A DNA stretch of 64,000 nt from Lepidurus packardi (taxonomy: Eukaryota; Arthropoda; Branchiopoda; Notostraca; Triopsidae): the NCBI GenBank assembly GCA_023053545.1, contig JAKZAN010000006.1, positions 11,229,412-11,293,411 on the forward strand. The letters are read 5' to 3'. The first letter of the stretch is position 1, and every line of letters starts with the position of its first letter. This document shows positions 1 to 64,000 of this stretch, one piece after another. The position numbers were made by a program, and so were the translations under genes. The notes below the pieces were generated by a model, which worked only from the letters and a program-made list of their open reading frames with translations, searched no databases and was not told the DNA's origin.

Positions 1-21
1 GTGTTTCAATTAATTAAATAG

Positions 22-3000
22 TCTGCCAGCCGAAAGTGAAAGTATCGAAGACGACATGTACGACCCACCGGAACTGGACCCAATAACATCGGGAGCAGTG
101 AAAAAATGTTTGCAACACGCATACCGTTTTGTTGCAGAAGGAAAACTCAAAGCCCAAATTAGGAGCTTAAAAAGAGAAATCTCAGCTGTAGCGGGTAACT
201 ATCTATTTTGTAAAGTTGAATTGCCAATGGTGCGTAAAAGATGAAAAGTAATATTAAAGGTAAGTTGCTGTAAGTTTTGTCTCTACATGGTTATATTATA
301 GTGTCTATTAGTCTTCCGATTCTCTGGGTTAGTTCTTGTAGTCTAATTTAGATTCCGTGGATTGTAGTTGTGCATGCCAAATTTTTGCAGTAGGCATTAA
401 GTATGACTTTTTGCTTTATCGGTTTCAAAGTGGGGCGCAGATAGGTGAAGATTGCGAGCATGGTTTTTATGTGTAAATTTTATGTATTTTTATAAATACA
501 TGAATTTTGCTTAAGGGGGCTGTATTTCCGTAAATGCGAAAATAAGTGCGAAAATTTCCTTTTGGTGTAGAATGCGTAAGTATCAGGCCTCAAAATAATT
601 GAGGCAGTTCGGAAACCAGAAAGACAAGAGCGTCTTCCTGCTCCGGGTGGGATATTTTATATGGCCAAACATGTGGCCAAACACGTGCCAGTCGCGTGAT
701 GTCACGTGACTCAGGAGGGCTGAGATCCGCTTCACATATTTTGTCAAAATCAAAGGCGAAAAAGGGCTGGATACCAATTTTTTCGTCTTTACCTTCCAAA
801 CGCCAGACTTACGAGATCCCTAATCGGTATCAGCTTAAAATGAATTAATTAAAATTGGGGAAACTTGTGTCACTATAGTCCCTTTGTACTATACGCAAAA
901 GCCCGCCAACCCTCTAAGTTTCCAAGGGCGTTTTTTGAGATCAATTACTATTATAAAAGAGTCAAACTTGTAACTTGCTGAAAACGATATAGTTTTGCAT
1001 ATTGGAGGCCTTTTCGATACATATGAGCCTAAAAAGGTTAATTTTTTTGAAATCGGGGAATCTGTGTCACTGTTCCCTTTGTACTATACGCAAAAGCCCG
1101 CCAACCCTGTAAGGTTCCAAGGGCGTTTTTTGAGATCATCTACTATTATAAAAGAGTCAAACTTGCTGAAAACGATATAGTTTTGCGTATTGGAGGCTTT
1201 TTCGATACATATGAGCCTAAAAAAGTTAATTTCTTTGAGATCGGGGAATCTGTGTCACTGTTCCCTTTGTCCTATACGCAAAAGCCCGCCAACCCTGTAA
1301 GTTTCCAAGGGCGTTTTTTGAGATCAATTACTATTATAAAAGAGTCAAACTTGTAACTTGCTGAAAACGATATAGTTTTGCGTATTGGATGCCCTTTCGA
1401 TACATATGAGCCTAAAAAAGTTAATTTCTTTGAGATCGGGGAGATCTGTGTCACTGTTCCCTTTGTCCTATACGCAAAAGCACGCCAACCCTGTAAGGTT
1501 CCAAGGGCGTTTTTTGAGATCAACTACTATTATAAAAGAGTCAAACTTGCTAAAAACGATATAGTTATGCGTATTGGAGGTCTTTGGGAGAACATGTGAG
1601 CTCAAAAGTGTTACATTCTTTCATATGGAGAAACCGTGTCAGTTGTCCCTTAATTTCTCTTACACGCAAAAGCCGGTAATTCTCTGGAAGGCGCACAGGG
1701 CATTTTTGGGATCTACTGTTACATATGCTACTTCTGTTAGGAAATTTATCGAGAATATCCCAGCTAAAGTGATGTAGTTGCTTACTTTTAATTCAGACCA
1801 ATTGTGTTGCTTTACTTATTCTAAGATACAAATTATTTCATTATTCTAAGATCTGCAAATTATTTAGCTTTTCTTAAGCTCCGCTCTGCACTGTATTGTA
1901 TATAATAAGCACGCAGATCACAAACATGACTCAACCTTGTAGGGCCCGCATTATATTTTTTGGTTACCCTTATTAATGATGCCAGAGTGTAACTTTTAAA
2001 CTAGAAAACTTACTGAATTTATAGAAGTATATAATTATGCTGATTGAGTTCTATGTTCTTTTTTGCTTCCGGCTGGAATACGTGTAGGAAACCTCTGACT
2101 ATTTAACGTCTGAGTATTTTCAGTGTCGTATGGAATTCGCGATTGGAGAGTAGTCTATACAACCGAATGGTTTCGTGATTATACGCGTATTGTTCGGCCA
2201 ATCCTGGTAAGTACTGTTTTTTTACCAAATAATATTGGCGAGTGATTACCTGGAAAGCTTTTGTGTCAGCCTTTATTCAAATAAGATTAATCAACCTTTT
2301 GTGTGTCGTCTTTTTGTGTATTTCTTACAACATATGCTATCTTCCTGTATTGCAATTTGGTAACACTTTTCAAGTAACCATAGTATGCTTTGGTGAAGTG
2401 CTTCTTTATTGTTTCGCATGACCAGTCGTAATTATGTTGCAGGGTTTATTTAAGCTTCTGTGTAATACGTAAATAATTTCCACTCCAGTAAATGTGTCAT
2501 ATAATATTTATTGCGTGCTATATAATAGCTGGGATTTGCAATTTTGGTAAGTATATATATACACTTCGGAATATTTTGGAATATTTCGGAATATTTTGTT
2601 TTATTTGTAGTTCAGGAAAGTTTCCCATTAAGCGCGTTCATTTTATCTATGAGTACCAATCACATTTTAAAAACCTGTTTCCAGCCTTTATCTAATCTTA
2701 TTCAACCCTAATTTTGTACAGACACAAGCAAAAAGCGCGACCGTAAAAGAAAGGAAATATGCAACGTCAAGGACAAATGGGACCACAAGATCTTTATGTA
2801 TAATAAACTCCGAAACTATGTCGGGAATGCCACCGAGTTTCCTCCTTTGAGGCAACACGAAGACGAAGAAGAATGCGTTTTCGCTGAAAGTAGGCTCTCA
2901 TTCGTCGAGTCATTTTCGTTAAAAAATGACTTTAAAAAAAAACTTAGGTGAGGGCCAGACGAAGAAAAAAGCTATTTTGCTTTTTACGAAAGTAGAACGC

Positions 3001-3337
3001 CTTCAAGAACAACGTATCATAATTGAAAGAGAAATGGAGGATGTCGTTTCGTATTACAGCGAGAAGGAGAAGGCCCTGACAAACACTGATGTTTATCAAG
3101 TTTGTCCGCCTTACAAATCAGGCAGGTACAGTTTGCCTCAGCCATGCGAGGAGACGGTAGTGAAAGGTATGCGGGCTTTGCTTGCAAGAAGGAAGCAATA
3201 TGCGCTTTTATGCACAGCTGAGGCCATCAGACTATTTCGAGGTGCAGTCTATGAGCACAACCTGCACGTAGAAAATAATCCTGACTCGTCATCTGAGGAA
3301 GACGATTCTGACGAAGAATTGGAGGATGAATTCATAG
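22..3337 (+). CDS. Multi-exon gene of unknown function, 5' partial
   Basis: I do not recognise this gene. Four exons can be read: 22-194, 2124-2206, 2722-2889 and 2948-3337. Exon 1 ends in phase 1 (G|GTAACT) and joins exon 2 in frame; exon 2 ends before GTAAGT; exon 3 ends in phase 1 and joins exon 4 in frame. The exon 2 to exon 3 join does not keep frame, so a small exon (perhaps ending at the GTAAGT near 2547) is probably missing from the model. The protein is acidic and charged: exon 1 has a PPELDP stretch, exon 4 a probable coiled coil (LQEQRIIIEREMEDVVSYY) and a very acidic tail (SSSEEDDSDEELEDE). The coiled coil plus acidic tail loosely recalls the C-terminal part of KDZ-type transposases, a guess. 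It is convergent with the minus-strand gene that follows. Confidence 0.5.
857..1720. repeat. Tandem repeat, about 188-197 bp units, 4-5 copies
   Basis: The marker TGTGTCAC recurs near 866, 1063, 1251 and 1447, with a decayed copy near 1635. Spacings alternate 197, 188, 196, 188. The longer units carry an extra TAACTTG before CTGAAAACGATATAG, so the array looks like a duplicated pair. It lies in intron 1 of the gene at 22-3337. Each unit contains a short frame that is open by chance; I do not consider it coding. Confidence 0.85.
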
Positions 3338-3461
3338 GTAAGTATCATAAAAGCTAACACTTACTTAATAAGGATCACGAATGCTTTATTTATAACTGGT
3401 TCACACACTGGTTCACTTCGTAACTTCCAGACAGTAATCTTTCCGCTTCGAATTCTATCAC

Positions 3462-5380
3462 CTATTGTAGATTAAAACAACAATCAAGACTAACGTCTGC
3501 CTGTGATTCAACTGATCTTACCATGATCTCCGCTTGTGTGTCTTGGGCCCTTCCGAGATTCTCTCCGGCTGACGGGCTTATAACCTGCAAATTACTCTGC
3601 AACGAGGAACAAAAAAATCAGAAGATACATAAACCTGGCCGATTTTACTCGTAAAATAAATCTCGTTTTACTCGCTTAATAAGCTTTTCTTTTGGCATCT
3701 TGTTTGCTGCTTCGATTCTGGCTTTGTTGTTTACTAGCACGGATTCAGTTCCTGATGTTTTTGTCAGCTTCCACTTATTCTAAAACTGGACAAGAATAAA
3801 TGAAAATGCAAAATAAATATTTCTTCATTTTTACTTGCTTGACTTGCTCTTCGGCTATTTTGATTTTTACCACTCCCTTCTCTAAAATGTATGCTGTAAA
3901 AATAAACACGCACGAATCAACTAAACGAAATATTACTTGAGTACGTTATTAGAGGCTTCTTCACAACCAAAGTTTCTTTGCTTTGCCTTTCTCTAGCACC
4001 AGGCACGAAAGAAGGAACACTGACTAAATCTTTTGACGGTGCGGGCTCGTTTTCCTAAAACAATTTGGGAATACTAGAAGACAAAACAACAAAATAATGG
4101 AAGCTTACTTCGGTCAGTAGGGCAACGGTGTGGATCTGCTCCAGCTGGTCATTCGTCCGTTGAATGTCAGGAAATTCAAACATCTAATATTTTACGGAAA
4201 AAAATATACGTCCCATGTGTCAGAAATCCGATGACCCTTTATTACTCAATTTAGTATAAAGATATTCAACAGAGTACTTACCACATCAAGCTCAGGTTCA
4301 AGTTCTTGGTTATCTTTAACCGAATGGGTTGCTTGCGAAATAGACAGCTGCCAGGTCTTCCGAAATGAATCAATAATTAAACAAATGCTGAGACTAATTT
4401 ATGAGTAGCTATACTTGATTGCTATGTTCTTCCGCCGTTTTCGTTATTTTGGCTTCTTTCTCTAATTAATATTATAAGTAAGTAAATAGTTACTTATAAA
4501 AAGGCAATATTTACTTGAACATGTCTTTGTATCTTTAGCCTTCCTCGCTTTTGTGCGTTTTTTCTTCTCCCTTCCATGAACACCAGATGTCTGAGTATAC
4601 AAAATTTTTTTATGCGTTATATCAATTGGGAGTTCATCTACGTCTTCCTACATTTAAAACATGAAAACGCTCAAATACGTTAATACAGAGTTACCTTGTC
4701 AGCCACATGACCGTCAGCCGAGACTTCCACTGCATCCATGGCTTCCGCTGAATCCGGGAGCGGTTGTGAATCCTCTCTGAAAGTAACAAAGATGTAAAAA
4801 CTTAGAATATTATTATAAGGGCATACATGGCATGAAACAGAGTATCTTATGCGAATGCCTGTTAAATTTGTATGACTAAACTTGAGAGTGTACTTGTCAA
4901 CTGCAGAAATGTACTCGTCCTTCAGGAAGGTAAGGATACGATGGCCTCGTTGGCTTAAATCCCTTGACCTGCAGCTTTTCTCTTCCACGAAAATTTTTTC
5001 AATAGTTTCGTTATACGTTAGGAAACTTGTTCTATAGCTAGGCTTTCGCCCTAAAATAAGCAAGACGCTTGCGTAACCGACACCTTCTAATTTTGCCATC
5101 TGTAAAATAGTTTTTGTTTTCACATTCTTCTGCACTCATAGGGTTCTGTTTGGAGGAAAAAACTTACTTGTTTGTAAATAGACTGCTTAAAGCGCGATAA
5201 TGTGTTCGGCTGTAAGGAAGCATTGTCAAAACGTGCTCGCAGCTTTCCATTCCACTTTTCATTTATCACTTCTTTAAAATTCGTGGGTTTCTTACATTCT
5301 GAACAAGTTTTTCTTAAATAATGTAATGGCTCGCTGCAATGCGGGCAAGGCTTTTTATTGTTAATATTCCTTTTATTCAT
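3462..5380 (-). CDS. Eleven-exon gene, zinc-ribbon-like N terminus, function unknown
   Basis: Eleven exons can be chained on the minus strand with GT-AG introns and consistent phase. Exon 1 is 5380-5168 (ATG at 5380), exon 2 is 5099-4894, exon 3 is 4776-4695, and small exons follow down to a last exon from about 3583 to the TAG at 3464-3462. The product is about 410 residues. Residues 11-29 hold CPHC...CSEC (CX2C-X10-CX2C), a likely zinc-binding ribbon. Exon 2 is a compact, mixed hydrophobic and charged segment (YASVLLILGRKPSYR); the rest is low-complexity, rich in Lys and Glu, with basic runs such as REKKKRTKARK that could be a nuclear signal. No enzyme motif was recognised. The frame survives all ten junctions, which argues for a functional gene. 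Its convergent neighbour at 22-3337 may belong to the same unit, for example a two-gene DNA transposon, but I found no terminal repeats. Confidence 0.6.
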
Positions 5381-5460
5381 TATTTTTTTCCAATTTTCAG
5401 CAACCAATGTTTGTAAAAATAAACACAATGTTTGTAAACAAAAGCCATAGGACAAAAGCT

Positions 5461-6747
5461 CTAAGGAAGAACAACAGCACTCCTAGGGGCGTAAAACGCA
5501 AATTCTTAAGACACGATGGTGTCATATTTTATCTGGGTATACTGTACATACATTCGTAACTAAATCCGGAGAACGTGTTGAATTTCTTGACTCATTTCCA
5601 ACTCCACCATAACAATTCGACCTGTAACACGAGCAAAGTTGCCGCAAGTTTTCTTGAGATGTGTGATGATTGGATATTTGTCAACACCTTTGTCAATAAT
5701 GTTCCTAGCGTAATATTGCAGGTATGCTTGTACCTTATTTAATAGACTTCAAAAAATAAATCGTGTGTTAGCAATCCTGTCATGCAATTTTCGAGAAAAG
5801 TGGGTTCTAAATAGTACATTTGGAAATAAACAACACTCCTAAAACTCTCCTGCTGCTGTTCAGAAAATAGTTGCAAAATAGAGAAGCTCGGTGCATGGAC
5901 AGAAAATGACCGTACATTGTAAAACGAACTTCTAGCTCAAGTAACGCTAATTGGATTTACTCCAGTGTCGACCTACAAATACCATACTACGAAGAGCAGA
6001 AACCGATGCAATGTTTCCATGTATGCATGATTTGTTTGAAGCCTGATTTGCGTAAAACCTTTGCCAAAGATACAGACCTTTGTTTATATAGGCACTCGCC
6101 GCCACTTTGCGTAGACGACGGAATTAAATTAGAGAACCCAAGCCATATTGTGAACAGACCCCCAGTGTAGCACACGTCAGGTAATTTGCTCCCGTTTTAT
6201 TTTAAATTTATCGACTCCATCGGACTTTAGTCAAACTGAAAGCAGTCAAAGCTTAACTGTTAAGCAACCAGCGTGCATATTTTCACACTTTGTTAATTGA
6301 AAGCGTCATTACCGAATATTCTCGAATTATTCCTGCGTCACTAGGTTTTCGAACGTTTTCAAGTTTGTTCGCTCCCACTGGCTACATATTGCCATTAATT
6401 CGCTTAACAATAAGTCTCAAGTTCCCGTACACTGCCTTTCGTTTCCTATACTGAGACGAAAATTATTTCTCCACTTAAAAAAAATCAAATCTAATTTTAG
6501 CCATAGTCAAATTTCGCTTAATTCATCAAGTCTCGTAACTACCAACAAAGATACACTCCCAGGGAAAAATCCCGTGTTTAAAAAAAAGAAAATGTCAGTG
6601 GAATCCAATTTTTCCCATTTTTCGATCGAAAAAGGTAATATTAAATATTCCCCAGCAATGGCCGCCATAGCCGGTACCGCGTCCGAAGCCAGCTTAGCGA
6701 ACAATTTGCTGTCTTTGTTCCGTGCCGCTCAACGCGAGAGCATTCGC
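5461..6747. other. No gene recognised
   Basis: AT-rich DNA upstream of the minus-strand gene and left of the Harbinger element. Only short frames without recognisable domains are present. It presumably contains the promoter of the gene starting at 5380. Confidence 0.5.
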
Positions 6748-6750
6748 ATA

Positions 6751-6773
6751 AGCTGGCTTTACACTGGCCTGTC
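6751..6773 (+). repeat. Harbinger left terminal inverted repeat
   Basis: Begins AGCTGGCTTTACACTGG and is the exact reverse complement of 9866-9888. It is preceded by the target duplication ATA (6748-6750). Confidence 0.92.
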
Positions 6774-6922
6774 GGCCTGTCATGTCAGTCTGCCATGTCG
6801 TCACGACAGAGACAGCTTGACAGCTTTCTATTTACACTGGACTGTTGACATAATAGCTCCCATGATCCAGCGATCCACCCAGGGGTGTGGCTTTGAGAAG
6901 TTTGTTTTGAAACGAGGCAAAC

Positions 6923-8601
6923 ATGTTTACAAGACAAGAGGTTCGTTCTGTTAAATTGATGGTCCTGGTGAGCGATTTAGTGGTGCTACATCACTTGCTG
7001 GACGAGGAGAGCAATAACAGGATATGGGTTCGTGATTACCTTTCTGAAGAGTATGTATTTTATTATCGTAGTTGGAAGGTTTAACAATAGTCTGTACAGG
7101 AGCCGCCGGAGTCAGGGGGACTATGCAAATTTGATGCAAGAATTGCGAATTAATGAAGCTGGCAATGGACCCTTAGGATTTTTTGAGTACATGAGGATGA
7201 CGCCAAGACAATTCGACGAACTCCTTTTAATGGTAGAGCCGTATATCGCCAAACGGAATACAAATTTCAGGAATAGTCTTCCTTCAGGACTCCGACTTGG
7301 CGTGACCTTGAGGTAGAATGTATCATGAAAAGTTGTTGGAACGTTTTGTACAATATATTGTGACGCTGCAAAAAATATGCTTAGCTGTTTCCGCACATCT
7401 AGTGTCTTTGCACGTAGACCGGATGGTGTGCAACATTCTACTCTATCCTGTTTGCTTCGCGATAACTTGGCATGGGAGTAGAACTTAGACAGCATACAGG
7501 ACAGTTTCCTAAGATCTTTTGATCAATAAACACCTTTTACTTAACCATTTGTTGAACCCCTTGACGTTGTTATTGTCAACTCAAAACACCTTCTAAATTA
7601 CAACGTCACAATATTTCCATAGGTATTTAAGCACAGGCGATTTACAAAGAAGTGAATCTTATTCCTTCCGCGTTAGTCCTCCCTCTGTTTCAAAGATCCT
7701 GAGAGAAACTTGTATTGCGATTTGGAATGTCCTGCAACCCAGAGTTCTGCCAGCTCTTAATAAGAATCAGTGGCAAAATATCACCGACGATTTTTGGTCT
7801 ATCTGGAATTTCCCCAACTGTTTAGGAGCCATCGATGGAAAACACATTAAGATACAGTGTCCGGCCAACAGCGGATCCAAATACTTTAATTTCAAGGGAA
7901 CGTTCAGTTTTGTTCTCCTAGCAACATGTGACGCCAGATACAAGTTCACCTACGTGGATATTGGTAGCTATGGCGGCATTAGTGATGGTGGCATTTTTTC
8001 GTCCTCAACGCTTGGCAAAGCTTTGGCGAGAAATACTTTGGACATCCCAAATAAACTAACACTTCCCAATACGGACACCGAGTTAAGGGCCTTCTTTGTC
8101 GGCGACGAAGCATTTGGTCTCAGTCCCCGCATGATGCGCCCCTATTCAAGACGGGATGCCAGAAGCCTGAGTGAAGAGCAGAAAGTTTTTAATTACCGCC
8201 TTTCCAGAGCTCGACGAACAATTGAGAATGTCTTTGGAATTGCTACAAACATATGGCGAATCCTTCACAGCGTAATAATCGCGGACGTGGAAAACGCTAT
8301 TTGGTACGTCAAAGCCATTGTTTGCCTCCACAACCACCTAAAGGCGGAAGATGATTCAAAGCCGCCTGCTCAACGAATGTATTTCCCACCCAACTGCGTC
8401 GACCAAGAAGACCACAATGGTAACATCACTTTGGCAAACTGGAGGAACGCGGCGAACTCCCTTAATAGTTGCAGGCGACTTGGAAGCAATAACGCTAGTA
8501 GAGAAGCATTTGAACAGCGTGATGTACTAGCCAAGTTTTTAGTAACTCCGTTTGGAAGCGTGCCTTGGCAAAGCGCTATTGTAAACAGAGGCGCAAATTG
8601 A
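6923..8601 (+). CDS. PIF/Harbinger DDE transposase (HARBI1-like)
   Basis: Three exons, 6923-7050, 7100-7312 and 7623-8601, give about 439 residues. Intron 1 is 49 bp (GTATGT...ACAG, phase 2), intron 2 is 310 bp (GTAGAA...ATAG); both junctions restore the frame. The N-terminal part contains the helical segment (MTPRQFDELLLMVEPYI) typical of the family. The DDE_Tnp_4 nuclease domain follows: first Asp in LGAIDGKHI, second in VDIGSYGGISDGGIF, Glu in RRTIENVFG. The protein cuts and rejoins the element ends at short AT-rich targets and usually needs the Myb/MADF partner encoded on the opposite strand. Length and all three acidic residues match active family members, so the gene may be functional. 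The start at 6923 gives an in-frame leader; a second Met lies at 6959. Confidence 0.9.
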
Positions 8602-8706
8602 CAATGGAACGAGTTTTTCTTTTATTAAAATTGCACTTGAATGACTTGGATACAGAGGTGTGAGTACATTGAAAGAGTTACAGCATTGAAAATTCTCTGA
8701 GTATCT

Positions 8707-9599
8707 TTAATTACTATAAAGCTCCTCTTCTTCAAGATCTGAGATTATGTTATTTATTTGGCGTTTTGCTCGCAGGAACCTCGCCTTCGTCAGTTTCTTC
8801 AGCGCCATTCTGGTGGCAATCATGTAAGCATCAATGTCGTCCTGCACTGGAGCTTGTATTAGCATGGAATTGATCTCCGAATGGGTTTGCTTCAAAACAT
8901 CCAAAATTTGTGTTTTTCCATCAGACTTCCTTTTTCTAGAAAGAGCTGCTGACTTGTTGGAAACTGTTGAGGCAGTTGATGGACGGCTAAGATCAGGTTC
9001 AGCAAAGTGCGTTTCTACACAAATTCCTCTTCCTTATAAAACAGTTAATTTAACTTTTTATTAATTCACAATACGACGTTATTTACTGTGGGTTCGGCCA
9101 CGTTCTCCAAAGGAACATCAAGTTCGAAAATTTCATCGGTCACTTCTGCGCTAGGCCACTCGCCTTCCGTGTCATCGTTTAAAAAATTTGTGGCCCTCCT
9201 ATTTTTTAAACCTTCGATCATTCAGTCTTTAAGTTATAAATAATTCTTACTCTCTGTCCTCCATGTGGTCTTTAAGAAAAGCCATAGACTCCAAAAACTG
9301 CCATGGCTTCTTTTAAGCGCCTGACCCAGAAGGCGGTTTTTTATTTTCACGGCTGAATTTTTGGAGTAAAGTGCCCCAGCGTTTCTTGGCTTTATTTGGC
9401 CCAATGTCTTTAAAGCAAGAATAAGTTTATCTGCCGAATGACAGGGAAAAAAATATTTACCGGCTAAGCCCAATTCGTCTCTGATCATATTCCATGTGTT
9501 TTCAGCCTTAATAGAGTCCTTGTACGATCTGTCACTTTTGTCGTATAGATGACGATTATCCCGCACTAAGTTTATGAGTTTCACTTCCATTGACATCAT
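8707..9599 (-). pseudogene. Harbinger accessory MADF-domain protein, with in-frame stop
   Basis: Exons on the minus strand are about 9599-9461, 9407-9251, 9198-9087 and 9014-8707. The first intron is 53 bp and joins in frame. Exons 1-2 encode a MADF (Myb/SANT-like) DNA-binding domain: EVKLINLVRDNRHLYDK, then AKKRWGTLLQKF. An in-frame TAA at 9315-9313 sits inside the conserved stretch between SGSGA and KKPWQFLESMAFL, and the junction into the last exon is off by one base in my model. The last exon is a Lys/Glu-rich helical tail that probably contacts the transposase. In this superfamily the protein binds the element ends and brings the transposase to the nucleus. It is probably inactive here, unless it functions truncated. 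Confidence 0.72.
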
Positions 9600-9865
9600 T
9601 TTTAATATGTTTTTCTGTCGTTTTGATAACAAACCGCCTTCATACACAAGTATCAACAAAAAGGGCGGGAAACTGCACCACAACAACAGAAAAAGGCCCT
9701 GCCTTCCTAATCCTTGATTGGCGGAAGGGCTTCTGTCGCTTCTGTGCCGAAGCCAAAAGTAGAGCAGCGCTCAACTTCGTCTGTCTGCGTCTGTCAGGCT
9801 GCTTGTGTCGAGTTTTCTGCTTTTTTCCGTGGTTGTCTGTTGTCTGTCGCGTGTTTTGACACGCT

Positions 9866-9888
9866 GACAGGCCAGTGTAAAGCCAGCT
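9866..9888 (-). repeat. Harbinger right terminal inverted repeat
   Basis: Exact reverse complement of 6751-6773, followed by the ATA target duplication at 9889-9891. The adjacent subterminal 100 bp on both sides are rich in CTGTC/GACAG words, possible transposase or MADF binding sites. Confidence 0.92.
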
Positions 9889-9891
9889 ATA

Positions 9892-12270
9892 CACGGCTGG
9901 TCCGCCAGGTTTCGGTTTGTCAAGTCGGGTGGGATGACGTGCTTTTTCCGTGACTCAAATGAAACTTGTTCAAGCTGAAGACCTTACTAAGTTGTGTTTA
10001 AACATGAACAGTATTACTAAGAGTTGTTCCTTTTCTGTTTATTAGGTGGTGACAAATTTCACAAGCAGTTTACAAGTGTTCAGTGTGTGGTCCTTTCTCT
10101 CTTCCCGTTCCGCTCAGCCAACTTGATCCCCGTGCGTTTTGCCATCCTTTTGGAGACGAAAAAGACAAACGCAACTGTATCTGCTATTTATCTGCTAAGC
10201 TGAGGCTGGGTGGAGATACTATTATTCACCTTCTGATGGGAGCTGCCAGGAAGGAAAGGTATGCCAGGAATTCAAAGTGTTGTGGCCGGTTAGGTCTTTT
10301 GCTGCAACATTTGAATTTCCTGGGGGACAGAAAAGTCTTCGCTGTGCCATGCAATAGGTCTTAAATGGCAAAAACAGCGAAAACTTTTCTGGGGTCAGGG
10401 GTCAAACGGGTGTTGTGAGCCTCGACTGAAGAACGCGAAGACGTCGACAGGCAAGGGAAAAGGTTTCTTCTGTGGACATTTCTGAGTACATTATTTTCTG
10501 TTCAATTTTACTGTTGGAAACACGTTAGTAACGAAACCTTCATCTCTTTTACAGGCTTTCCCTCCATTTAGCGCTCCGTCTGCGATTTTGCCGTGTTTTC
10601 AAGATTGTTTGCTGTTCTGTGAGCCGGATAAGAACTTTTCAGAAGAGGTAAGAGCTTATTTTTATTTTTTCCAATGTGGTTTTTTGGTTTCTTTCCCTAG
10701 CCGAAGCGTTCACTTTATGTTTGAACATATTGGTAATAGGTTCATAGAAGGTAAGACTCATTTTCAAGTGTTTCAGTAGCTGAGTTTTAGCGCTTTTATT
10801 CCTATTTTACCGTTGTAATTCTTGTTCCTTTTTTTTCTAGGACGCTAATGAGACCACGAGAGAAAAGGAGGAATAACTCTCGAAGGGTTCTGGGTTGCAA
10901 CAATTAAGAAAAGGGAGCAGAACCTGCACCTGGTCGACTTGGGGAAAAATTGTCGTATTTTCTACCCCTGCTACGTCGAGAGGCGGGGGAAGGGACACAT
11001 TGGAGTCTTTCCAGAAAGGGGAGTACATTTCGTGCATTACTTCTTCTACATTACATTCGTCTTTTTGGGCAAGTCAAACTTATTTTTATAAACAAATTCG
11101 AAGAATTCGGTTTGAAAGAATGAAAACAGTTCTTGGTCAGTGTTTTCTTTCTTTCAAACTTGTCGCATTTTGTCATTTTTTAGGGAGATTTTATCTCAGC
11201 TTAGGGTCATTTCTTGTAAATTTCTGAGAAAACGCCCGGAAGAGAACTGAGCTGATCGTATGCCGTGTTAGTTACAACTATAGTAATATATTTTTATTTA
11301 TTTATTTAGTTTTTCGCTTCCAATAAGAAGGTGGACACGTTAAGCAATCCTTGGTCCTGGGGTTCAGATGACCTTGAGCTCCTGACTTGAGCTGAGTGGA
11401 CATGGGACTCCTTGGTGGATTTTGTGTACTGACGGTATTACGTTTGACATTAAGTTTAGTGCCTTTTCGGTGCTAATTTTCCCCATTTTTCCAAATAGGG
11501 TTTAGAAAAAGGAGCGCTTTGTATTGGACCATGCGTAAGCCCTGTAGTCTGGTTCCTTTGGTGAGCTTTCTTCAAATCCGCGCTGTTTTCAAGCTTGTCT
11601 ACCGAAGACGATATCAAATTTTGGAAGTCGAGGTAACCTTTTCGTTTCCCCAAAATAGCTGTTAATTCTCCAACTTTTGAGGGAAATTTCTTCTCATTTG
11701 AGTCTCTTGAGACATTCTTTTTAAGGAGCGCTAAAATTCAAAATACTGAATATTATAGTCCAATTTATCCTTTAATTTAGTGCAAAGTAAAAGATTTTGT
11801 ACATGTTCTAAGCTGTGAGATTCGGAAAGTCTTTTGCGTTAGAAAGAAAATGTCGTTTTTAGGATTTAGCGTTTGACTCGTTTGTATAAGTTCCCACTAA
11901 CTTTTTTTCTCCTTTCTGTGTTGTTTTGTAGGACCTCCGTATTGTAGACCGCGGAAAGAAGGGAGAAAGGAAACCTCTTTGGGCTGCGAAACTCGTACAA
12001 TGTCTCGAAGCGACAAGGAAGATGTGAATAAGTCGACTTGGCCAACGACTCAATCGTCTGGAACTTTAACTCTTTCTTGTCTTATTCACCGAGTGTCGAC
12101 AAAAGGTACAAACGCCGAATACCATACATTATAGCGTCTTTCATAGTGGTTAATACTGGTTGTTTTCTCTTTTCTAGTTCTCGGAGCCAAAAGGAAGCTA
12201 AAATGAAATATAAAATGAAGCTAATATAAAATATAAAATGAAGCTAATGAAAGCGGTCACAGCAAAATAT
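9892..12270. other. Gene-poor DNA with two diverged duplicated exon-like modules
   Basis: No protein was recognised. Parts of 10560-10960 resemble 11570-12050: a TGTTTTCAAG segment ending in a GAG|GTAA donor-like site, then a pyrimidine tract and TAG|GAC followed by a purine-rich block and GTCGACTTGG. Text around 10290-10380 also resembles 12890-12990. I read this as an old tandem duplication of a spliced transcription unit, coding or not. Confidence 0.4.
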
Positions 12271-12281
12271 CATCCACTTTA

Positions 12282-14350
12282 GAAGAAGACGAAGATTCTT
12301 GTGAGCTGCCGTTGCTAAATTCACTAGTTTTGTCCATGGCGTTTATAACTGAAGGTAAAGTATTCTTATGTTAAATGAACTAAATTTTTGAAAATGAATA
12401 TCTGCTTGATCATGTAGGCAATTGTTGGCTTGAGATGAAGCTCCGTTTGCGCTAATATTCCGTCTCGACACATTTATGAGCTGGTCCGAATATTTGGGAA
12501 GGTTCTTTGCAGGGTAAGTTGTTCCTTTGATAATATCGCTCCAAACGGAGTTTTCTGTAGTGAAATTTTTCAGGTTTTCTCATTCAATGCTCTAGGCTTC
12601 CTTTTTCGAGCCCCTAGTGCTCTTTCCTCGCTAGTTAATGCGAAGGCATTCCTAAAGAAAATTATCCGTGCATCTATGCGATTTCTCCAGCTGCAGCACC
12701 GAAGATCATCGTCATCATTATAGCTCTTCCCTCAACCCTTGCCTTGCCTTTGAACGCCGTCCTAGCTGATCCCGCTGATCGTCTGTACGTCGCCTTTGAT
12801 TCGGATTCGCCCGTTCTTGTGATGGAACTAGGAAACCCAGAGGGCACCATTTATGCTATTAGGTTTGGTTGCGGTAAATCGCCTAAAGATTTGCTGCAAT
12901 GTAACCTTCTGGGGGGCAGAAAAGCTTCCGTTGCTCCATTATGCGTTAGGTCTTCGCGTATTAGGTCTTTAAATGGTAGCAACGGAGCTTGTCTTGGGTT
13001 TGGGGGCGTGGTTTGGATGGATTTTGCAGCCCGATGGAAGTTAGGTAGGCCAGGGTTGAGTTCGAGTGTGGGTGTAAGAAGTGGAGTAAGTTTTTATCTT
13101 ATTTCTTTGTATCGAATACTAATACTTTTATTTTTTAGTTAAAAAAGGCTTTTCAACTGGATCCACTGCCGAAGATTATCTTTAATGGAAGCCTTTATGA
13201 CGCTAAACTCCGCCCACTTTATAAGAAGTCAAAGATTCTTGTGAGCTGCAGTTATCAGATTTGCCAGTTTCATCTTTGGTGGTCATTACGCATGGTAATT
13301 TTTTTATTTGAATGAACCAGATTTTTTTTTATTAATATCTGCCGTGTCATTCGATAATAGGCTTCAGATAGAGCTCCGTTGTGCTAATATTCCGTATTGG
13401 GGAAATACCACGAGCAGGTCCGCTCATTTTCCACGTGTTTTAAATTGTAGCAACGGAGCTTCTCCGGTGTTTGGTGGGCGTGGTTCGGGGGCATTGTGGG
13501 GCCCGTGGATGACCAGCAGGCAAGGGACGGTATTTCGTGTGTGGTGTTGAGAGTAAGTTTTAATTTCTTATTTTCTTTAAATCCTATACTAATGTTGTTC
13601 TTTTTATTCAAATAGACTAATTGGGTCTCCTGCATTATTACTGGACATACTCTTCAATGATATCTATGCCTTTATGTCGCTAAATTCCGTCCATTCTTAT
13701 AAGGAAATGAAGATTCTTGTGAGCTGCAGTTATCAGTTTCACCAGATTCGTTTCGATGTTCATTACGCAAGGTATTTTTTTAAATTTGAATGGATTAGAT
13801 TTTTTTTTTATTTTCGCCTTGTCCTTGGCTAATAGGCTTGCGATAGAGCTCCGTTGTGCTAATATTCTGTATTGGGAAATACCGCGAGCAGGCCCGCTCA
13901 TTTTCCGCGTTTTAAGTCTTACATGGTTAGCAAAGGAGCTTCTCTGGTGGGCGTGGTTCTAGGGCATTGTGGGGCCCGTGGAGGACCAGCAGGCAAGGGA
14001 CGGTATTTCGTGTGGTGTTGAAGAGGCGGAGTAAGTTTTAAATTCTTGTTTTCTAAATTGTGTGCTAAGGATGTTTTTATTTAAATAGGCTATCAATTGC
14101 ATCTCCTGCGTTATTACTGAATATTATCTTCGATGACGTCTCTGCCTTTATGTCGTTAAATTCCGTCCATTAGAAGAAAACGAAGCTTCTTGTGAGCTGC
14201 AATCAAATTCATCAGTTTCTTCCTTGGTGTTTGTTACTGGAGTTAAAGTATTTTAATTTGAATGAACTATTTTTTTTTTAAATTAGTATTTGCTTGGTCC
14301 CAGGCTGTTATGGGCTTCAGATGGAGCTCCGTATAGAAGTGCCGTGTGCT
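12282..14350 (+). repeat. Tandem array of about 475-bp modules, each with an exon-like cassette
   Basis: A shared segment containing TTCTTGTGAGCTGC occurs near 12290, 13235, 13710 and 14190. A second shared segment (GGAGCTTCTC) recurs near 12984, 13455 and 13935, spacing about 471-480. In each copy an AG acceptor is followed by two bases and then the same reading frame with an (E/D)SCEL core; the first three copies end at a GT donor-like site. A second pseudo-exon (ATAGAGCTCCGTTGTGCTAA) follows, then a GC-rich block. The constant splice phase suggests duplicated exons, but no protein family was recognised. Confidence 0.6.
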
Positions 14351-14538
14351 GCTCCGCTCATTTGCGATGATTTTTTGAAGCTTAGCTTGTTCCTTTGATA
14401 CTCCATCTTTGCTCCAAGGAGTTTCAGTAGGATTTTTTTATTTGTTCAGTAGTACTTTATTAAAATGTAATTGTTTTGTTCAAGGAGATCGCGCATTGGT
14501 TTTCGCGCAAAAGCATCGCGCTTTTTCTTTTTTTTTAG

Positions 14539-14766
14539 GCTAAATCGCCTGAGTTTAAATGACAGCGATTTTGATCCGAATGAGGTCCTTTTCCGTCACA
14601 AGAGTTGGGGAGCTATGTCTTCAGTGAAGGAACCGCTTAACATTGAGATACTTGACAATATGTTATTCACAACCTATTCTGGGCATTGTATGCGTTTCTC
14701 CGTATGCCCTTTACCGCCCGACTTCCCTGAATCCCTCGAGGGACTGCAATACGTCCTCTGTTCCTT
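14539..14766 (+). CDS. Possible internal coding exon, host gene unknown
   Basis: A strong pyrimidine tract and AG precede a 228-bp open frame (contains LNDSDFDPNEVLFRHKSWG and PLPPDFPESLEGL) that ends at a GTGAGT donor. A second exon-like block (about 14896-15055, acceptor TTTTACAG) is also open (SPLGFECLCSFYPLDQE) but its frame does not match the first. The two may belong to the gene whose exons are duplicated upstream. I cannot name a family. Confidence 0.3.
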
Positions 14767-15069
14767 GTGAGTTACTTCCCCAAGCTAATTAACTTCAGTT
14801 AATTATTAAGTTACTCAAAAAAGTATTATTCTATTATTTCTGTATTAATTTGAAGTTAACTTATAAATTGTACATTATTTCTTACGCTTTTACAGAATTG
14901 TGCTGGAGAAATGCGCACAGAATTAGGCGGACACATCAGCCCACTTGGTTTTGAATGCTTATGCTCATTTTATCCACTAGACCAAGAAATCTTCAGCACG
15001 AAGTTCATTCGCGACTCCATGGACCAGCGGGGTGTGCAAGATTTGAATAAGTATAGGTACTTTTGAGTC

Positions 15070-15741
15070 TTTGTCAACTTTCTTCATTTTCTTCAAATTC
15101 TGTTGTTGTTTTTAATTGCAATTATGCTGTGTATTGGAAGGAATTTGTAGCATTTTTGGTTCCATTTATGGCATGAAAACCCAGTTTAATGTGTAATAGA
15201 CGGCTAATTTGAAAGTTTTTGATATAGCGAACTTATAGTTCGCCAAACACTAATTGCTTTCGGCCGTTATAGCAATTGCAAAACTTGCTTCACTCTTTCG
15301 TCGATATGGTAAAAATGGAGTTTAAAAATGGATACGACATACAGTAGAGAAGAATGACCCACACGACCTTCTTTGACCAATTTTCCGAAAGCGATTTGGT
15401 CCAATAATAGAATTTCATAGCACTCCAAAAGTGTTCGCACGCCAACGCCTTTTCCGTAGTCTTGGTTAAGAGTCGATTCTAACTGCCTTAGCGTTCTTAT
15501 TCGCAAAAAAAAGGGAAAATGGTCATATTATGGTTCCTTTGGATCGTGATATACGATTCTTTTCAGAGGCCAGGTTAACATGAGCTAGACTGGAATTGAA
15601 GTATTAATCAGCAGCAGTTTAATTCGCGACTAGCAACGTTATCGACACAACTGTGACTTTGGATTGCGCCATAACCTAATCCGTAGGAAGGGAAACATGA
15701 AATTGGAAACTTCGAAGCTAAGCAGATCATTTAAAAACAGC
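15070..15741. other. No gene recognised
   Basis: Mostly AT-rich sequence with short frames only. A 79-codon minus-strand frame at 15267-15506 has no recognisable domain. Confidence 0.4.
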
Positions 15742-16471
15742 CTAATCTCTTAGCAAAACAGGAAAAGCAAGCCCAAGAAGCGGGGAAAACATTGGCCAAT
15801 GCTCAGCGATAGCACAACGTGTCGTCGAGCCGGAAGTTGCTGGTAAAACCGGTTCGGGTCGCGGGTGGGTAACAGCCTGGGTCGAGTACTGCTCAGATGC
15901 CTCGCTGGTACCCACCATACTGAAGACTTGGAATTTGATGCCAGGATCGGTGTCTCTCCGTTGCACCGAACTGATATTTAAACGGTAGGTGAAAGTGTCA
16001 CTGCCGTTGTCTTCACCAAGACGGCCGACATAAGTATCCGCAACAGGATCACCAACTGACTTTCCTTCCACTTCTATTTTATCATTGGAAGGTGTAGGTA
16101 AGATCCAGAAAGCACGGTGGGGGTGGGGGTTAGCGTGAACCGTTACTCGCACTTGGCCAGGCTTATTTTCCTCGAAGCCATACAGGGTGATGACATTGTG
16201 CGGCATCGGAGGGACTGAATCAGTATTGGATATCAATGTTTGGTAATTATTGATCTTGAAAATGTATTGTACATTGGGTATCCAAGGTGGTCTGGTCCAT
16301 AGCATTGTCCTCCTTTCTGAGCCAGTCGGCTTCCGCCATACACTGTAATACTTTATTGTTATCTTCTGGTATAAACCGTTGTTTCAAAACGCTGTTCATA
16401 GTAGCTTTTGTATTCTGGCCCACTTGCGAATATACTCTATAATCCTTGCTATCAACTTCAATAGCATTCAA
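15742..16471 (-). pseudogene. Ig-domain membrane protein fragment (fasciclin-3-like?), frameshifted
   Basis: Two overlapping minus-strand frames make one intronless stretch. The upstream frame (16471-16247) holds the end of an Ig domain with the pattern PEDNNKVLQCMAEAD, including the Cys before strand G. The frame then changes near 16270-16300 and continues to the stop at 15742 with a second Ig-like domain (Trp in AFWILPTPSND) and a hydrophobic tail (MFSPLLGLAFPVLL) that could anchor it in a membrane. The cysteine-poor second domain with polar loops recalls the third Ig domain of insect fasciclin 3, a cell adhesion protein; that match is from memory. It could be an exonised fragment, but the frame break without splice signals favours a pseudogene. 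Confidence 0.5.
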
Positions 16472-17099
16472 CCAATGAACTCAACCAATGAGCGAGCTGT
16501 TTTGCGGTCCGCGTTTTATACACACCGTGCTAACGATCGTAATCTTTATTGTGTCACCCTTTACCTGAAGCTACTTGTTAGGGACATTAATTTGATCCGT
16601 AACAATATTCTTGTATATTTATACGAAATATGGTAACTTCATCTTTGTCATTCCATTCTTTAAGGCATTGCTTTAATACTTCATGTAATGACCATAGAGT
16701 TGTTTTAATTATACGAGAGCAGTCATTTACTCTGTTGCATAATTTTCCACCAGCTCGACTGAAAGTATGGCTAGTGAAGAGTAGTAGATTTTCCGCGTCT
16801 AGCCTTTGAATGCTTACATAAAACTGGCGGTACTCTATAAATACTATATTGAGACGGTAGAATGTTTTTACATAACAAATATGCTGTGTAAGTGAACGAG
16901 AACCCTAAATTTGGGAAACTAAATTTTTTAGGAACATTAGACGGGAGGAAAGGTATGTTGTTGTCCTTGTAAAGTTGATATATAACGAGGCCAATGTTAT
17001 AGATGTTGTTGATTAATTGACGTCTAGTATTACATAGTACAGAATACGATTGACTATAAGCTAGGTGCAGGGCGAAGTATACTACACAAAGCGTTAATG

Positions 17100-17654
17100 A
17101 CTGCTCCTATTTTGTAGTCGTATAGAAACTGTCAAGATGATTGTCCGTGTGTTCGCGCGCCACATGTTTTGTGAGATTGTCATACCTGTTAAACACTTGC
17201 TTACAAGTATCGCAACTGTGTTGAATTTTATTGCTATTATTGGGAACATTGCAGATATAAGCAAGTGTCGCTCTAGGTTATAGGTACGCTGAAAAGATAA
17301 TCCGCAGGTATTACAGTTTTTTATTATAAAACGTGAATGTGACTCTTTCATGCTTTGATTAGGAGTTTCCAATAGTACATAGTCCTCTGTAATCGTTATT
17401 TTAGGCAAATCTTGTTGCTCTTCTGTGTAGTCGGTAATATTCGAATTAGGAGGTAGGTATGTTTGTATACCGGAGATGTTCCTTGTCTTATCGTTATTAC
17501 ATTGATTAATTACTGTATACATTTCTTTGTAATGTTCTTCTCTCATTTGCTTATCATTTGGACACTTTACCGCAAATTCTTTTTCAGTTGAGTAAGTGTG
17601 TCTTTTGGCAATAGTGGATGGCGTTGACGGGTTGTAGTGTATCTGCAGATGCAT
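17100..17654 (-). pseudogene. C2H2 zinc-finger protein fragment, frameshifted
   Basis: A 186-codon frame with a Ser/Thr/Asn-rich N-terminal half reaches one C2H2 finger (CNTCGLSFQRTYNLERH). After a frame change, the same strand encodes a second finger (CDTCKQVFNRYDNLTKH) ending near 17100. Two adjacent fingers in different frames indicate a one-base lesion near 17270. A Thr/Ile-rich frame at 18429-18140 on the same strand may be the N-terminal part of the same gene, separated by inserted GC-richer DNA at about 17660-18135. Function would be DNA binding, target unknown. Confidence 0.5.
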
Positions 17655-18779
17655 GCTTTTCTACTTGACTGTCACGTGTGTCGGTTGCTTGGACTTGCAA
17701 ATGGATAGCAGGTTGTACTAGGCTATATTTTATCTGCGATTCCTAGGTTGTATTGTCGATGGTTGTATTGTCGCGCTCTGCCTTTTCCGAATGTTGTATT
17801 TCCTTTCCTGTCCCAAACCGGACTCCCTCTTTTACATTTCCTTCCCCCTTTAATATCACTTGGTGACCTTTCTTTAGCGAATATCCCTCTTCCAACGTTG
17901 GTCCTTCGTTGACCCGGCCTTGCCCTTCGCCAAGAATCCTCCATCCACTCCCAAAACGTGCAAATCAAGCAAGGCCAACGTGTTTTAACCCCCTCGATAG
18001 CCTCGGCTTGTCGCCCTCTCCGCAATCACCTTGCCATACCCCATCGAGTCCCCAAGGATGACGCTTCGAGGAAAGCAGCCAAGGAGCCTGGGGAGCAACA
18101 AGGTTCAACACGGGTACGGAACGCCACAGTATATCAATGCTGTCAACTGTTGAGGGATTAATTTGTAAGTTAGTATTTTCTTGAAAATCGACTATTTCTT
18201 TTGGAATTGTTTCGATAGGTAGTTTTTGAGATATTCGTTTTAAAGAATTGCTTTGAATAGTATTAGAAGTGGTTCTGTGGATTTTCGTGCTTGTAGACAC
18301 TTTATCAGTTGGTAGCAATATTTGCGTGCAAGACAAGGCAGTCAAGTCAATTTCAAAGTCTCGTATGGTTGTAACCGAGTTTCGTGTGAGCAATACACGT
18401 GCAACGTTTTTTCCTGCACAACACCACAACGCTGTTCCTTCATTCCGTTACAGGAATCAAGCAAAGCAACCTGTGAAGCCGTATCTGAAATGCAAAATAA
18501 TAAATAAAAATATTATAAACGACATTTACCAAAGTCATCACCCAAAAGCGCGTACGCCGGGTTGAGGAGAAGTTCCCTAATAGCCTTATAGTTTTGTTCT
18601 TTGGCCACCGCAATTTTCTTCGGTACATATCTCCTCCAATTTACTGATGTAAACTTAGTTGCCTTCCCACTTCCGAGGAGCAAGTCCAATTCCCAAAGCA
18701 GCAGTAATATCGATATTATGAGTAAACAGTAAGCGTTTACATTTATTATTTTATGTAACGTATTTTAATTACATACATA
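17655..18779. other. Probable insertion within the zinc-finger gene, then AT-rich DNA
   Basis: Positions 17660-18135 are richer in GC than their flanks and interrupt the apparent zinc-finger coding region. No terminal repeats were found. From 18440 to 18780 no gene is recognised. Confidence 0.3.
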
Positions 18780-19732
18780 AGGAAAAGGAAACATTTGACT
18801 ACAATTACATGGCAAGTAATCCGTCATTTTGATCAATTTATTATTAATTTAGAACCGCTAAGGATTCATTACCAGTACATAATGAAATGTCCTGAGTTAG
18901 ACCTTTTGCTTAAATACCATTTTTACGTGTAGTTGGGAATCAGTTTATTTCTTATTTGGCTAATCGTTAGTTAATTGAGTTATTTCAATTAGCTATCAAC
19001 AATTAAATTTTTCCTTTCATTTAAAATCTCCTCCCATTGCTATCCATTTCAGAGAGCGCAGTTAAATTAAACAGTTGATTGTCATTATTGAAGAACTGAG
19101 TTAGGAAAAGGAAATATTTCAAAACTAACTAGTTCTGTTTGCACCGTTAATGCCAAAAAACTCTCATAATGGCGCTCGGGTCGTATTGCGCTATTAGAAC
19201 GCAGCTGTGGCTCGGTGGCAGCCCCTAAGGAAGCCTCTCCTCTTGGCGGTTAGCGTGTTTTGTCAGAATAAGTGGCTTAAAAAGTGGAACTTTTTGGAAG
19301 TTTTAGAGGTAAGAAACAAGTGGAGAATACTCGCATTCACTTAGACTTAATTAATGTACCAAGTTTAACGTATAAGTATGCCAGTTAAGCCCGTTCTTGC
19401 CATTTTTAAGAGCGATAACAGGCTGTCCGTTGCCTCCACACTCCAACGTTGTTCCAACGTTTAGATTTTTCTAAACAAACGAAATGTTTAGAAAAATGAA
19501 GGCTTTTTGTATTTTTACTTTTTTTCTATTTAACATAAGGAACTAGCAATAAGAAGAGCTTACTAGCATACAATGGGATAGAGTAGGCGCATTGAAATTG
19601 GCGTAATAAACTGCACGTGGTAAGCGTTCACTTTTGCGGGGAATTTTTCAGCACGATAGTGGAAAAAGGTCATTACTTTCCAGTTTCATGGCCATTTTTT
19701 ATTTGTAGATTGGTTTGGTTTCCATTTAATAC
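18780..19732. repeat. Duplicated block, copy 1 (left half)
   Basis: Starts with AAAGGAAACATTTGACTAC and runs to the left edge of Gypsy B. It is nearly identical to about 36800-37770, for example through ATGGCGCTCGGGTCGTATTG (19169 and 37208). Copy 1 continues on the far side of Gypsy B at 34338-34797. It contains a donor-like AGAG|GTAAGA site but no recognised gene. Confidence 0.88.
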
Positions 19733-19877
19733 TGTAGCGGTTCGCGAGTCGAACCGCTAGCGAACCTCCGGGCAAGTAGAGAGAGAGTTGCGAGGGGGAG
19801 TCGTAGAGCGGGCTCGGGAGAAGACAGACGCGAGGGGTGGAGGCGTGGTGCGTACCAGAATTGAACTCTACGCGACA
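19733..19877 (+). repeat. Gypsy B 5' LTR
   Basis: 145 bp, begins TG and ends CA. One visible difference from the 3' LTR (T or C in GAACTCNACG). Confidence 0.92.
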
Positions 19878-19879
19878 TT

Positions 19880-19897
19880 TGGTGTCAGGAGTGGGAT
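19880..19897 (+). promoter_or_regulatory. Gypsy B primer binding site
   Basis: TGGTGTCAGGAGTGGGAT, two bases after the 5' LTR. It starts TGG as expected for pairing with the CCA end of a tRNA; I do not assign the tRNA. Confidence 0.7.
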
Positions 19898-20040
19898 TCT
19901 GCAGCAATCCTGTGGTATTAATCAAAGTGTCATACGATTTCCAGTGACGGAGAGTGTTTGTGATTGGATTCCACGTTGGAAAGAACCTGATTTTGTGAAA
20001 AAAAAACAGTATTTTGTGAAAAAAGACACGTAATTTGCGC

Positions 20041-20240
20041 ATGAAACGTCAAGTTTCAGTGTTGCAGGATTTCATAGTTGCAGTGTTTCAGTGTTGCGAG
20101 TTTCACTGTTGAAGAATTTCAGTGTTGGCGAATTTCATAGTTGTGTCACTGCGGACCCAAGTGCATATCGCCGGTTACTTTCAGTGTTGACGAATTTCAT
20201 AGTTCGTCACCGGGTACTCAAGCGGATATCGCAGAGTTAT
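20041..20240 (+). repeat. Degenerate short repeats in the Gypsy B leader
   Basis: The words TTTCAGTGTTG and GAATTTCATAGTT recur several times between the primer site and gag, giving a low-complexity leader. Confidence 0.55.
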
Positions 20241-20256
20241 CCCCGGGCAAGTCAGA

Positions 20257-21294
20257 ATGGCCACCGAAGAGCTAATCAAAACGCTGTCGGCACTAACCCA
20301 AAGCTTGGTAGCCCAACAGTCGGCACTAACCCAAAGCGTGGCAACCCAACGGTCGGACCACGATCAACTGATCAAAAGCTTGGCAGCCCAACATTCCCGT
20401 AATACGAAGCCTATCTCTAAAACAGCGTCTACCATACCAACCTAAGATGGCGAAGGGGATGTACACGCCTGGCTGCGAAATTTCAAGTTGGCTTCAGAAA
20501 CGGAAGGATGGGACGACACGCTTAAGCGTAGGATTGCCATTAGCAAAATCCAAGGATTGGCCCTATCGTGGCATGAAACAGACGGACAGACCCACACTCG
20601 GTGGACGGACTGGCGGTCCAAGCTGGAGAAGGTGTTCGAAAAGAAAATGACGATGGAAGAGTGGTTGCCTTTAGTGAAGTCACGACGACAGGAGGCGGGA
20701 GAACCGGTGGTACATTATATCCTCAGGAAGGCCGCCCTTTGCAAGAGGTGCCCCCAAGGCATCAACGAGGAGGCCATAATCCCCTACCTGATCCGCGGAC
20801 TCGCCCGTCCTGAACACGCTGCCGCACTGATGGTCTCCCCGGCGGAAAGCATCAGTGATTTCATCGATGCAGCCCAGCGACTAGAGGAAATTACTGGCAT
20901 CCCCACACAAGAGCCCGTTAACGTACCGGGCACACCCAGCGGCATTGGTCACGATGGAGAGTTGATCGCGGGGATCCGCACCTTGTTAGCCAGAGTCGGT
21001 CATTCAGCCATGCCTTCAGACCACCCCAGGACCCCGCCCCGACCTGATTTTCCGCCAGATCCGAACGAAAGGAGAGGATGCTTCGAGTGCGGCAGAGTCG
21101 GACATTTGGCCAGAGACTGTCCAAATCGAAGGGCCTCCACGTGCTACAAATGTGGGGGAGGACACTTTAGCCGTAATTGCCCCAACTCCGACGGTTTTAA
21201 CCATGGTAGCGGAAATCGTCCGGGTCAAGATGCCGCTTACCGTAATCGGTCGGAAAACCCACGGGCCGCCCCGGGAGGGCAGGGTCGGCCCTAA
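20257..21294 (+). pseudogene. gag: Gypsy B gag, with in-frame stop
   Basis: ATG at 20257 opens a frame with repeated SALTQS/AAQ units, stopped by an in-frame TAA at 20443-20445. The same frame continues to 21294. The downstream part has a capsid-like helical region (KLEKVFEKKMTMEEWLPLV, VVHYILRKAALCKR) and two CCHC zinc knuckles near the end (CFECGRVGHLARDC and CYKCGGGHFSRNC), which bind and package element RNA. Translation from the Met at 20488 would give only the C-terminal part. Pol follows in the -1 frame. Confidence 0.82.
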
Positions 21295-21320
21295 CTTCCG
21301 CAGAAGCCCCTTTCGTCCCA

Positions 21321-23441
21321 GTGGTTTCGACAACTTCTCTGGGTAGTCGACCAACCACTTTGACGTTCATCTTCATCCATTTGGGCAGATGTATCGACGG
21401 AGTACCAGCAGTAGTGGATTCGGGTGGCGCACGATCGTTAGTACGAGAAGACATGATAAGCGGAATTCGTGACCAAATCGAACCATATTTAGGTCCGAAT
21501 ATTTGTGGAGCGGCCAAGGAAGATTTGCCGGTTATGGGAACACTTGAACTCCGAGTTGTGTGGAAGGCCGGAGGAGTAGACACAGTCAACCGATTTATCG
21601 TGGTCCGGCACTGCCCATTCCCCGTTATACTCGGCGTAGACTGGATGGGGCGGAATGACGTTGGCGCCATGGTACTGGGTAGAAGCACTATTGCCGTCCC
21701 GCGCGTGAGTCAACGGCTTCACATACCGAAGACAGAATCGTGGGTTTTGGAACAAATCGAGGACCAAAGTGTCGAGCTATCGACGGATTTAACAAATAAT
21801 TCCACGGCATTCGGAGGTACTGGGACGGTCGCCGAACCAGTAGGACCAGTCAGCCAACAGGAAGAACTACCTACAATCCCCACAGTTCTTCCAGATATTT
21901 CTGTGGAACTGAACACCGAAGAATCGTGGGTTTTGAAACAAATCGAGGACCAAAGTATTGTGGCGGTCGCCGAACCAGTAGGACCAGTCAGTCAACAGGA
22001 AGAGCTGCCTACAATCCCCACAGTACTTCTAGATATTTCTGTGGAACCCAACCCCGAAGAATCGTGTTGGTCCCCTCCCGGCTTCGACCCAGTCACGGAG
22101 AGCTTAGGCATCTGTACTATCTGCGGTACCACGTCCCTACCCGCCTCTACCATGGTTTTCGTTCGAGTTCACGCCCCTCGAGGTTCTCCGGAGACGGTGG
22201 TCGTTCCGTTAGTCCGTCACGCTCGATCTAGAAGAGAGTGGGTGATTCCCGAGAGCATACTCGCCGTGCAGGAAGGCTTCATAGATATTCCAGTGGTCAA
22301 TTTAAGTTCGTCGCCAATTAAATTCCGAAGCGGTCAACGCCTATGCAGAGTAACGAAGCCAGGGATGCCAGTAGCCGAAGTTAAGGAGACGAATGGATCA
22401 CCCGATGTAATCCTAAGCGTGTCCGAAGGAAATGCCGCCTCCAAGTCACCGTTGCAACTGGATATCAACCCTGAACTCCCGCCCAGAGAATCCGAAGCCG
22501 TACGACAACTTGTTCAGAAGTACCAACATTGCTTTCAAGAATCTGAGGGCAGCTTGGGCCATACGGATATTGTTAGACACCGGATCGAGACTTCTGACGC
22601 CCCGCCCCTTTCCTGCCTCCCTCGAAGATTGTCGCCGGGAGAAAGAGAAGTAATAGCCGGACAAGTATCCGACATGTTGGAAAAGGGAATAATTACCTCA
22701 TCAGAAAGTCCTTGGTCGTCTCCAGTCGTGCTGGTACGGAAGAAGAATGGAGAGCTGCGATTCTGCGTGGATTACCGACGTCTTAATGCGGCCACAAAAA
22801 GAGACGTATACCCCCTGCCGAGGATTGATGACGTTTTGGATCGGATTGGAAACGCAAAATACTTCACTTCCCTAGACTTGGCTAGCGGTTACTGGCAAGT
22901 AGCAGTGGATCCTGAATATCAAGAAAAGACAGCTTTCGTGACTCCAGATGGTCTCTATGAATTCAAGAGGATGCCATTCGGTTTAAGCAACGCGCCTGCC
23001 ACCTTCCAGCGACTCATGGACAGAGTCTTAGTTGGCTTAAAATGGCATCAGTGTCTGGTCTACCTGGATGACGTATTGGTTTATGGAACAACATTTGAAG
23101 AACACCAGAGTCGATTGCAGACTGTACTAGAGGCGATTTCCCGGGCTGGACTTACCTTGAAAACCCAGAAGTGTGCGTTCGCCTACGAGGAGATTAAGTT
23201 CCTGGGCCATGTCCTGAATCACCAAGGAATCCGGCCTGACCCAGATAAAGTTCGTGCCGTCACGGAATTTCCAGTACCCCAGAATGTTCGTCAAGTACGA
23301 AGCTTCCTTGGCCTCAGCAGCTATTACCGAAGATTCGTTCCCCGCTTCGCAGCCGTCTCGAAACCACTCACGGAAAGCGCCAAGTATGGAAGTGGGACAT
23401 TAAGCAACAGGCTGCTTTTGACGGACTTCGCCAGTTACTAA
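21321..23441 (+). CDS. pol: Gypsy B pol, protease and reverse transcriptase part
   Basis: The frame is open upstream of 21321 and overlaps the end of gag in the -1 frame, so expression is probably by ribosomal frameshift. A retroviral-type aspartic protease comes first with DSG rather than the usual DTG (VVDSGGARSLV). A linker with an internal duplication (21735-22066) follows, then the reverse transcriptase with catalytic YLDD near 23060 and FLGLSSYYRRFV at its end. The frame breaks near 23388: reading shifts by one base and the RNase H and integrase continue in the next ORF. Without suppression of that break, integrase would not be made. Confidence 0.88.
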   Translation: MVSTTSLGSRPTTLTFIFIHLGRCIDGVPAVVDSGGARSLVREDMISGIRDQIEPYLGPNICGAAKEDLPVMGTLELRVVWKAGGVDTVNRFIVVRHCPFPVILGVDWMGRNDVGAMVLGRSTIAVPRVSQRLHIPKTESWVLEQIEDQSVELSTDLTNNSTAFGGTGTVAEPVGPVSQQEELPTIPTVLPDISVELNTEESWVLKQIEDQSIVAVAEPVGPVSQQEELPTIPTVLLDISVEPNPEESCWSPPGFDPVTESLGICTICGTTSLPASTMVFVRVHAPRGSPETVVVPLVRHARSRREWVIPESILAVQEGFIDIPVVNLSSSPIKFRSGQRLCRVTKPGMPVAEVKETNGSPDVILSVSEGNAASKSPLQLDINPELPPRESEAVRQLVQKYQHCFQESEGSLGHTDIVRHRIETSDAPPLSCLPRRLSPGEREVIAGQVSDMLEKGIITSSESPWSSPVVLVRKKNGELRFCVDYRRLNAATKRDVYPLPRIDDVLDRIGNAKYFTSLDLASGYWQVAVDPEYQEKTAFVTPDGLYEFKRMPFGLSNAPATFQRLMDRVLVGLKWHQCLVYLDDVLVYGTTFEEHQSRLQTVLEAISRAGLTLKTQKCAFAYEEIKFLGHVLNHQGIRPDPDKVRAVTEFPVPQNVRQVRSFLGLSSYYRRFVPRFAAVSKPLTESAKYGSGTLSNRLLLTDFASY
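21735..22066 (+). repeat. Internal tandem duplication in the Gypsy B pol linker
   Basis: A unit starting ESWVLxQIEDQS and including VAEPVGPVSQQEELPTIP occurs twice (about 21735-21918 and 21919-22066), the second shorter by about 36 bases. It lies between protease and reverse transcriptase and keeps the frame. Confidence 0.85.
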
Positions 23442-23452
23442 CAACCCCACCC

Positions 23453-25525
23453 GTGCTCGCTTCCCTTCGGACTGGATGGGATTTAGAGGTCCATGCAGAT
23501 GCGTCGGGAGATGGATTGGGAGCTGTCTTGATTCAGCGGAACGGGGAGTGCGAAGAAACGATTGCCTACCTAAGCCGGAGATTGACCCCCAGTGAAGAAA
23601 ACCACCACAGTAACGAGTTGGAGTGCTTGGCGGTTGTTTGGGCAGTTGAAAAGCTCCAGTCGTATGTTTTTGGCCGTCCATTCCGGGTTATTACCGATAA
23701 TTCGTCCGTCACTTGGCTCTACTCAAAGCAAGTCCTTCCAACCAAGTTCAGCCGCTGGATAATGGCCCTACAAGAGTACGAGATTACGTTTAAACACCGC
23801 AGTGGTAGGGCAAATGTCATCGCTGACGCCCTATCCCGTGCTCCGGTAGGAACAGCCGAAGACACGACAGTCCCAGCGGAGCTTACAGTTTGCTCCATCA
23901 GCACAAAATTTCCAAGGACCACCCTGGTTTTGATGCAACGGGCCGATGCTAAACTAGCACCCATACTTCAGAAGCTGGACGAATTCGGAGGCGGTGACGG
24001 TATTGGTAACTGCGAAGCCAACGTTTGTATTCGAGACTCGAGTACTGCATCTAAGCGGGAACAAAAACGCTTACATGAGGAATTTGTCATTCGGCATGGA
24101 GTTCTGTACAGGCGTGGAGGCCCTAATGGAAGACCGTCACTTATTGCTATCCCGGCGCCAATGAAGCGGACTATCTTAGAAGAGTGTCACTCGGGCTCTA
24201 CGGGCGGACATCTGGGAGTAACCAAAACGATTGCCAGGGTACGACAACGGTATTGGTGGCCGAAACTTCGTCGCCACGTTGGACAGTTCATCGCCGGATG
24301 CCCGCATTGTCAAGTGTACAAACAACCACCGGGGCTACAAGCCGGGCTACTGCAGTCCATTCCCCCCCCTTCCCGACCTTTCGAAGTCTTGGGTATCGAT
24401 CACGTGGGTCCTCTCCCCCGTACAGAAGGAGGCAATCGCCATGTGATCGTTTGTATCGATTATGGTACGAAATGGATTGAAGCTCAAGCCGTCCCAGATA
24501 CGACATCCCAAAGAGTCTGCAACTTTCTGATGCAAAACATCGTTCTTCGGCATGGTACACCAAACAAGCTTATCAGCGATCGTGGCACTGGTTTCACGGC
24601 TGAGTTGCTTGAGGAAGTCTTGGAAAAGATGCAAATCCAGCATGCGATGTCGGCCGCCTACCACCCGCAGACCAATGGTTTATGTGAACGGGTAAATCGG
24701 ACATTGGTGGAAGTACTATCCGGTCTAGTGACTCCAAGTCAATCCAGCTGGGATGTGTATGTTACGCAGGCCTGTTTTGCAATCAACACCGCTGTGCAGG
24801 AGAGTACTGGGTTTACGCCGTTCCAGCTCGTGTATGGAAGACATGCAGTTCTGCCCGAAGAAACCAAATATCCCTGGCCAGAAGATGCGCCGGAAACATA
24901 CAGCGAATTTCTTGATCGGGTCGAGTCTACGCGTCTGTGGGCCATCGAGAGTGTCAAGTCCAAGCAGAAAAAGCAGAAAACAAATTTTGATGCCCACCGG
25001 AAGCTGTCGGTTCCCTATCACGAAGGAGATTTAGTTTTGGTTCGTCGACGACTACGGGTGGTGGGGAAATGTCAGAAGATGCTCCCCAAGTATATAGGAC
25101 CGTTTCAGGTGGCCGCCAAGCTTACGGAGGTGACCTATCGTGTTATGGATCTCCCAGGCCTAGAGACAAGAAAGGCGTTACGAATTTTTCCGGTCCACGT
25201 ATCCCAATTGAAGTCGTATCACGAAGGTTATCAGTCGGACGAAAGTGATCGGTCGTTTGAATCGGACGTCGATGGGGGAAATAACACGTTGGATTTACAG
25301 CCAGGTCCAGCGCAGGAGGAAGCCACGGACGTCCAACAGGTAGCCGGCGGTGGTATAGAACTCGAAGTGCCAGACAACACAAGAAAGGATTCTGGTGGGA
25401 TGACGCCGGAAGAAGGGTTGAAAAGTACTGGACGTAACGACATCGGAACAGCGAAGAAGGAGATTGCGTTGAGCCTTCCTGCACGAGTAAGGAAGCCTCC
25501 TAAGCGCTACGTCGAAGAATGTTGA
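23453..25525 (+). CDS. pol: Gypsy B pol, RNase H and integrase part (after frameshift)
   Basis: Continues pol in another frame after the one-base break near 23388. RNase H: HADASGDGLGAVL, with NELECLAVVWAVEKL. Integrase: HHCC zinc-binding N terminus (HSGSTGGHLG...CPHCQ), DDE core with Asp in GIDHVGPLP, Asp in LISDRGTGF and Glu in NGLCERVNRTL, then a C-terminal GPFQVAAKL segment. No chromodomain is evident. The tail after about residue 580 is acidic and ends at 25525. All integrase catalytic residues are present, so damage in this element is limited to a few point lesions. Confidence 0.88.
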   Translation: MLASLRTGWDLEVHADASGDGLGAVLIQRNGECEETIAYLSRRLTPSEENHHSNELECLAVVWAVEKLQSYVFGRPFRVITDNSSVTWLYSKQVLPTKFSRWIMALQEYEITFKHRSGRANVIADALSRAPVGTAEDTTVPAELTVCSISTKFPRTTLVLMQRADAKLAPILQKLDEFGGGDGIGNCEANVCIRDSSTASKREQKRLHEEFVIRHGVLYRRGGPNGRPSLIAIPAPMKRTILEECHSGSTGGHLGVTKTIARVRQRYWWPKLRRHVGQFIAGCPHCQVYKQPPGLQAGLLQSIPPPSRPFEVLGIDHVGPLPRTEGGNRHVIVCIDYGTKWIEAQAVPDTTSQRVCNFLMQNIVLRHGTPNKLISDRGTGFTAELLEEVLEKMQIQHAMSAAYHPQTNGLCERVNRTLVEVLSGLVTPSQSSWDVYVTQACFAINTAVQESTGFTPFQLVYGRHAVLPEETKYPWPEDAPETYSEFLDRVESTRLWAIESVKSKQKKQKTNFDAHRKLSVPYHEGDLVLVRRRLRVVGKCQKMLPKYIGPFQVAAKLTEVTYRVMDLPGLETRKALRIFPVHVSQLKSYHEGYQSDESDRSFESDVDGGNNTLDLQPGPAQEEATDVQQVAGGGIELEVPDNTRKDSGGMTPEEGLKSTGRNDIGTAKKEIALSLPARVRKPPKRYVEEC

Positions 25526-25751
25526 ACCGGTTGATGCTAAATTGTATTACGAGTGACCTTGGCACGTGCTTTTGTTTGTGGGAAGTTGGTAAAATGGTAG
25601 TTTAACGAGGTCTAGCCTTTGTAGTAGTTTTTCCTTTGTAATGTGGTGTTTTTCTTTGTTGGGTATTTTCACTGTCCCGATTGCTTTGAGTGTATGTCTT
25701 TTGGAAATTTTAAGAGGTTTGTTAAAATTTATGTGGTCAGGAAAGGCCGAG
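25526..25751 (+). other. Gypsy B 3' untranslated region and polypurine tract
   Basis: No env-like frame lies between pol and the 3' end. The purine tract AGGAAAGGCCGAG (25739-25751) would have abutted the 3' LTR, now displaced to 34193. Its last ten bases are duplicated at 34183-34192 because a non-LTR element inserted here. Confidence 0.8.
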
Positions 25752-26313
25752 TGGATTGGTGGCGCTGCTGCTGCACTGGTCAGAAGTGTATCCAATAGCT
25801 CCACAATATTTACCCATTTGAAACACAAAAACTGCTGTTTCAGTCAATTGTCCTATATCAATTAGTGTCCAAGTGGTGGTAGTGAACTACAGTTACTTTC
25901 CCATTTGTCTAAAATATCCTGAAACGACAAAACTAGTGAACCAAAAAGTGGTGTTTTGACTATGAGGCGAAGCCCGGTTCCCTCCTCCTCGCGGAGGAGG
26001 GCCCAGGAAAACGTCCAAGATATTGATATAGACAATCCTGAATTCCAAACCCCTGAGTCTAAACGTAAACGCAGCCCTCAAGACGACCCCCGGTTAAAAG
26101 AACTATCCCAACAGACCCAACCCAACCCCAAGTAGCGCTCGCCAACACTTCATCAAGAACTTTCCTTCCCGACTATGCGAAAGTTGTCCTCGAAAGTAAT
26201 GACAAGCTCATGAGAGAAGTATCCTTACTCAGAGAAACCAAGACCGAACTCTTGGAGCTAGTGTCGGCTCTTTCTGGCAAAGTGGAACTCTTAACCATGA
26301 AAATCGAAACCCT

Positions 26314-26479
26314 TGTAACATCGTGCTAAGCAGCCAACAGAGGGCAGCACGGGAATGAGGATGGGAAAATACACGGACATAACAGAGAGCAGGAGTGTGA
26401 TAAAAAGCTCCCCGATTATCGTCGAGTAAACGACCCATCGGTGTGTTAAATTATTATATTTGAGTAAACAAATATTACA
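26314..26479 (+). repeat. Gypsy C 5' LTR
   Basis: 166 bp, identical by eye to 29751-29916; starts TGTAA and ends TTACA. Confidence 0.93.
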
Positions 26480-26480
26480 T

Positions 26481-26498
26481 TGGCGACGAGGATAAACT
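26481..26498 (+). promoter_or_regulatory. Gypsy C primer binding site
   Basis: TGGCGACGAGGATAAACT, one base after the 5' LTR. The tRNA was not assigned. Confidence 0.65.
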
Positions 26499-26542
26499 GG
26501 GAAGGCCATCAGTCAGGTAAATAACGAGGACTAAATCTGGAC

Positions 26543-29059
26543 ATGGCATTGGCATTACCTCTTTTCGAAAAATTCCACGTGGGGAGTGATCCGCAGACGG
26601 CTGGAGTTAGGTGGCCTAAATGGGTGGCTGAGTTCGAAAACCTAATGATTGCCCTAGATATTGTTCCAGAACACATTGGGAACGTAGCAGAGAAATTCGC
26701 GGCCGATAGAAGACGATTAGCTCTCATGCGCTATTACGCAGGTGCAGAGGTTGCAGCCATATGCGACACAACTCCTGGAAATCCTGAAGAAAAGAATACA
26801 TATACCAAAATGAAGCCATTATTACATGCGTATTTCGTCCCGAAGAAGAATATAGAATTGGAGGTCTACAAGTTCCGTCAGACTTCCCAAGAAGAAGGAG
26901 AAAGCATGGACGCCTTCGCTACCAGACTGCGCGAGCACGCTGCCCGATGTGAATTCATGGATCAAGACCAACAGATCAAGTTGCAGATCATTCAAGGATG
27001 CCGATCAAGCACTTTTCGCAAAGTATGTCTTCGTGATCAGTTGTCGTTATCCAAAATGCTAGAACACGCAAGATCGTCAGAGGCAGCAACAAAGTACGAT
27101 GATAGTCTCCGCAAATCATCAACCAACTCAACGCAAGCTCTCAAGACACAAGTACCATCAAGACAAGAAAAGGCTCGAACAACGAGCAGGGGCACCTGTA
27201 GAAACTGTGGCGACCCGTGGCCACATAGTAGAACGACACCGTGCAAGATGCAAGGAAAATGTCGCAATTGTGGAAGGAGCTGGCCACACCCACCCGACAA
27301 ACCATGCCCCGCAAAAGGAAGAGTCTGCTCTAGCTGTGGGAAAGTAAACCATTTCGCACAACAATGCCGGAAGAAAACTCAGCAAAGCGGACGCAAAGAA
27401 GTCAAGCAGCTAACTGAAGAGCGGTCAAGTGACGAATCCGTATTAGCTGTAAGAAACAAGCCAGACCCAAGACCAACTGCAGAAATCAAGCTATGTGGGT
27501 CAAGTATCAAGATGATGATCGATACCGGTTCGACGTGCAACCTAGTCGACACTGGAGTATATAGCAAGCTGGCCCATGCCCCGCCCCTCACGCCAAACCG
27601 AAGCACAGTTAGGGCATACGGCAGCAAAGAAATTGGAATTGAAGGATCTTTCACAGCGCGATTGAAGTCGAAACACGCCTCAATCCAAACAACAGTATTT
27701 GTAAGCTCCGATCATCAGGCAGACTGTCTACTAGGATACGAGACAGCAAAAGCGCTGGGTTTAGTCCACATCTCCAACGCAGTAACAATGGATCCCGGAT
27801 ATCAGTACCTGAGAGACATGTTTCCCCAACTGTTCCAAGGTATTGGAAAACTCCGGAATCACCAAGTCAAACTACACATAGACCCTTCGGTACCTGCGGT
27901 CACTAGAAAGCACCGACGTGTGGGTTTTCACCTTCGCAAAGCGATGTCGAAGGAAATCGACCGACTTCTAAAAGAAGACATCATCGAGCAAGTCCTAGAC
28001 GGTCCGACACCATGGGTTTCGCCGTGTATTATGGTGCCGAAACCAAAGCAGCCTGGAAAGTTCAGAGTATGTGTCGATATGCGCGCACCGAACTTGACAA
28101 TTTTAAGGACCAGGCATGTAATCCCAACTGTAGAGGACCTAATCGTTGACCTGAACGGCGCACGGTTCTTTACAAAGCTGGATATGAACCAGGGATATCA
28201 TCAGCTCGAATTACATCCGCAATCACGCTACATCACGACTTTCGCTACGCACCAGGGCCTGTTCAGGTATAAAAGGCTCAACTTTGGAGTCAATTGCGCG
28301 TCGGAAATTTTTGACGACATCATCCGTCAAATCGTAAATGGCATCTCAGGAGTAGTCAACCGTAGTGACGACATCCTCGTCACTGGGAAAACCAAGAACG
28401 AGCATGACAGAAACCTTAAAGAAGTGCTCCAACGTCTCGCCAAAAAACAGCTTACACTAAATTTTGACAAATGTGAGTTTGGGAAGACGAGCATCACATT
28501 TTATGGTTTGAACTTTAGCGCCGATGGTCTGGCACCTGACAAGATAAAAGTAAAGGCAATCGACGAAGCGGAACAACCACAAAGCCCGGAAGAAGTTGCA
28601 AGCTTTCTTGGAATGATAACGTTCTCTAATAGATTCATTCCAGACGCAGCCACAGTTGCGGAACCATTGCGCAAGCTCACACGGCAAGGCTCTACATGGA
28701 CGTGGGACACTCAAGAAGAAGGCGCATTCCAAGAATTGAAAAGACGTCTACGAGAAGCTACGACACTAGCCTATTATGACGTGGACAAGCAAACCACCAT
28801 AATCGTAGATGCTAGTCCAAAGGGCCTAGGAGCCATATTAGTACAGGTATCCAAAGATGGACACGAAACTCCAATTGCTTTTGCTAGCCGCCGATTAACA
28901 GACATCGAGTCACGCTACTCTCAAACGGAACGAGAAGCGTTAGCCATCACGTGGGCCATCCTCCATTTTCATTTATATGTGGCAGGAAAAGGTTTCAAGA
29001 TCCGGAAGAAAACTCAGCAAAGCGGACGCAAAGAAGTCAAGCAGCTCAGAAGATCCTAG
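26543..29059 (+). CDS. gag-pol: Gypsy C gag-pol, truncated in RNase H with a gag-derived tail
   Basis: One 838-codon frame. The gag capsid-like region comes first (KWVAEFENLMIALDI, MDAFATRLREHAARC). A Cys-rich zinc region follows with two unusual CX2C-WPH-C units and a CCHC knuckle (CSSCGKVNHFAQQC). Protease has DTG (MMIDTGSTCNLVD). Reverse transcriptase has SDD in NRSDDILVTG in place of YxDD, as in many metazoan Gypsy elements of this type. RNase H starts IVDASPKGLGAIL and has REALAITWAI, then ends abruptly after FKI. The last residues KKTQQSGRKEVKQL duplicate the segment just after the gag knuckle (about 27367-27411). Gag and pol in one frame means no frameshift is needed. Confidence 0.88.
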   Translation: MALALPLFEKFHVGSDPQTAGVRWPKWVAEFENLMIALDIVPEHIGNVAEKFAADRRRLALMRYYAGAEVAAICDTTPGNPEEKNTYTKMKPLLHAYFVPKKNIELEVYKFRQTSQEEGESMDAFATRLREHAARCEFMDQDQQIKLQIIQGCRSSTFRKVCLRDQLSLSKMLEHARSSEAATKYDDSLRKSSTNSTQALKTQVPSRQEKARTTSRGTCRNCGDPWPHSRTTPCKMQGKCRNCGRSWPHPPDKPCPAKGRVCSSCGKVNHFAQQCRKKTQQSGRKEVKQLTEERSSDESVLAVRNKPDPRPTAEIKLCGSSIKMMIDTGSTCNLVDTGVYSKLAHAPPLTPNRSTVRAYGSKEIGIEGSFTARLKSKHASIQTTVFVSSDHQADCLLGYETAKALGLVHISNAVTMDPGYQYLRDMFPQLFQGIGKLRNHQVKLHIDPSVPAVTRKHRRVGFHLRKAMSKEIDRLLKEDIIEQVLDGPTPWVSPCIMVPKPKQPGKFRVCVDMRAPNLTILRTRHVIPTVEDLIVDLNGARFFTKLDMNQGYHQLELHPQSRYITTFATHQGLFRYKRLNFGVNCASEIFDDIIRQIVNGISGVVNRSDDILVTGKTKNEHDRNLKEVLQRLAKKQLTLNFDKCEFGKTSITFYGLNFSADGLAPDKIKVKAIDEAEQPQSPEEVASFLGMITFSNRFIPDAATVAEPLRKLTRQGSTWTWDTQEEGAFQELKRRLREATTLAYYDVDKQTTIIVDASPKGLGAILVQVSKDGHETPIAFASRRLTDIESRYSQTEREALAITWAILHFHLYVAGKGFKIRKKTQQSGRKEVKQLRRS
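29006..29048 (+). repeat. Ectopic copy of gag sequence inside Gypsy C pol
   Basis: About 43 bases starting CCGGAAGAAAACTCAGCAA repeat 27369-27411. Short shared words (CCGGA at the left, CAGCT at the right) lie at both joints, as expected if reverse transcriptase switched template. Confidence 0.85.
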
Positions 29060-29582
29060 CTCAGGTGCATCGCCCGGTTCCATGCTATTCGGAAGACCAA
29101 TGCGAACAAGGCTTCCACAAGTCCGCGCAGCTCTATCCGAGGATGAAATCCGCAACAAGGACACGGCCTACAAGAACAAGATAAAGAACTACGCTGACAA
29201 GAAGTCGAAGCATCGCGTCTTCGAAGTGGGCGATACCGTTCTATTAAGACGCGACAGAATCTCGAACAAACTGCAGACTCCGTATGAGACACGTCCATTC
29301 ATGGTCACCAAGATAAACGGTACTATGGTCACTGCGGTGAACGAACATCGTTGCGTCACCAGGAACATAAGCTTCTTCCGGAAAATAAGTGGTGGCATTC
29401 CTGCAGGTGAACCAAATCCAAATGAAGAGATGGAAGAGGAACCTAGTACCACCATTTTTGAAACTCAACCTCCGCGCGCCGATATACCAACTGAAGACCA
29501 ACCTCCAGACGCCGGTAATGTCAGACGAAGCGGTCGAGAGCATCACCGACCTCGAAGATACGAAGATTTCGTGTTATATTAA
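29049..29582 (+). pseudogene. Gypsy C integrase C-terminal remnant
   Basis: In another frame from the preceding ORF, it begins at the end of the integrase core (ASPGSMLFGRPMRTRLP) and includes the C-terminal SH3-like region (VFEVGDTVLLRRDR) and an acidic tail ending RRYEDFVLY. The HHCC and DDE residues are absent. It has no start codon of its own in good context. Confidence 0.82.
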
Positions 29583-29706
29583 TAATCCTCACTTTTGTAT
29601 TGTTTAAATAATTTAAGTTCTGGTCATCCGCTTAAAGAAAGTGTGAATCACAATTTTGATCTGTTTGTATGATGGTCTCAAGCGGAAACCAGTCACAATT
29701 ATTCTA

Positions 29707-29742
<36 letters not shown>

Positions 29743-29750
29743 AATAGCAT

Positions 29751-29916
29751 TGTAACATCGTGCTAAGCAGCCAACAGAGGGCAGCACGGGAATGAGGATG
29801 GGAAAATACACGGACATAACAGAGAGCAGGAGTGTGATAAAAAGCTCCCCGATTATCGTCGAGTAAACGACCCATCGGTGTGTTAAATTATTATATTTGA
29901 GTAAACAAATATTACA
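29751..29916 (+). repeat. Gypsy C 3' LTR
   Basis: Preceded by about 31 adenines (29710-29740) and GAAATAGCAT, which hold the position of the polypurine tract. Identical by eye to the 5' LTR. Confidence 0.93.
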
Positions 29917-30818
29917 ACCCTGTCAGATCAATTCATTAACGCAGTTGGACAACAAGTCAATAACCCTCCCAGTGCTGCGTCTTGGTCCCAAGTGGTTGGT
30001 AAACCCTCAACAACCATTCCTAACACCCGATCGGGTAATATGCAAACCGGCAACGATGATTTACCAGAAGATGTCCTCTGTATTGAATTGGAAGACAACG
30101 CTAAAAGAGACGCAACTTTTTCGCGCAAAGACCTACTGGAGCTGATTGAAAAAGACCTATCACAAATTTGCCCTGAAGCCCCTAAACCAGTCCTTGCCAA
30201 TAAAACAAAGTCAGGCAAAATCTTCCTGACGTTTAAGAACAAGGAAGACAAGAAAAAAAGTGAAGCCCCTCTCAAATCGGCGAAACTGCCTACTCTTGGC
30301 TCTGTAAAAACCATCACACGTCAGCCGAACTATGACGTCATTATCCACCAACTGCCGAAAGATCAAACTATTTCAGACATCCTGAAGCACATATCGGAAA
30401 AAAACGACTTGGGTTGGAACTTCGAGGCGGGGATAGCCAAACCGCTAAATCCAGACAGTGGCAAAGCCTACGGCTCTATCAGGTTCACTTGCTCCTCAAT
30501 CGAGTGTAAAAAATCATTGCTAAACCTCGGTTCACTCTACGCATATAATCGTCGAGTCCAAATAGAAGACACCCGTCGTTCCCCTGTAGTCCAATGTTTT
30601 CGCTGCCAAGAATACGGACACATTGCTTTGAATTGTAAGAGCACAAGCTCGAAATGCGGCAAGTGCGCCCGCACCGATCACGAAACTAGGAGCTGCAACT
30701 CCAAAAATCTAAAATGCTCAAACTGCAAAGGAATACACGCAACGTATGATCCATCATGCCCCGTTCGCATTGATCACATACGAAAAATTTCCGACCGCAA
30801 CAAAACAACCCGGAGGCA

Positions 30819-33800
30819 ATGACCGACGGACTCAAACTTATCATCCAAAATATCAGGAAAAGTAAAAATCAACTAGAAGAACTTACCAGAGAAGCGAACA
30901 GGAGAGCAATTGATACAATAATCGCAATCGAACCACCCCAAAATTATCAACGCTCCACTGTTATGGGCTATAATATAGTCAAAGCTGGCACAGAATACGA
31001 GGGAATAATAATCCTTAGCAAGAGGGAAAGTCCAGGATACATAATAGAAATAAAGCCGCTGTATGCTGTCTTAAGACTTCAAAGCCCAAATGTTGCCCCA
31101 GTCCTTCTTATAGCACTCTACAGAAGACACACGGAAAATATAACTGAACTCCTCCAAGACATATGGGATCGCTACCATAATCTGAGTTCTAAAGTAATCA
31201 TCACAGGCGATTTTAATGCCCACCACTGGCTATGGGAGAGTAAAACACCAGATAACCCAGGCAATGAGCTGTATAACTTTGTTATGGAACACAATCTTTC
31301 ACTTGTCAACACACGGAACGTACCAACATTCCTAAATGAACGGGGTCACCGATCAACCATAGACTTAACTTGGGTTTCTTCACAACTATCCGACGTGGTA
31401 AACTGGAAAATTCTAGAAGACTCACATTACTACAACGAGTCAGACCACGTGGCGATCGAACTCACCGTCGACCTCCCATGCTCTACTAACGTGGTCACAA
31501 AATCCTGGTGGTGCTATCAAAAAGCGAACTGGGAGAAGCTACGTTCAGACATTGTTAAGGAGCTTTCAACCCACAAGCATTGCTTCTCTGAGCTTTCCAA
31601 CTCCTCTGCCTTAGATCAAGCTGTTGAGCTGCTCACGTCAACAATTCAAAATGCTATGAATGCAAATATTCCTAGGAAATCAAATTTTAACTGTAAAAAC
31701 CCATGGTGGAACAATAAACTTGGATACCTAAGGAAACAGGCAGCGAAAGCTCTAAACATCTACAGAAAGTACGGCGGTTCCGAACGTGAAAAAATTTGGA
31801 GACACTTGAGAAACTTATACAGAACAGAAACAAGAAAATGCCGAGATCAGTTCTGGTCATTACAATTGAATACAATCAATACTAGCATATGGACCCTAGA
31901 TCGCATGTTCCGAACTAAACAAAACAGCCGAATCGAACAACTAAAGCAAGAAGATGGTCTACCCTTTCCAAACGCAAGATCCAAATTAAACTATGTGGCG
32001 ACGAAATTACTAGAGGGGGGCCCTTACGTGGATCAAATCTCCCCCAGGACTTCTCACAATGAGTCTCATCATCTAAGATCCCAAAACCTCTCAGCAACAC
32101 AAAGTTTCTCTTTAGAAGAAATTTCTAACATTGTCAAAGAGCTCCGCCCTAATAAAGCTGCTGGCCATGACGGTATACAACCCAGGGTCCTCAAAGAGAT
32201 ATGGGCAGTCATTGGCGAAATAATGGTTAACGTAATTAACGCTTCATTCTCGATGGGATTTTACCCGTCTACCTGGAAAATGGCCAAAGTACTTCCACTT
32301 CCAAAACCAGACAAACAAGATTACTCAACGATAAAAAGTTTTAGACCAATTTCTCTCTTACCTGTTTTGGGGAAAGTAATGGAAAAAGCACTTACGTTGC
32401 GTTTGCAATCATTTCTCGAAGAAAACAATGTTCTAGCAGAAAACCAATGGGGTTTCCGTCCACACAGATCCACGACCGACGCGCTCCTCAGCCTAAGCAA
32501 CGAAGTTCTTTCGAGTTTTGATAAAAACAAAGTTCACACTGCATTGTTACTGGATATAAAAGGGGCGTTTGACAATGTAGTACACAAGAAACTGTCACCG
32601 AATTACGCCAGCGTAAGATTCCGCCTAAATTAACTAATTGGATAGAAAGTTTCTTGAAAAACAGGCACGCTTTCGTTGAAAATGGAGCTGAAAGAAGTGA
32701 CAATTTTAACATTTATAAAGGAGTTCCGCAAGGTTCCCCATTATCACCTATACTATTTCTGGTCTACATTAATGGGGCTCTCCAGATCATTAAAAGAAAA
32801 AGAGTGTTGTCCGGGGCCTTTGCTGATGATTTACTTTTCCACGTTTCGGGACCCTCCAGCGAATGGAATGCTCAGTTCTTGGCAAAAAACATCAGTTCCC
32901 TAGAAAAATGGGGCACAAAGCTACACCTCGAATTTTCGAAGGAGAAGACGGAACTGATCCATTTTTCTAGGAGACGCTCACAGGAAGACGCCCCACTTCT
33001 TTGGGGAGAAAACACGATATTCCCGAAAAAAGCAGTTAGATACCTGGGCGTCATATTCGACAGCCAGTTGAAATGGACTAGCCATACACACTTCCTAGCA
33101 GCTCAGGTAAATTCAATCCTACAACGTCTGAAAAAACTCAGCAAATCCTCAAGAACAATCACCTGCAAGCAACTCAGAAATGTTGTTCAAGCCACTATAC
33201 TCTCAAAACTGAGGTACGGATACGCAGCTTGGAACAACATCTCACATACTGGACTACTCCCATTGAGTCAACTATTCCGAAGGGGACTCCTTATTATCAC
33301 AGGAGCCCTATCAACGACGCCATCAGCAGCATTAGAAGTGGAAGCGGGTCTCCCTCCGCTGGACCTTATACTCCAGAAATCAATGCTAAGGATTTTCGCA
33401 AGACGGAATTGGAATAAATGGCCCACACAAGCAAAATACTCCAAGCATAAACGGTACATGTCTTGTTCCGAGAGAGCTAGACTCCTCACGGCAAAAGCAT
33501 GGAAAACACGCCCGAAGTCCGAAAAAGAAGCCCTGGAACAAATAGACGTAATGATAATGACCCAGAGGAGGGAACGATGGCAAAACTGTACAAACCCATT
33601 GAAAGATCTCATCACTATCCCTTCTCAAGATATTGCATCCCTTCAAATAACCAGACCTATCTTAAGCAAGATAATCCAACTTAGAACGACACACTTCCCA
33701 ACTAAATGCTACTTAAAACGAATTGCTAAAACGGACTCTGACATCTGTGCCTGCCAAGACCGGTCCAAACAAGACCTACCCCACTTATTGTTTCACTGCC

Positions 33801-33946
33801 GAAGAATTAATAAGGAGAGAGCCGAACTTCTACGAGAACTGAGCAAACTAAAAGTTCATTTTAGTGTAAACTCTGTACTTACTACCTCGAAGGCTTTTCC
33901 CGCCCTTGTCACCTTCATGCAGAAAGCTATTGATTCCTGTCGCTAA
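30819..33946 (+). pseudogene. Non-LTR ORF2, endonuclease-reverse transcriptase, frameshifted
   Basis: Starts at the ATG overlapping the ORF1 stop. The N-terminal APE-like endonuclease has TGDFNAHHWLWES and a YYNESDHVAIEL end, matching the R1/LOA/I groups. Reverse transcriptase follows: LRPNKAAGHDGIQP, NQWGFRPHRSTTDAL, LLLDIKGAFDNV, then after the frame change GVPQGSPLSPILF and catalytic FADD. The C terminus has a Cys/His cluster (CACQDRSK...HLLFHC) typical of R1-like elements, and no RNase H was seen. The first frame stops at 32633 after drifting out of register near 32600; the second is open from before 32654 to 33946. One base change separates them. The usual EP-Y of the endonuclease reads EPP. 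Confidence 0.87.
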
Positions 33947-34192
33947 TTTTAAGCCCTGTTTCACAAACCCTTTTACGTTATTTTTATCTCGCACCCATCA
34001 ACCCTAGTCATTTCAAACAAGTTTCCTCACTCGTGGTTTGTTCACCCAAGTTAAGAGTGGAACACAAACCCACTCATGAGGTTATGATGATTATCGAAAT
34101 CCAGGTTGTAGATACTGTAAGAAAGCCAATAGGCATTAGCCTACGCCTAAATAAATAAATAAAAAAAAAAAAAAAAAAAAAAAAAGGCCGAG

Positions 34193-34337
34193 TGTAGCGG
34201 TTCGCGAGTCGAACCGCTAGCGAACCTCCGGGCAAGTAGAGAGAGAGTTGCGAGGGGGAGTCGTAGAGCGGGCTCGGGAGAAGACAGACGCGAGGGGTGG
34301 AGGCGTGGTGCGTACCAGAATTGAACTCCACGCGACA
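34193..34337 (+). repeat. Gypsy B 3' LTR
   Basis: 145 bp, one difference from the 5' LTR, followed by target duplication ATAC at 34338-34341. Confidence 0.92.
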
Positions 34338-34797
34338 ATACTATTTAATTTAATGCTATTTAAACATTATTCGTACAATGCATGCTAGCTTTAATATGGT
34401 AATTAGATATCAATAATTGTTTTCATAGAGTTTTTGTTTCTCTTGGCAAATAGGTACCGCCCAGGGCAGCTAACTTTGCAGTGAACCAGCAGCCTTTTTG
34501 CAGCCATCTGGGTTCTTCTCTGCGTTGTACTTTTGTTGAGTTTGTCTGGATTCTTCAAAGGTTGTTTTAGCCGAGAGTGTTTGTGTCCTGACACGAGGTG
34601 TCTCAGCTGCTGCTAAATTTGGTAATAAGATATGAATAATTGTTTTCATAGAGTTTTTGTTTCCCTTGGTAGATAGGTACCGCCCAGGGCAGCTAACTTT
34701 GCAGTGAACCAGCAGCATTTTTTGCAGCCATCTGGGTTCTTCTCTTCGTTGTACTTTTGTTGAGTTTGTCTGGATTCTTCAAAGGTTGTTTTAGTTC
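34338..34797. repeat. Duplicated block, copy 1 (right half), with 225-bp tandem units
   Basis: Continues 18780-19732 after the Gypsy B insertion. It holds one full and one partial copy of a unit of about 225 bp starting GGTAATTAGATA or GGTAATAAGATA (34394 and 34619) and containing AACTTTGCAGTGAACCAGCA. The same pair occurs at 37828-38276. Minus-strand frames are open through the units but change between copies, so I do not call a gene. Confidence 0.85.
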
Positions 34798-34856
34798 TTT
34801 TTAAGAAATTCACAAGTCCGGATTCTAACCTCTTTTCTTGTTTTCTTGTAGGAATC

Positions 34857-35047
34857 CGTTTGGTTGCTGTTAATCCCTATGAAGAGTTACGTATTTATGG
34901 CAATGACATTGTCCTGACTTATCGAAACCAGAGTCAATATGGGAATTTAGACCCTCACATCTTCGCAGTCGCAGATGAAGCTTATACGAAACTTGAAAGG
35001 TTCAGATTTTCCCTCTATTTGATTCCTTTTTACAATAAATTCCTCAT

Positions 35048-35085
<38 letters not shown>

Positions 35086-36420
35086 GCGATTTTTTGTTGC
35101 AGAGAGAACCGAAACCAGTCCATCATTGTGTCAGGAGAGTCAGGAGCAGGCAAAACTGTTTCTGCCAAGTACGCAACTCGTTATTTTGCCCCTGTCGGAG
35201 GTTCTGCCACTGAAACGCAAGAGGAGAGGACATTTTTGGCTTCGAATCCCATTATGGAGGTAAATATACTTCATTCTTGTTATTTTTCCTTTGAAAAAGT
35301 GGCAAAAAGCAGGGGAAAAAATGAACGGGAGCACAGTAGGCTTGTAAATTGGTTATCTTTGGCAGGCGATTGGGAATGCGAAAACGACGAGAAACGATAA
35401 CAGTTCCCGATTTGTCAAATATATCGAAATCAACTTATATGGAAATAGGCAAATATATGGAAATCGACTTTAACAGTCTATATCAGACTACGGGCGCAAA
35501 CATACGGACGTATTTACTCGAAAAGTCACGGGTGGTCTTCCAGTCGAACCAGGAACGGAATTACCACATCTTTTACCAGTTATATGCTGCTGCTAGTCTT
35601 CCCGAGTACCAGGATGTACGCTTAGGTGTGTCGATATGCTCTTCTTTTGCTTTTATGTAGCGTTAAATGCAATTTTGTTGCGTTTTGAATCGTTTCTTTA
35701 TTTTTATTGTCATTAAGACAGCTTTCATTACACGAACCAGGGCGGGAGTCCTTACCTTGATTGGGTAAAGGATTTGGAGGAGTTCACGCACACCAATCGC
35801 GCCTTCCATTCATTGGGCTTTAATGATGAGATCCAGAAGAACATTTTCAGGATTTTGGGGGCTATGTTGCACCTAGGAAATGTGCAGATCCAAGAAGCGG
35901 ATCAAGAGAACTGCACCACCCATGTTTAAAAGTATTTATGTTTCAAGCACTCTTTAAGAAGAATTTTCGAGTTCTTGTAGTTCCATTTATTAAGATATTA
36001 TTTTTAGCGTCCTGATACTCCTGGTTGATTCCTGCCACGTAATGGGTTTGAAATTGAATATAAAGAGGATTTGCGTAAATGGTTGCGTTATCGCCAGATT
36101 GTTACTAAGCGAGAAATGGTTACAAAGCCATTGAACCTAAAAGAGGTAAAAAGCGCTCAATTTTGTCCTTTCAAATAAAAAATAGTCAACATATAAAGTC
36201 AAAATGTCTACTTTTTCTTTTGTTTCAGGCGATATGTCCGCGTGACGCCCTAACTACGCATATTTATTGGCCTTTATTTTAAAAAAATGTGTCCCTGATC
36301 AACAAATCTTTGGCTAGTAATGTCACATCCTTGCGGTTTATCGGCGTCTTGAATGTCTACGGGTTGGATATCTACTTTACCTAATAGCCGCTCGATTTGC
36401 AGGTATTCATGTTTGGGTAC
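34857..36420 (+). pseudogene. Unprocessed myosin V motor-domain pseudogene fragment
   Basis: Exon-like pieces of a class V myosin head lie in order with introns still present: [12 protein letters not shown] and [12 protein letters not shown]; the P-loop [14 protein letters not shown] (about 35130-35170); switch 1 [13 protein letters not shown] (from 35366); [27 protein letters not shown] (about 35850); and RFIGVLNVYG (near 36340), the degraded switch 2/relay region. Myosin V is an actin motor for organelle transport. Damage: a local duplication around KYIEI/KYMEI (about 35420-35470) shifts the frame, a stop follows the HLGNV exon near 35926, later exons have stops, and the tail is missing. 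Retained introns show copying at DNA level, not by reverse transcription. Confidence 0.88.
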
Positions 36421-36542
36421 AAAAAGAAAAACCGAAAAGATATTTATGGGATTTTTTTGCTAGTCAACAATTGACAGCAGCAACTTGAGGATATAGTCAA
36501 CGTTTTGGAAGATATCGTGCCACCCTTATGACCGCACTACAG

Positions 36543-36799
36543 GCAAGTAATCCGTCGTTTTGATCAATTTATTATTAATTTAGAATCTCTAAGGCTTATT
36601 TACCAGTACATAAAGAAATGGCTTGAGTTAAACCTTTTGCTAGAATACCATTTTTAGATGGAGTTGGTAAACAGTTTATTTCTTACTTGGCTAATCGTTA
36701 GTTGATTGACTCATTTAAATTAGCTCCCGATAATTTATTTTTTGAATTAAATTAAATTTAAAATCTCCTTTCATTCCCACCCATTTCAGAGAGCGCAGT
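36543..36799. repeat. Extra diverged copy of the AATCCGTC block
   Basis: GCAAGTAATCCGTCGTTTTGATC onward resembles both 18810-19075 and 36830-37110, with more differences. Thus the start of the duplicated block is present three times, the third directly abutting the end of the myosin pseudogene. Confidence 0.8.
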
Positions 36800-38276
36800 T
36801 AAAGGAAACATTTGACTACAATTACATGGCAAATAACCGTCGTTTTGATCAATTTATTATTAGCTTAGAATCGCTAAGGATTCATTACCAGTACATAATG
36901 AAATGGCCTGAGTTAGACCTTTTGCTAAAATACCATTTTTACGTTTAGTTGGGAATCAGTTTATTTCTTACTTGGCTAATCGTTAGTTTATTGAGTTATT
37001 TCAATTAGCTCTCTACAATTAATTTTTCTACAATTTCTCTACAATTTTTTTCATTTCATTTTAAATCTCATCCCATTCCCATCCATTTCAGAGAGCGCAG
37101 TTAAATTAAACAGTTAATTGTCATTATTGAAGAACTGAGTTAGGAAAAGGAAATATTTCAAAACTAACTAGTTCTGTTTGCACCGTTAATGCCAAAAAAC
37201 TCTCATAATGGCGCTCGGGTCGTATTGCGCTATTAGAACGCAGCTGTGGCTCGGTGGCAGCCCCTAAGGAAGCCTCTCCTCTTGGCGGTTAGCGTGTTTT
37301 GTCAGAATAAGTGGCTTAAAAAGTGGAACTTTTTGGAAGTTTTAGAGGTAAGAAACAAGTGGAGAATACTCGCATTCACTTAGACTTAATTAATGTACCA
37401 AGTTTAACGTATAAGTATGCCAGTTAAGCCCGTTCTTGCCATTTTTAAGAGCGATAACAGGCTGTCCGTTGCCTCCACACTCCAACGTTGTTCCAACGTT
37501 TAGATTTTTCTAAACAAACGAAATGTTTAGAAAAATGAAGGCTTTTTGCATTTTTACTTTTTTTCTATTTAACATAAGGAACTAGCAATAAGAAGAGCTT
37601 ACTAGCATACAATGGGATAGAGTAGGCGCATTGAAATTGGCGTAATAAACTGCACGTGGTAAGCGTTCACTTTTGCGGGGAATTTTTTAGCACGATAGTG
37701 GAAAAAGGTCATTACTTTCCAGTTTCATGGCCATTTTTTATTTGTAGATTGGTTTGGTTTCCATTTAATACTATTTAATTTAATGCTATTTAAACATTAT
37801 TCGTACAATGCATGCTAGCTTTAATATGGTAATTAGATAACAATAATTGTTTTCATAGAGTTTTTGTTTCTCTTGGCAAATAGGTACTGCCCAGGGCAGC
37901 TAACTTTGCAGTGAACCAGCAGCCTTTTTGCAGCCATCTGGGTTCTTCTCTGCGTTGTACTTTTGTTGAGTTTGTCCGGATTCTTCAAAGGTTGTTTTAG
38001 CCGAGAGTGTTTGTGTCCTGACACGAGGTGTCTCAGCTGCTGCTAAATTTGGTAATAAGATATGAATAATTGTTTTCATAGAGTTTTTGTTTCCCTTGGT
38101 AGATAGGTACCGCCAAGGGCAGCTAACTTTGCAGTGAACCAGCAGCCTTTTTGCAGCCATCTGGGTTCTTCTCTGCGTTGTACTTTTGTTGAGTTTGCCT
38201 GGATTCTTCAAAGGTTGTTTTAGCCGAGAGTGTTCGTGTCTTGACACGAGGTGTCTCAGCTGCTGCTAAAACATTC
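36800..38276. repeat. Duplicated block, copy 2 (uninterrupted)
   Basis: Nearly identical to 18780-19732 joined to 34338-34797, and carries the empty Gypsy B target (ATTTAATACTATTTAATT, about 37764-37781). The 225-bp unit occurs twice at 37828-38276. With copy 1 it flanks the myosin V fragment as direct repeats of about 1.4 kb. Confidence 0.88.
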
Positions 38277-39530
38277 GAGTTATTCTTTTCGTCGAAGCAT
38301 TTAACGTCGAAGTCGGCTATTACTAGGTGTTGTAGTAAGAATGAATCAGGGTTTTTGAGGTTATTTCTGGTTTCTGACGTATGTGCTTTTTTCATTTAAA
38401 TGACCTCTTAGACCTCGGCTATTAACTGCTACTTGTATTGAAATTTCATTGTTATTACGTCATATAGTGTTTATGGCTTTGAACATTTCCATATAAGGAA
38501 GGCCGTTCCTTTGCTCAAGGGTACTTTTCGGTTTTTATTTTGACGTTTTCGACATTGTGTAAAGTTTAGGGCTTGGTTGGGACAGGTGACGGAATGTATA
38601 ATGGCGTCCGGGAGTTTTTTTTTTTTTTTTTTGTTGATTAAATCCAAAATGGCTGTGGTATGTGGGATTTGACAGAATTGTTAAGTGCTATAGCGTAAAC
38701 GGTTTCTCCACAAAATTCTGATGAGATGGATCGGTCTTGTAAAGGGTTCTCAGTTTTCCCGTCGACTTTTCCACTTTTCGTTACTGATTCCTTGATTCAT
38801 TTCAGGGCTTCTGCTTGGCTTGTAGGTGTATACCTGTCCAGGCGGTCGACAGTAGGCACCTTTCTCTCTCCGAGCAGGTGTGTGACTTGTGTCTCGGCTG
38901 CTTCGGTATCTTAATACCGTACTTTCCAGGAGGAGCTGGATAGTATATTATCCTAATCCGGCGTTAGGGGGTCACCGGTCAGTTTTAGTGATGGGAATAG
39001 AGCACGCCCCCCAAATGGAAAGTCTCTCCTTTTGTGCAGGAACTCCCTAAACCCCCAACCCTATACAAAATTTCAATACCAATTATTTTCAATACCAATT
39101 ATTTAAATTTCAATACCAAAAATAATTTCAATTTGGAGTACCATTTAGCCAATCATTTTCATTCTCCGCCGATCCCTCTGAATGTCTTTGATTTCCACTC
39201 ATCCCACGGTAGTCCAACCTCTCCTCACGGTAGTTCAACCTCCATGCGTGGTCGTGCTTTTTGGGCTGGCTTTCTTATGGGACGTACATCTGGTGCGGTT
39301 TCCACTTCGTCTCGTTCCGCGGACGGTCCGACTTCGAAGGGGTATAGCTTTATGATCGGTCTGTTAGTAATTCCGCCTGTAGTCCTCAATTCAGCGGCTC
39401 GGGTTAATCCATCTCTACCCGGGAGTAGTTTGGTGATTACTATTGTCGCGACGCTGTTGTAGAGAAGACCGAAGAAAGGATGGTTTGGACTTACCTATAG
39501 TAGACAACTTCAGGCAAGGAATAAGATAAA
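38277..39530. other. No gene recognised
   Basis: Mixed sequence with a run of T (about 38617-38632) and an A/T repeat (CAATACCAATTATTT) near 39075-39120. A 142-codon frame at 39034-39462 is low-complexity in part and has no recognised domain. Confidence 0.4.
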
Positions 39531-39725
39531 TGTGGGGTCATCCAAGAAGTAGGCTTTTATTTAACCGTGACCCAACACCACTTAACAACAAAAACGACAG
39601 GATCGGAGCGAACCAAGTTAGTCTTGTGTGATAACATACAAACGAGCGTAACCAACGGTTACTGAGGAAGGTGGAATACAAGTTCCTCGAGAGTTTGCCC
39701 GTATCCCCTTTGTATACGCCCCACA
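39531..39725 (-). repeat. BEL/Pao-type LTR
   Basis: 195 bp bounded by TGTGGGG and CCCCACA. On the minus strand it has AATAAAAG, a polyadenylation signal, in its second half. Its upstream partner is the BEL/Pao pol remnant at 50571-50905; Gypsy D separates them. Confidence 0.62.
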
Positions 39726-39745
39726 CATTGGAGAAAACAACATAT

Positions 39746-40149
39746 TGTCACGTCTAAATCTGACAGGGCATCAAATCCGTCAGGAATTAGAGTGTTCGGG
39801 AAAGGTGGATTTACAGAACTGTATTTGGGAAAATTACAGTGGTAAAGTTAAGAGGACGAAACACTACATGACAAACAGAGGACTACTGCCTAACACCCTA
39901 CTAGGAGAGTCTACCCTCTTACGCTCCCACTAACAGACTACCCTCCAGTACTGCCACTCTCTAACCAACTGACTTGGTTAAGTGGAAACATCATCCTCAC
40001 TCTCAGGGATCCATCCTGCCTGGTGTATCCGTACAGGACGCGTAATCCGGTACACAGGCGGATGGATCCTCTGATGTTACGCTGATCTTAACTAAATAAG
40101 CAAAGCGAAGCGTGAGAAAAAGCAAGCAATGCGAAATACAGCCGTGACA
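39746..40149 (-). repeat. Gypsy D 3' LTR
   Basis: 404 bp, TGTCACG...CGTGACA. On its high-coordinate side lies the polypurine tract, read on the minus strand. Confidence 0.93.
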
Positions 40150-40168
40150 TTACCCCCGGCCCGCTTTC
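40150..40168 (-). promoter_or_regulatory. Gypsy D polypurine tract
   Basis: On the minus strand a purine-rich CGAAAGCGGGCCGGGGGTAA directly precedes the 3' LTR. The same sequence occurs next to the LTRs of elements E and F. Confidence 0.75.
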
Positions 40169-40394
40169 GAACGTCCCGGTCGAAACAAGCGGACCACGCG
40201 TCGATAGCGCTATCTAGAGGCAATGCCAGGCGAAATTTAATGACAAGCTTGCAAGCACATGGTTAAAATCAGCAAGCGTACACACCTAATAGTTGATAAC
40301 TACTGGTTAAACACTAGACTAAACCGTGGATACTTTGGGGTAACTTGTACTGAGGGGAACAAGTACGACACTACCACTACACTGATTGTCTTGA

Positions 40395-42422
40395 TTACTG
40401 GTCGGCGGTTCCCTCCATGGTCAGCGGGAGTACGCCTCCATGGTCACGCATCCTTACTTCTATGGCTCGCACACGTCGCACAAGTGCGTCGATGTTGTAG
40501 CTGGGTCTGCCCAAGGCGGCTGGCTCATGGAGCCGTAAGGTTGCCTCCAATTGCTCGATCCGTGTCAGGAGCGCTTGGTCACGTCCAGCGGTTACTCGCC
40601 ATAGGCACCAACTCAGGATGGCGACGATCACTAGTACTACCACGGTAACCGACCCGGAGATGGTTATCGAGGGATAGCTGATATCGCCCCATACGCCGGG
40701 AGCTTCCTCGAAGAGATTTCTGCGCTGTTTGGCTGCTTTCTGGAAGGTATCCCACGTAGTTCTCCAGCTGGCGGCTACGTCACCACTCTCCTTCTCCAGT
40801 GTTTTAATGTGATCGGCTATTTTCGGGTCTACCCAGGTAAGATTGGCCGTGGGCAGGTGTGGTTGGGTCAGGTTAGTTGGAAAAGCGGACAAAGACCAAG
40901 CCGGCATGCGTGAGGTGATATTGGACTGCCCAAAAGAGTCCAAGGAAGCGGCTAAAATCCACTCCGGGCTGATGGCCACACATGCAACGGGAACTTCGAG
41001 AATTCCCATCCCCTGAATTTTTATAGTTTTGGTCTTCCCTTCCCCATTCCCTTTTAGGTTTGGGTGGCAAGCAATTGTCACTCTAATGGCCTTACCGGTT
41101 GAGTACAACCATTTACGGGGCCCCACCCGGACCAAGGATGAAGCATCCGCCTTCCTAACCTCTTTTCGGCAAAACCGCTCCGTCTGGTTAGCCTCGTCTT
41201 TCATTAGGGCGGCCATACAGGAAGGTCCCGTAGCTGTTCGTCTGAACTCCCGGACTAGGGGGCATACCTTGATCTCGTAGGCCTTGCACGAGTCGATTTC
41301 GACCTGACTCAGTTCCACGTACATCTCTCTATCCCCGGAAACGGCCAAGTACTCGGGTAGGTCTAAGATTTCGCTCACGAAACTGCTATCAGGTATTGGG
41401 ACGGGTACATGCAGAACGCGGAATAATTTAAGGTGGTACTGCGATTCATACAAGGGGACCTCGATAAATAATCGTAACTTCCCTTGGTAGGCAGCGGAGT
41501 GGACGCGACACCGTTGGTAGGTCGCCCAGAGACCACCCAGGTCTCCCACCGCGATCCCCACCCACCCCTTTGGCAAGGCGGCGTTAATTTTTACCAAAAT
41601 CTCGGCAAAGTCAGTAGGGGGGACTAATAAGGGGGATAGCACCCCCGCTGCGGCAGCCACCATGCCATCGCTTAATGCGTTCAGATACGACTCGGCCCAC
41701 GCAAGGGCCCCCTGTATGGCCCTTTCCCATATGTCGATGTGAATGTCGAAGAGCCATGCTTCGTGATTATCCCTAAACTGAGCTCTCACTTCTTCCTGGG
41801 AAAGCCGGAGTCCCGCCTCCAGTCCTTGGTAACCTTGGCTAAGCTTCTGCAGGATCTCGAAGTTCTTTTGGGTTCTCCAAAAAGTACTGTTAATTAGGGT
41901 TGCCTGGTCGGTCACTAGGTGGCTCACAAGGTCTTCCTTTTTAGTTATTTCGGTTAGCCGGCGGTTAATGACCTCGAGGTCCCCATGCGAGGCTGTCCCG
42001 AAAAGCCATTTCAGCGCCTCGCCCCCGGCATCTATAAGGCCTCTCTTGTTACGTCCCGTAACCGGATTACTGGTCAACCGCTCTAGCGCTACTGACCGGA
42101 GTTGGAGTTCAGTCAGGTGCTTGCGGTAACTTTCTATATCCCTCTGGACTCGGGTGTGCAAGTCGTGCATAACCCTTTGGTTATGGGTGAATTGGTCTGT
42201 ATAACTCCTCTCGATCCATAGGGCCTCGCCAGTTTTCACCAGCAGCTGGTTTAGCGGGTTTGGATCTACATCGGTGACCATGACCCACCTCGCTCCCGCG
42301 AAGATGACCTGGCCCTCATCTACAAAGTAGACGTCCTCGTGCACTCCTCCGTCCTGCACTGCGCCTAGAACGCCCCCGCAGAGGGGCAACACGAATAGCA
42401 CCGTCCACCAGATCACGCGCAT
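40395..42422 (-). CDS. env: Gypsy D envelope glycoprotein, baculovirus F-like
   Basis: 675 residues, intact. A signal peptide is visible (MRVIWWTVLFVLPLCGGVLG). Near residue 133 a furin-type site RNKR is followed directly by GLIDAGGEALKWLFGT, the fusion-peptide pattern of baculovirus F and insect errantivirus Env proteins. A helical ectodomain with a Cys-containing central part (VEIDSCKAYEIKVC) follows. A transmembrane segment lies near residues 595-615 (VTVVVLVIVAILSWCLW), then a cytoplasmic tail. Such proteins mediate membrane fusion and can make a retrotransposon infectious between cells. A splice acceptor (CACACAG|GT) sits just before the ATG, so expression is probably from a spliced RNA. 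Element E carries a close copy. Confidence 0.88.
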   Translation of the reverse strand: MRVIWWTVLFVLPLCGGVLGAVQDGGVHEDVYFVDEGQVIFAGARWVMVTDVDPNPLNQLLVKTGEALWIERSYTDQFTHNQRVMHDLHTRVQRDIESYRKHLTELQLRSVALERLTSNPVTGRNKRGLIDAGGEALKWLFGTASHGDLEVINRRLTEITKKEDLVSHLVTDQATLINSTFWRTQKNFEILQKLSQGYQGLEAGLRLSQEEVRAQFRDNHEAWLFDIHIDIWERAIQGALAWAESYLNALSDGMVAAAAGVLSPLLVPPTDFAEILVKINAALPKGWVGIAVGDLGGLWATYQRCRVHSAAYQGKLRLFIEVPLYESQYHLKLFRVLHVPVPIPDSSFVSEILDLPEYLAVSGDREMYVELSQVEIDSCKAYEIKVCPLVREFRRTATGPSCMAALMKDEANQTERFCRKEVRKADASSLVRVGPRKWLYSTGKAIRVTIACHPNLKGNGEGKTKTIKIQGMGILEVPVACVAISPEWILAASLDSFGQSNITSRMPAWSLSAFPTNLTQPHLPTANLTWVDPKIADHIKTLEKESGDVAASWRTTWDTFQKAAKQRRNLFEEAPGVWGDISYPSITISGSVTVVVLVIVAILSWCLWRVTAGRDQALLTRIEQLEATLRLHEPAALGRPSYNIDALVRRVRAIEVRMRDHGGVLPLTMEGTADQ

Positions 42423-42440
42423 ACCTGTGTGTTGAAAATT
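42423..42440 (-). promoter_or_regulatory. Likely env splice acceptor
   Basis: Read on the minus strand: a pyrimidine-bearing stretch, CAACACACAG, then GT and the env ATG. The same arrangement precedes env of element E (57580-57597). Confidence 0.55.
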
Positions 42441-42684
42441 TGCGTTAGAAAGTGACTGACAAGAAACTGGGGAGAAAACGACATCGGGTACTGCGGCCTC
42501 CCCTGAGCCACTCGTGTATACAGTTTTAGGAAAGGGGAGGACGGGTTAGGGGGGTCTGAGACCCCACGTCATTCGTGTCTGCCCTTCACCTTTCCTGAAA
42601 ACGCATAGTAAGCGAACTCAGACCGTTGTACGCGTTAGCAGTGTATTTCAATCTCGGGTAACAGCGGTGGTACCGAAGGTGAAT

Positions 42685-43242
42685 TTAGCAATCTCCGTCC
42701 TCCCGCGAGGTCCACATGTTGCGGACACGCTGGTATGCCACAAACTCCAATTTGACATCCAATTCTTCCAGCCGTTGGGTCAGGTTGGCCAGGCGGGCTT
42801 CCCACTGGTTTTCCAGCTCGCCCAAGGCCTGTTGAAGATCCTCTACCTGGCCCCGCCACTCTCCTCGCTCCTGCTGGGCCCTCCAGCGTTCTCCGATTAG
42901 GCAGGCCTCCAGCTGTTTGATTTTCTTGGCAGCGGCGGACGCCCTCCCCTGCATAGCGACCACCTGCGGTGCTCGAACCCACGCCGGTATCCTCGTCAAC
43001 TCCGGCATTCCTTCAAACCTGGAGTCCACCCCCGGGTCTGGGGAAGGTCCCCGAGCGCCCTGCTCCTGGCCTGCCGGACTGTTAGTTGGTAGCGGGGGGC
43101 TGCGGAGTTGGACTGGCTGGGGTGGTATCAACCACCCTAGTGGGGGTGGGGGTATCGTCAGGTCCTGCACCAGCCACTGCCCGCCTACCTGCACCGTTAC
43201 CGTGGTTGTTTTTTTTGACACTTTCCATGTTGTTCTTGTCAC
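42685..43242 (-). CDS. Gypsy D accessory ORF between pol and env, coiled coil
   Basis: 185 residues. The N-terminal half is rich in Pro; residues about 100-170 form a long heptad-like helix (RGQVEDLQQALGELENQWEARL, here split by position). No known domain was recognised. It lies where some errantiviruses have the pol-env junction and does not overlap either. Element E has a different coiled-coil ORF at the same place, suggesting that an oligomerising helper protein is a feature of this lineage. It could be a late product of the env RNA. Confidence 0.6.
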   Translation of the reverse strand: MTRTTWKVSKKTTTVTVQVGGQWLVQDLTIPPPPLGWLIPPQPVQLRSPPLPTNSPAGQEQGARGPSPDPGVDSRFEGMPELTRIPAWVRAPQVVAMQGRASAAAKKIKQLEACLIGERWRAQQERGEWRGQVEDLQQALGELENQWEARLANLTQRLEELDVKLEFVAYQRVRNMWTSREDGDC

Positions 43243-43428
43243 GTCAAGGAATGTGCTTAGAGTGATAGGACCTCCAACTATTAGCGAGCGATAGGGCTCA
43301 CCCCGGGGTTAGGGGAAGGCCGTGGGCGAGGCGACCCCGACTTGGAAAGGTGCCGGCACACTGGGGTGGGCGCGGCCGACTCCCCTTTTTCCCCAAGCGC
43401 CTCTCGCCTCTCCTCCTCCCTTCGTCCC

Positions 43429-46400
43429 TTAAACCTCACCTTCCACCTCCCCATCGAACCTGACTTTCCCCTTATTCCTTTGAGATCGTCGTAATCCCAC
43501 GGGCTCATCCGGGCGGGCACTATACGTTACACTCTCCGTAACGCGAGCCTCAGGCTCCGGAGGGTTTACGTTGTCAGCCTCGGTCGCTCGGTGGGTAAGC
43601 AAGTCAGCAGGTTCTATCGCCAACTCGCTAGCTTCACCCGATACCTCGAGTGTCCGATTGCGCACTTCGAGATCTCGCTCGTCTCCCAACTTGACGAACA
43701 AAGTTGGTTCGTCGAAGTCGTTAACTCTGTCTACAAAGGGTTTCAGGCGAGAAATGTGGACTATGTCGGATTTCCGTCTTTTGACCCCCTGAACCTCGTA
43801 ATCAACGGGAGACGTTCTACGGAGAATCTTATATGGGCCAAAGAAGCGATGGAGAAGTTTTTCCGACTTCCCCACTTTCCGAACCGGAGTATAAACCCAT
43901 ACAACGTCCCCTACATCATAGAAACGTTCCTCGCGAGATTCGTCATAACGTTCCTTTTGTTTTGCCTGAACTTTACCCAGGCGCTGTCTTACAACGCTAA
44001 AAGCTTTCGTTATACGACTGGCCATTTGACCCGCTCTGCTTATGTCAGCGGAGCCGTCCATCCCGTCTACCTCGGCAGAGGCCCCCATCGCCACATCGAG
44101 TGGGAGTTTTGGCTCCCTCCCGTAGAGGAGATAGAATGGGGAGTACCCGGTGGACTCCTGCCTCGCCGTATTGTACGCGAAGGTCACTGCGTCTAAACAA
44201 TCATCCCAATCGCGATGGTTGCTGCTTACGTACATCGAAAGCATGTCCGCTAGCGTGTGATTGAGACGCTCGGTTAAGCCGTTACATTGGGGATGGTAGG
44301 CCGTAGTCGTAGCGTGATTAGTTTGCATGACCCTAATCAGCTCCTCGGTAAACTCTGCTGTGAAGCAGGTACCTCTATCGCTTAACAAAGTCTCCGGTGC
44401 CCCATGTCTCAACACGAGTTGTTGCACGAAGAATTTGGCAACTTCCTCGGCCGAAGCTGATGGGACAGCCTTGGTCTCAGCCCACTTCGTTAGATAGTCG
44501 ACTGCTACAATAATGTGCTTGTTACCGCGCGGGGTCTCGGGGAACGCGCCAAGTAGATCAATCCCGACTTTCTCGAAAGGCCTGTCAACCTTGATCGGGA
44601 CCATTAGCCCTTTCTTTTTCGTCGCTTCTCCTTTCCGGGTTTGACAATCCGTACAGGAGGCGACGTAACGAGCTACTTCCGTGATCATTTTAGGCCAATA
44701 GTACCTTTTGCTGATCTTGTCCCAGGTTCTTTTGAGACCTAAATGACCAGCAGTGACGTCGTCATGACAGGCGTACAAAACCTCCCTTTTCAGAGAAGCA
44801 GGTACGCAGAGCCTTAGGCGACATTCGCCGTTTCTCACTAAAATCCGAAAAAGTTTTCCCTCCTTCATCGTGTATTGCACGACTTGGCGCCTCCGTACGG
44901 CCTGCGGATTAAGTGTTTCCAAGATGGCAATAAGCTTTGCCCATCTCGGATCTGAACGTTGTTCTTGTTCCACATCAGCTAAACGCTTATCAACTGCTTG
45001 GACACCAATCCCGAACACTACCGGGCCGTTGTCGTCGCCTTCTCCAGCTGGGGGGTCAACGGGGTTGCGTGACAGAGGGTCAGCATCATTATGAACCCTC
45101 CCACTCCGATGTACGATTTGAAACTCGTATTCCATCAGAGCGAGGGCCCACCTAGCTAACCGCCCTGTGGACTCCCGTTTGGTCATTAGCCAACACAATG
45201 CGTGATGGTCTGTGACAGCTTTGAAAGGTTTACCCCAAACATACGGCCTAAATTTCTTTACGGCCCATACGAGAGCTAAGCATTCTTTCTCGGTGGTGGA
45301 ATAATTCCGTTCACTTTTATTAAGGAGCCGGCTCGCATAAGCGATAACCCGCTCTTCGCCATCTTGGCGCTGTGCCAGAACCGCTCCTATGCCAAAATCA
45401 CATGCGTCAGGATGGATCTCAAATTCACCATCCAACTCTGGGTGAGCTAGAATAGGCGCCGAAACAAGAGCTTGCTTGAGGTCTTCAAAAGCAGACTGTT
45501 GCTCGACACCCCATGCAAATGGTGTATTTAATTTTGTAAGCCTGGAGAGAGGTTCGGCCCTAGCTGAAAAATCTTTCACGAATTTTCTGTAGTACGAGCA
45601 TAGGCTCGTGAAACTACGAACCGCCGTAAGATTTGCCGGCGTTGGAAAATCCGTGACGGCTGTTAATTTACCGTCATCCGGCCTAATACCCTCCCGGTCC
45701 ACTATGTGTCCAAGCACCTGAACAGTTTCGCAGCCAAAGCGACATTTGCTAGGTTTTAGCTTCAGCCCTGCTTTACCTAAGCATGCCAAAATGGCGTCAA
45801 CATCTACCACATGCTTCTCGAAAGTTTTGGAGAAAATTACCACATCGTCTAGATAGATTAGACAAATTTGCCACTTGAAACCTGCTAAGATAACGTCCAT
45901 CATCCTCTGAAAGGTGGCCGGTGCGTTACAAAGCCCAAATGGCATTTTCGTGAATTGGTATGGGCCATCCGGTGTTATGAATGCCGTTTTCTCCCTATCT
46001 TCCTCCTTTACTCCTACTTGCCAGTAACCTGACATGAGGTCTAAAGTGCTGAAGAATTTTGAACCTTGCATGGAGTCCAAGGCATCATCCGTCCTGGGCA
46101 AAGGATAAACGTCCTTGATCGTGACGGAATTTAGCCTCCGGTAGTCAACGCAAAAGCGCCAAGTACCGTCTTTCTTCTTTACCAAAACTACGGGGGAAGA
46201 CCATGGACTGCTTGATGGTTCTACCACCCCTGCCTCTATCATTTCTTCCACCTGCTGCCTAATCAGCTCTTTTTCCCTGTAGGCGCTCCGGTAGGGAACC
46301 TGCGAAACGGGATTTGCGTTACCCGTATCTATTCCGTGCTCTACCACGTTGGATGCACCTAAATCTTCTGAACCCCCGGCAAAGCACTGGCGATGCTTAC

Positions 46401-48519
46401 TTAGCACCTCTCTAAGCGCTTGCCTTTGATCATCGTCTAATCGATCAGAGATACAGCCATCCAGGGTCTCGTCAGTAACTACTCCTTCCTCTGCTTCCAC
46501 TACGTGGGGTACCTGGTCTTCGACACTGCCTAAAACTGTCCCCGCAGCCACCCATTGGGCCTCCGGACCAAAGTTTACTAGCATTACCGGACCGTACCCA
46601 CCCTGAAAGGTAGTTATGCTTCGACCTAAGCTGATCCCTTTTTCGATTAATAATCGCTTCTCGGGTTCTACCAGGAAATCCTGAGCTTCGTCTTCAGACG
46701 GCGGTGTTAGTTTACATTCGCCCCATTTGTCTGAACCCTGGTTCACAAGGTGGACATTAATGGGTATTCCCGATCGTGGGGGAATTTTGTGGGCCTGCAA
46801 GGAGGCTAACCTAAGCGGCCTACCTTGCTTCTTTTGACTTTTCCCTTTTGATGCCAGCAACAGGCAACTGAAAGGATTCTCTCTCTCGCTGGGATCGCTA
46901 GAGGTAGGATCAGCGATCTTACTAACGTCTATGTCACTGTCACTTCCGGCTTTTTCACTTGTCAGAGGAGGTCTACAGTTGGGACTTTCGCTATGGATTT
47001 CTGAAAGAATTTCGCAACAATCTGTGCCTCCGGGGTCCCATGCCTCGTCCTGACCTAGCTTTGCCTCGTGGCACTCTACATTCCCCACCGCAAGCTCGTG
47101 GGGATCCTCTCTCGCGGCAGAGCCAGTACTTTTGGTTTCGCCCTCGGTGGGGGTTAACGGGCGAACAGCGGAAAAATTCAAATTCGCGCCTTGGTTTACC
47201 GTTTTCGTGGGAGGGGCAACTAGCAGAGCTCCGTTGAGGGTCTCGTGGGGAGATCCCTGAAAAAGAAAAATGCACATGGAACGCAAGAAGGGTGGCACTA
47301 GAGAGAGGGGTGTAGAATGTCTTCCCCTCTCTTCTTGGTATTTAGCTACGAGAGACATAGATACGGGCAAGCTCTTTGTTACATCAGTATCTCGCCGTAT
47401 CTCCAGAGGGATTCCCCAACACCCTTTTTCAGTTCTTGCGCTCACACGCGCCTCACCAGGGGAGGTGATTTCCCGTTGTCCCTGGATCGCGCATACCACG
47501 GTGTTAAGCTCACTAGCTACATCCTGAATCTGCCTCACGAAGGTCAGGGCCTCCTCACAAACGGTATCGCGTGCACATTCCTCGTGGCGTATCTCGGGTT
47601 GCCCTGCGGGGGCTTCCCGTGGGGCACTCACGCCGTTAGCAAGGGCGTCAGTACATGGAGAGACTAGGGGCGCCACCTGTTGAGGAATTCTCGAACAGTC
47701 TGCAAGATCAGTTTGTGCTTGAAAATTTGAAACGGGTACTGTGGCAGGGCTTCCCCGCGGCAGGATCTCGGGATGCACAAGGCTTCTCTGAGTTTTCTTT
47801 GCCTTCCCTACCATCTGATCCTTCATTCTCCTATCTTGCTTTTCTGTTCGTTCCTCGTGGACTTCTACTATCCCAGTTATTTTATTTTCCTCGTTGGAAA
47901 GGATAATTGGCAGCTCCACTCGTCCCCGTACACTCGGCTTTCGATCGGCTCTAGTTTCCCTGGTTCCATCTAGCTCGGTGGCATTGAGCATTCCCACTAC
48001 CGTTTTGTCCTTGTTTTTAACCCTCCTTAGGCAACAGGTCGCCTGTGCAATTACGTTGCTAGCGCTATCTCCGATGTGCTCTTCCTCACTTTCCCGATGA
48101 CCTGCGAGGGTAAACCCATCATCCCTATATCGGAGGGTCACATCACCTAATTGCCTAAGCAAATCGTTGCCTATGATCAGTTCTGCCAAGCCGTTGTTAA
48201 AGACAACGGCTTTCGTGTATACCTCCTTCCCTGCGAGTCGAACCCCGATATTCACACCACCTCGAATCTGAGCACGCTCGCCGTTTGCTACAACTATCTC
48301 GGGTCCCTCCCAGGCTACCAGCTGCGCCGGGGTACTTAAGGCCCAATCTTCAGAAACTACGCTCACGGCCGCACCAGTGTCGATGATGGCTATCGTTTCG
48401 ACTCCATTACACACTACCTTTTCTCTGACGAGGTTGGGACAAAACACACATAAGAGGGGGATCTCAATGACCTGGGCGACTCCGCCCCCCGGAGCCGCCC
48501 TTTTTAGTTTTCCGAACAC
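43429..48519 (-). CDS. pol: Gypsy D pol polyprotein (1696 residues)
   Basis: One open frame. Aspartic protease near residue 47 (IIDTGAAVSVVSEDW). A long variable linker of about 600 residues, absent from most Gypsy elements, precedes the reverse transcriptase (WSSPVVLVKKKDG, YLDDVVIFSKTF near 886). RNase H: HPDACDFGIGAVLAQ and TEKECLALVWAVKKF. Integrase: HHCC (HDDVTAGHLG...CTDCQ near 1250), Asp in GIDLLGAFP, Asp in LLSDRGTCF, Glu in NGLTERLNHTL. The end has a GPYKILRR segment and an acidic tail. It overlaps the end of gag by 16 bases in the -1 frame. All catalytic residues are present, so this pol is a candidate active enzyme and could act for defective relatives E and F. Confidence 0.92.
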   Translation of the reverse strand: MFGKLKRAAPGGGVAQVIEIPLLCVFCPNLVREKVVCNGVETIAIIDTGAAVSVVSEDWALSTPAQLVAWEGPEIVVANGERAQIRGGVNIGVRLAGKEVYTKAVVFNNGLAELIIGNDLLRQLGDVTLRYRDDGFTLAGHRESEEEHIGDSASNVIAQATCCLRRVKNKDKTVVGMLNATELDGTRETRADRKPSVRGRVELPIILSNEENKITGIVEVHEERTEKQDRRMKDQMVGKAKKTQRSLVHPEILPRGSPATVPVSNFQAQTDLADCSRIPQQVAPLVSPCTDALANGVSAPREAPAGQPEIRHEECARDTVCEEALTFVRQIQDVASELNTVVCAIQGQREITSPGEARVSARTEKGCWGIPLEIRRDTDVTKSLPVSMSLVAKYQEERGRHSTPLSLVPPFLRSMCIFLFQGSPHETLNGALLVAPPTKTVNQGANLNFSAVRPLTPTEGETKSTGSAAREDPHELAVGNVECHEAKLGQDEAWDPGGTDCCEILSEIHSESPNCRPPLTSEKAGSDSDIDVSKIADPTSSDPSERENPFSCLLLASKGKSQKKQGRPLRLASLQAHKIPPRSGIPINVHLVNQGSDKWGECKLTPPSEDEAQDFLVEPEKRLLIEKGISLGRSITTFQGGYGPVMLVNFGPEAQWVAAGTVLGSVEDQVPHVVEAEEGVVTDETLDGCISDRLDDDQRQALREVLSKHRQCFAGGSEDLGASNVVEHGIDTGNANPVSQVPYRSAYREKELIRQQVEEMIEAGVVEPSSSPWSSPVVLVKKKDGTWRFCVDYRRLNSVTIKDVYPLPRTDDALDSMQGSKFFSTLDLMSGYWQVGVKEEDREKTAFITPDGPYQFTKMPFGLCNAPATFQRMMDVILAGFKWQICLIYLDDVVIFSKTFEKHVVDVDAILACLGKAGLKLKPSKCRFGCETVQVLGHIVDREGIRPDDGKLTAVTDFPTPANLTAVRSFTSLCSYYRKFVKDFSARAEPLSRLTKLNTPFAWGVEQQSAFEDLKQALVSAPILAHPELDGEFEIHPDACDFGIGAVLAQRQDGEERVIAYASRLLNKSERNYSTTEKECLALVWAVKKFRPYVWGKPFKAVTDHHALCWLMTKRESTGRLARWALALMEYEFQIVHRSGRVHNDADPLSRNPVDPPAGEGDDNGPVVFGIGVQAVDKRLADVEQEQRSDPRWAKLIAILETLNPQAVRRRQVVQYTMKEGKLFRILVRNGECRLRLCVPASLKREVLYACHDDVTAGHLGLKRTWDKISKRYYWPKMITEVARYVASCTDCQTRKGEATKKKGLMVPIKVDRPFEKVGIDLLGAFPETPRGNKHIIVAVDYLTKWAETKAVPSASAEEVAKFFVQQLVLRHGAPETLLSDRGTCFTAEFTEELIRVMQTNHATTTAYHPQCNGLTERLNHTLADMLSMYVSSNHRDWDDCLDAVTFAYNTARQESTGYSPFYLLYGREPKLPLDVAMGASAEVDGMDGSADISRAGQMASRITKAFSVVRQRLGKVQAKQKERYDESREERFYDVGDVVWVYTPVRKVGKSEKLLHRFFGPYKILRRTSPVDYEVQGVKRRKSDIVHISRLKPFVDRVNDFDEPTLFVKLGDERDLEVRNRTLEVSGEASELAIEPADLLTHRATEADNVNPPEPEARVTESVTYSARPDEPVGLRRSQRNKGKVRFDGEVEGEV

Positions 48520-49945
48520 GAATCTTCTCTATCGCTATCCGAGCGCCGTCCTGATGGTCTATCCACTCTCGACTTGCCACCCTTATCCCTGTTCTGAGAT
48601 TCTTTAGCCCCCTTTTCCTTCCCGCTTCCCTTGTGGTTTGGCCCACGTTCCGTGGACTCGGGATTGGCACAGTAACGTGCAATGTGCCCTGATTCCCTAC
48701 AGCGGTAACAAATAGGCTTCCCATCATGCGTGCGGGGATGGGGGGGATAGGGACGAGTTGGGGAATAAGGACGGCCAACCTTACCTGGCGGTTTCGCGAA
48801 ACTTTCGCGGAACTGCTGGAATTCACCGGCGAGTTTGCAGAGAGCCTCCGCAATGGCACTGGATTCCGATCCTGAGCTGGGTTTAGGATTTTCACGACCC
48901 GTTGGGGCAAAAGGGGTAAACGACCCTTGCCCTCGCACACCAACACCAGCCACCGCGGCACGTTTTTCGGCTTCTTCGCTACGGATCACGTTGGTCCACC
49001 AGGATTGAGAAACTCGGCTCCTTTCCTGGCTGAACTCAAGTAAGTTAGCCTCTTCAAGGAACTTGTCACACGTTTGCACGTTTAAGCGTGACAACGGCTC
49101 CACTAAACCAGGCCGTAGGCCTCGGAAGAGATGATTGAGTTTGTCATATTCGGACATGCCGGGATTAATCTCCCGGCACAGGTTGACTACGTCCATGTAA
49201 TACTCGTTGACACTCTCTTCCGAACGCTGCACCCGCATTTGCAACTTGGCGTTGCTGCGGAAAACTCGACCTTGGGGGACGAAAAACTTTCGGAATTCCT
49301 CTTTAAGTTCATTCCAGGAGGTAGGGGGTGGGCCATCAAGGGGGTACCGGTTGGCGTACCATGTATCGGCCATACCGTCCAGGCTCGTAGCCAAACACTC
49401 CAGTTTATCTTTCTCATTCCATCCATTAAAAATCGCCACCTCTCATATTTTTGGAGGAACCGCATAGCGTCCTCATCGTGAGCCCCAGAAAATCGTGGGG
49501 CACTCATCGCCTTACGCAACCTACCGGGCGCACCGGGGTTTGCCATGGTTGATGCAGGGCTGTTTGGCTCGGCGAGGAGGTCTACGAGTCTCACAACGGA
49601 TCCTCGCGGTGAAGGGGTGGTACGGCCGGCTTCAATAGTCGACCTTTCAATCGCCTCCAACTCTTCCCGTACCGCGGAGAACTGGTACCTCCTGCGAGGG
49701 GTTTCCGGGCTGGATTCCGGCTCGCTAGGAACGGCGTAGCAGGTGAGGTCTGGATCCGGATTCTGGGGGCGGTCGGCTTCGTCGTCTTCGGACGGGTCAG
49801 CTGAGCTCCACGGAAACTCTTGCGCTTCCAGAGTAGGTTTCCGTGGGCTCGAGGCAGCAATGGCTCGTTCGGCGCTTTTAGAGTGGAGCCACGAGGGAGT
49901 GACTGCTTCCTTCCGCTTTTCTCCGGGCTGACGGCGTACCGACAC
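48504..49945 (-). pseudogene. gag: Gypsy D gag, broken by a frameshift
   Basis: The upstream frame (49945-49187) has a charged, Ser/Pro-rich N terminus, then APRFSGAHDEDAMRFLQKYE, the start of a Ty3-type capsid. Near 49440 the frame changes and the capsid continues in a second frame (49439-48504): DKLECLATSLDGMADTWY, WNELKEEFRKFFVP, and one CCHC knuckle CYRCRESGHIARYC, ending in an acidic-basic tail. One base lesion separates the halves. Gag forms the particle, so this copy probably depends on another copy's Gag, unless the lesion is a sequencing error. An alternative upstream frame at 50070-49591 overlaps and is likely a shadow. Confidence 0.82.
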
Positions 49946-50142
49946 GGAACGGGCGAACGATGACTACCTTGGGGGCAACGTTGGGGCACCTGGGATTCGT
50001 GTACCCTGGCGATTCGGGCAAGGAACGCCTTTACCGATTCCCTCGGTCTTCGGGATCGCCCCAGTGTCACTCATGAAACCCCCAAGTCCTAGTTAGGTTC
50101 TAACACAAAACACGTAGCCTAACTTTACCAATCAAACCACCT

Positions 50143-50160
50143 TTCCCGGTCGATGCACCA
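50143..50160 (-). promoter_or_regulatory. Gypsy D primer binding site, tRNA-Gly-like
   Basis: The plus strand reads TTCCCGGTCGATGCACCA, which matches the 3' end of animal tRNA-Gly(GCC) plus CCA with one difference. It lies two bases from the 5' LTR. Confidence 0.7.
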
Positions 50161-50162
50161 AT

Positions 50163-50566
50163 TGTCACGTCTAAATCTGACAGGGCATCAAATCCGTCAG
50201 GAATTAGAGTGTTCGGGAAAGGTGGATTTACAGAACTGTATTTGGGAAAGTTACAGTGGTAAAGTTAAGAGGACGAAACACTACATGACAAACAGAGGAC
50301 TACTGCCTAACACCCTACTAGGAGAGTCTACCCTCTTACGCTCCCACTAACAGACTACCCTCCAGTACTGCCACTCTCTAACCAACTGACTTGGTTAAGT
50401 GGAAACATCATCCTCACTCTCAGGGATCCATCCTGCCTGGTGTATCCGTACAGGACGCGTAATCCGGTACACAGGCGGATGGATCCTCTGATGTTACGCT
50501 GATCTTAACTAAATAAGCAAAGCGAAGCGTGAGAAAAAGCAAGCAATGCGAAATACAGCCGTGACA
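50163..50566 (-). repeat. Gypsy D 5' LTR
   Basis: 404 bp; differs from the 3' LTR at one visible site (GGGAAAGTTAC versus GGGAAAATTAC). Confidence 0.93.
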
Positions 50567-50570
50567 ATAT

Positions 50571-50905
50571 GAAGAACGTTCCGGTACACGTGTACAAGTA
50601 CACACGAAGAGAGAAACAGGGAAGGAATTGTACAAAACCCAACAACTATCCCTCGTCTCCAAAACAGCCTTTTTCCTTCATTTGTGGATATGTACGAGAT
50701 CTCCAACCTGGATCTTGGACGAATTACGCGTTGAAAAATATCCATGACGTTGACGCATTGCGGTTAAATACTCTTGTTTCCATCTTTTCCAAGAATGCCG
50801 GAGAAGTTCACGAATTTGTAGGGCAGCTTGTGGAAGTTTCGTGTCATCGCCGAACGTGTGTACAGAATTTTCAATACCATGGACTTTAGGCGAAGTTTCA
50901 CACAA
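50571..50905 (-). pseudogene. BEL/Pao pol C-terminal remnant (DUF5641-like)
   Basis: A minus-strand frame contains LRHSWKRWKQEYLTAMRQRH and KIQVGDLVHI, the pattern of the domain after the BEL/Pao integrase. A second frame continues with RLFWRRGIVVGF after a one-base shift. Together with the LTR-like 39531-39725 it is the 3' end of an old BEL/Pao element split by Gypsy D. Confidence 0.62.
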
Positions 50906-51525
50906 ATTATATATTAAAGGGTATGGTCAATTTTCCCTCTTTAAAAAAGATGTATAGTGAAAGAGTTACTGACCTGGAAGGAGGTTTTTGTCACTATTTT
51001 ACCACGACAAAGATTTGAAAAGTAGGAGCACAGGAAAAACACGACTGCACTCTCCGTCGCCGTTTTTTTTTACCCCGAACTGTATTGCTCTCTCAGTGCA
51101 CGTCATGTGTCTGTTGTGTCTTCCTCTGCTTTCCTGGCTTTGAGCAACTTGGCGGCTTCTTTGATAGGCAAAAGGGTCTCCAGGACGTCTACTGCCGGTT
51201 CTGGTCCCTGGTCCTGATGCGACAGGTTGAGCCCAACCTGCACGCCAGTGGCACAGGTCTTTCCGGAGCAGCAAAGTAGTCAGCGATGACGTGTTTGCGA
51301 AGTAAAAGAGCTGCACAATACAAGACTGAGACAATTAATACGGTTTGGGGAAGAATGCGGTTAAGCTGGGATTTCTATCTTTTTACTTCTCTGAATGCGC
51401 GACTACGGGCGGATCAGACGCCGAATGGCTAATAGCGGGTAAATCGGCACAGTTATTCGTCTTGATGATGCCCAGAACATTTCGCACATGTATGTGGGTT
51501 CTTTACATTGAAAGGCAGTGTATAT
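50906..51525. other. No gene recognised
   Basis: Sequence between the BEL/Pao remnant and the element F LTR. Short frames on both strands show no known domain. Confidence 0.35.
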
Positions 51526-51938
51526 TGTCACGGTCTAATTTTGCCAGGGCATCAATCTGGCAAGGGATTAGAGTAATGTTCGGGAAAGGTGGATTTATAG
51601 AACTGTATTTGGGAAAATTACAGTGGTAAAGTTAGGAGGACAAACACTACATGAAAAGCAGAGGACTAGCACATAAAACACGACTACTCTTCAGCACCTC
51701 AACGCTCGACCCTCTGTCTCCGTCTCTAATCAAGAACAATTTGCAAGGAAGCTTACTCCCCACCATTCGCCAAGCTGGGCATGCAATCCCACGCAGCTCC
51801 GGTGCTCCATCCGACACCATGTGCGTCAGCAGGATTGCAATTCAGCACATGGGGTCAGGGATCAACTTAGATTAGCAAAGATCAGCAAAGATTAGTAAAG
51901 CGTGAGAAAAGCAAGCAATGCGAAATGTAGCCGTGACA
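51526..51938 (-). repeat. LTR of D-family element F
   Basis: 413 bp, TGTCACGG...CCGTGACA, related to the LTRs of D and E and followed by the same purine tract (51939 onward). It is diverged from D in its middle part (ends CATGGGGTCAGGGATC...). Confidence 0.85.
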
Positions 51939-52093
51939 TTACCCCCGGCCCGCTTTCGAACGTCCCGGTCGAAACAAGAGGACCGCGCGTCTTCAGCACC
52001 ATCTAGGGCAATGCCAGGCTGAAATTAAAGGCAAGCTTGCAAGCACATGGTTAACATCCGGGCGCGCACACCTAATAATGAGTTAACCACCGT

Positions 52094-52855
52094 CTAAACA
52101 CCAGGGGGTTCTTCGGGGTAATTGGTACCGGGGAAAGAGAAGCACAACACTCCAGCTAGACTAGCTGTCTGACCCATTAGGCTTCTATTTCCGCCACGGT
52201 CACTTGGGATGGGGCTCCAGAGGCGCGCATCCTTACTTCGAGCGCTCGAACGCGCCGTACGAGCGTATCCATGTTGTAGTGGGGTTTCTCGAAGTTGGCT
52301 GGCCCATGGAGCCGTAAAGTTGCCTCTAATTGTTCTATGCATCTCTCGAGGGCTTGATTACGGTCACTGGTGATTCGCCATAGGAACTAGCTCAGGAGGG
52401 CGCCGATTACCAACACTATGGCTGTGAACGATCCTCGAAGATGTTTTTGCGCTGATCGGCGGCCTTCTGGAGCGCGTCCCAAGTCGTTCTCCAACTGGCG
52501 GCTACGTCACCACTCTCCTTCTCCAACGCTTTGATGTGATCGGCTATCTTCGGATCCGTCCAGGTAAGGTTGGCCGTGGGCAAATGTTGTCGGGTCAGGT
52601 TAATAGAAAAAGCGGGAAAGGACCAAGCAGGCATGCGTGAAGTGGTGGTTGATCGACCAAAAGAGTCCAAGGAGGCGGCTAAAATCCACTCTCGGCTGAT
52701 GGCCACACATGCAACAGGGACCTCAATAATCCCTATCCCCTGAATTTTGATGGTATTGGTCTTACCCTCCCTGTCCCCTTTTAGATTTGGGTGGCAAGCA
52801 TTCGTCACTACAATGGTCTTTCCGGTTGAGTACAACCATTTGCGGGGCCCTACCT
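52094..52855 (-). pseudogene. Element F env C-terminal remnant
   Basis: Minus-strand homology to D and E env from the VGPRKWLYSTGK segment (about 52855) to the C terminus. A deletion next to 52430 removes the membrane-proximal segment and part of the transmembrane region, and the frame is broken afterwards. The N-terminal two thirds, including the furin site, are absent. The protein could not act as a fusogen. Confidence 0.8.
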
Positions 52856-52933
52856 TCCATTTGTTTACTTAAGCTTGCCGAAACCAGAACGCCGTTGCTT
52901 CTCGTTAAACCCTCCTCCTTTCCTACACCTCGT
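52856..52933. other. Short unassigned filler at a rearrangement joint
   Basis: About 78 bp between the F env remnant and the inverted pol piece that matches neither. It may be filler DNA from the rearrangement. Confidence 0.4.
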
Positions 52934-53181
52934 CGCTTAGAGAGGTGCTAAGTAAGCATCGCCAGTGCTTTGCCGGGGGTTCAGAAGATTTAGGTGCATC
53001 CAACGTGGTAGAGCACGGAATAGATACGGGTAACGCAAATCCCGTTTCGCAGGTTCCCTACCGGAGCGCCTACAGGGAAAAAGAGCTGATTAGGCAGCAG
53101 GTGGAAGAAATGATAGAGGCAGGGGTGGTAGAACCATCAAGCGGTCCATGGTCTTCCCCCGTAGTTTTGGTAAAGAAGAAA
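52934..53181 (+). pseudogene. Inverted fragment of D-family pol
   Basis: Plus-strand, opposite to its neighbours. It encodes the start of the reverse transcriptase region (KHRQCFAGGSEDLG to WSSPVVLVKKK) with few differences from D. It stops where the 3' untranslated sequence of the first nucleoprotein-like gene begins (53182). Confidence 0.88.
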
Positions 53182-53214
53182 GAATTTTATTGGTTGTTGT
53201 AAGGGTGGATTAGC

Positions 53215-53229
53215 ACCTGTTGAACAGGT
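53215..53229 (-). promoter_or_regulatory. Conserved small hairpin downstream of N1
   Basis: ACCTG-TTGAA-CAGGT. The stem is identical and the loop different at the matching place after N2 (58147-58161), within about 75 bases of shared untranslated sequence. Confidence 0.4.
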
Positions 53230-53319
53230 TCCCGTAAGTTCTTTTACCCCCATTACAATAACAATTTCACCGTGACTTTACTCATTATTACCTTTTGTCA
53301 ACCACATTTTTATCCTTAC

Positions 53320-54699
53320 CTACGAAATATCTTTACTGTTAATGGTCTTTATTTCATCATCGTATGTTGCCGACGCACGTGCCTCAAGCGTTTCCCCTTC
53401 GGCTGACAACGCAGTTCTCTGTTCCAAGTATTTATCTATCAAGTTCTTGATGATGGTTTTCTGCCACCCCAGGTCGTTAAGCTCCATGAAAGTACGAGAA
53501 TCAGTTAACGACGTTTTTCCAAGGACTTGGATGCAAATCATTGAGCCTACTTTTGCCAGTTTCGGAAATTTTGTGGCTGCCACCTCATTCCTCTCACGCA
53601 TTGTTCCGAATCCACCGTACGGGTCAGTTTTCGTATTAGGGAGTGTTAATTTCCCTAGCACAGATATAAACGCCGCCCATTCATCGGGAAACAAACCGTT
53701 AACTTTCTTCCATGGGAAATCTTTTACTCCTTTCATAGCTTCTACCAATGTGATAAGACTCGTCATCCCAAAGAACTTGCATTGGTTTACAAGGTTCCTA
53801 AGGCCTAAAATTTCGGGAGGAGATGATTTAACTAACTCCTCGATAACATCCCGCATATACATACGGGACTTACCTTGTCCGGTGTGGGCGAAAATGGTGG
53901 AAAAAACGGTAGGGTCAGCTGGCCAAGGGATATCAGATCGGGTAAGGTTACATTGTGCCACATACTTGTCAAATTTTCTACGGTTAGAAGACCCTGAGTA
54001 AATCAAGGAATACCATAAATAAAAAGTCGACGGTTTAACCCATAAAATCCGAGTTACGCGCTGATGCGCAGTCGAAGTTATTGTAAATACTGTAATATGA
54101 TTGAGAATTTCAGGCAGAGGAATGAGAGCAGCTAATACAGCATCTAGATCCGCATAAACGCCACAGTTTAGAGCTATATCCGAATTGGGAGGTGTTCGAT
54201 CGGCATCAGATTTTTTCGAATTGTTTAAGATCATGAGCGCCAGATCGGACGAGATACTAGTAGGAATCACTTTGCCATTCAAAGCTCGAGCGCCGTTCTT
54301 AATCGCATTGAACATTTTCATGATGTATGTTTGGGCTTCGATTTCGGCAAGGTAAACCATTCTATCAAAATGGACAGGGCCAGTATGTTCATAGTACCAA
54401 GCTACCGCCAGCTCGGCTTCTAACGGGGTTGCACCATATGTATATACGCAATTTAGCCAGGTATAGAAGGCTAACGCTAACGTTTGGTACAAAGTGTCCA
54501 TTTTGGTAAATGCAGGGACACCGAGGTGGTAAAGTGCAAAAGGAGTCTGAATCGCCTCCCCTACTATCATTCTTCTTAGATGCAAGGCTTTGGTCACTTG
54601 AACTGTGGCCCAGCGACCGGGAGTATAACCAGTTTCGTCCGGAGTTATCTCTTCTACTGACTCATTTCCAGATTTTAATTCTTCGATATCAGCCATCAT
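53320..54699 (-). CDS. Endogenous viral nucleoprotein-like gene, copy N1 (459 residues)
   Basis: A single intact frame with no introns, mostly alpha-helical in composition, no signal peptide. Landmarks: DETGYTPGRWATVQ near residue 19, TWLNCVYTYGATPLEAEL, KPSTFYLWYSLIYSGSSNRR, PPEILGLRNLVNQCKFFG, GLFPDEWAAF and GGFGTMRERNEVAATKFPKL. Size and overall pattern resemble nucleoproteins of non-segmented negative-strand RNA viruses (Mononegavirales or Jingchuvirales); such proteins coat viral RNA. I recognise this by resemblance only and cannot name the family. The start at 54699 has a Met-Met pair. Upstream lies a 61-bp leader, then the LTR of element E; downstream the untranslated region (53319-53182) ends in an AATAAA-containing joint to inverted pol. 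Copy N2 is similar in protein but clearly diverged in DNA. Confidence 0.5.
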   Translation of the reverse strand: MMADIEELKSGNESVEEITPDETGYTPGRWATVQVTKALHLRRMIVGEAIQTPFALYHLGVPAFTKMDTLYQTLALAFYTWLNCVYTYGATPLEAELAVAWYYEHTGPVHFDRMVYLAEIEAQTYIMKMFNAIKNGARALNGKVIPTSISSDLALMILNNSKKSDADRTPPNSDIALNCGVYADLDAVLAALIPLPEILNHITVFTITSTAHQRVTRILWVKPSTFYLWYSLIYSGSSNRRKFDKYVAQCNLTRSDIPWPADPTVFSTIFAHTGQGKSRMYMRDVIEELVKSSPPEILGLRNLVNQCKFFGMTSLITLVEAMKGVKDFPWKKVNGLFPDEWAAFISVLGKLTLPNTKTDPYGGFGTMRERNEVAATKFPKLAKVGSMICIQVLGKTSLTDSRTFMELNDLGWQKTIIKNLIDKYLEQRTALSAEGETLEARASATYDDEIKTINSKDIS

Positions 54700-54760
54700 T
54701 AAGACAAGGTTTTTTAATAAAAGAGAAAGGTTATGGGTTGTTGTCTACCGGAGGCAGAAT
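54700..54760 (-). other. Leader of N1 abutting an LTR
   Basis: 61 bases between the E-family LTR edge (54761) and the N1 start codon. It does not contain the tRNA-Gly primer site found beside the D LTR. It may be the 5' untranslated part of a viral mRNA. Confidence 0.4.
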
Positions 54761-55245
54761 TGTCACGTCTAAATCCGACAGGGCATCAAATCCGTCAGGA
54801 ATTAGAGTAATGTTCGGGAAAGGTGGATTTATAGAACTGTATTCGGGAAGATTACAGTGGTAAAGTTAAGAGGGACTATTTGTACAGAGAACAGGGGACT
54901 AGGACATAACAACACTACTCAAGACTCTACCCTTCGACTCTCTCTGACCCCCACTCTAGACTAACTAAACTCTTCTTGGCACAATTCGCCAAAGCTGAGC
55001 ATGCAATCCCACGTAGCTCCGGTGCTCTATCCGACACCATGTGCGTCAGCAGGATTGCAATTCGGCACATGGGGTCAGGGATCACCGAAGCTCCGTGCTA
55101 ACTAAGCTGCGAAGTTTAGCGAAAAGCGACACCATGTAGGTAACCCAGTACATGGGGTCAGGGATCAGCTTAGCTCTGGGCTAAGTTGGCTGCAAAGATT
55201 AGCAAAGCGTGAGAAAAACAAGCAATGCGAAATATAACCGTGACA
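54761..55245 (-). repeat. Element E 3' LTR, with internal duplication
   Basis: 485 bp, TGTCACG...CGTGACA. Longer than the D LTR because a segment with ACACCATGT and ACATGGGGTCAGGGATCA occurs twice (about 55036-55085 and 55128-55170). The polypurine tract is at 55246-55264. Confidence 0.85.
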
Positions 55246-55354
55246 TTACCCCCGGCCCGCTTTCGAACGTCCCGGTCGAAACAAGCGGACCCTAGTCAGC
55301 TACACCATCTAGGGGCAATGCCCGAAGGAGTTAGGCATAAGCTTACAAGCACTA

Positions 55355-55455
55355 ATAACGACACTCATAACGACAAGCATCACTAATACCGACAAGCATC
55401 TACACTAATAACGACACTAATAACGACACTAATAACGACAAGCATCTACACATAA
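55355..55455. repeat. Short tandem repeat in the element E 3' region
   Basis: The units CACTAATAACGA and CGACAAGCATC repeat about eight times just after env in the minus-strand direction. Confidence 0.75.
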
Positions 55456-55554
55456 TGGTCAATAATCAACTACGAATAACGCAGATTTCCGCCCCCGGGC
55501 AATTGCCAGTGGCGCGGTAGGTATTACCGATTGTTACACTTGCTTTCTTACTTC

Positions 55555-57579
55555 TTAAACACTAGCCTCTTCTAGGGCTACAGGGAAAGCGCCTCCATGG
55601 GCCCGCGCCTTCGCTTCGAGCACATGAACACGTCGTAAGAGCGTATCCAGATTGTAACTTGGTCGTTCAAACGCGGCGGGCCCCTGGAGGCGTAATGCGG
55701 ACTCCAGGTGCTCGACGCGTACCTGGAGGGCGTGGTCACGCCCGGTGGTGGCCCGCCACAGGAACCAGCTCAGGAGGGCACCGATTACTAACACTAGGGC
55801 TGTGAACGATCCCGAGATGGTGATTGTGGGATAGTTGATGTGATCCCACTCATCGGGGGTCCCCTTGAAGATGTTTTTGCGCTGCTCGCCGGCCTTCTGG
55901 AACGCGTCCCAAGTCGTTCTCCAACTGGCGGCTATGTCACCACTCTCCTTCTCTAGCGTCTTGATGTGGTCGGCTATTTTTGGATCCAACCAGGTAAGGT
56001 TGGCCGTGGGCAGATGTTGTTGGGTCAGGTTAATGGACAAAGCGGAAAGGGACCAAGCAGGCATGCGTGAAGTGAGGTTTGACTGCCCGAAAGAGTCCAA
56101 GGAGGCGGCCAAAATCCACTCTGGGCTGATGGCCAAGCATGCAACAGGTACCTCGATGATTCCTATCCCCTGGATTTTTATAGTTTTGGTCTTCCCTTCC
56201 CCATTCCCTTTTAGGTTTGGGTGGCAAGCAATTGTCACTCCAATGGCCTTACCGGTTGAGTACAACCATTTACGGGGCCCCACCCGGACCAAGGATGAAG
56301 CATCCGCCTTCCTAACCTCTTTTCGGCAAAACCGCTCCGTCTGGTTAGCCTCGTCTTTCATTAGGGCGGCCATACAGGAAGGTCCCGTAGCTGTTCGTCT
56401 GAACTCCCGGACTAGGGTGCATACCTTGATCTCGTAGGCCTTGCACGAGTCGATTTCGACCTGACTTAGTTCCACGTACATCTCTCTATCCCCGGAAACG
56501 GCCAAGTACTCGGGTAGGTCTAAGATTTCGCTCACGAAACTGCTATCAGGTATTGGGACGGGTACATGCAGAACGCGGAATAATTTAAGGTGGTACTGCG
56601 ATTCATACAAGGGGACCTCGATAAATAATCGTAACTTCCCTTGGTAGGCAGCGGAGTGGACGCGACACCGTTGGTAGATCGCCCAGAGACCACCCAGGTC
56701 TCCCACCGCGATCCCCACCCACCCCTTTGGCAAGGCGGCGTTAATTTTTACTAAAATCTCGGCAAAGTCAGTAGGGGGGACTAATAAGGGGGACAGCACC
56801 CCCGCTGCGGCGGCCACCATGCCATCGCTTAATGCGTTCAGATACGACTCGGCCCACGCAAGGGCCCCCTGTATGGCCCTTTCCCATATGTCGATGTGAA
56901 TGTCGAAGAGCCATGCTTCGTGATTATCCCTAAACTGAGCTCTCACTACTTCCTGGGAAAGCCGGAGTCCCGCCTCCAGTCCTTGGTAACCTTGGCTAAG
57001 CTTCTGCAGGATCTCGAAGTTCTTTTGGGTTCTCCAAAAAGTGCTGTTAATTAGGGTTGCCTGGTCGGTCACTAGGTGGCTCACAAGGTCTTCCTTTTTA
57101 TTTATTTCGGTTAGCCGGCGGTTAATGACCTCGAGGTCCCCATGCGAGGCTGTCCCGAAAAGCCATTTCAGCGCCTCGCCCCCGGCATCTATAAGGCCTC
57201 TCTTGTTACGTCCCGTAGCCGGATTACTGGTCAACCGCTCTAGCGCTACTGACCGGAGTTGGAGTTCAGTCAGGTGCTTGCGGTAACTTTCTATATCCCT
57301 CTGGACTCGGGTGTGCAAGTCGTGCATAACCCCTTGGTTATGGGTGAATTGGTCTGCATAACGTCTCTCGATCCATAGGGCCTCGCCAGTTTTCACCAGC
57401 AGCTGGTTCAGCGGGTTTGGATCTACATCGGTGACCATGACCCACCTCGCTCCCGCGAAGATGACCTGGCCCTCATCTACAAAGTAGACGCCCTCGTGCA
57501 CTCCTCCGTCCTGCACTGCGCCTAGAACGCCCCCGCAGAGGGGCAACACGAATAGCACCATCCACCAGATCACGCGCAT
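55555..57579 (-). CDS. env: Element E envelope glycoprotein, baculovirus F-like
   Basis: Same architecture as D env: signal peptide (MRVIWWMVLFVLPLCGG), furin-type site RNKR before GLIDAGGEALKWLFGT, and a transmembrane segment (FTALVLVIGALLSWFLW). I place the start at 57579, matching D; the frame is open to an earlier Met at 57669 but that region lies before the likely splice acceptor. Most of the protein is nearly identical to D, whereas the last 100 residues, including membrane span and tail, differ clearly. This abrupt change suggests recombination between two lineages. The frame is intact even though the element is otherwise defective. Confidence 0.87.
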   Translation of the reverse strand: MRVIWWMVLFVLPLCGGVLGAVQDGGVHEGVYFVDEGQVIFAGARWVMVTDVDPNPLNQLLVKTGEALWIERRYADQFTHNQGVMHDLHTRVQRDIESYRKHLTELQLRSVALERLTSNPATGRNKRGLIDAGGEALKWLFGTASHGDLEVINRRLTEINKKEDLVSHLVTDQATLINSTFWRTQKNFEILQKLSQGYQGLEAGLRLSQEVVRAQFRDNHEAWLFDIHIDIWERAIQGALAWAESYLNALSDGMVAAAAGVLSPLLVPPTDFAEILVKINAALPKGWVGIAVGDLGGLWAIYQRCRVHSAAYQGKLRLFIEVPLYESQYHLKLFRVLHVPVPIPDSSFVSEILDLPEYLAVSGDREMYVELSQVEIDSCKAYEIKVCTLVREFRRTATGPSCMAALMKDEANQTERFCRKEVRKADASSLVRVGPRKWLYSTGKAIGVTIACHPNLKGNGEGKTKTIKIQGIGIIEVPVACLAISPEWILAASLDSFGQSNLTSRMPAWSLSALSINLTQQHLPTANLTWLDPKIADHIKTLEKESGDIAASWRTTWDAFQKAGEQRKNIFKGTPDEWDHINYPTITISGSFTALVLVIGALLSWFLWRATTGRDHALQVRVEHLESALRLQGPAAFERPSYNLDTLLRRVHVLEAKARAHGGAFPVALEEASV

Positions 57580-57721
57580 ACCTGTGTGTTGAAAATTTGC
57601 GTTAGAAAGTGACTGGCAAGAAACTGGGGAGAAAACGACATCGTGTAACTGCGGCTTCCCCTGAGCCACTCGTGTATTTTTGATACAGTTTTTAGGGAAG
57701 GGGAGGACGGGTTAGGGGGGT

Positions 57722-58006
57722 CTAAGACCCCACGTCATCTTCGGGCTGACTCCTCCTCCAGCAGCACCCTAGTACGGTCCTTACCACCCGTCGGCTCCTC
57801 TCAAGCCGTGCGACCCTGGCTTCCCGCGACGCCAACTGCCCCATCACTCGGCGGGCAATCTCAACAACTTGGGCAAGTTCGCTACTGGCCGCCCCATCTC
57901 GCGAAGCTTGACTCACCCCTAGACGGTCCAGAGCCTCCTGAACGGCTTCGAGCCGGGCCTCGGCGCGTCGCCAAGTCTCCTGGAGGGTTTCCTCCATCTC
58001 CCCCAA
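57722..58006 (-). CDS. Element E accessory coiled-coil ORF, truncated by the N2 insert
   Basis: 94 residues of mostly heptad-like helix (TLQETWRRAEARLEAVQEAL) ending CCWRRSQPEDDVGS. The first Met lies directly beside the poly(A) of the inserted sequence (58012-58038), so the native N terminus is lost. It occupies the same place as the D accessory ORF but I see no convincing sequence similarity. Confidence 0.55.
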   Translation of the reverse strand: MGEMEETLQETWRRAEARLEAVQEALDRLGVSQASRDGAASSELAQVVEIARRVMGQLASREARVARLERSRRVVRTVLGCCWRRSQPEDDVGS

Positions 58007-58011
58007 CCTTG

Positions 58012-58038
58012 TTTTTTTTTTTTTTTTTTTTTTTTTTT
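58012..58038 (-). other. Poly(A) tract ending the captured nucleoprotein transcript
   Basis: 27 T on the plus strand, thus 27 A on the minus strand, right after the downstream sequence of N2. It marks the 3' end of a polyadenylated RNA copied into DNA. Confidence 0.85.
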
Positions 58039-58047
58039 GGATTTAAA

Positions 58048-58092
58048 CTACTGATCGTCGTCCTCGTGATCGGGATTGTAAAGATGAGCCAT
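58048..58092 (-). CDS. Very short ORF between N2 and its poly(A)
   Basis: ATG at 58092, 14 codons (MAHLYNPDHEDDDQ) and TAG. It could be the start of a second viral gene cut short, or a chance frame. It shows that the captured RNA extends about 165 bases past the N2 stop. Confidence 0.25.
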   Translation of the reverse strand: MAHLYNPDHEDDDQ

Positions 58093-58146
58093 AACCGCGT
58101 TTTTAACTAAAGGAAATTTTATTGGTGGTTGTAAGGGTGGATTAGC

Positions 58147-58161
58147 ACCTGCCTAACAGGT
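58147..58161 (-). promoter_or_regulatory. Conserved small hairpin downstream of N2
   Basis: ACCTG-CCTAA-CAGGT, matching the N1 hairpin in the stem but not in the loop. Confidence 0.4.
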
Positions 58162-58215
58162 TCCCGTAGGTTCTTTTACCCCCATTACATAGTTCTCTCA
58201 CCTTATTTTAACCCC

Positions 58216-59538
58216 TCATGAAATATCCTTTCCATCAACACTGATCATCTCGTCATTGTAAGTCAGTGATGCACGTGCGTCGAGCGTGTCACCGTCTGCA
58301 GCTAGTGCGGCTCGGTGTTCCAAATACTTATCGATTAAATTCTGAACGATTGTCCTTTGCCACCCAATATCATTGAAATCCATGAAAGTCCTTGATTCCG
58401 CCAGGGATGATTTACCCAGAATTTTGATACAAACCATTGATCCCACCTTCGCCAATTTTGGGAACTTGGTCGCAGCTACCTCATTTCGCTCCCTCATTGT
58501 ACCGAAGCCCCCATAAGGATCAATCTTGTTATCAGGAAGAGTTAGCTTGTCAAGGACGACCATAAATGATGCCCATTCATCTGGAAACAGTCCATTAATT
58601 TTCTTCCAGGGAAAATCTCGGACACCTTTCATGGCCTCCAATAAGGTTATCACACTTGTCATTCCAAAGAACTTACACTGGTTCACCAGATTCCTCAGCC
58701 CGAGAATTTCAGGTGGTGATGATCTAATTAGTTCTTCTATAGCATCACGCATGTAGAGTCTTGATTTTCCCTGACCAGTATGAGCGTAAATGGTTGAAAA
58801 TACAGTGGGATCAGCAGGCCATGGAATGTCCGCCCTCGTGAGGTTACACTGGGATACGTATTTGTCGAATTTTTTACGATTGGAAGAGCCTGAATAAATC
58901 AGTGCGTACCACAGGTAGAAGGTGGATGGTTTCACCCACAGTATTTTCGTTATACGTTGATGAGCCGTGGATGTTATAGTAAACACTGTGATGTGGTTCA
59001 ATATTTCAGCAAGAGGGATAGCTGTTCCCAGCACGGCATCTATATCAGCATAGGTTCCACAGTCTAGGGCTAAATCAGAGTCAGGGGGAGTCCTTTCCGC
59101 TGCAGATTTGCAGGAGTTATTGAGGATCATTAATGCCAGGTCAGAGGAGATGTTAGTCGGGATGGTTTTTCCGTTAAGTGCTCTGACTCCGTTCTTTATG
59201 GCATTGAACATCTTAGTGATATATTCACGAGCTGCTGCTTGTGACAAATACACCATTCGGTCGTAGTGAACAGGCCCGGTGTGCTCATAGAACCAGGCTA
59301 CAGCAAGTTCTGCCTCAAGAGGGGATGCCCCATATGTATACACACAGTTAAGCCATGTATAGAATGCCAACGCAAGAGTCTGGTACAACGTTGTCATCTC
59401 CGTAAAATCATCAAGACCAAGATGGTAGAGCGCAGATGGTGTTTGAATAGCTTCTCCAACTATCATTCGTCGAAAATGTTGCGCCTTAGTGATCTGTACA
59501 GTTGCCCAACGCCCGGGCGTGTACCCTGTTTCATCCAC
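58216..59538 (-). CDS. Endogenous viral nucleoprotein-like gene, copy N2 (440 residues)
   Basis: Intact frame from its first Met to the TGA, collinear with N1 from DETGYTPGRWATVQ to the KDIS end. The two proteins are alike through almost every segment (KPSTFYLWYALIYSGSSNRK, GLFPDEWASF, GGFGTMRERNEVAATKFPKL), while the DNA differs at many third positions. The first 18 or so residues of N1 are missing here: the frame is open 5' of the Met for a few codons and then joins D-family pol sequence near 59552. Downstream are shared untranslated sequence, the short ORF at 58092 and the poly(A). As for N1, assignment to a negative-strand RNA virus is by resemblance. The intact frame suggests a recent capture or selection in the host. 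Confidence 0.5.
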   Translation of the reverse strand: MDETGYTPGRWATVQITKAQHFRRMIVGEAIQTPSALYHLGLDDFTEMTTLYQTLALAFYTWLNCVYTYGASPLEAELAVAWFYEHTGPVHYDRMVYLSQAAAREYITKMFNAIKNGVRALNGKTIPTNISSDLALMILNNSCKSAAERTPPDSDLALDCGTYADIDAVLGTAIPLAEILNHITVFTITSTAHQRITKILWVKPSTFYLWYALIYSGSSNRKKFDKYVSQCNLTRADIPWPADPTVFSTIYAHTGQGKSRLYMRDAIEELIRSSPPEILGLRNLVNQCKFFGMTSVITLLEAMKGVRDFPWKKINGLFPDEWASFMVVLDKLTLPDNKIDPYGGFGTMRERNEVAATKFPKLAKVGSMVCIKILGKSSLAESRTFMDFNDIGWQRTIVQNLIDKYLEHRAALAADGDTLDARASLTYNDEMISVDGKDIS

Positions 59539-59552
59539 TTCTACGCCCTCTC

Positions 59553-62288
59553 GTTCATCGTGTATTGGGCGACTTTACGTTTTTCTGTAGCTTTTGGGTT
59601 AACTGTCTCCAAGATGGTGATAAGCCTTTCCCATCTGGGATCTACCCGTTGCTCTTTTTCAACATCAGCTAAAAGTGTGTCAACTGCGTGAACAGCAATC
59701 CCAAACACTACCGGGCCGTTGTCGTCGCCTTCTCCAGCTGGGGGGTCAACGGGGTTGCGTGACAGAGGGTCAGCATCATTATGAACCCTCCCACTCCGAT
59801 GTACGATTTGAAACTCGTATTCCATCAGAGCGAGGGCCCACCTAGCTAACCGCCCTGTGGACTCCCGTTTGGTCATTAGCCAACACAATGCGTGATGGTC
59901 TGTGACAGCTTTAAAAGGTTTACCCCAAACATACGGCCTAAATTTCTTTACGGCCCATACGAGAGCTAAGCATTATTTCTCGGTGGTGGAATAATTCCGT
60001 TCACTTTTATTAAGGAGCCGGCTCGCATAAGCGATAACCCGCTCTTCGCCCTCTTGGCGCTGTGCCAGAACCGCTCCTATGCCAAAATCACATGCGTCAG
60101 GATGGATCTCAAATTCACCATCCAACTCTGGGTGAGCTAGAATAGGCGCCGAAACAAGAGCTTGCTTGAGGTCTTCAAAAGCAGACTGTTGCTCGACACC
60201 CCATGCAAATGGTGTATTTAATTTTGTAAGCCTGGAGAGAGGTTCGGCCCTAGCTGAAAAATCTTTCACGAATTTTCTGTAGTACGAGCATAGGCTCGTG
60301 AAACTACGAACCGCCGTAAGATTTGCCGGCGTTGGAAAGTCCGTGACGGCTGTTAATTTACTGTCATCCGGCCTAATACCCTCCTGGTCCACTATGTGCC
60401 CAAGCACCTGAACAGTTTCGCAGCCAAAGTGACATTTGCTGGGTTTTAACTTCAGTCCTGCTTTACCTAGACATGCCAAAATGGCGTCAACATCGGCCAC
60501 ATGCTTCTCGAAGGTTTTGGAGAAAATAACGACATCATCAAGGTAGATTAGACAAATTTGCCACTTAAAACCTGCTAAAATAACGTCCATCATCCTTTGA
60601 AAGGTGGCTGGAGCGTTACAAAGCCCAAATGGCATTTTCGTAAACTGGTATAGACCATCCGGTGTTATAAATGCCGTTTTCTCCCTGTCTTGGTCCTTTA
60701 CTCCTACTTGCCAATAACCTGACATAAGGTCCAAGGTGCTGAAAAATTTCGAACCTTGCATGGAGTCCAATGCGTCATCCGTCCTGGGCAAGGGATAAAC
60801 GTCCTTGATCGTGACGGAATTTAGCTTACGATAATCTACGCAAAAGCGCCAACTACCGTCTTTCTTCTTGACCAACACAACGGGGGAGGACCATGGACTG
60901 TTTGATGGTTCTACCACCCCTGCTTCTATCATCTCCTCCACCTGCTGCCTAATCAGCTCTTTTTCCCTGTAGGCGCTGCGGTAGGGAACCTGCGAAACGG
61001 GATTTGCGTTACCCGTATCTATTCCATGTTCTACCACGTTGGACGCACCTAGATCCTCTGAACCCCTTGCAAAGCACATGCGATGCTTACTCAGCACTTC
61101 TCTCAGCGCTTTCCTTTGATTATCGTCTAATCGATCAGATATACAGCTATCCAGGGTCTCGTCAGTAACTGCTCCTTTCTCTACTTCAACTATGTGGGGT
61201 ACCTGGTCTTCAACACTGCCTAAAACTGTCCCCGCAGCCACCCATTGGGCCTCCGGACTAAAGTTTACAAGCATTACCAGACCGTACCCACCCTGAAAGG
61301 TAGTTATGCTTCGACCTAAGCTAATCCCTTTTTCGATTAATAATCGCTTCTCGGGTTCTACTAGGAAATCTTGAGCTTCGTCTTTAGACGGCGGTGTTAG
61401 TTTACGCTCGCTCCATTTGTCTGAACCCTGGTTCGCAAGGTTGACGTGAATGGGCATTCCCGATCGCGGGGGAATTTTGTGGGCCTGCAAGGAGACTAAC
61501 CTAAGCGGCCTACCTTGCTTCTTTTGACTTTTTCCTTTCGTGGCCAGCAACAGGCAACTAAAAGGATTATCGATCTCGCTGACCGTGTCACGGTCGTTTC
61601 CAGCTTTCTCGGTTGTCAGGATAGGTTTACACTCGGGACTTTCTTTATGGATTTCTAAGGGAACTTCACAACAATCTGCGCCTCCTGGGTCCCATGACTC
61701 GTCCTGACCTAGCTTTGCCTCGTGGCACTCTACATTCCCCACCGCAAGCTCGTGGGGATCCTCTTTCTCGGTAGAACCAGTGCTTTTGGTTTCGCCCTCG
61801 GCGGATGTTAACACGGAACTAGTGGGAAAATTCGAATTCGCGCCTTGGTTTCCCGTTTTCGTGGGAGGGGCAACTAGCAGAGCTCCGTTGACTGCCTCGC
61901 GGGGAGATCCCTGGAAAAGAAAAATGCACATGGAACGCAAGAAGGGTGGCACTAGAGAGAGAGGTGTAGAATGTCTTCCCCTCTCTTCTTGGTATTTAGC
62001 TACTAGAGACATAGATACGGGTAAGCTCTCCGTTACATCAGTATCTCGCCGTATCTCCAGAGGAATGCCCCAACTACCTTTATCAGTGCTCGCGCCCATA
62101 CGCGCCTCACTAGGGGAGGTGATTTCCCGTTGTTCCTTTATCGCGCATACCACGGTGTTAAGCTCGCTAGCTACATCCTGAATCTGCCTAACGAAGGTCA
62201 GGGCCTCCTCACAAACGGTATCGCGTGCAAATTCCTCGTGGCGTATCTCAGCTTGCCCTGCGGGGGTTTCCCGTGGGGCACTCATGCC
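59553..62288 (-). pseudogene. pol: Element E pol, truncated at both ends
   Basis: Closely matches D pol from the linker (SAPRETPAGQAEIRHEE, 62288) through reverse transcriptase (YLDDVVIFSKTF) and RNase H to KVAQYTMNE, just before the integrase. One in-frame TAA at 59975-59973 replaces the Glu of TEKECLALVWA in RNase H. A 64-base-scale gap in the linker relative to D lies near 61590. Protease and integrase are absent, so it cannot act alone. Confidence 0.9.
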
Positions 62289-62315
62289 AGTAGTATAGGT
62301 ACCACCCATACTACT
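62289..62315. repeat. Near-perfect hairpin at the element E breakpoint
   Basis: AGTAGTAT and ATACTACT arms with GG/CC pairs enclose a TACCA loop. It starts at the first base where similarity to D pol ends. Confidence 0.7.
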
Positions 62316-62330
62316 GCCACCTCCATTACT

Positions 62331-62430
62331 GCTGCACCAATAGGAAGCCTCCATTTCTCCCAAGCCCCGCCCCTTTTATGGCTGCACCAATAGGATGCCT
62401 TCATTTCTCCCCTAGTCCCCGCCCTGACGC
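62331..62430. repeat. Direct repeat with CCAAT and GC-rich boxes
   Basis: GCTGCACCAATAGGA(A/T)GCC followed by TTCATTTCTCCC-like and CCCCGCCC sequence occurs twice, about 50 bases apart. It could be a promoter, but no transcript start or clear gene follows closely. Confidence 0.5.
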
Positions 62431-62555
62431 CTGCGCAGTATGGTTTGACAACACCTAGTTTCTAGCGTTTCCGCCACTTTCACGATGGCGCTGTCCTCAC
62501 AATTGAGCAGCTCTCGTGTCGACAACAGTGTCCTCCGCAAACAAACTTAATTACC

Positions 62556-62907
62556 ATTAAAGTTAAAGACACTTTTTCGGACTCGACATTAAAGTTAAAG
62601 ACACTTTTTCAGGATTACCATTAAAGTTAAAGACACTTTTTCAGATTCGATATTAAAGTTAAGGACACTTTTTCGAGAATAGACATTAAAGTTAAAGACA
62701 CTTTTTCAGAATCAACATTAAAGTTAAGGACACTTTTTCGAGAATAGACATTAAAGTTAAAGACACTTTTCGAGATTCATCATTTAAGTTAAAGACACTT
62801 TTTTCACAAAATACACACACATTTAAGTAAAGACACTTTTTCCAAAATAGACATTAAAGTTAATGACACTTTTTCGGAGATAGACATTTAAGTTAAAGAC
62901 ACTTTTT
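62556..62907. repeat. Minisatellite, about 11 copies of a 32-33 bp unit
   Basis: The core ATTAAAGTTAAAGACACTTT recurs at about 32-33 bp steps with a variable spacer (CGGACTCGAC, CAGGATTACC, CGAGAATAGAC and others). Later copies read ATTTAAGTTAAAGAC. Two spacers alternate (GAATAGAC and GAATCAAC), so parts were duplicated as pairs. Confidence 0.92.
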
Positions 62908-63397
62908 GTAAGTTTAACCTTCGAAATGTATTTTCTTTCAACAAATACAATTACAAATTCATTCAAAATAATGGTTGGTGGTTTCACTACACTGTAAGAT
63001 TTTTTGGAGAGTGTGCCATCATGCTCATCAGGCTATCAACTGTTGCACACACACTGATAACACCAACTCACCAACTCTTGCGTTTGCACAGCCCCTCTGG
63101 CTAGGGTGCTTGTCAGCTCACACTCCCCTCAAGCTCCTGTGTTGGCCAATCCTCACTCTTCCATCGGTATGATTCCTCAGATGAGCGCGCTTGACAACCC
63201 CCTCTTTGACATCTGTGCAACCCTTAGACTGAACAGTTTCAAAATCCCCAATTCTCGCAACCACACACCCACACACACATTCCAACCAGGGTGTTTGACA
63301 AACTCAAGGCTATCACCAGCACGTCTCCCATTTATGAAACCAGTGGAACCAACACAGATCAACACGATGGTTCAATAAACTCTGCTAGAGCATAAGA
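62908..63397. other. No gene recognised
   Basis: CA-rich sequence with short plus-strand frames (62975-63172, 63106-63378) that overlap in different registers and have no known domain. Confidence 0.4.
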
Positions 63398-63841
63398 ATG
63401 GCTGAAGACTTGGCTGTAGTCTATTTGAGATTAGTCGACAACAGCCCTGTGGAGTTAACCACATGTTTTATTAATTCCAAATTATCTCGAAACAATTTTT
63501 ACTACCAACATTTCACATGGGGAAATGACCATGATCAAGACTGGTCCTTTGACACGATGGGTGTTTTCTTCAACCATCTAGCCCGCTCAATCCGAAAATA
63601 TCGAGTTTTAACATGGGGCGATCCCTCGTTTGAAATTCTCTCACAAGGACTTCAACAACCCATTGAGAACTTGGCAGGATACAATTGTCCTACAGTCAAC
63701 GAAATTTTCTGTCCATTTGAACCACCCTATTGTCCTAAACATCAAACAACCCCAACTCTTTGTACGCTATTCCAAACCTACAAATTCGCTTATTGGTTAA
63801 CCCGAGATGTAGAACGAATCAATGTAAATACACGTTGTTAA
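63398..63841 (+). CDS. Small ORF of unknown function (147 residues)
   Basis: Begins MAEDLAVVYLRLVDNS and contains NHLARSIRKYRVLTWGDPSF, ENLAGYNCPTVNEIFCPF and a late Cys/His cluster (CPTVNEIFCP...YCPKH, then C and C). The order of beta-strand-like start, LTWG segment and Cys/His cluster loosely recalls small proteins encoded by repeats in arthropod genomes; I cannot name a family. The ORF is intact, intronless and ends at TAA 63839-63841. It lies alone beside the minisatellite. About 160 bases follow it to the window end with nothing recognised. Confidence 0.4.
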   Translation: MAEDLAVVYLRLVDNSPVELTTCFINSKLSRNNFYYQHFTWGNDHDQDWSFDTMGVFFNHLARSIRKYRVLTWGDPSFEILSQGLQQPIENLAGYNCPTVNEIFCPFEPPYCPKHQTTPTLCTLFQTYKFAYWLTRDVERINVNTRC

Positions 63842-64000
63842 ATAATTTCGAGACTTATATTTGAATGTTGCGCCGCACACATATACACACAACTTATAGA
63901 TGTCGCCTTATGCGTACAACAACAACAAACACGAGGTTAAAAGAAATCCTTTTCACAATTCATGTCGAAACGAACACTAGTTATTAGTGCTTCTGTGTTG

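Follow-up and report, generated by a model that had tools for sequence, protein, structure and literature searches.

A virus-like gene family joined to env-bearing Gypsy elements in Lepidurus packardi, with signs of template switching during reverse transcription

The N2 insert and its surroundings

The window, by which we mean the whole stretch of 64,000 nucleotides analysed here, carries on its reverse strand two copies of a virus-like gene embedded in sequence of Gypsy retrotransposons. One of them, called N2, occupies 58012..59549 (-), with Gypsy pol upstream and env downstream. The preliminary description had given it the marks of a copied mRNA, namely no introns, a missing 5' end, extra 3' sequence and a poly(A) of 27 nt, and all four were borne out. 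Nothing interrupts the open frame 58216-59574, and the N2 coding sequence within it (58216..59549, -) is open to its stop; about the first 20 codons, as well as the 5' UTR, are present in the relative N1 and lacking in N2; the tail is a run of 27 A (58012..58038, -); and the 3' extension opens with 35 nt similar to the gene's own 5' UTR, behind which stands a short frame. As for the limits of the insert, the insert itself stands, but without its tail it covers 58039-59549 and does not extend to 59553. Of the 10 A or T runs of 21 or more found in the 202,794 bases examined, 7 sit at 3' ends of copies of this gene.

Two features of the 3' part of N2 deserve description. One is a conserved 3' UTR block (58112..58194, -), in which 63 of the 70 columns do not vary among five lineages of the gene and for which a fold is predicted; its 12 matches in the genome are all copies of the N2 gene. 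The other is a repeat of the gene's own 5' UTR (58048..58132, -), which runs from ACAACMACCMATAA.. to TTAAAAACG and is followed by a 14-codon frame at 58048-58092; together they have the look of another gene beginning there. An Rfam search with window positions 53150-53400 gave nothing at gathering score.

At the 5' joint (59541..59560, -) the pol frame stops and N2 continues in a different frame. The pol belongs to an element, E (59550..62288, -), whose RT-RNaseH part was identified and which is 91% identical to element D, the insert-free relative used for comparison. D (39746..50566, -) consists of LTR, gag-like frames, pol, accessory frame, env and LTR, flanked on both sides by ATAT; with RT, RNaseH and integrase domains and a Baculo_F match of 4.2e-18 it is a Gypsy element with a baculovirus-F env, errantivirus-like. 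It had been claimed that D-family pol reaches to just before the integrase, and the match to D does end at 59550 (D 44860); the break falls at about residue 1222 of the D pol, and the H2C2 integrase domain begins at residue 1242. A short stretch at this joint, ATGAAnGAG, is similar to both partners. An in-frame stop near 59970 in the pol of E is carried by the copy in the window and by the inverted duplicate of that copy, but not by the copy at C3:2880 kb.

On the other side, D-family sequence was said to follow the poly(A), which holds only from 57738 onward. The 272 nt before that point (57739..58010, -) are absent from D, include most of a 91-aa frame (57722-57997), and are complete only alongside N2: of seven genome matches, five are at N2 copies and two cover only the last 33 nt. 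Then come an env of baculovirus-F type (55555..57711, -; 718-aa open frame, Baculo_F 3.3e-19) and an LTR (54761..55245, -) preceded by the presumed polypurine tract CGGGGGTAA. The Gypsy sequence corresponding to the region between the N2 joints is absent, the loss at the 3' joint being gauged against D only (91% identity), as no close insert-free parent was found. The absence of a target duplication, also claimed before, was upheld, for the longest string common to the two flanks is 6 nt, a length reached in 261 of 500 shuffles. Lacking its own start codon and being out of frame with pol, the N2 copy is probably a passenger.

The second copy, N1 (53323..54699, -), is full length and represents another lineage of the gene; it starts behind the LTR after 16 nt plus its own 5' UTR. 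Joined to its end are 250 bp of antisense pol (52934..53183, +), and an env 3' fragment with an LTR (51526..52868, -) closes the unit; behind it stands ATAT, which other copies show as well. We considered whether this antisense pol came from an insertion of the gene at C2:890 kb, and ruled it out, because the parts of D pol concerned are 2110-2359 and 1227-1269, respectively. The window also holds a LINE-like element with endonuclease and RT domains (30774-33946).

Copies, lineages and joints across the genome

The search for other chimeras in the genome, which the preliminary description had proposed, did find further captures of the N2 gene. The 108.6-Mb assembly contains 12 copies in five lineages; all 12 adjoin Gypsy sequence, and no source gene for the family was found in it. 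Four diverged lineages differ pairwise by 0.84-0.91 synonymous differences per site with dN of 0.09-0.14; counting the gene halves separately gives the same picture, third-position identity is 0.34-0.40, and dN/dS between N1 and its relative N1' is 0.054. With synonymous sites saturated and dN near 0.1, the lineages therefore diverged under constraint before capture.

Five copies of N2 have joints in common. The one at C5:11.31 Mb is an inverted segmental duplicate, with 1,625 nt of common flank at 99.94% identity, and the one at C2:6129 kb has a flank in common with C5. The latter ends in LTR and ATAT, and the unit of a further lineage, N3, at C26 begins with ATAT and LTR, as at other copies; at C26 the units of LTR, N3, env end and LTR stand in tandem, and N3 ends in a T-run rather than a poly(A). 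No copy of the N2 or N3 chimera with both LTR ends was seen. We therefore make no claim that the N2 chimera spread by retrotransposition, given the segmental duplicate, the common flank and the lack of a two-ended copy.

The clearest joints are those of N4, which lies in another Gypsy family than N2 and has an insert-free relative at C16. The two are identical over 109 of 109 nt through ACAACAACC, where N4 begins, with a microhomology of 9 nt at this joint; at the other, the relative has an A6 tract immediately ahead of env, and an A21 run meets it there. About 5.1 kb of the relative, including pol, is replaced, and a 400-aa open stretch between the joint positions was recognised by eye as its RT. 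This is the signature of template switching. N2, N3 and N4 are all in sense with the element and have no target duplication, and N2 and N4 carry their poly(A) internally and in sense (A27 and A21). In contrast, N1' (C2:890 kb) lies antisense in Gypsy pol, between duplications of 42-43 nt and with an A39, and carries a LINE signature. The tails of N1' and N4 begin 15-19 nt behind AATAAA, as in host-processed mRNA.

The same genome contains sequences of a known virus group. Rhabdovirus L has two matches, one a 437-aa piece that matches the VSV L structure at 2.7e-152, and rhabdovirus N has 17; judging from these matches, rhabdoviruses did enter the genome. One N sequence is enclosed in a third LTR element, between a gag-like frame and the LTR that follows, and over 134 nt this element shares 99% identity with a relative. 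At the 5' joint of this rhabdovirus N, 90 nt are unexplained, and a clear poly(A) is lacking.

Source of the captured message

The N2 protein had been described as a nucleoprotein of an RNA virus, and this assignment gained no support, as no search gave a family match. Neither N2 nor N1 protein matched anything in Pfam, in PDB sequences, in a database of 5.8 billion proteins or in IMG/VR, and comparison with rhabdovirus N, by profile and by sequence, was equally negative. The searches placed the protein in no host or retrotransposon family, an outcome that would have refuted the earlier reading, and gave no nucleoprotein match either. Patterns of the 3' UTR gave 5 and 2 matches in IMG/VR, about chance level by a rough estimate. 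Structure models of the protein were unusable (mean pLDDT 37 and 34), and a viral fold search with the first of these low-confidence models returned no hit at E<=0.001.

The border motif, with 0-1 mismatch, has 14 matches in the genome, all at copies of the N2 gene; with 2 mismatches there are three, all elsewhere, and a reversed control pattern gave seven. The N2 3' extension scores above 5000 of 5000 shuffles against the 5' UTRs of both N4 and N1. Within a single copy the resemblance of the motif behind the gene to its own 5' UTR is weaker, the score being reached by 5 of 5000 shuffles for N4 and 85 of 5000 for N1. The motif is found again behind the gene, where another gene may begin, and it is without assignment to a known viral signal. 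Gene borders known from negative-strand viruses are shorter than the conserved 70-nt 3' UTR block, and the length of this block counts against such a source.

The strongest competing explanation accepts template switching and derives the mRNA from a host gene or a nuclear DNA virus. Two tails at a normal distance from AATAAA could be produced by either, no viral homolog was found in the databases searched, and capture of host genes by LTR elements is established (PMC5408686). Against it stand the constant Gypsy neighbourhood and the missing source gene noted above, the gene-start-like motif repeated behind the gene, and a saturated divergence in four lineages that would need several ancient host paralogs. 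We regard this origin as rather unlikely. A viral source of the N2 mRNA appears likely because of the saturated synonymous divergence, the repeated gene-border motif and the failure to find another source locus, but the case for it is indirect, as the protein had no homolog in any search.

Route of capture and its meaning

Template switching during Gypsy reverse transcription, as the preliminary description proposed, is well supported, best by N4 and its insert-free relative. The main alternative is target-primed, LINE-type insertion of an mRNA into Gypsy DNA, after which one duplicate and the integrase region would have been lost. The genome offers both a LINE-like element, in the window itself, and an insertion of the same gene made in this way at C2:890 kb. 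It is this very copy, however, that supplies the internal contrast, for target duplication together with poly(A) is found there and not at N2, N3 or N4, where the shared sense orientation, and at N4 the microhomology at both joints with the intervening loss of RT, point elsewhere. LINE-type insertion at N2 is accordingly quite improbable.

Still less probable is a single old capture followed by spread and divergence of the gene within Gypsy. The common joints of the five N2 copies and the tandem N3 units would agree with it, but the five lineages have five different joint pairs in two Gypsy families, none seen to be shared between lineages, and their synonymous sites are saturated whereas the Gypsy parts around copies of N1 and N2 mostly remain 82-99% alike. 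The regions around the copies are rich in repeats and partly duplicated, which could suggest an assembly artefact. We consider this negligible, since the 5' joint of N2 recurs at four loci and its 3' joint at five, on three contigs and with private differences, and is therefore no assembly join.

Capture of viral mRNA by Gypsy through template switching is thus, in our judgement, probable. Its direct basis is the joints, the poly(A), the lack of duplication, the missing Gypsy sequence, the recurrence and the N4 microhomology; the viral source, its negative strand and the meeting of the RNAs in a virus-like particle are inferred. A polyadenylated mRNA, most likely from a nonsegmented negative-strand RNA virus that the searched databases do not contain, would have been together with Gypsy RNA at the site of reverse transcription. 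During minus-strand synthesis the reverse transcriptase would leave the Gypsy template upstream of env, move to the viral mRNA at its poly(A) tail, copy nearly all of this mRNA, and return to Gypsy RNA inside pol via a short similarity, a switch that would remove the integrase and the accessory region.

Several known systems are comparable, as far as the parts of the sources consulted describe them. eBxnv-1, a nodavirus polymerase gene in a nematode Bel/Pao LTR element for which its authors speculated about copy-choice recombination in the course of reverse transcription (PMC5177903), likewise places a non-retroviral RNA-virus gene within an LTR retrotransposon, the viral source of N2 being only inferred; it is a single copy from a positive-strand virus, with poly(A) and microhomology not described in that part, whereas the N2 family shows several captures, an env-bearing Gypsy and, for one event, an insert-free relative. 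Anakin, a glycoprotein that mosquito Pao elements took over from a chuvirus (PMC7642597), is comparable as a negative-strand virus gene taken up by an LTR element and copied further; it differs as a glycoprotein with likely one or few events and some likely autonomous copies, while the N2 family involves a gene of no known family, several events and no autonomous chimera seen. When host mRNAs undergo LTR-mediated retroposition (Tan et al. 2016, via PMC5408686), mRNA and LTR-element cDNA are similarly united by template switching at microsimilarities, but the source is cellular, whereas the N2 family probably has a viral one. In Aedes, rhabdovirus-like insertions that lie close to Gypsy elements, and for which template switching was suggested (PMC5497376), share the association of viral sequences with Ty3/Gypsy; what is described there is an association of flanks, and here the joints are resolved. 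Our searches of the open-licence literature turned up no account of an env-bearing Gypsy that had taken in a nucleoprotein and whose joints were resolved. That LTR elements can capture viral RNA is already known; what exceeds the cases compared, so far as these sources show, is that the captures recur and that their joints are resolved.

A broader reading, less likely than not, is offered tentatively. In this animal, env-bearing Gypsy elements might repeatedly trap viral messages of one class, with at least four captures (N2, N3, N4 and rhabdovirus N) from at least two viruses by three Gypsy families, taking most or all of the (nucleo)protein mRNA; uptake or switching may be helped by the conserved, structured 3' UTR, and the full-length N1, driven by the LTR, may be expressed as a protein that is antiviral or acts as a decoy.

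The virus-like gene family described here, with its strikingly conserved 3' UTR, is absent from every database searched. So far, ideas of how non-retroviral viral genes enter animal genomes have rested largely on their association with LTR elements. In the present case a single gene family in one genome presents two entry routes that are separable at base level, template switching, with an insert-free relative of the element, and LINE-type insertion, and the mechanism thereby becomes testable.

Element E, its N2 insert and the route of entry

Template-switch capture is the best explanation for the N2 insert of element E, an env-bearing Gypsy element. N2 is one of five lineages (N1, N1', N2, N3 and N4) of one virus-like gene. 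On the minus strand, the pol of E (62288-59550) is directly followed by N2 (59549-58039) and a poly(A) of 27 nt, and then by 272 nt that contain a 91-aa frame, the env and an LTR. The insert-free relative, element D (39746-50566), is present in this window from LTR to LTR and shares 91-92% identity with E in pol and env; the counterpart of D 42573-44859, which holds the integrase and accessory region, is missing from E, with the insert in its place. The preliminary description, in which an mRNA of an RNA-virus-like nucleoprotein was captured between D-family sequences by template switching, stands with corrections: comparison with D and the genome matches show that the sequence directly after the poly(A) does not belong to the D family, and the identity of N2 as a nucleoprotein is unproven. 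The pol frame stops at the N2 joint and is not shared by N2, whose open frame has the first in-frame ATG at residue 37; N2 is thus probably not translated well.

The mechanism is clearest in N4. The gag of this copy is from a second Gypsy family, with 10 gag matches of nearly full length at 96-100% (own locus included), and relatives of the N4 env piece lie at a corresponding distance, for example gag at C16:1731726 with env at C16:1738048. This env family is a distant F-type: the piece matches the env of E with an E-value of 1.5e-5 and some loci of the family are also among the 25% env matches, although a Pfam search of the piece yielded no Baculo_F hit. The insert is absent from the C16 copy, whose env carries one stop; that copy is therefore taken as a relative of the N4 element and not as a proven live parent. 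The N4 chimera is identical to it (109/109 nt) through ACAACAACC, which also forms the first bases of the captured N4 cDNA; N4 lacks the 5.1 kb that come next in the relative, among them the gag end and the RT, and the A21 tail merges into an A6 tract immediately before env. At L012 1537-1540 the N4 gag frame, having read into the 5' UTR of the captured cDNA, reaches its stop two bases ahead of the start codon of N4 (TGACGATG), and this arrangement could permit reinitiation.

The N2 5' joint has a short overlap, ATGAAnGAG, which is compatible with the same process, though no close N2 parent is known. LINE-type insertion accounts for N1', where a 42-nt duplication and an A39, in antisense, make up the LINE signature; in contrast, flank comparison found no target duplication at N2, N3 or N4.

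Copies and divergence of the virus-like gene

By tblastn of the assembly (G000; 108.6 Mb, 344 contigs), 17 matches were found, representing 12 gene copies when counted by the 3' UTR (12/12 DNA matches): N1 in the window, N1' at C2:890 kb, five copies of N2 (window, C5:11.31 Mb, C3:2880 kb, C2:6129 kb and C3:2832 kb), four of N3 arranged in tandem on C26, and N4 at C3:2224-2232 kb with its halves 5.3 kb apart. The 108.6-Mb assembly yielded no source gene. The joint of pol and N2 is identical at four loci, and that of poly(A) and accessory sequence is present at five, where the A-runs measure 23-27 and small differences flank them. The C5 copy belongs to a segmental duplication in inverted orientation. 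At C2:6129 kb, a D-like env (97.7%) is combined with an end where the LTR meets ATAT, like the other copies, and thus the N2 module has also recombined between element backgrounds. The C26 array (4868-17.5 kb; L026, L027) consists of four units of ~3126 bp, each of LTR, N3, env end and LTR, and its first LTR meets, at ATAT, a putative hAT-like sequence.

Among N1 (or N1'), N2, N3 and N4, divergence at synonymous sites has reached saturation (0.84-0.91 differences per such site, also on recalculation), with 35-41% identity at third codon positions and a dN of 0.09-0.14, while N1 and N1' differ by dS 0.305 and dN 0.016 (370-459 codons per pair, excluding the first N1' codon and 14 columns around the N3 frame break). 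A 70-nt 3' UTR block (window 58112-58194 and 53180-53262) is 91-97% identical, with 63/70 columns invariant across all five lineages; its predicted fold is branched, and covariation, seen in 1/21 pairs, offers almost nothing to test it by. The saturated synonymous sites, low dN and near-invariant block argue that the lineages diverged elsewhere under strong selection and were captured separately.

Viral source and rhabdovirus sequences in the genome

A viral source of the captured gene is likely. ACAACAACCCATAA starts the N1 and N4 copies, and a near-identical motif lies behind the coding region in 12/12 copies. In N2, which extends beyond the usual poly(A) place, this motif continues into the remaining 5' UTR and a new ATG; the extension matches the N4 and N1 5' UTRs better than 5000/5000 shuffles, and the shorter motif repeat is weaker, its score being reached by 5/5000 shuffles within N4 and 85/5000 within N1. 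The pattern reads like a repeated gene-start region with read-through of a gene border, both of which occur in nonsegmented negative-strand viruses; against this reading count AATAAA 15-19 nt upstream of two tails and a T-run where the poly(A) of N3 is expected.

Pfam Rhabdo_ncap has 17 matches in the genome. The frame at C3:2833 kb (438 aa, ATG to stop; 1e-78) matches nucleoprotein structures down to 5.9e-65, presumably those of vesicular stomatitis virus. This complete N frame sits before an LTR in an element at C3:2832.4-2836.9 kb (L030 4402-8878), behind a gag-like frame (34% to N4 gag, without Pfam match) and a weak, sub-threshold hit to a protease. The Gypsy part agrees in 133/134 nt with a relative at C2:1594 kb, and this identity stops 90 nt upstream of AACAGATATC, which would fit AACAGNNATC, the mRNA start of vesiculoviruses. 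The 3' joint lies seemingly inside the LTR, with no clear poly(A) there, and the LTR adjoins the N2 fragment that belongs to the chimera at C3:2832 kb. The element shows that a viral nucleoprotein gene entered a Gypsy element in this genome. Profile and sequence comparison detected no homology between the rhabdovirus N and N2.

Rhabdovirus N-like frames also occur in tandem at C2:856-871 kb (L045, L046; period 1652 bp), ~20 kb from the N1' insertion, and rhabdovirus L relics at C2:10941881 and C2:10949544 (L033, L034; an 820-aa open stretch in L034) adjoin an opposite-strand frame, a putative Gypsy integrase.

N1 is full length and lies just behind an LTR, so its LTR-driven expression is possible. 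Such capture is already known as a kind from the relevant passages of Cotton et al. 2016 and Dezordi et al. 2020; relative to those passages, what is new here would be that it recurs, that two routes of entry can be distinguished and that an insert-free relative exists.
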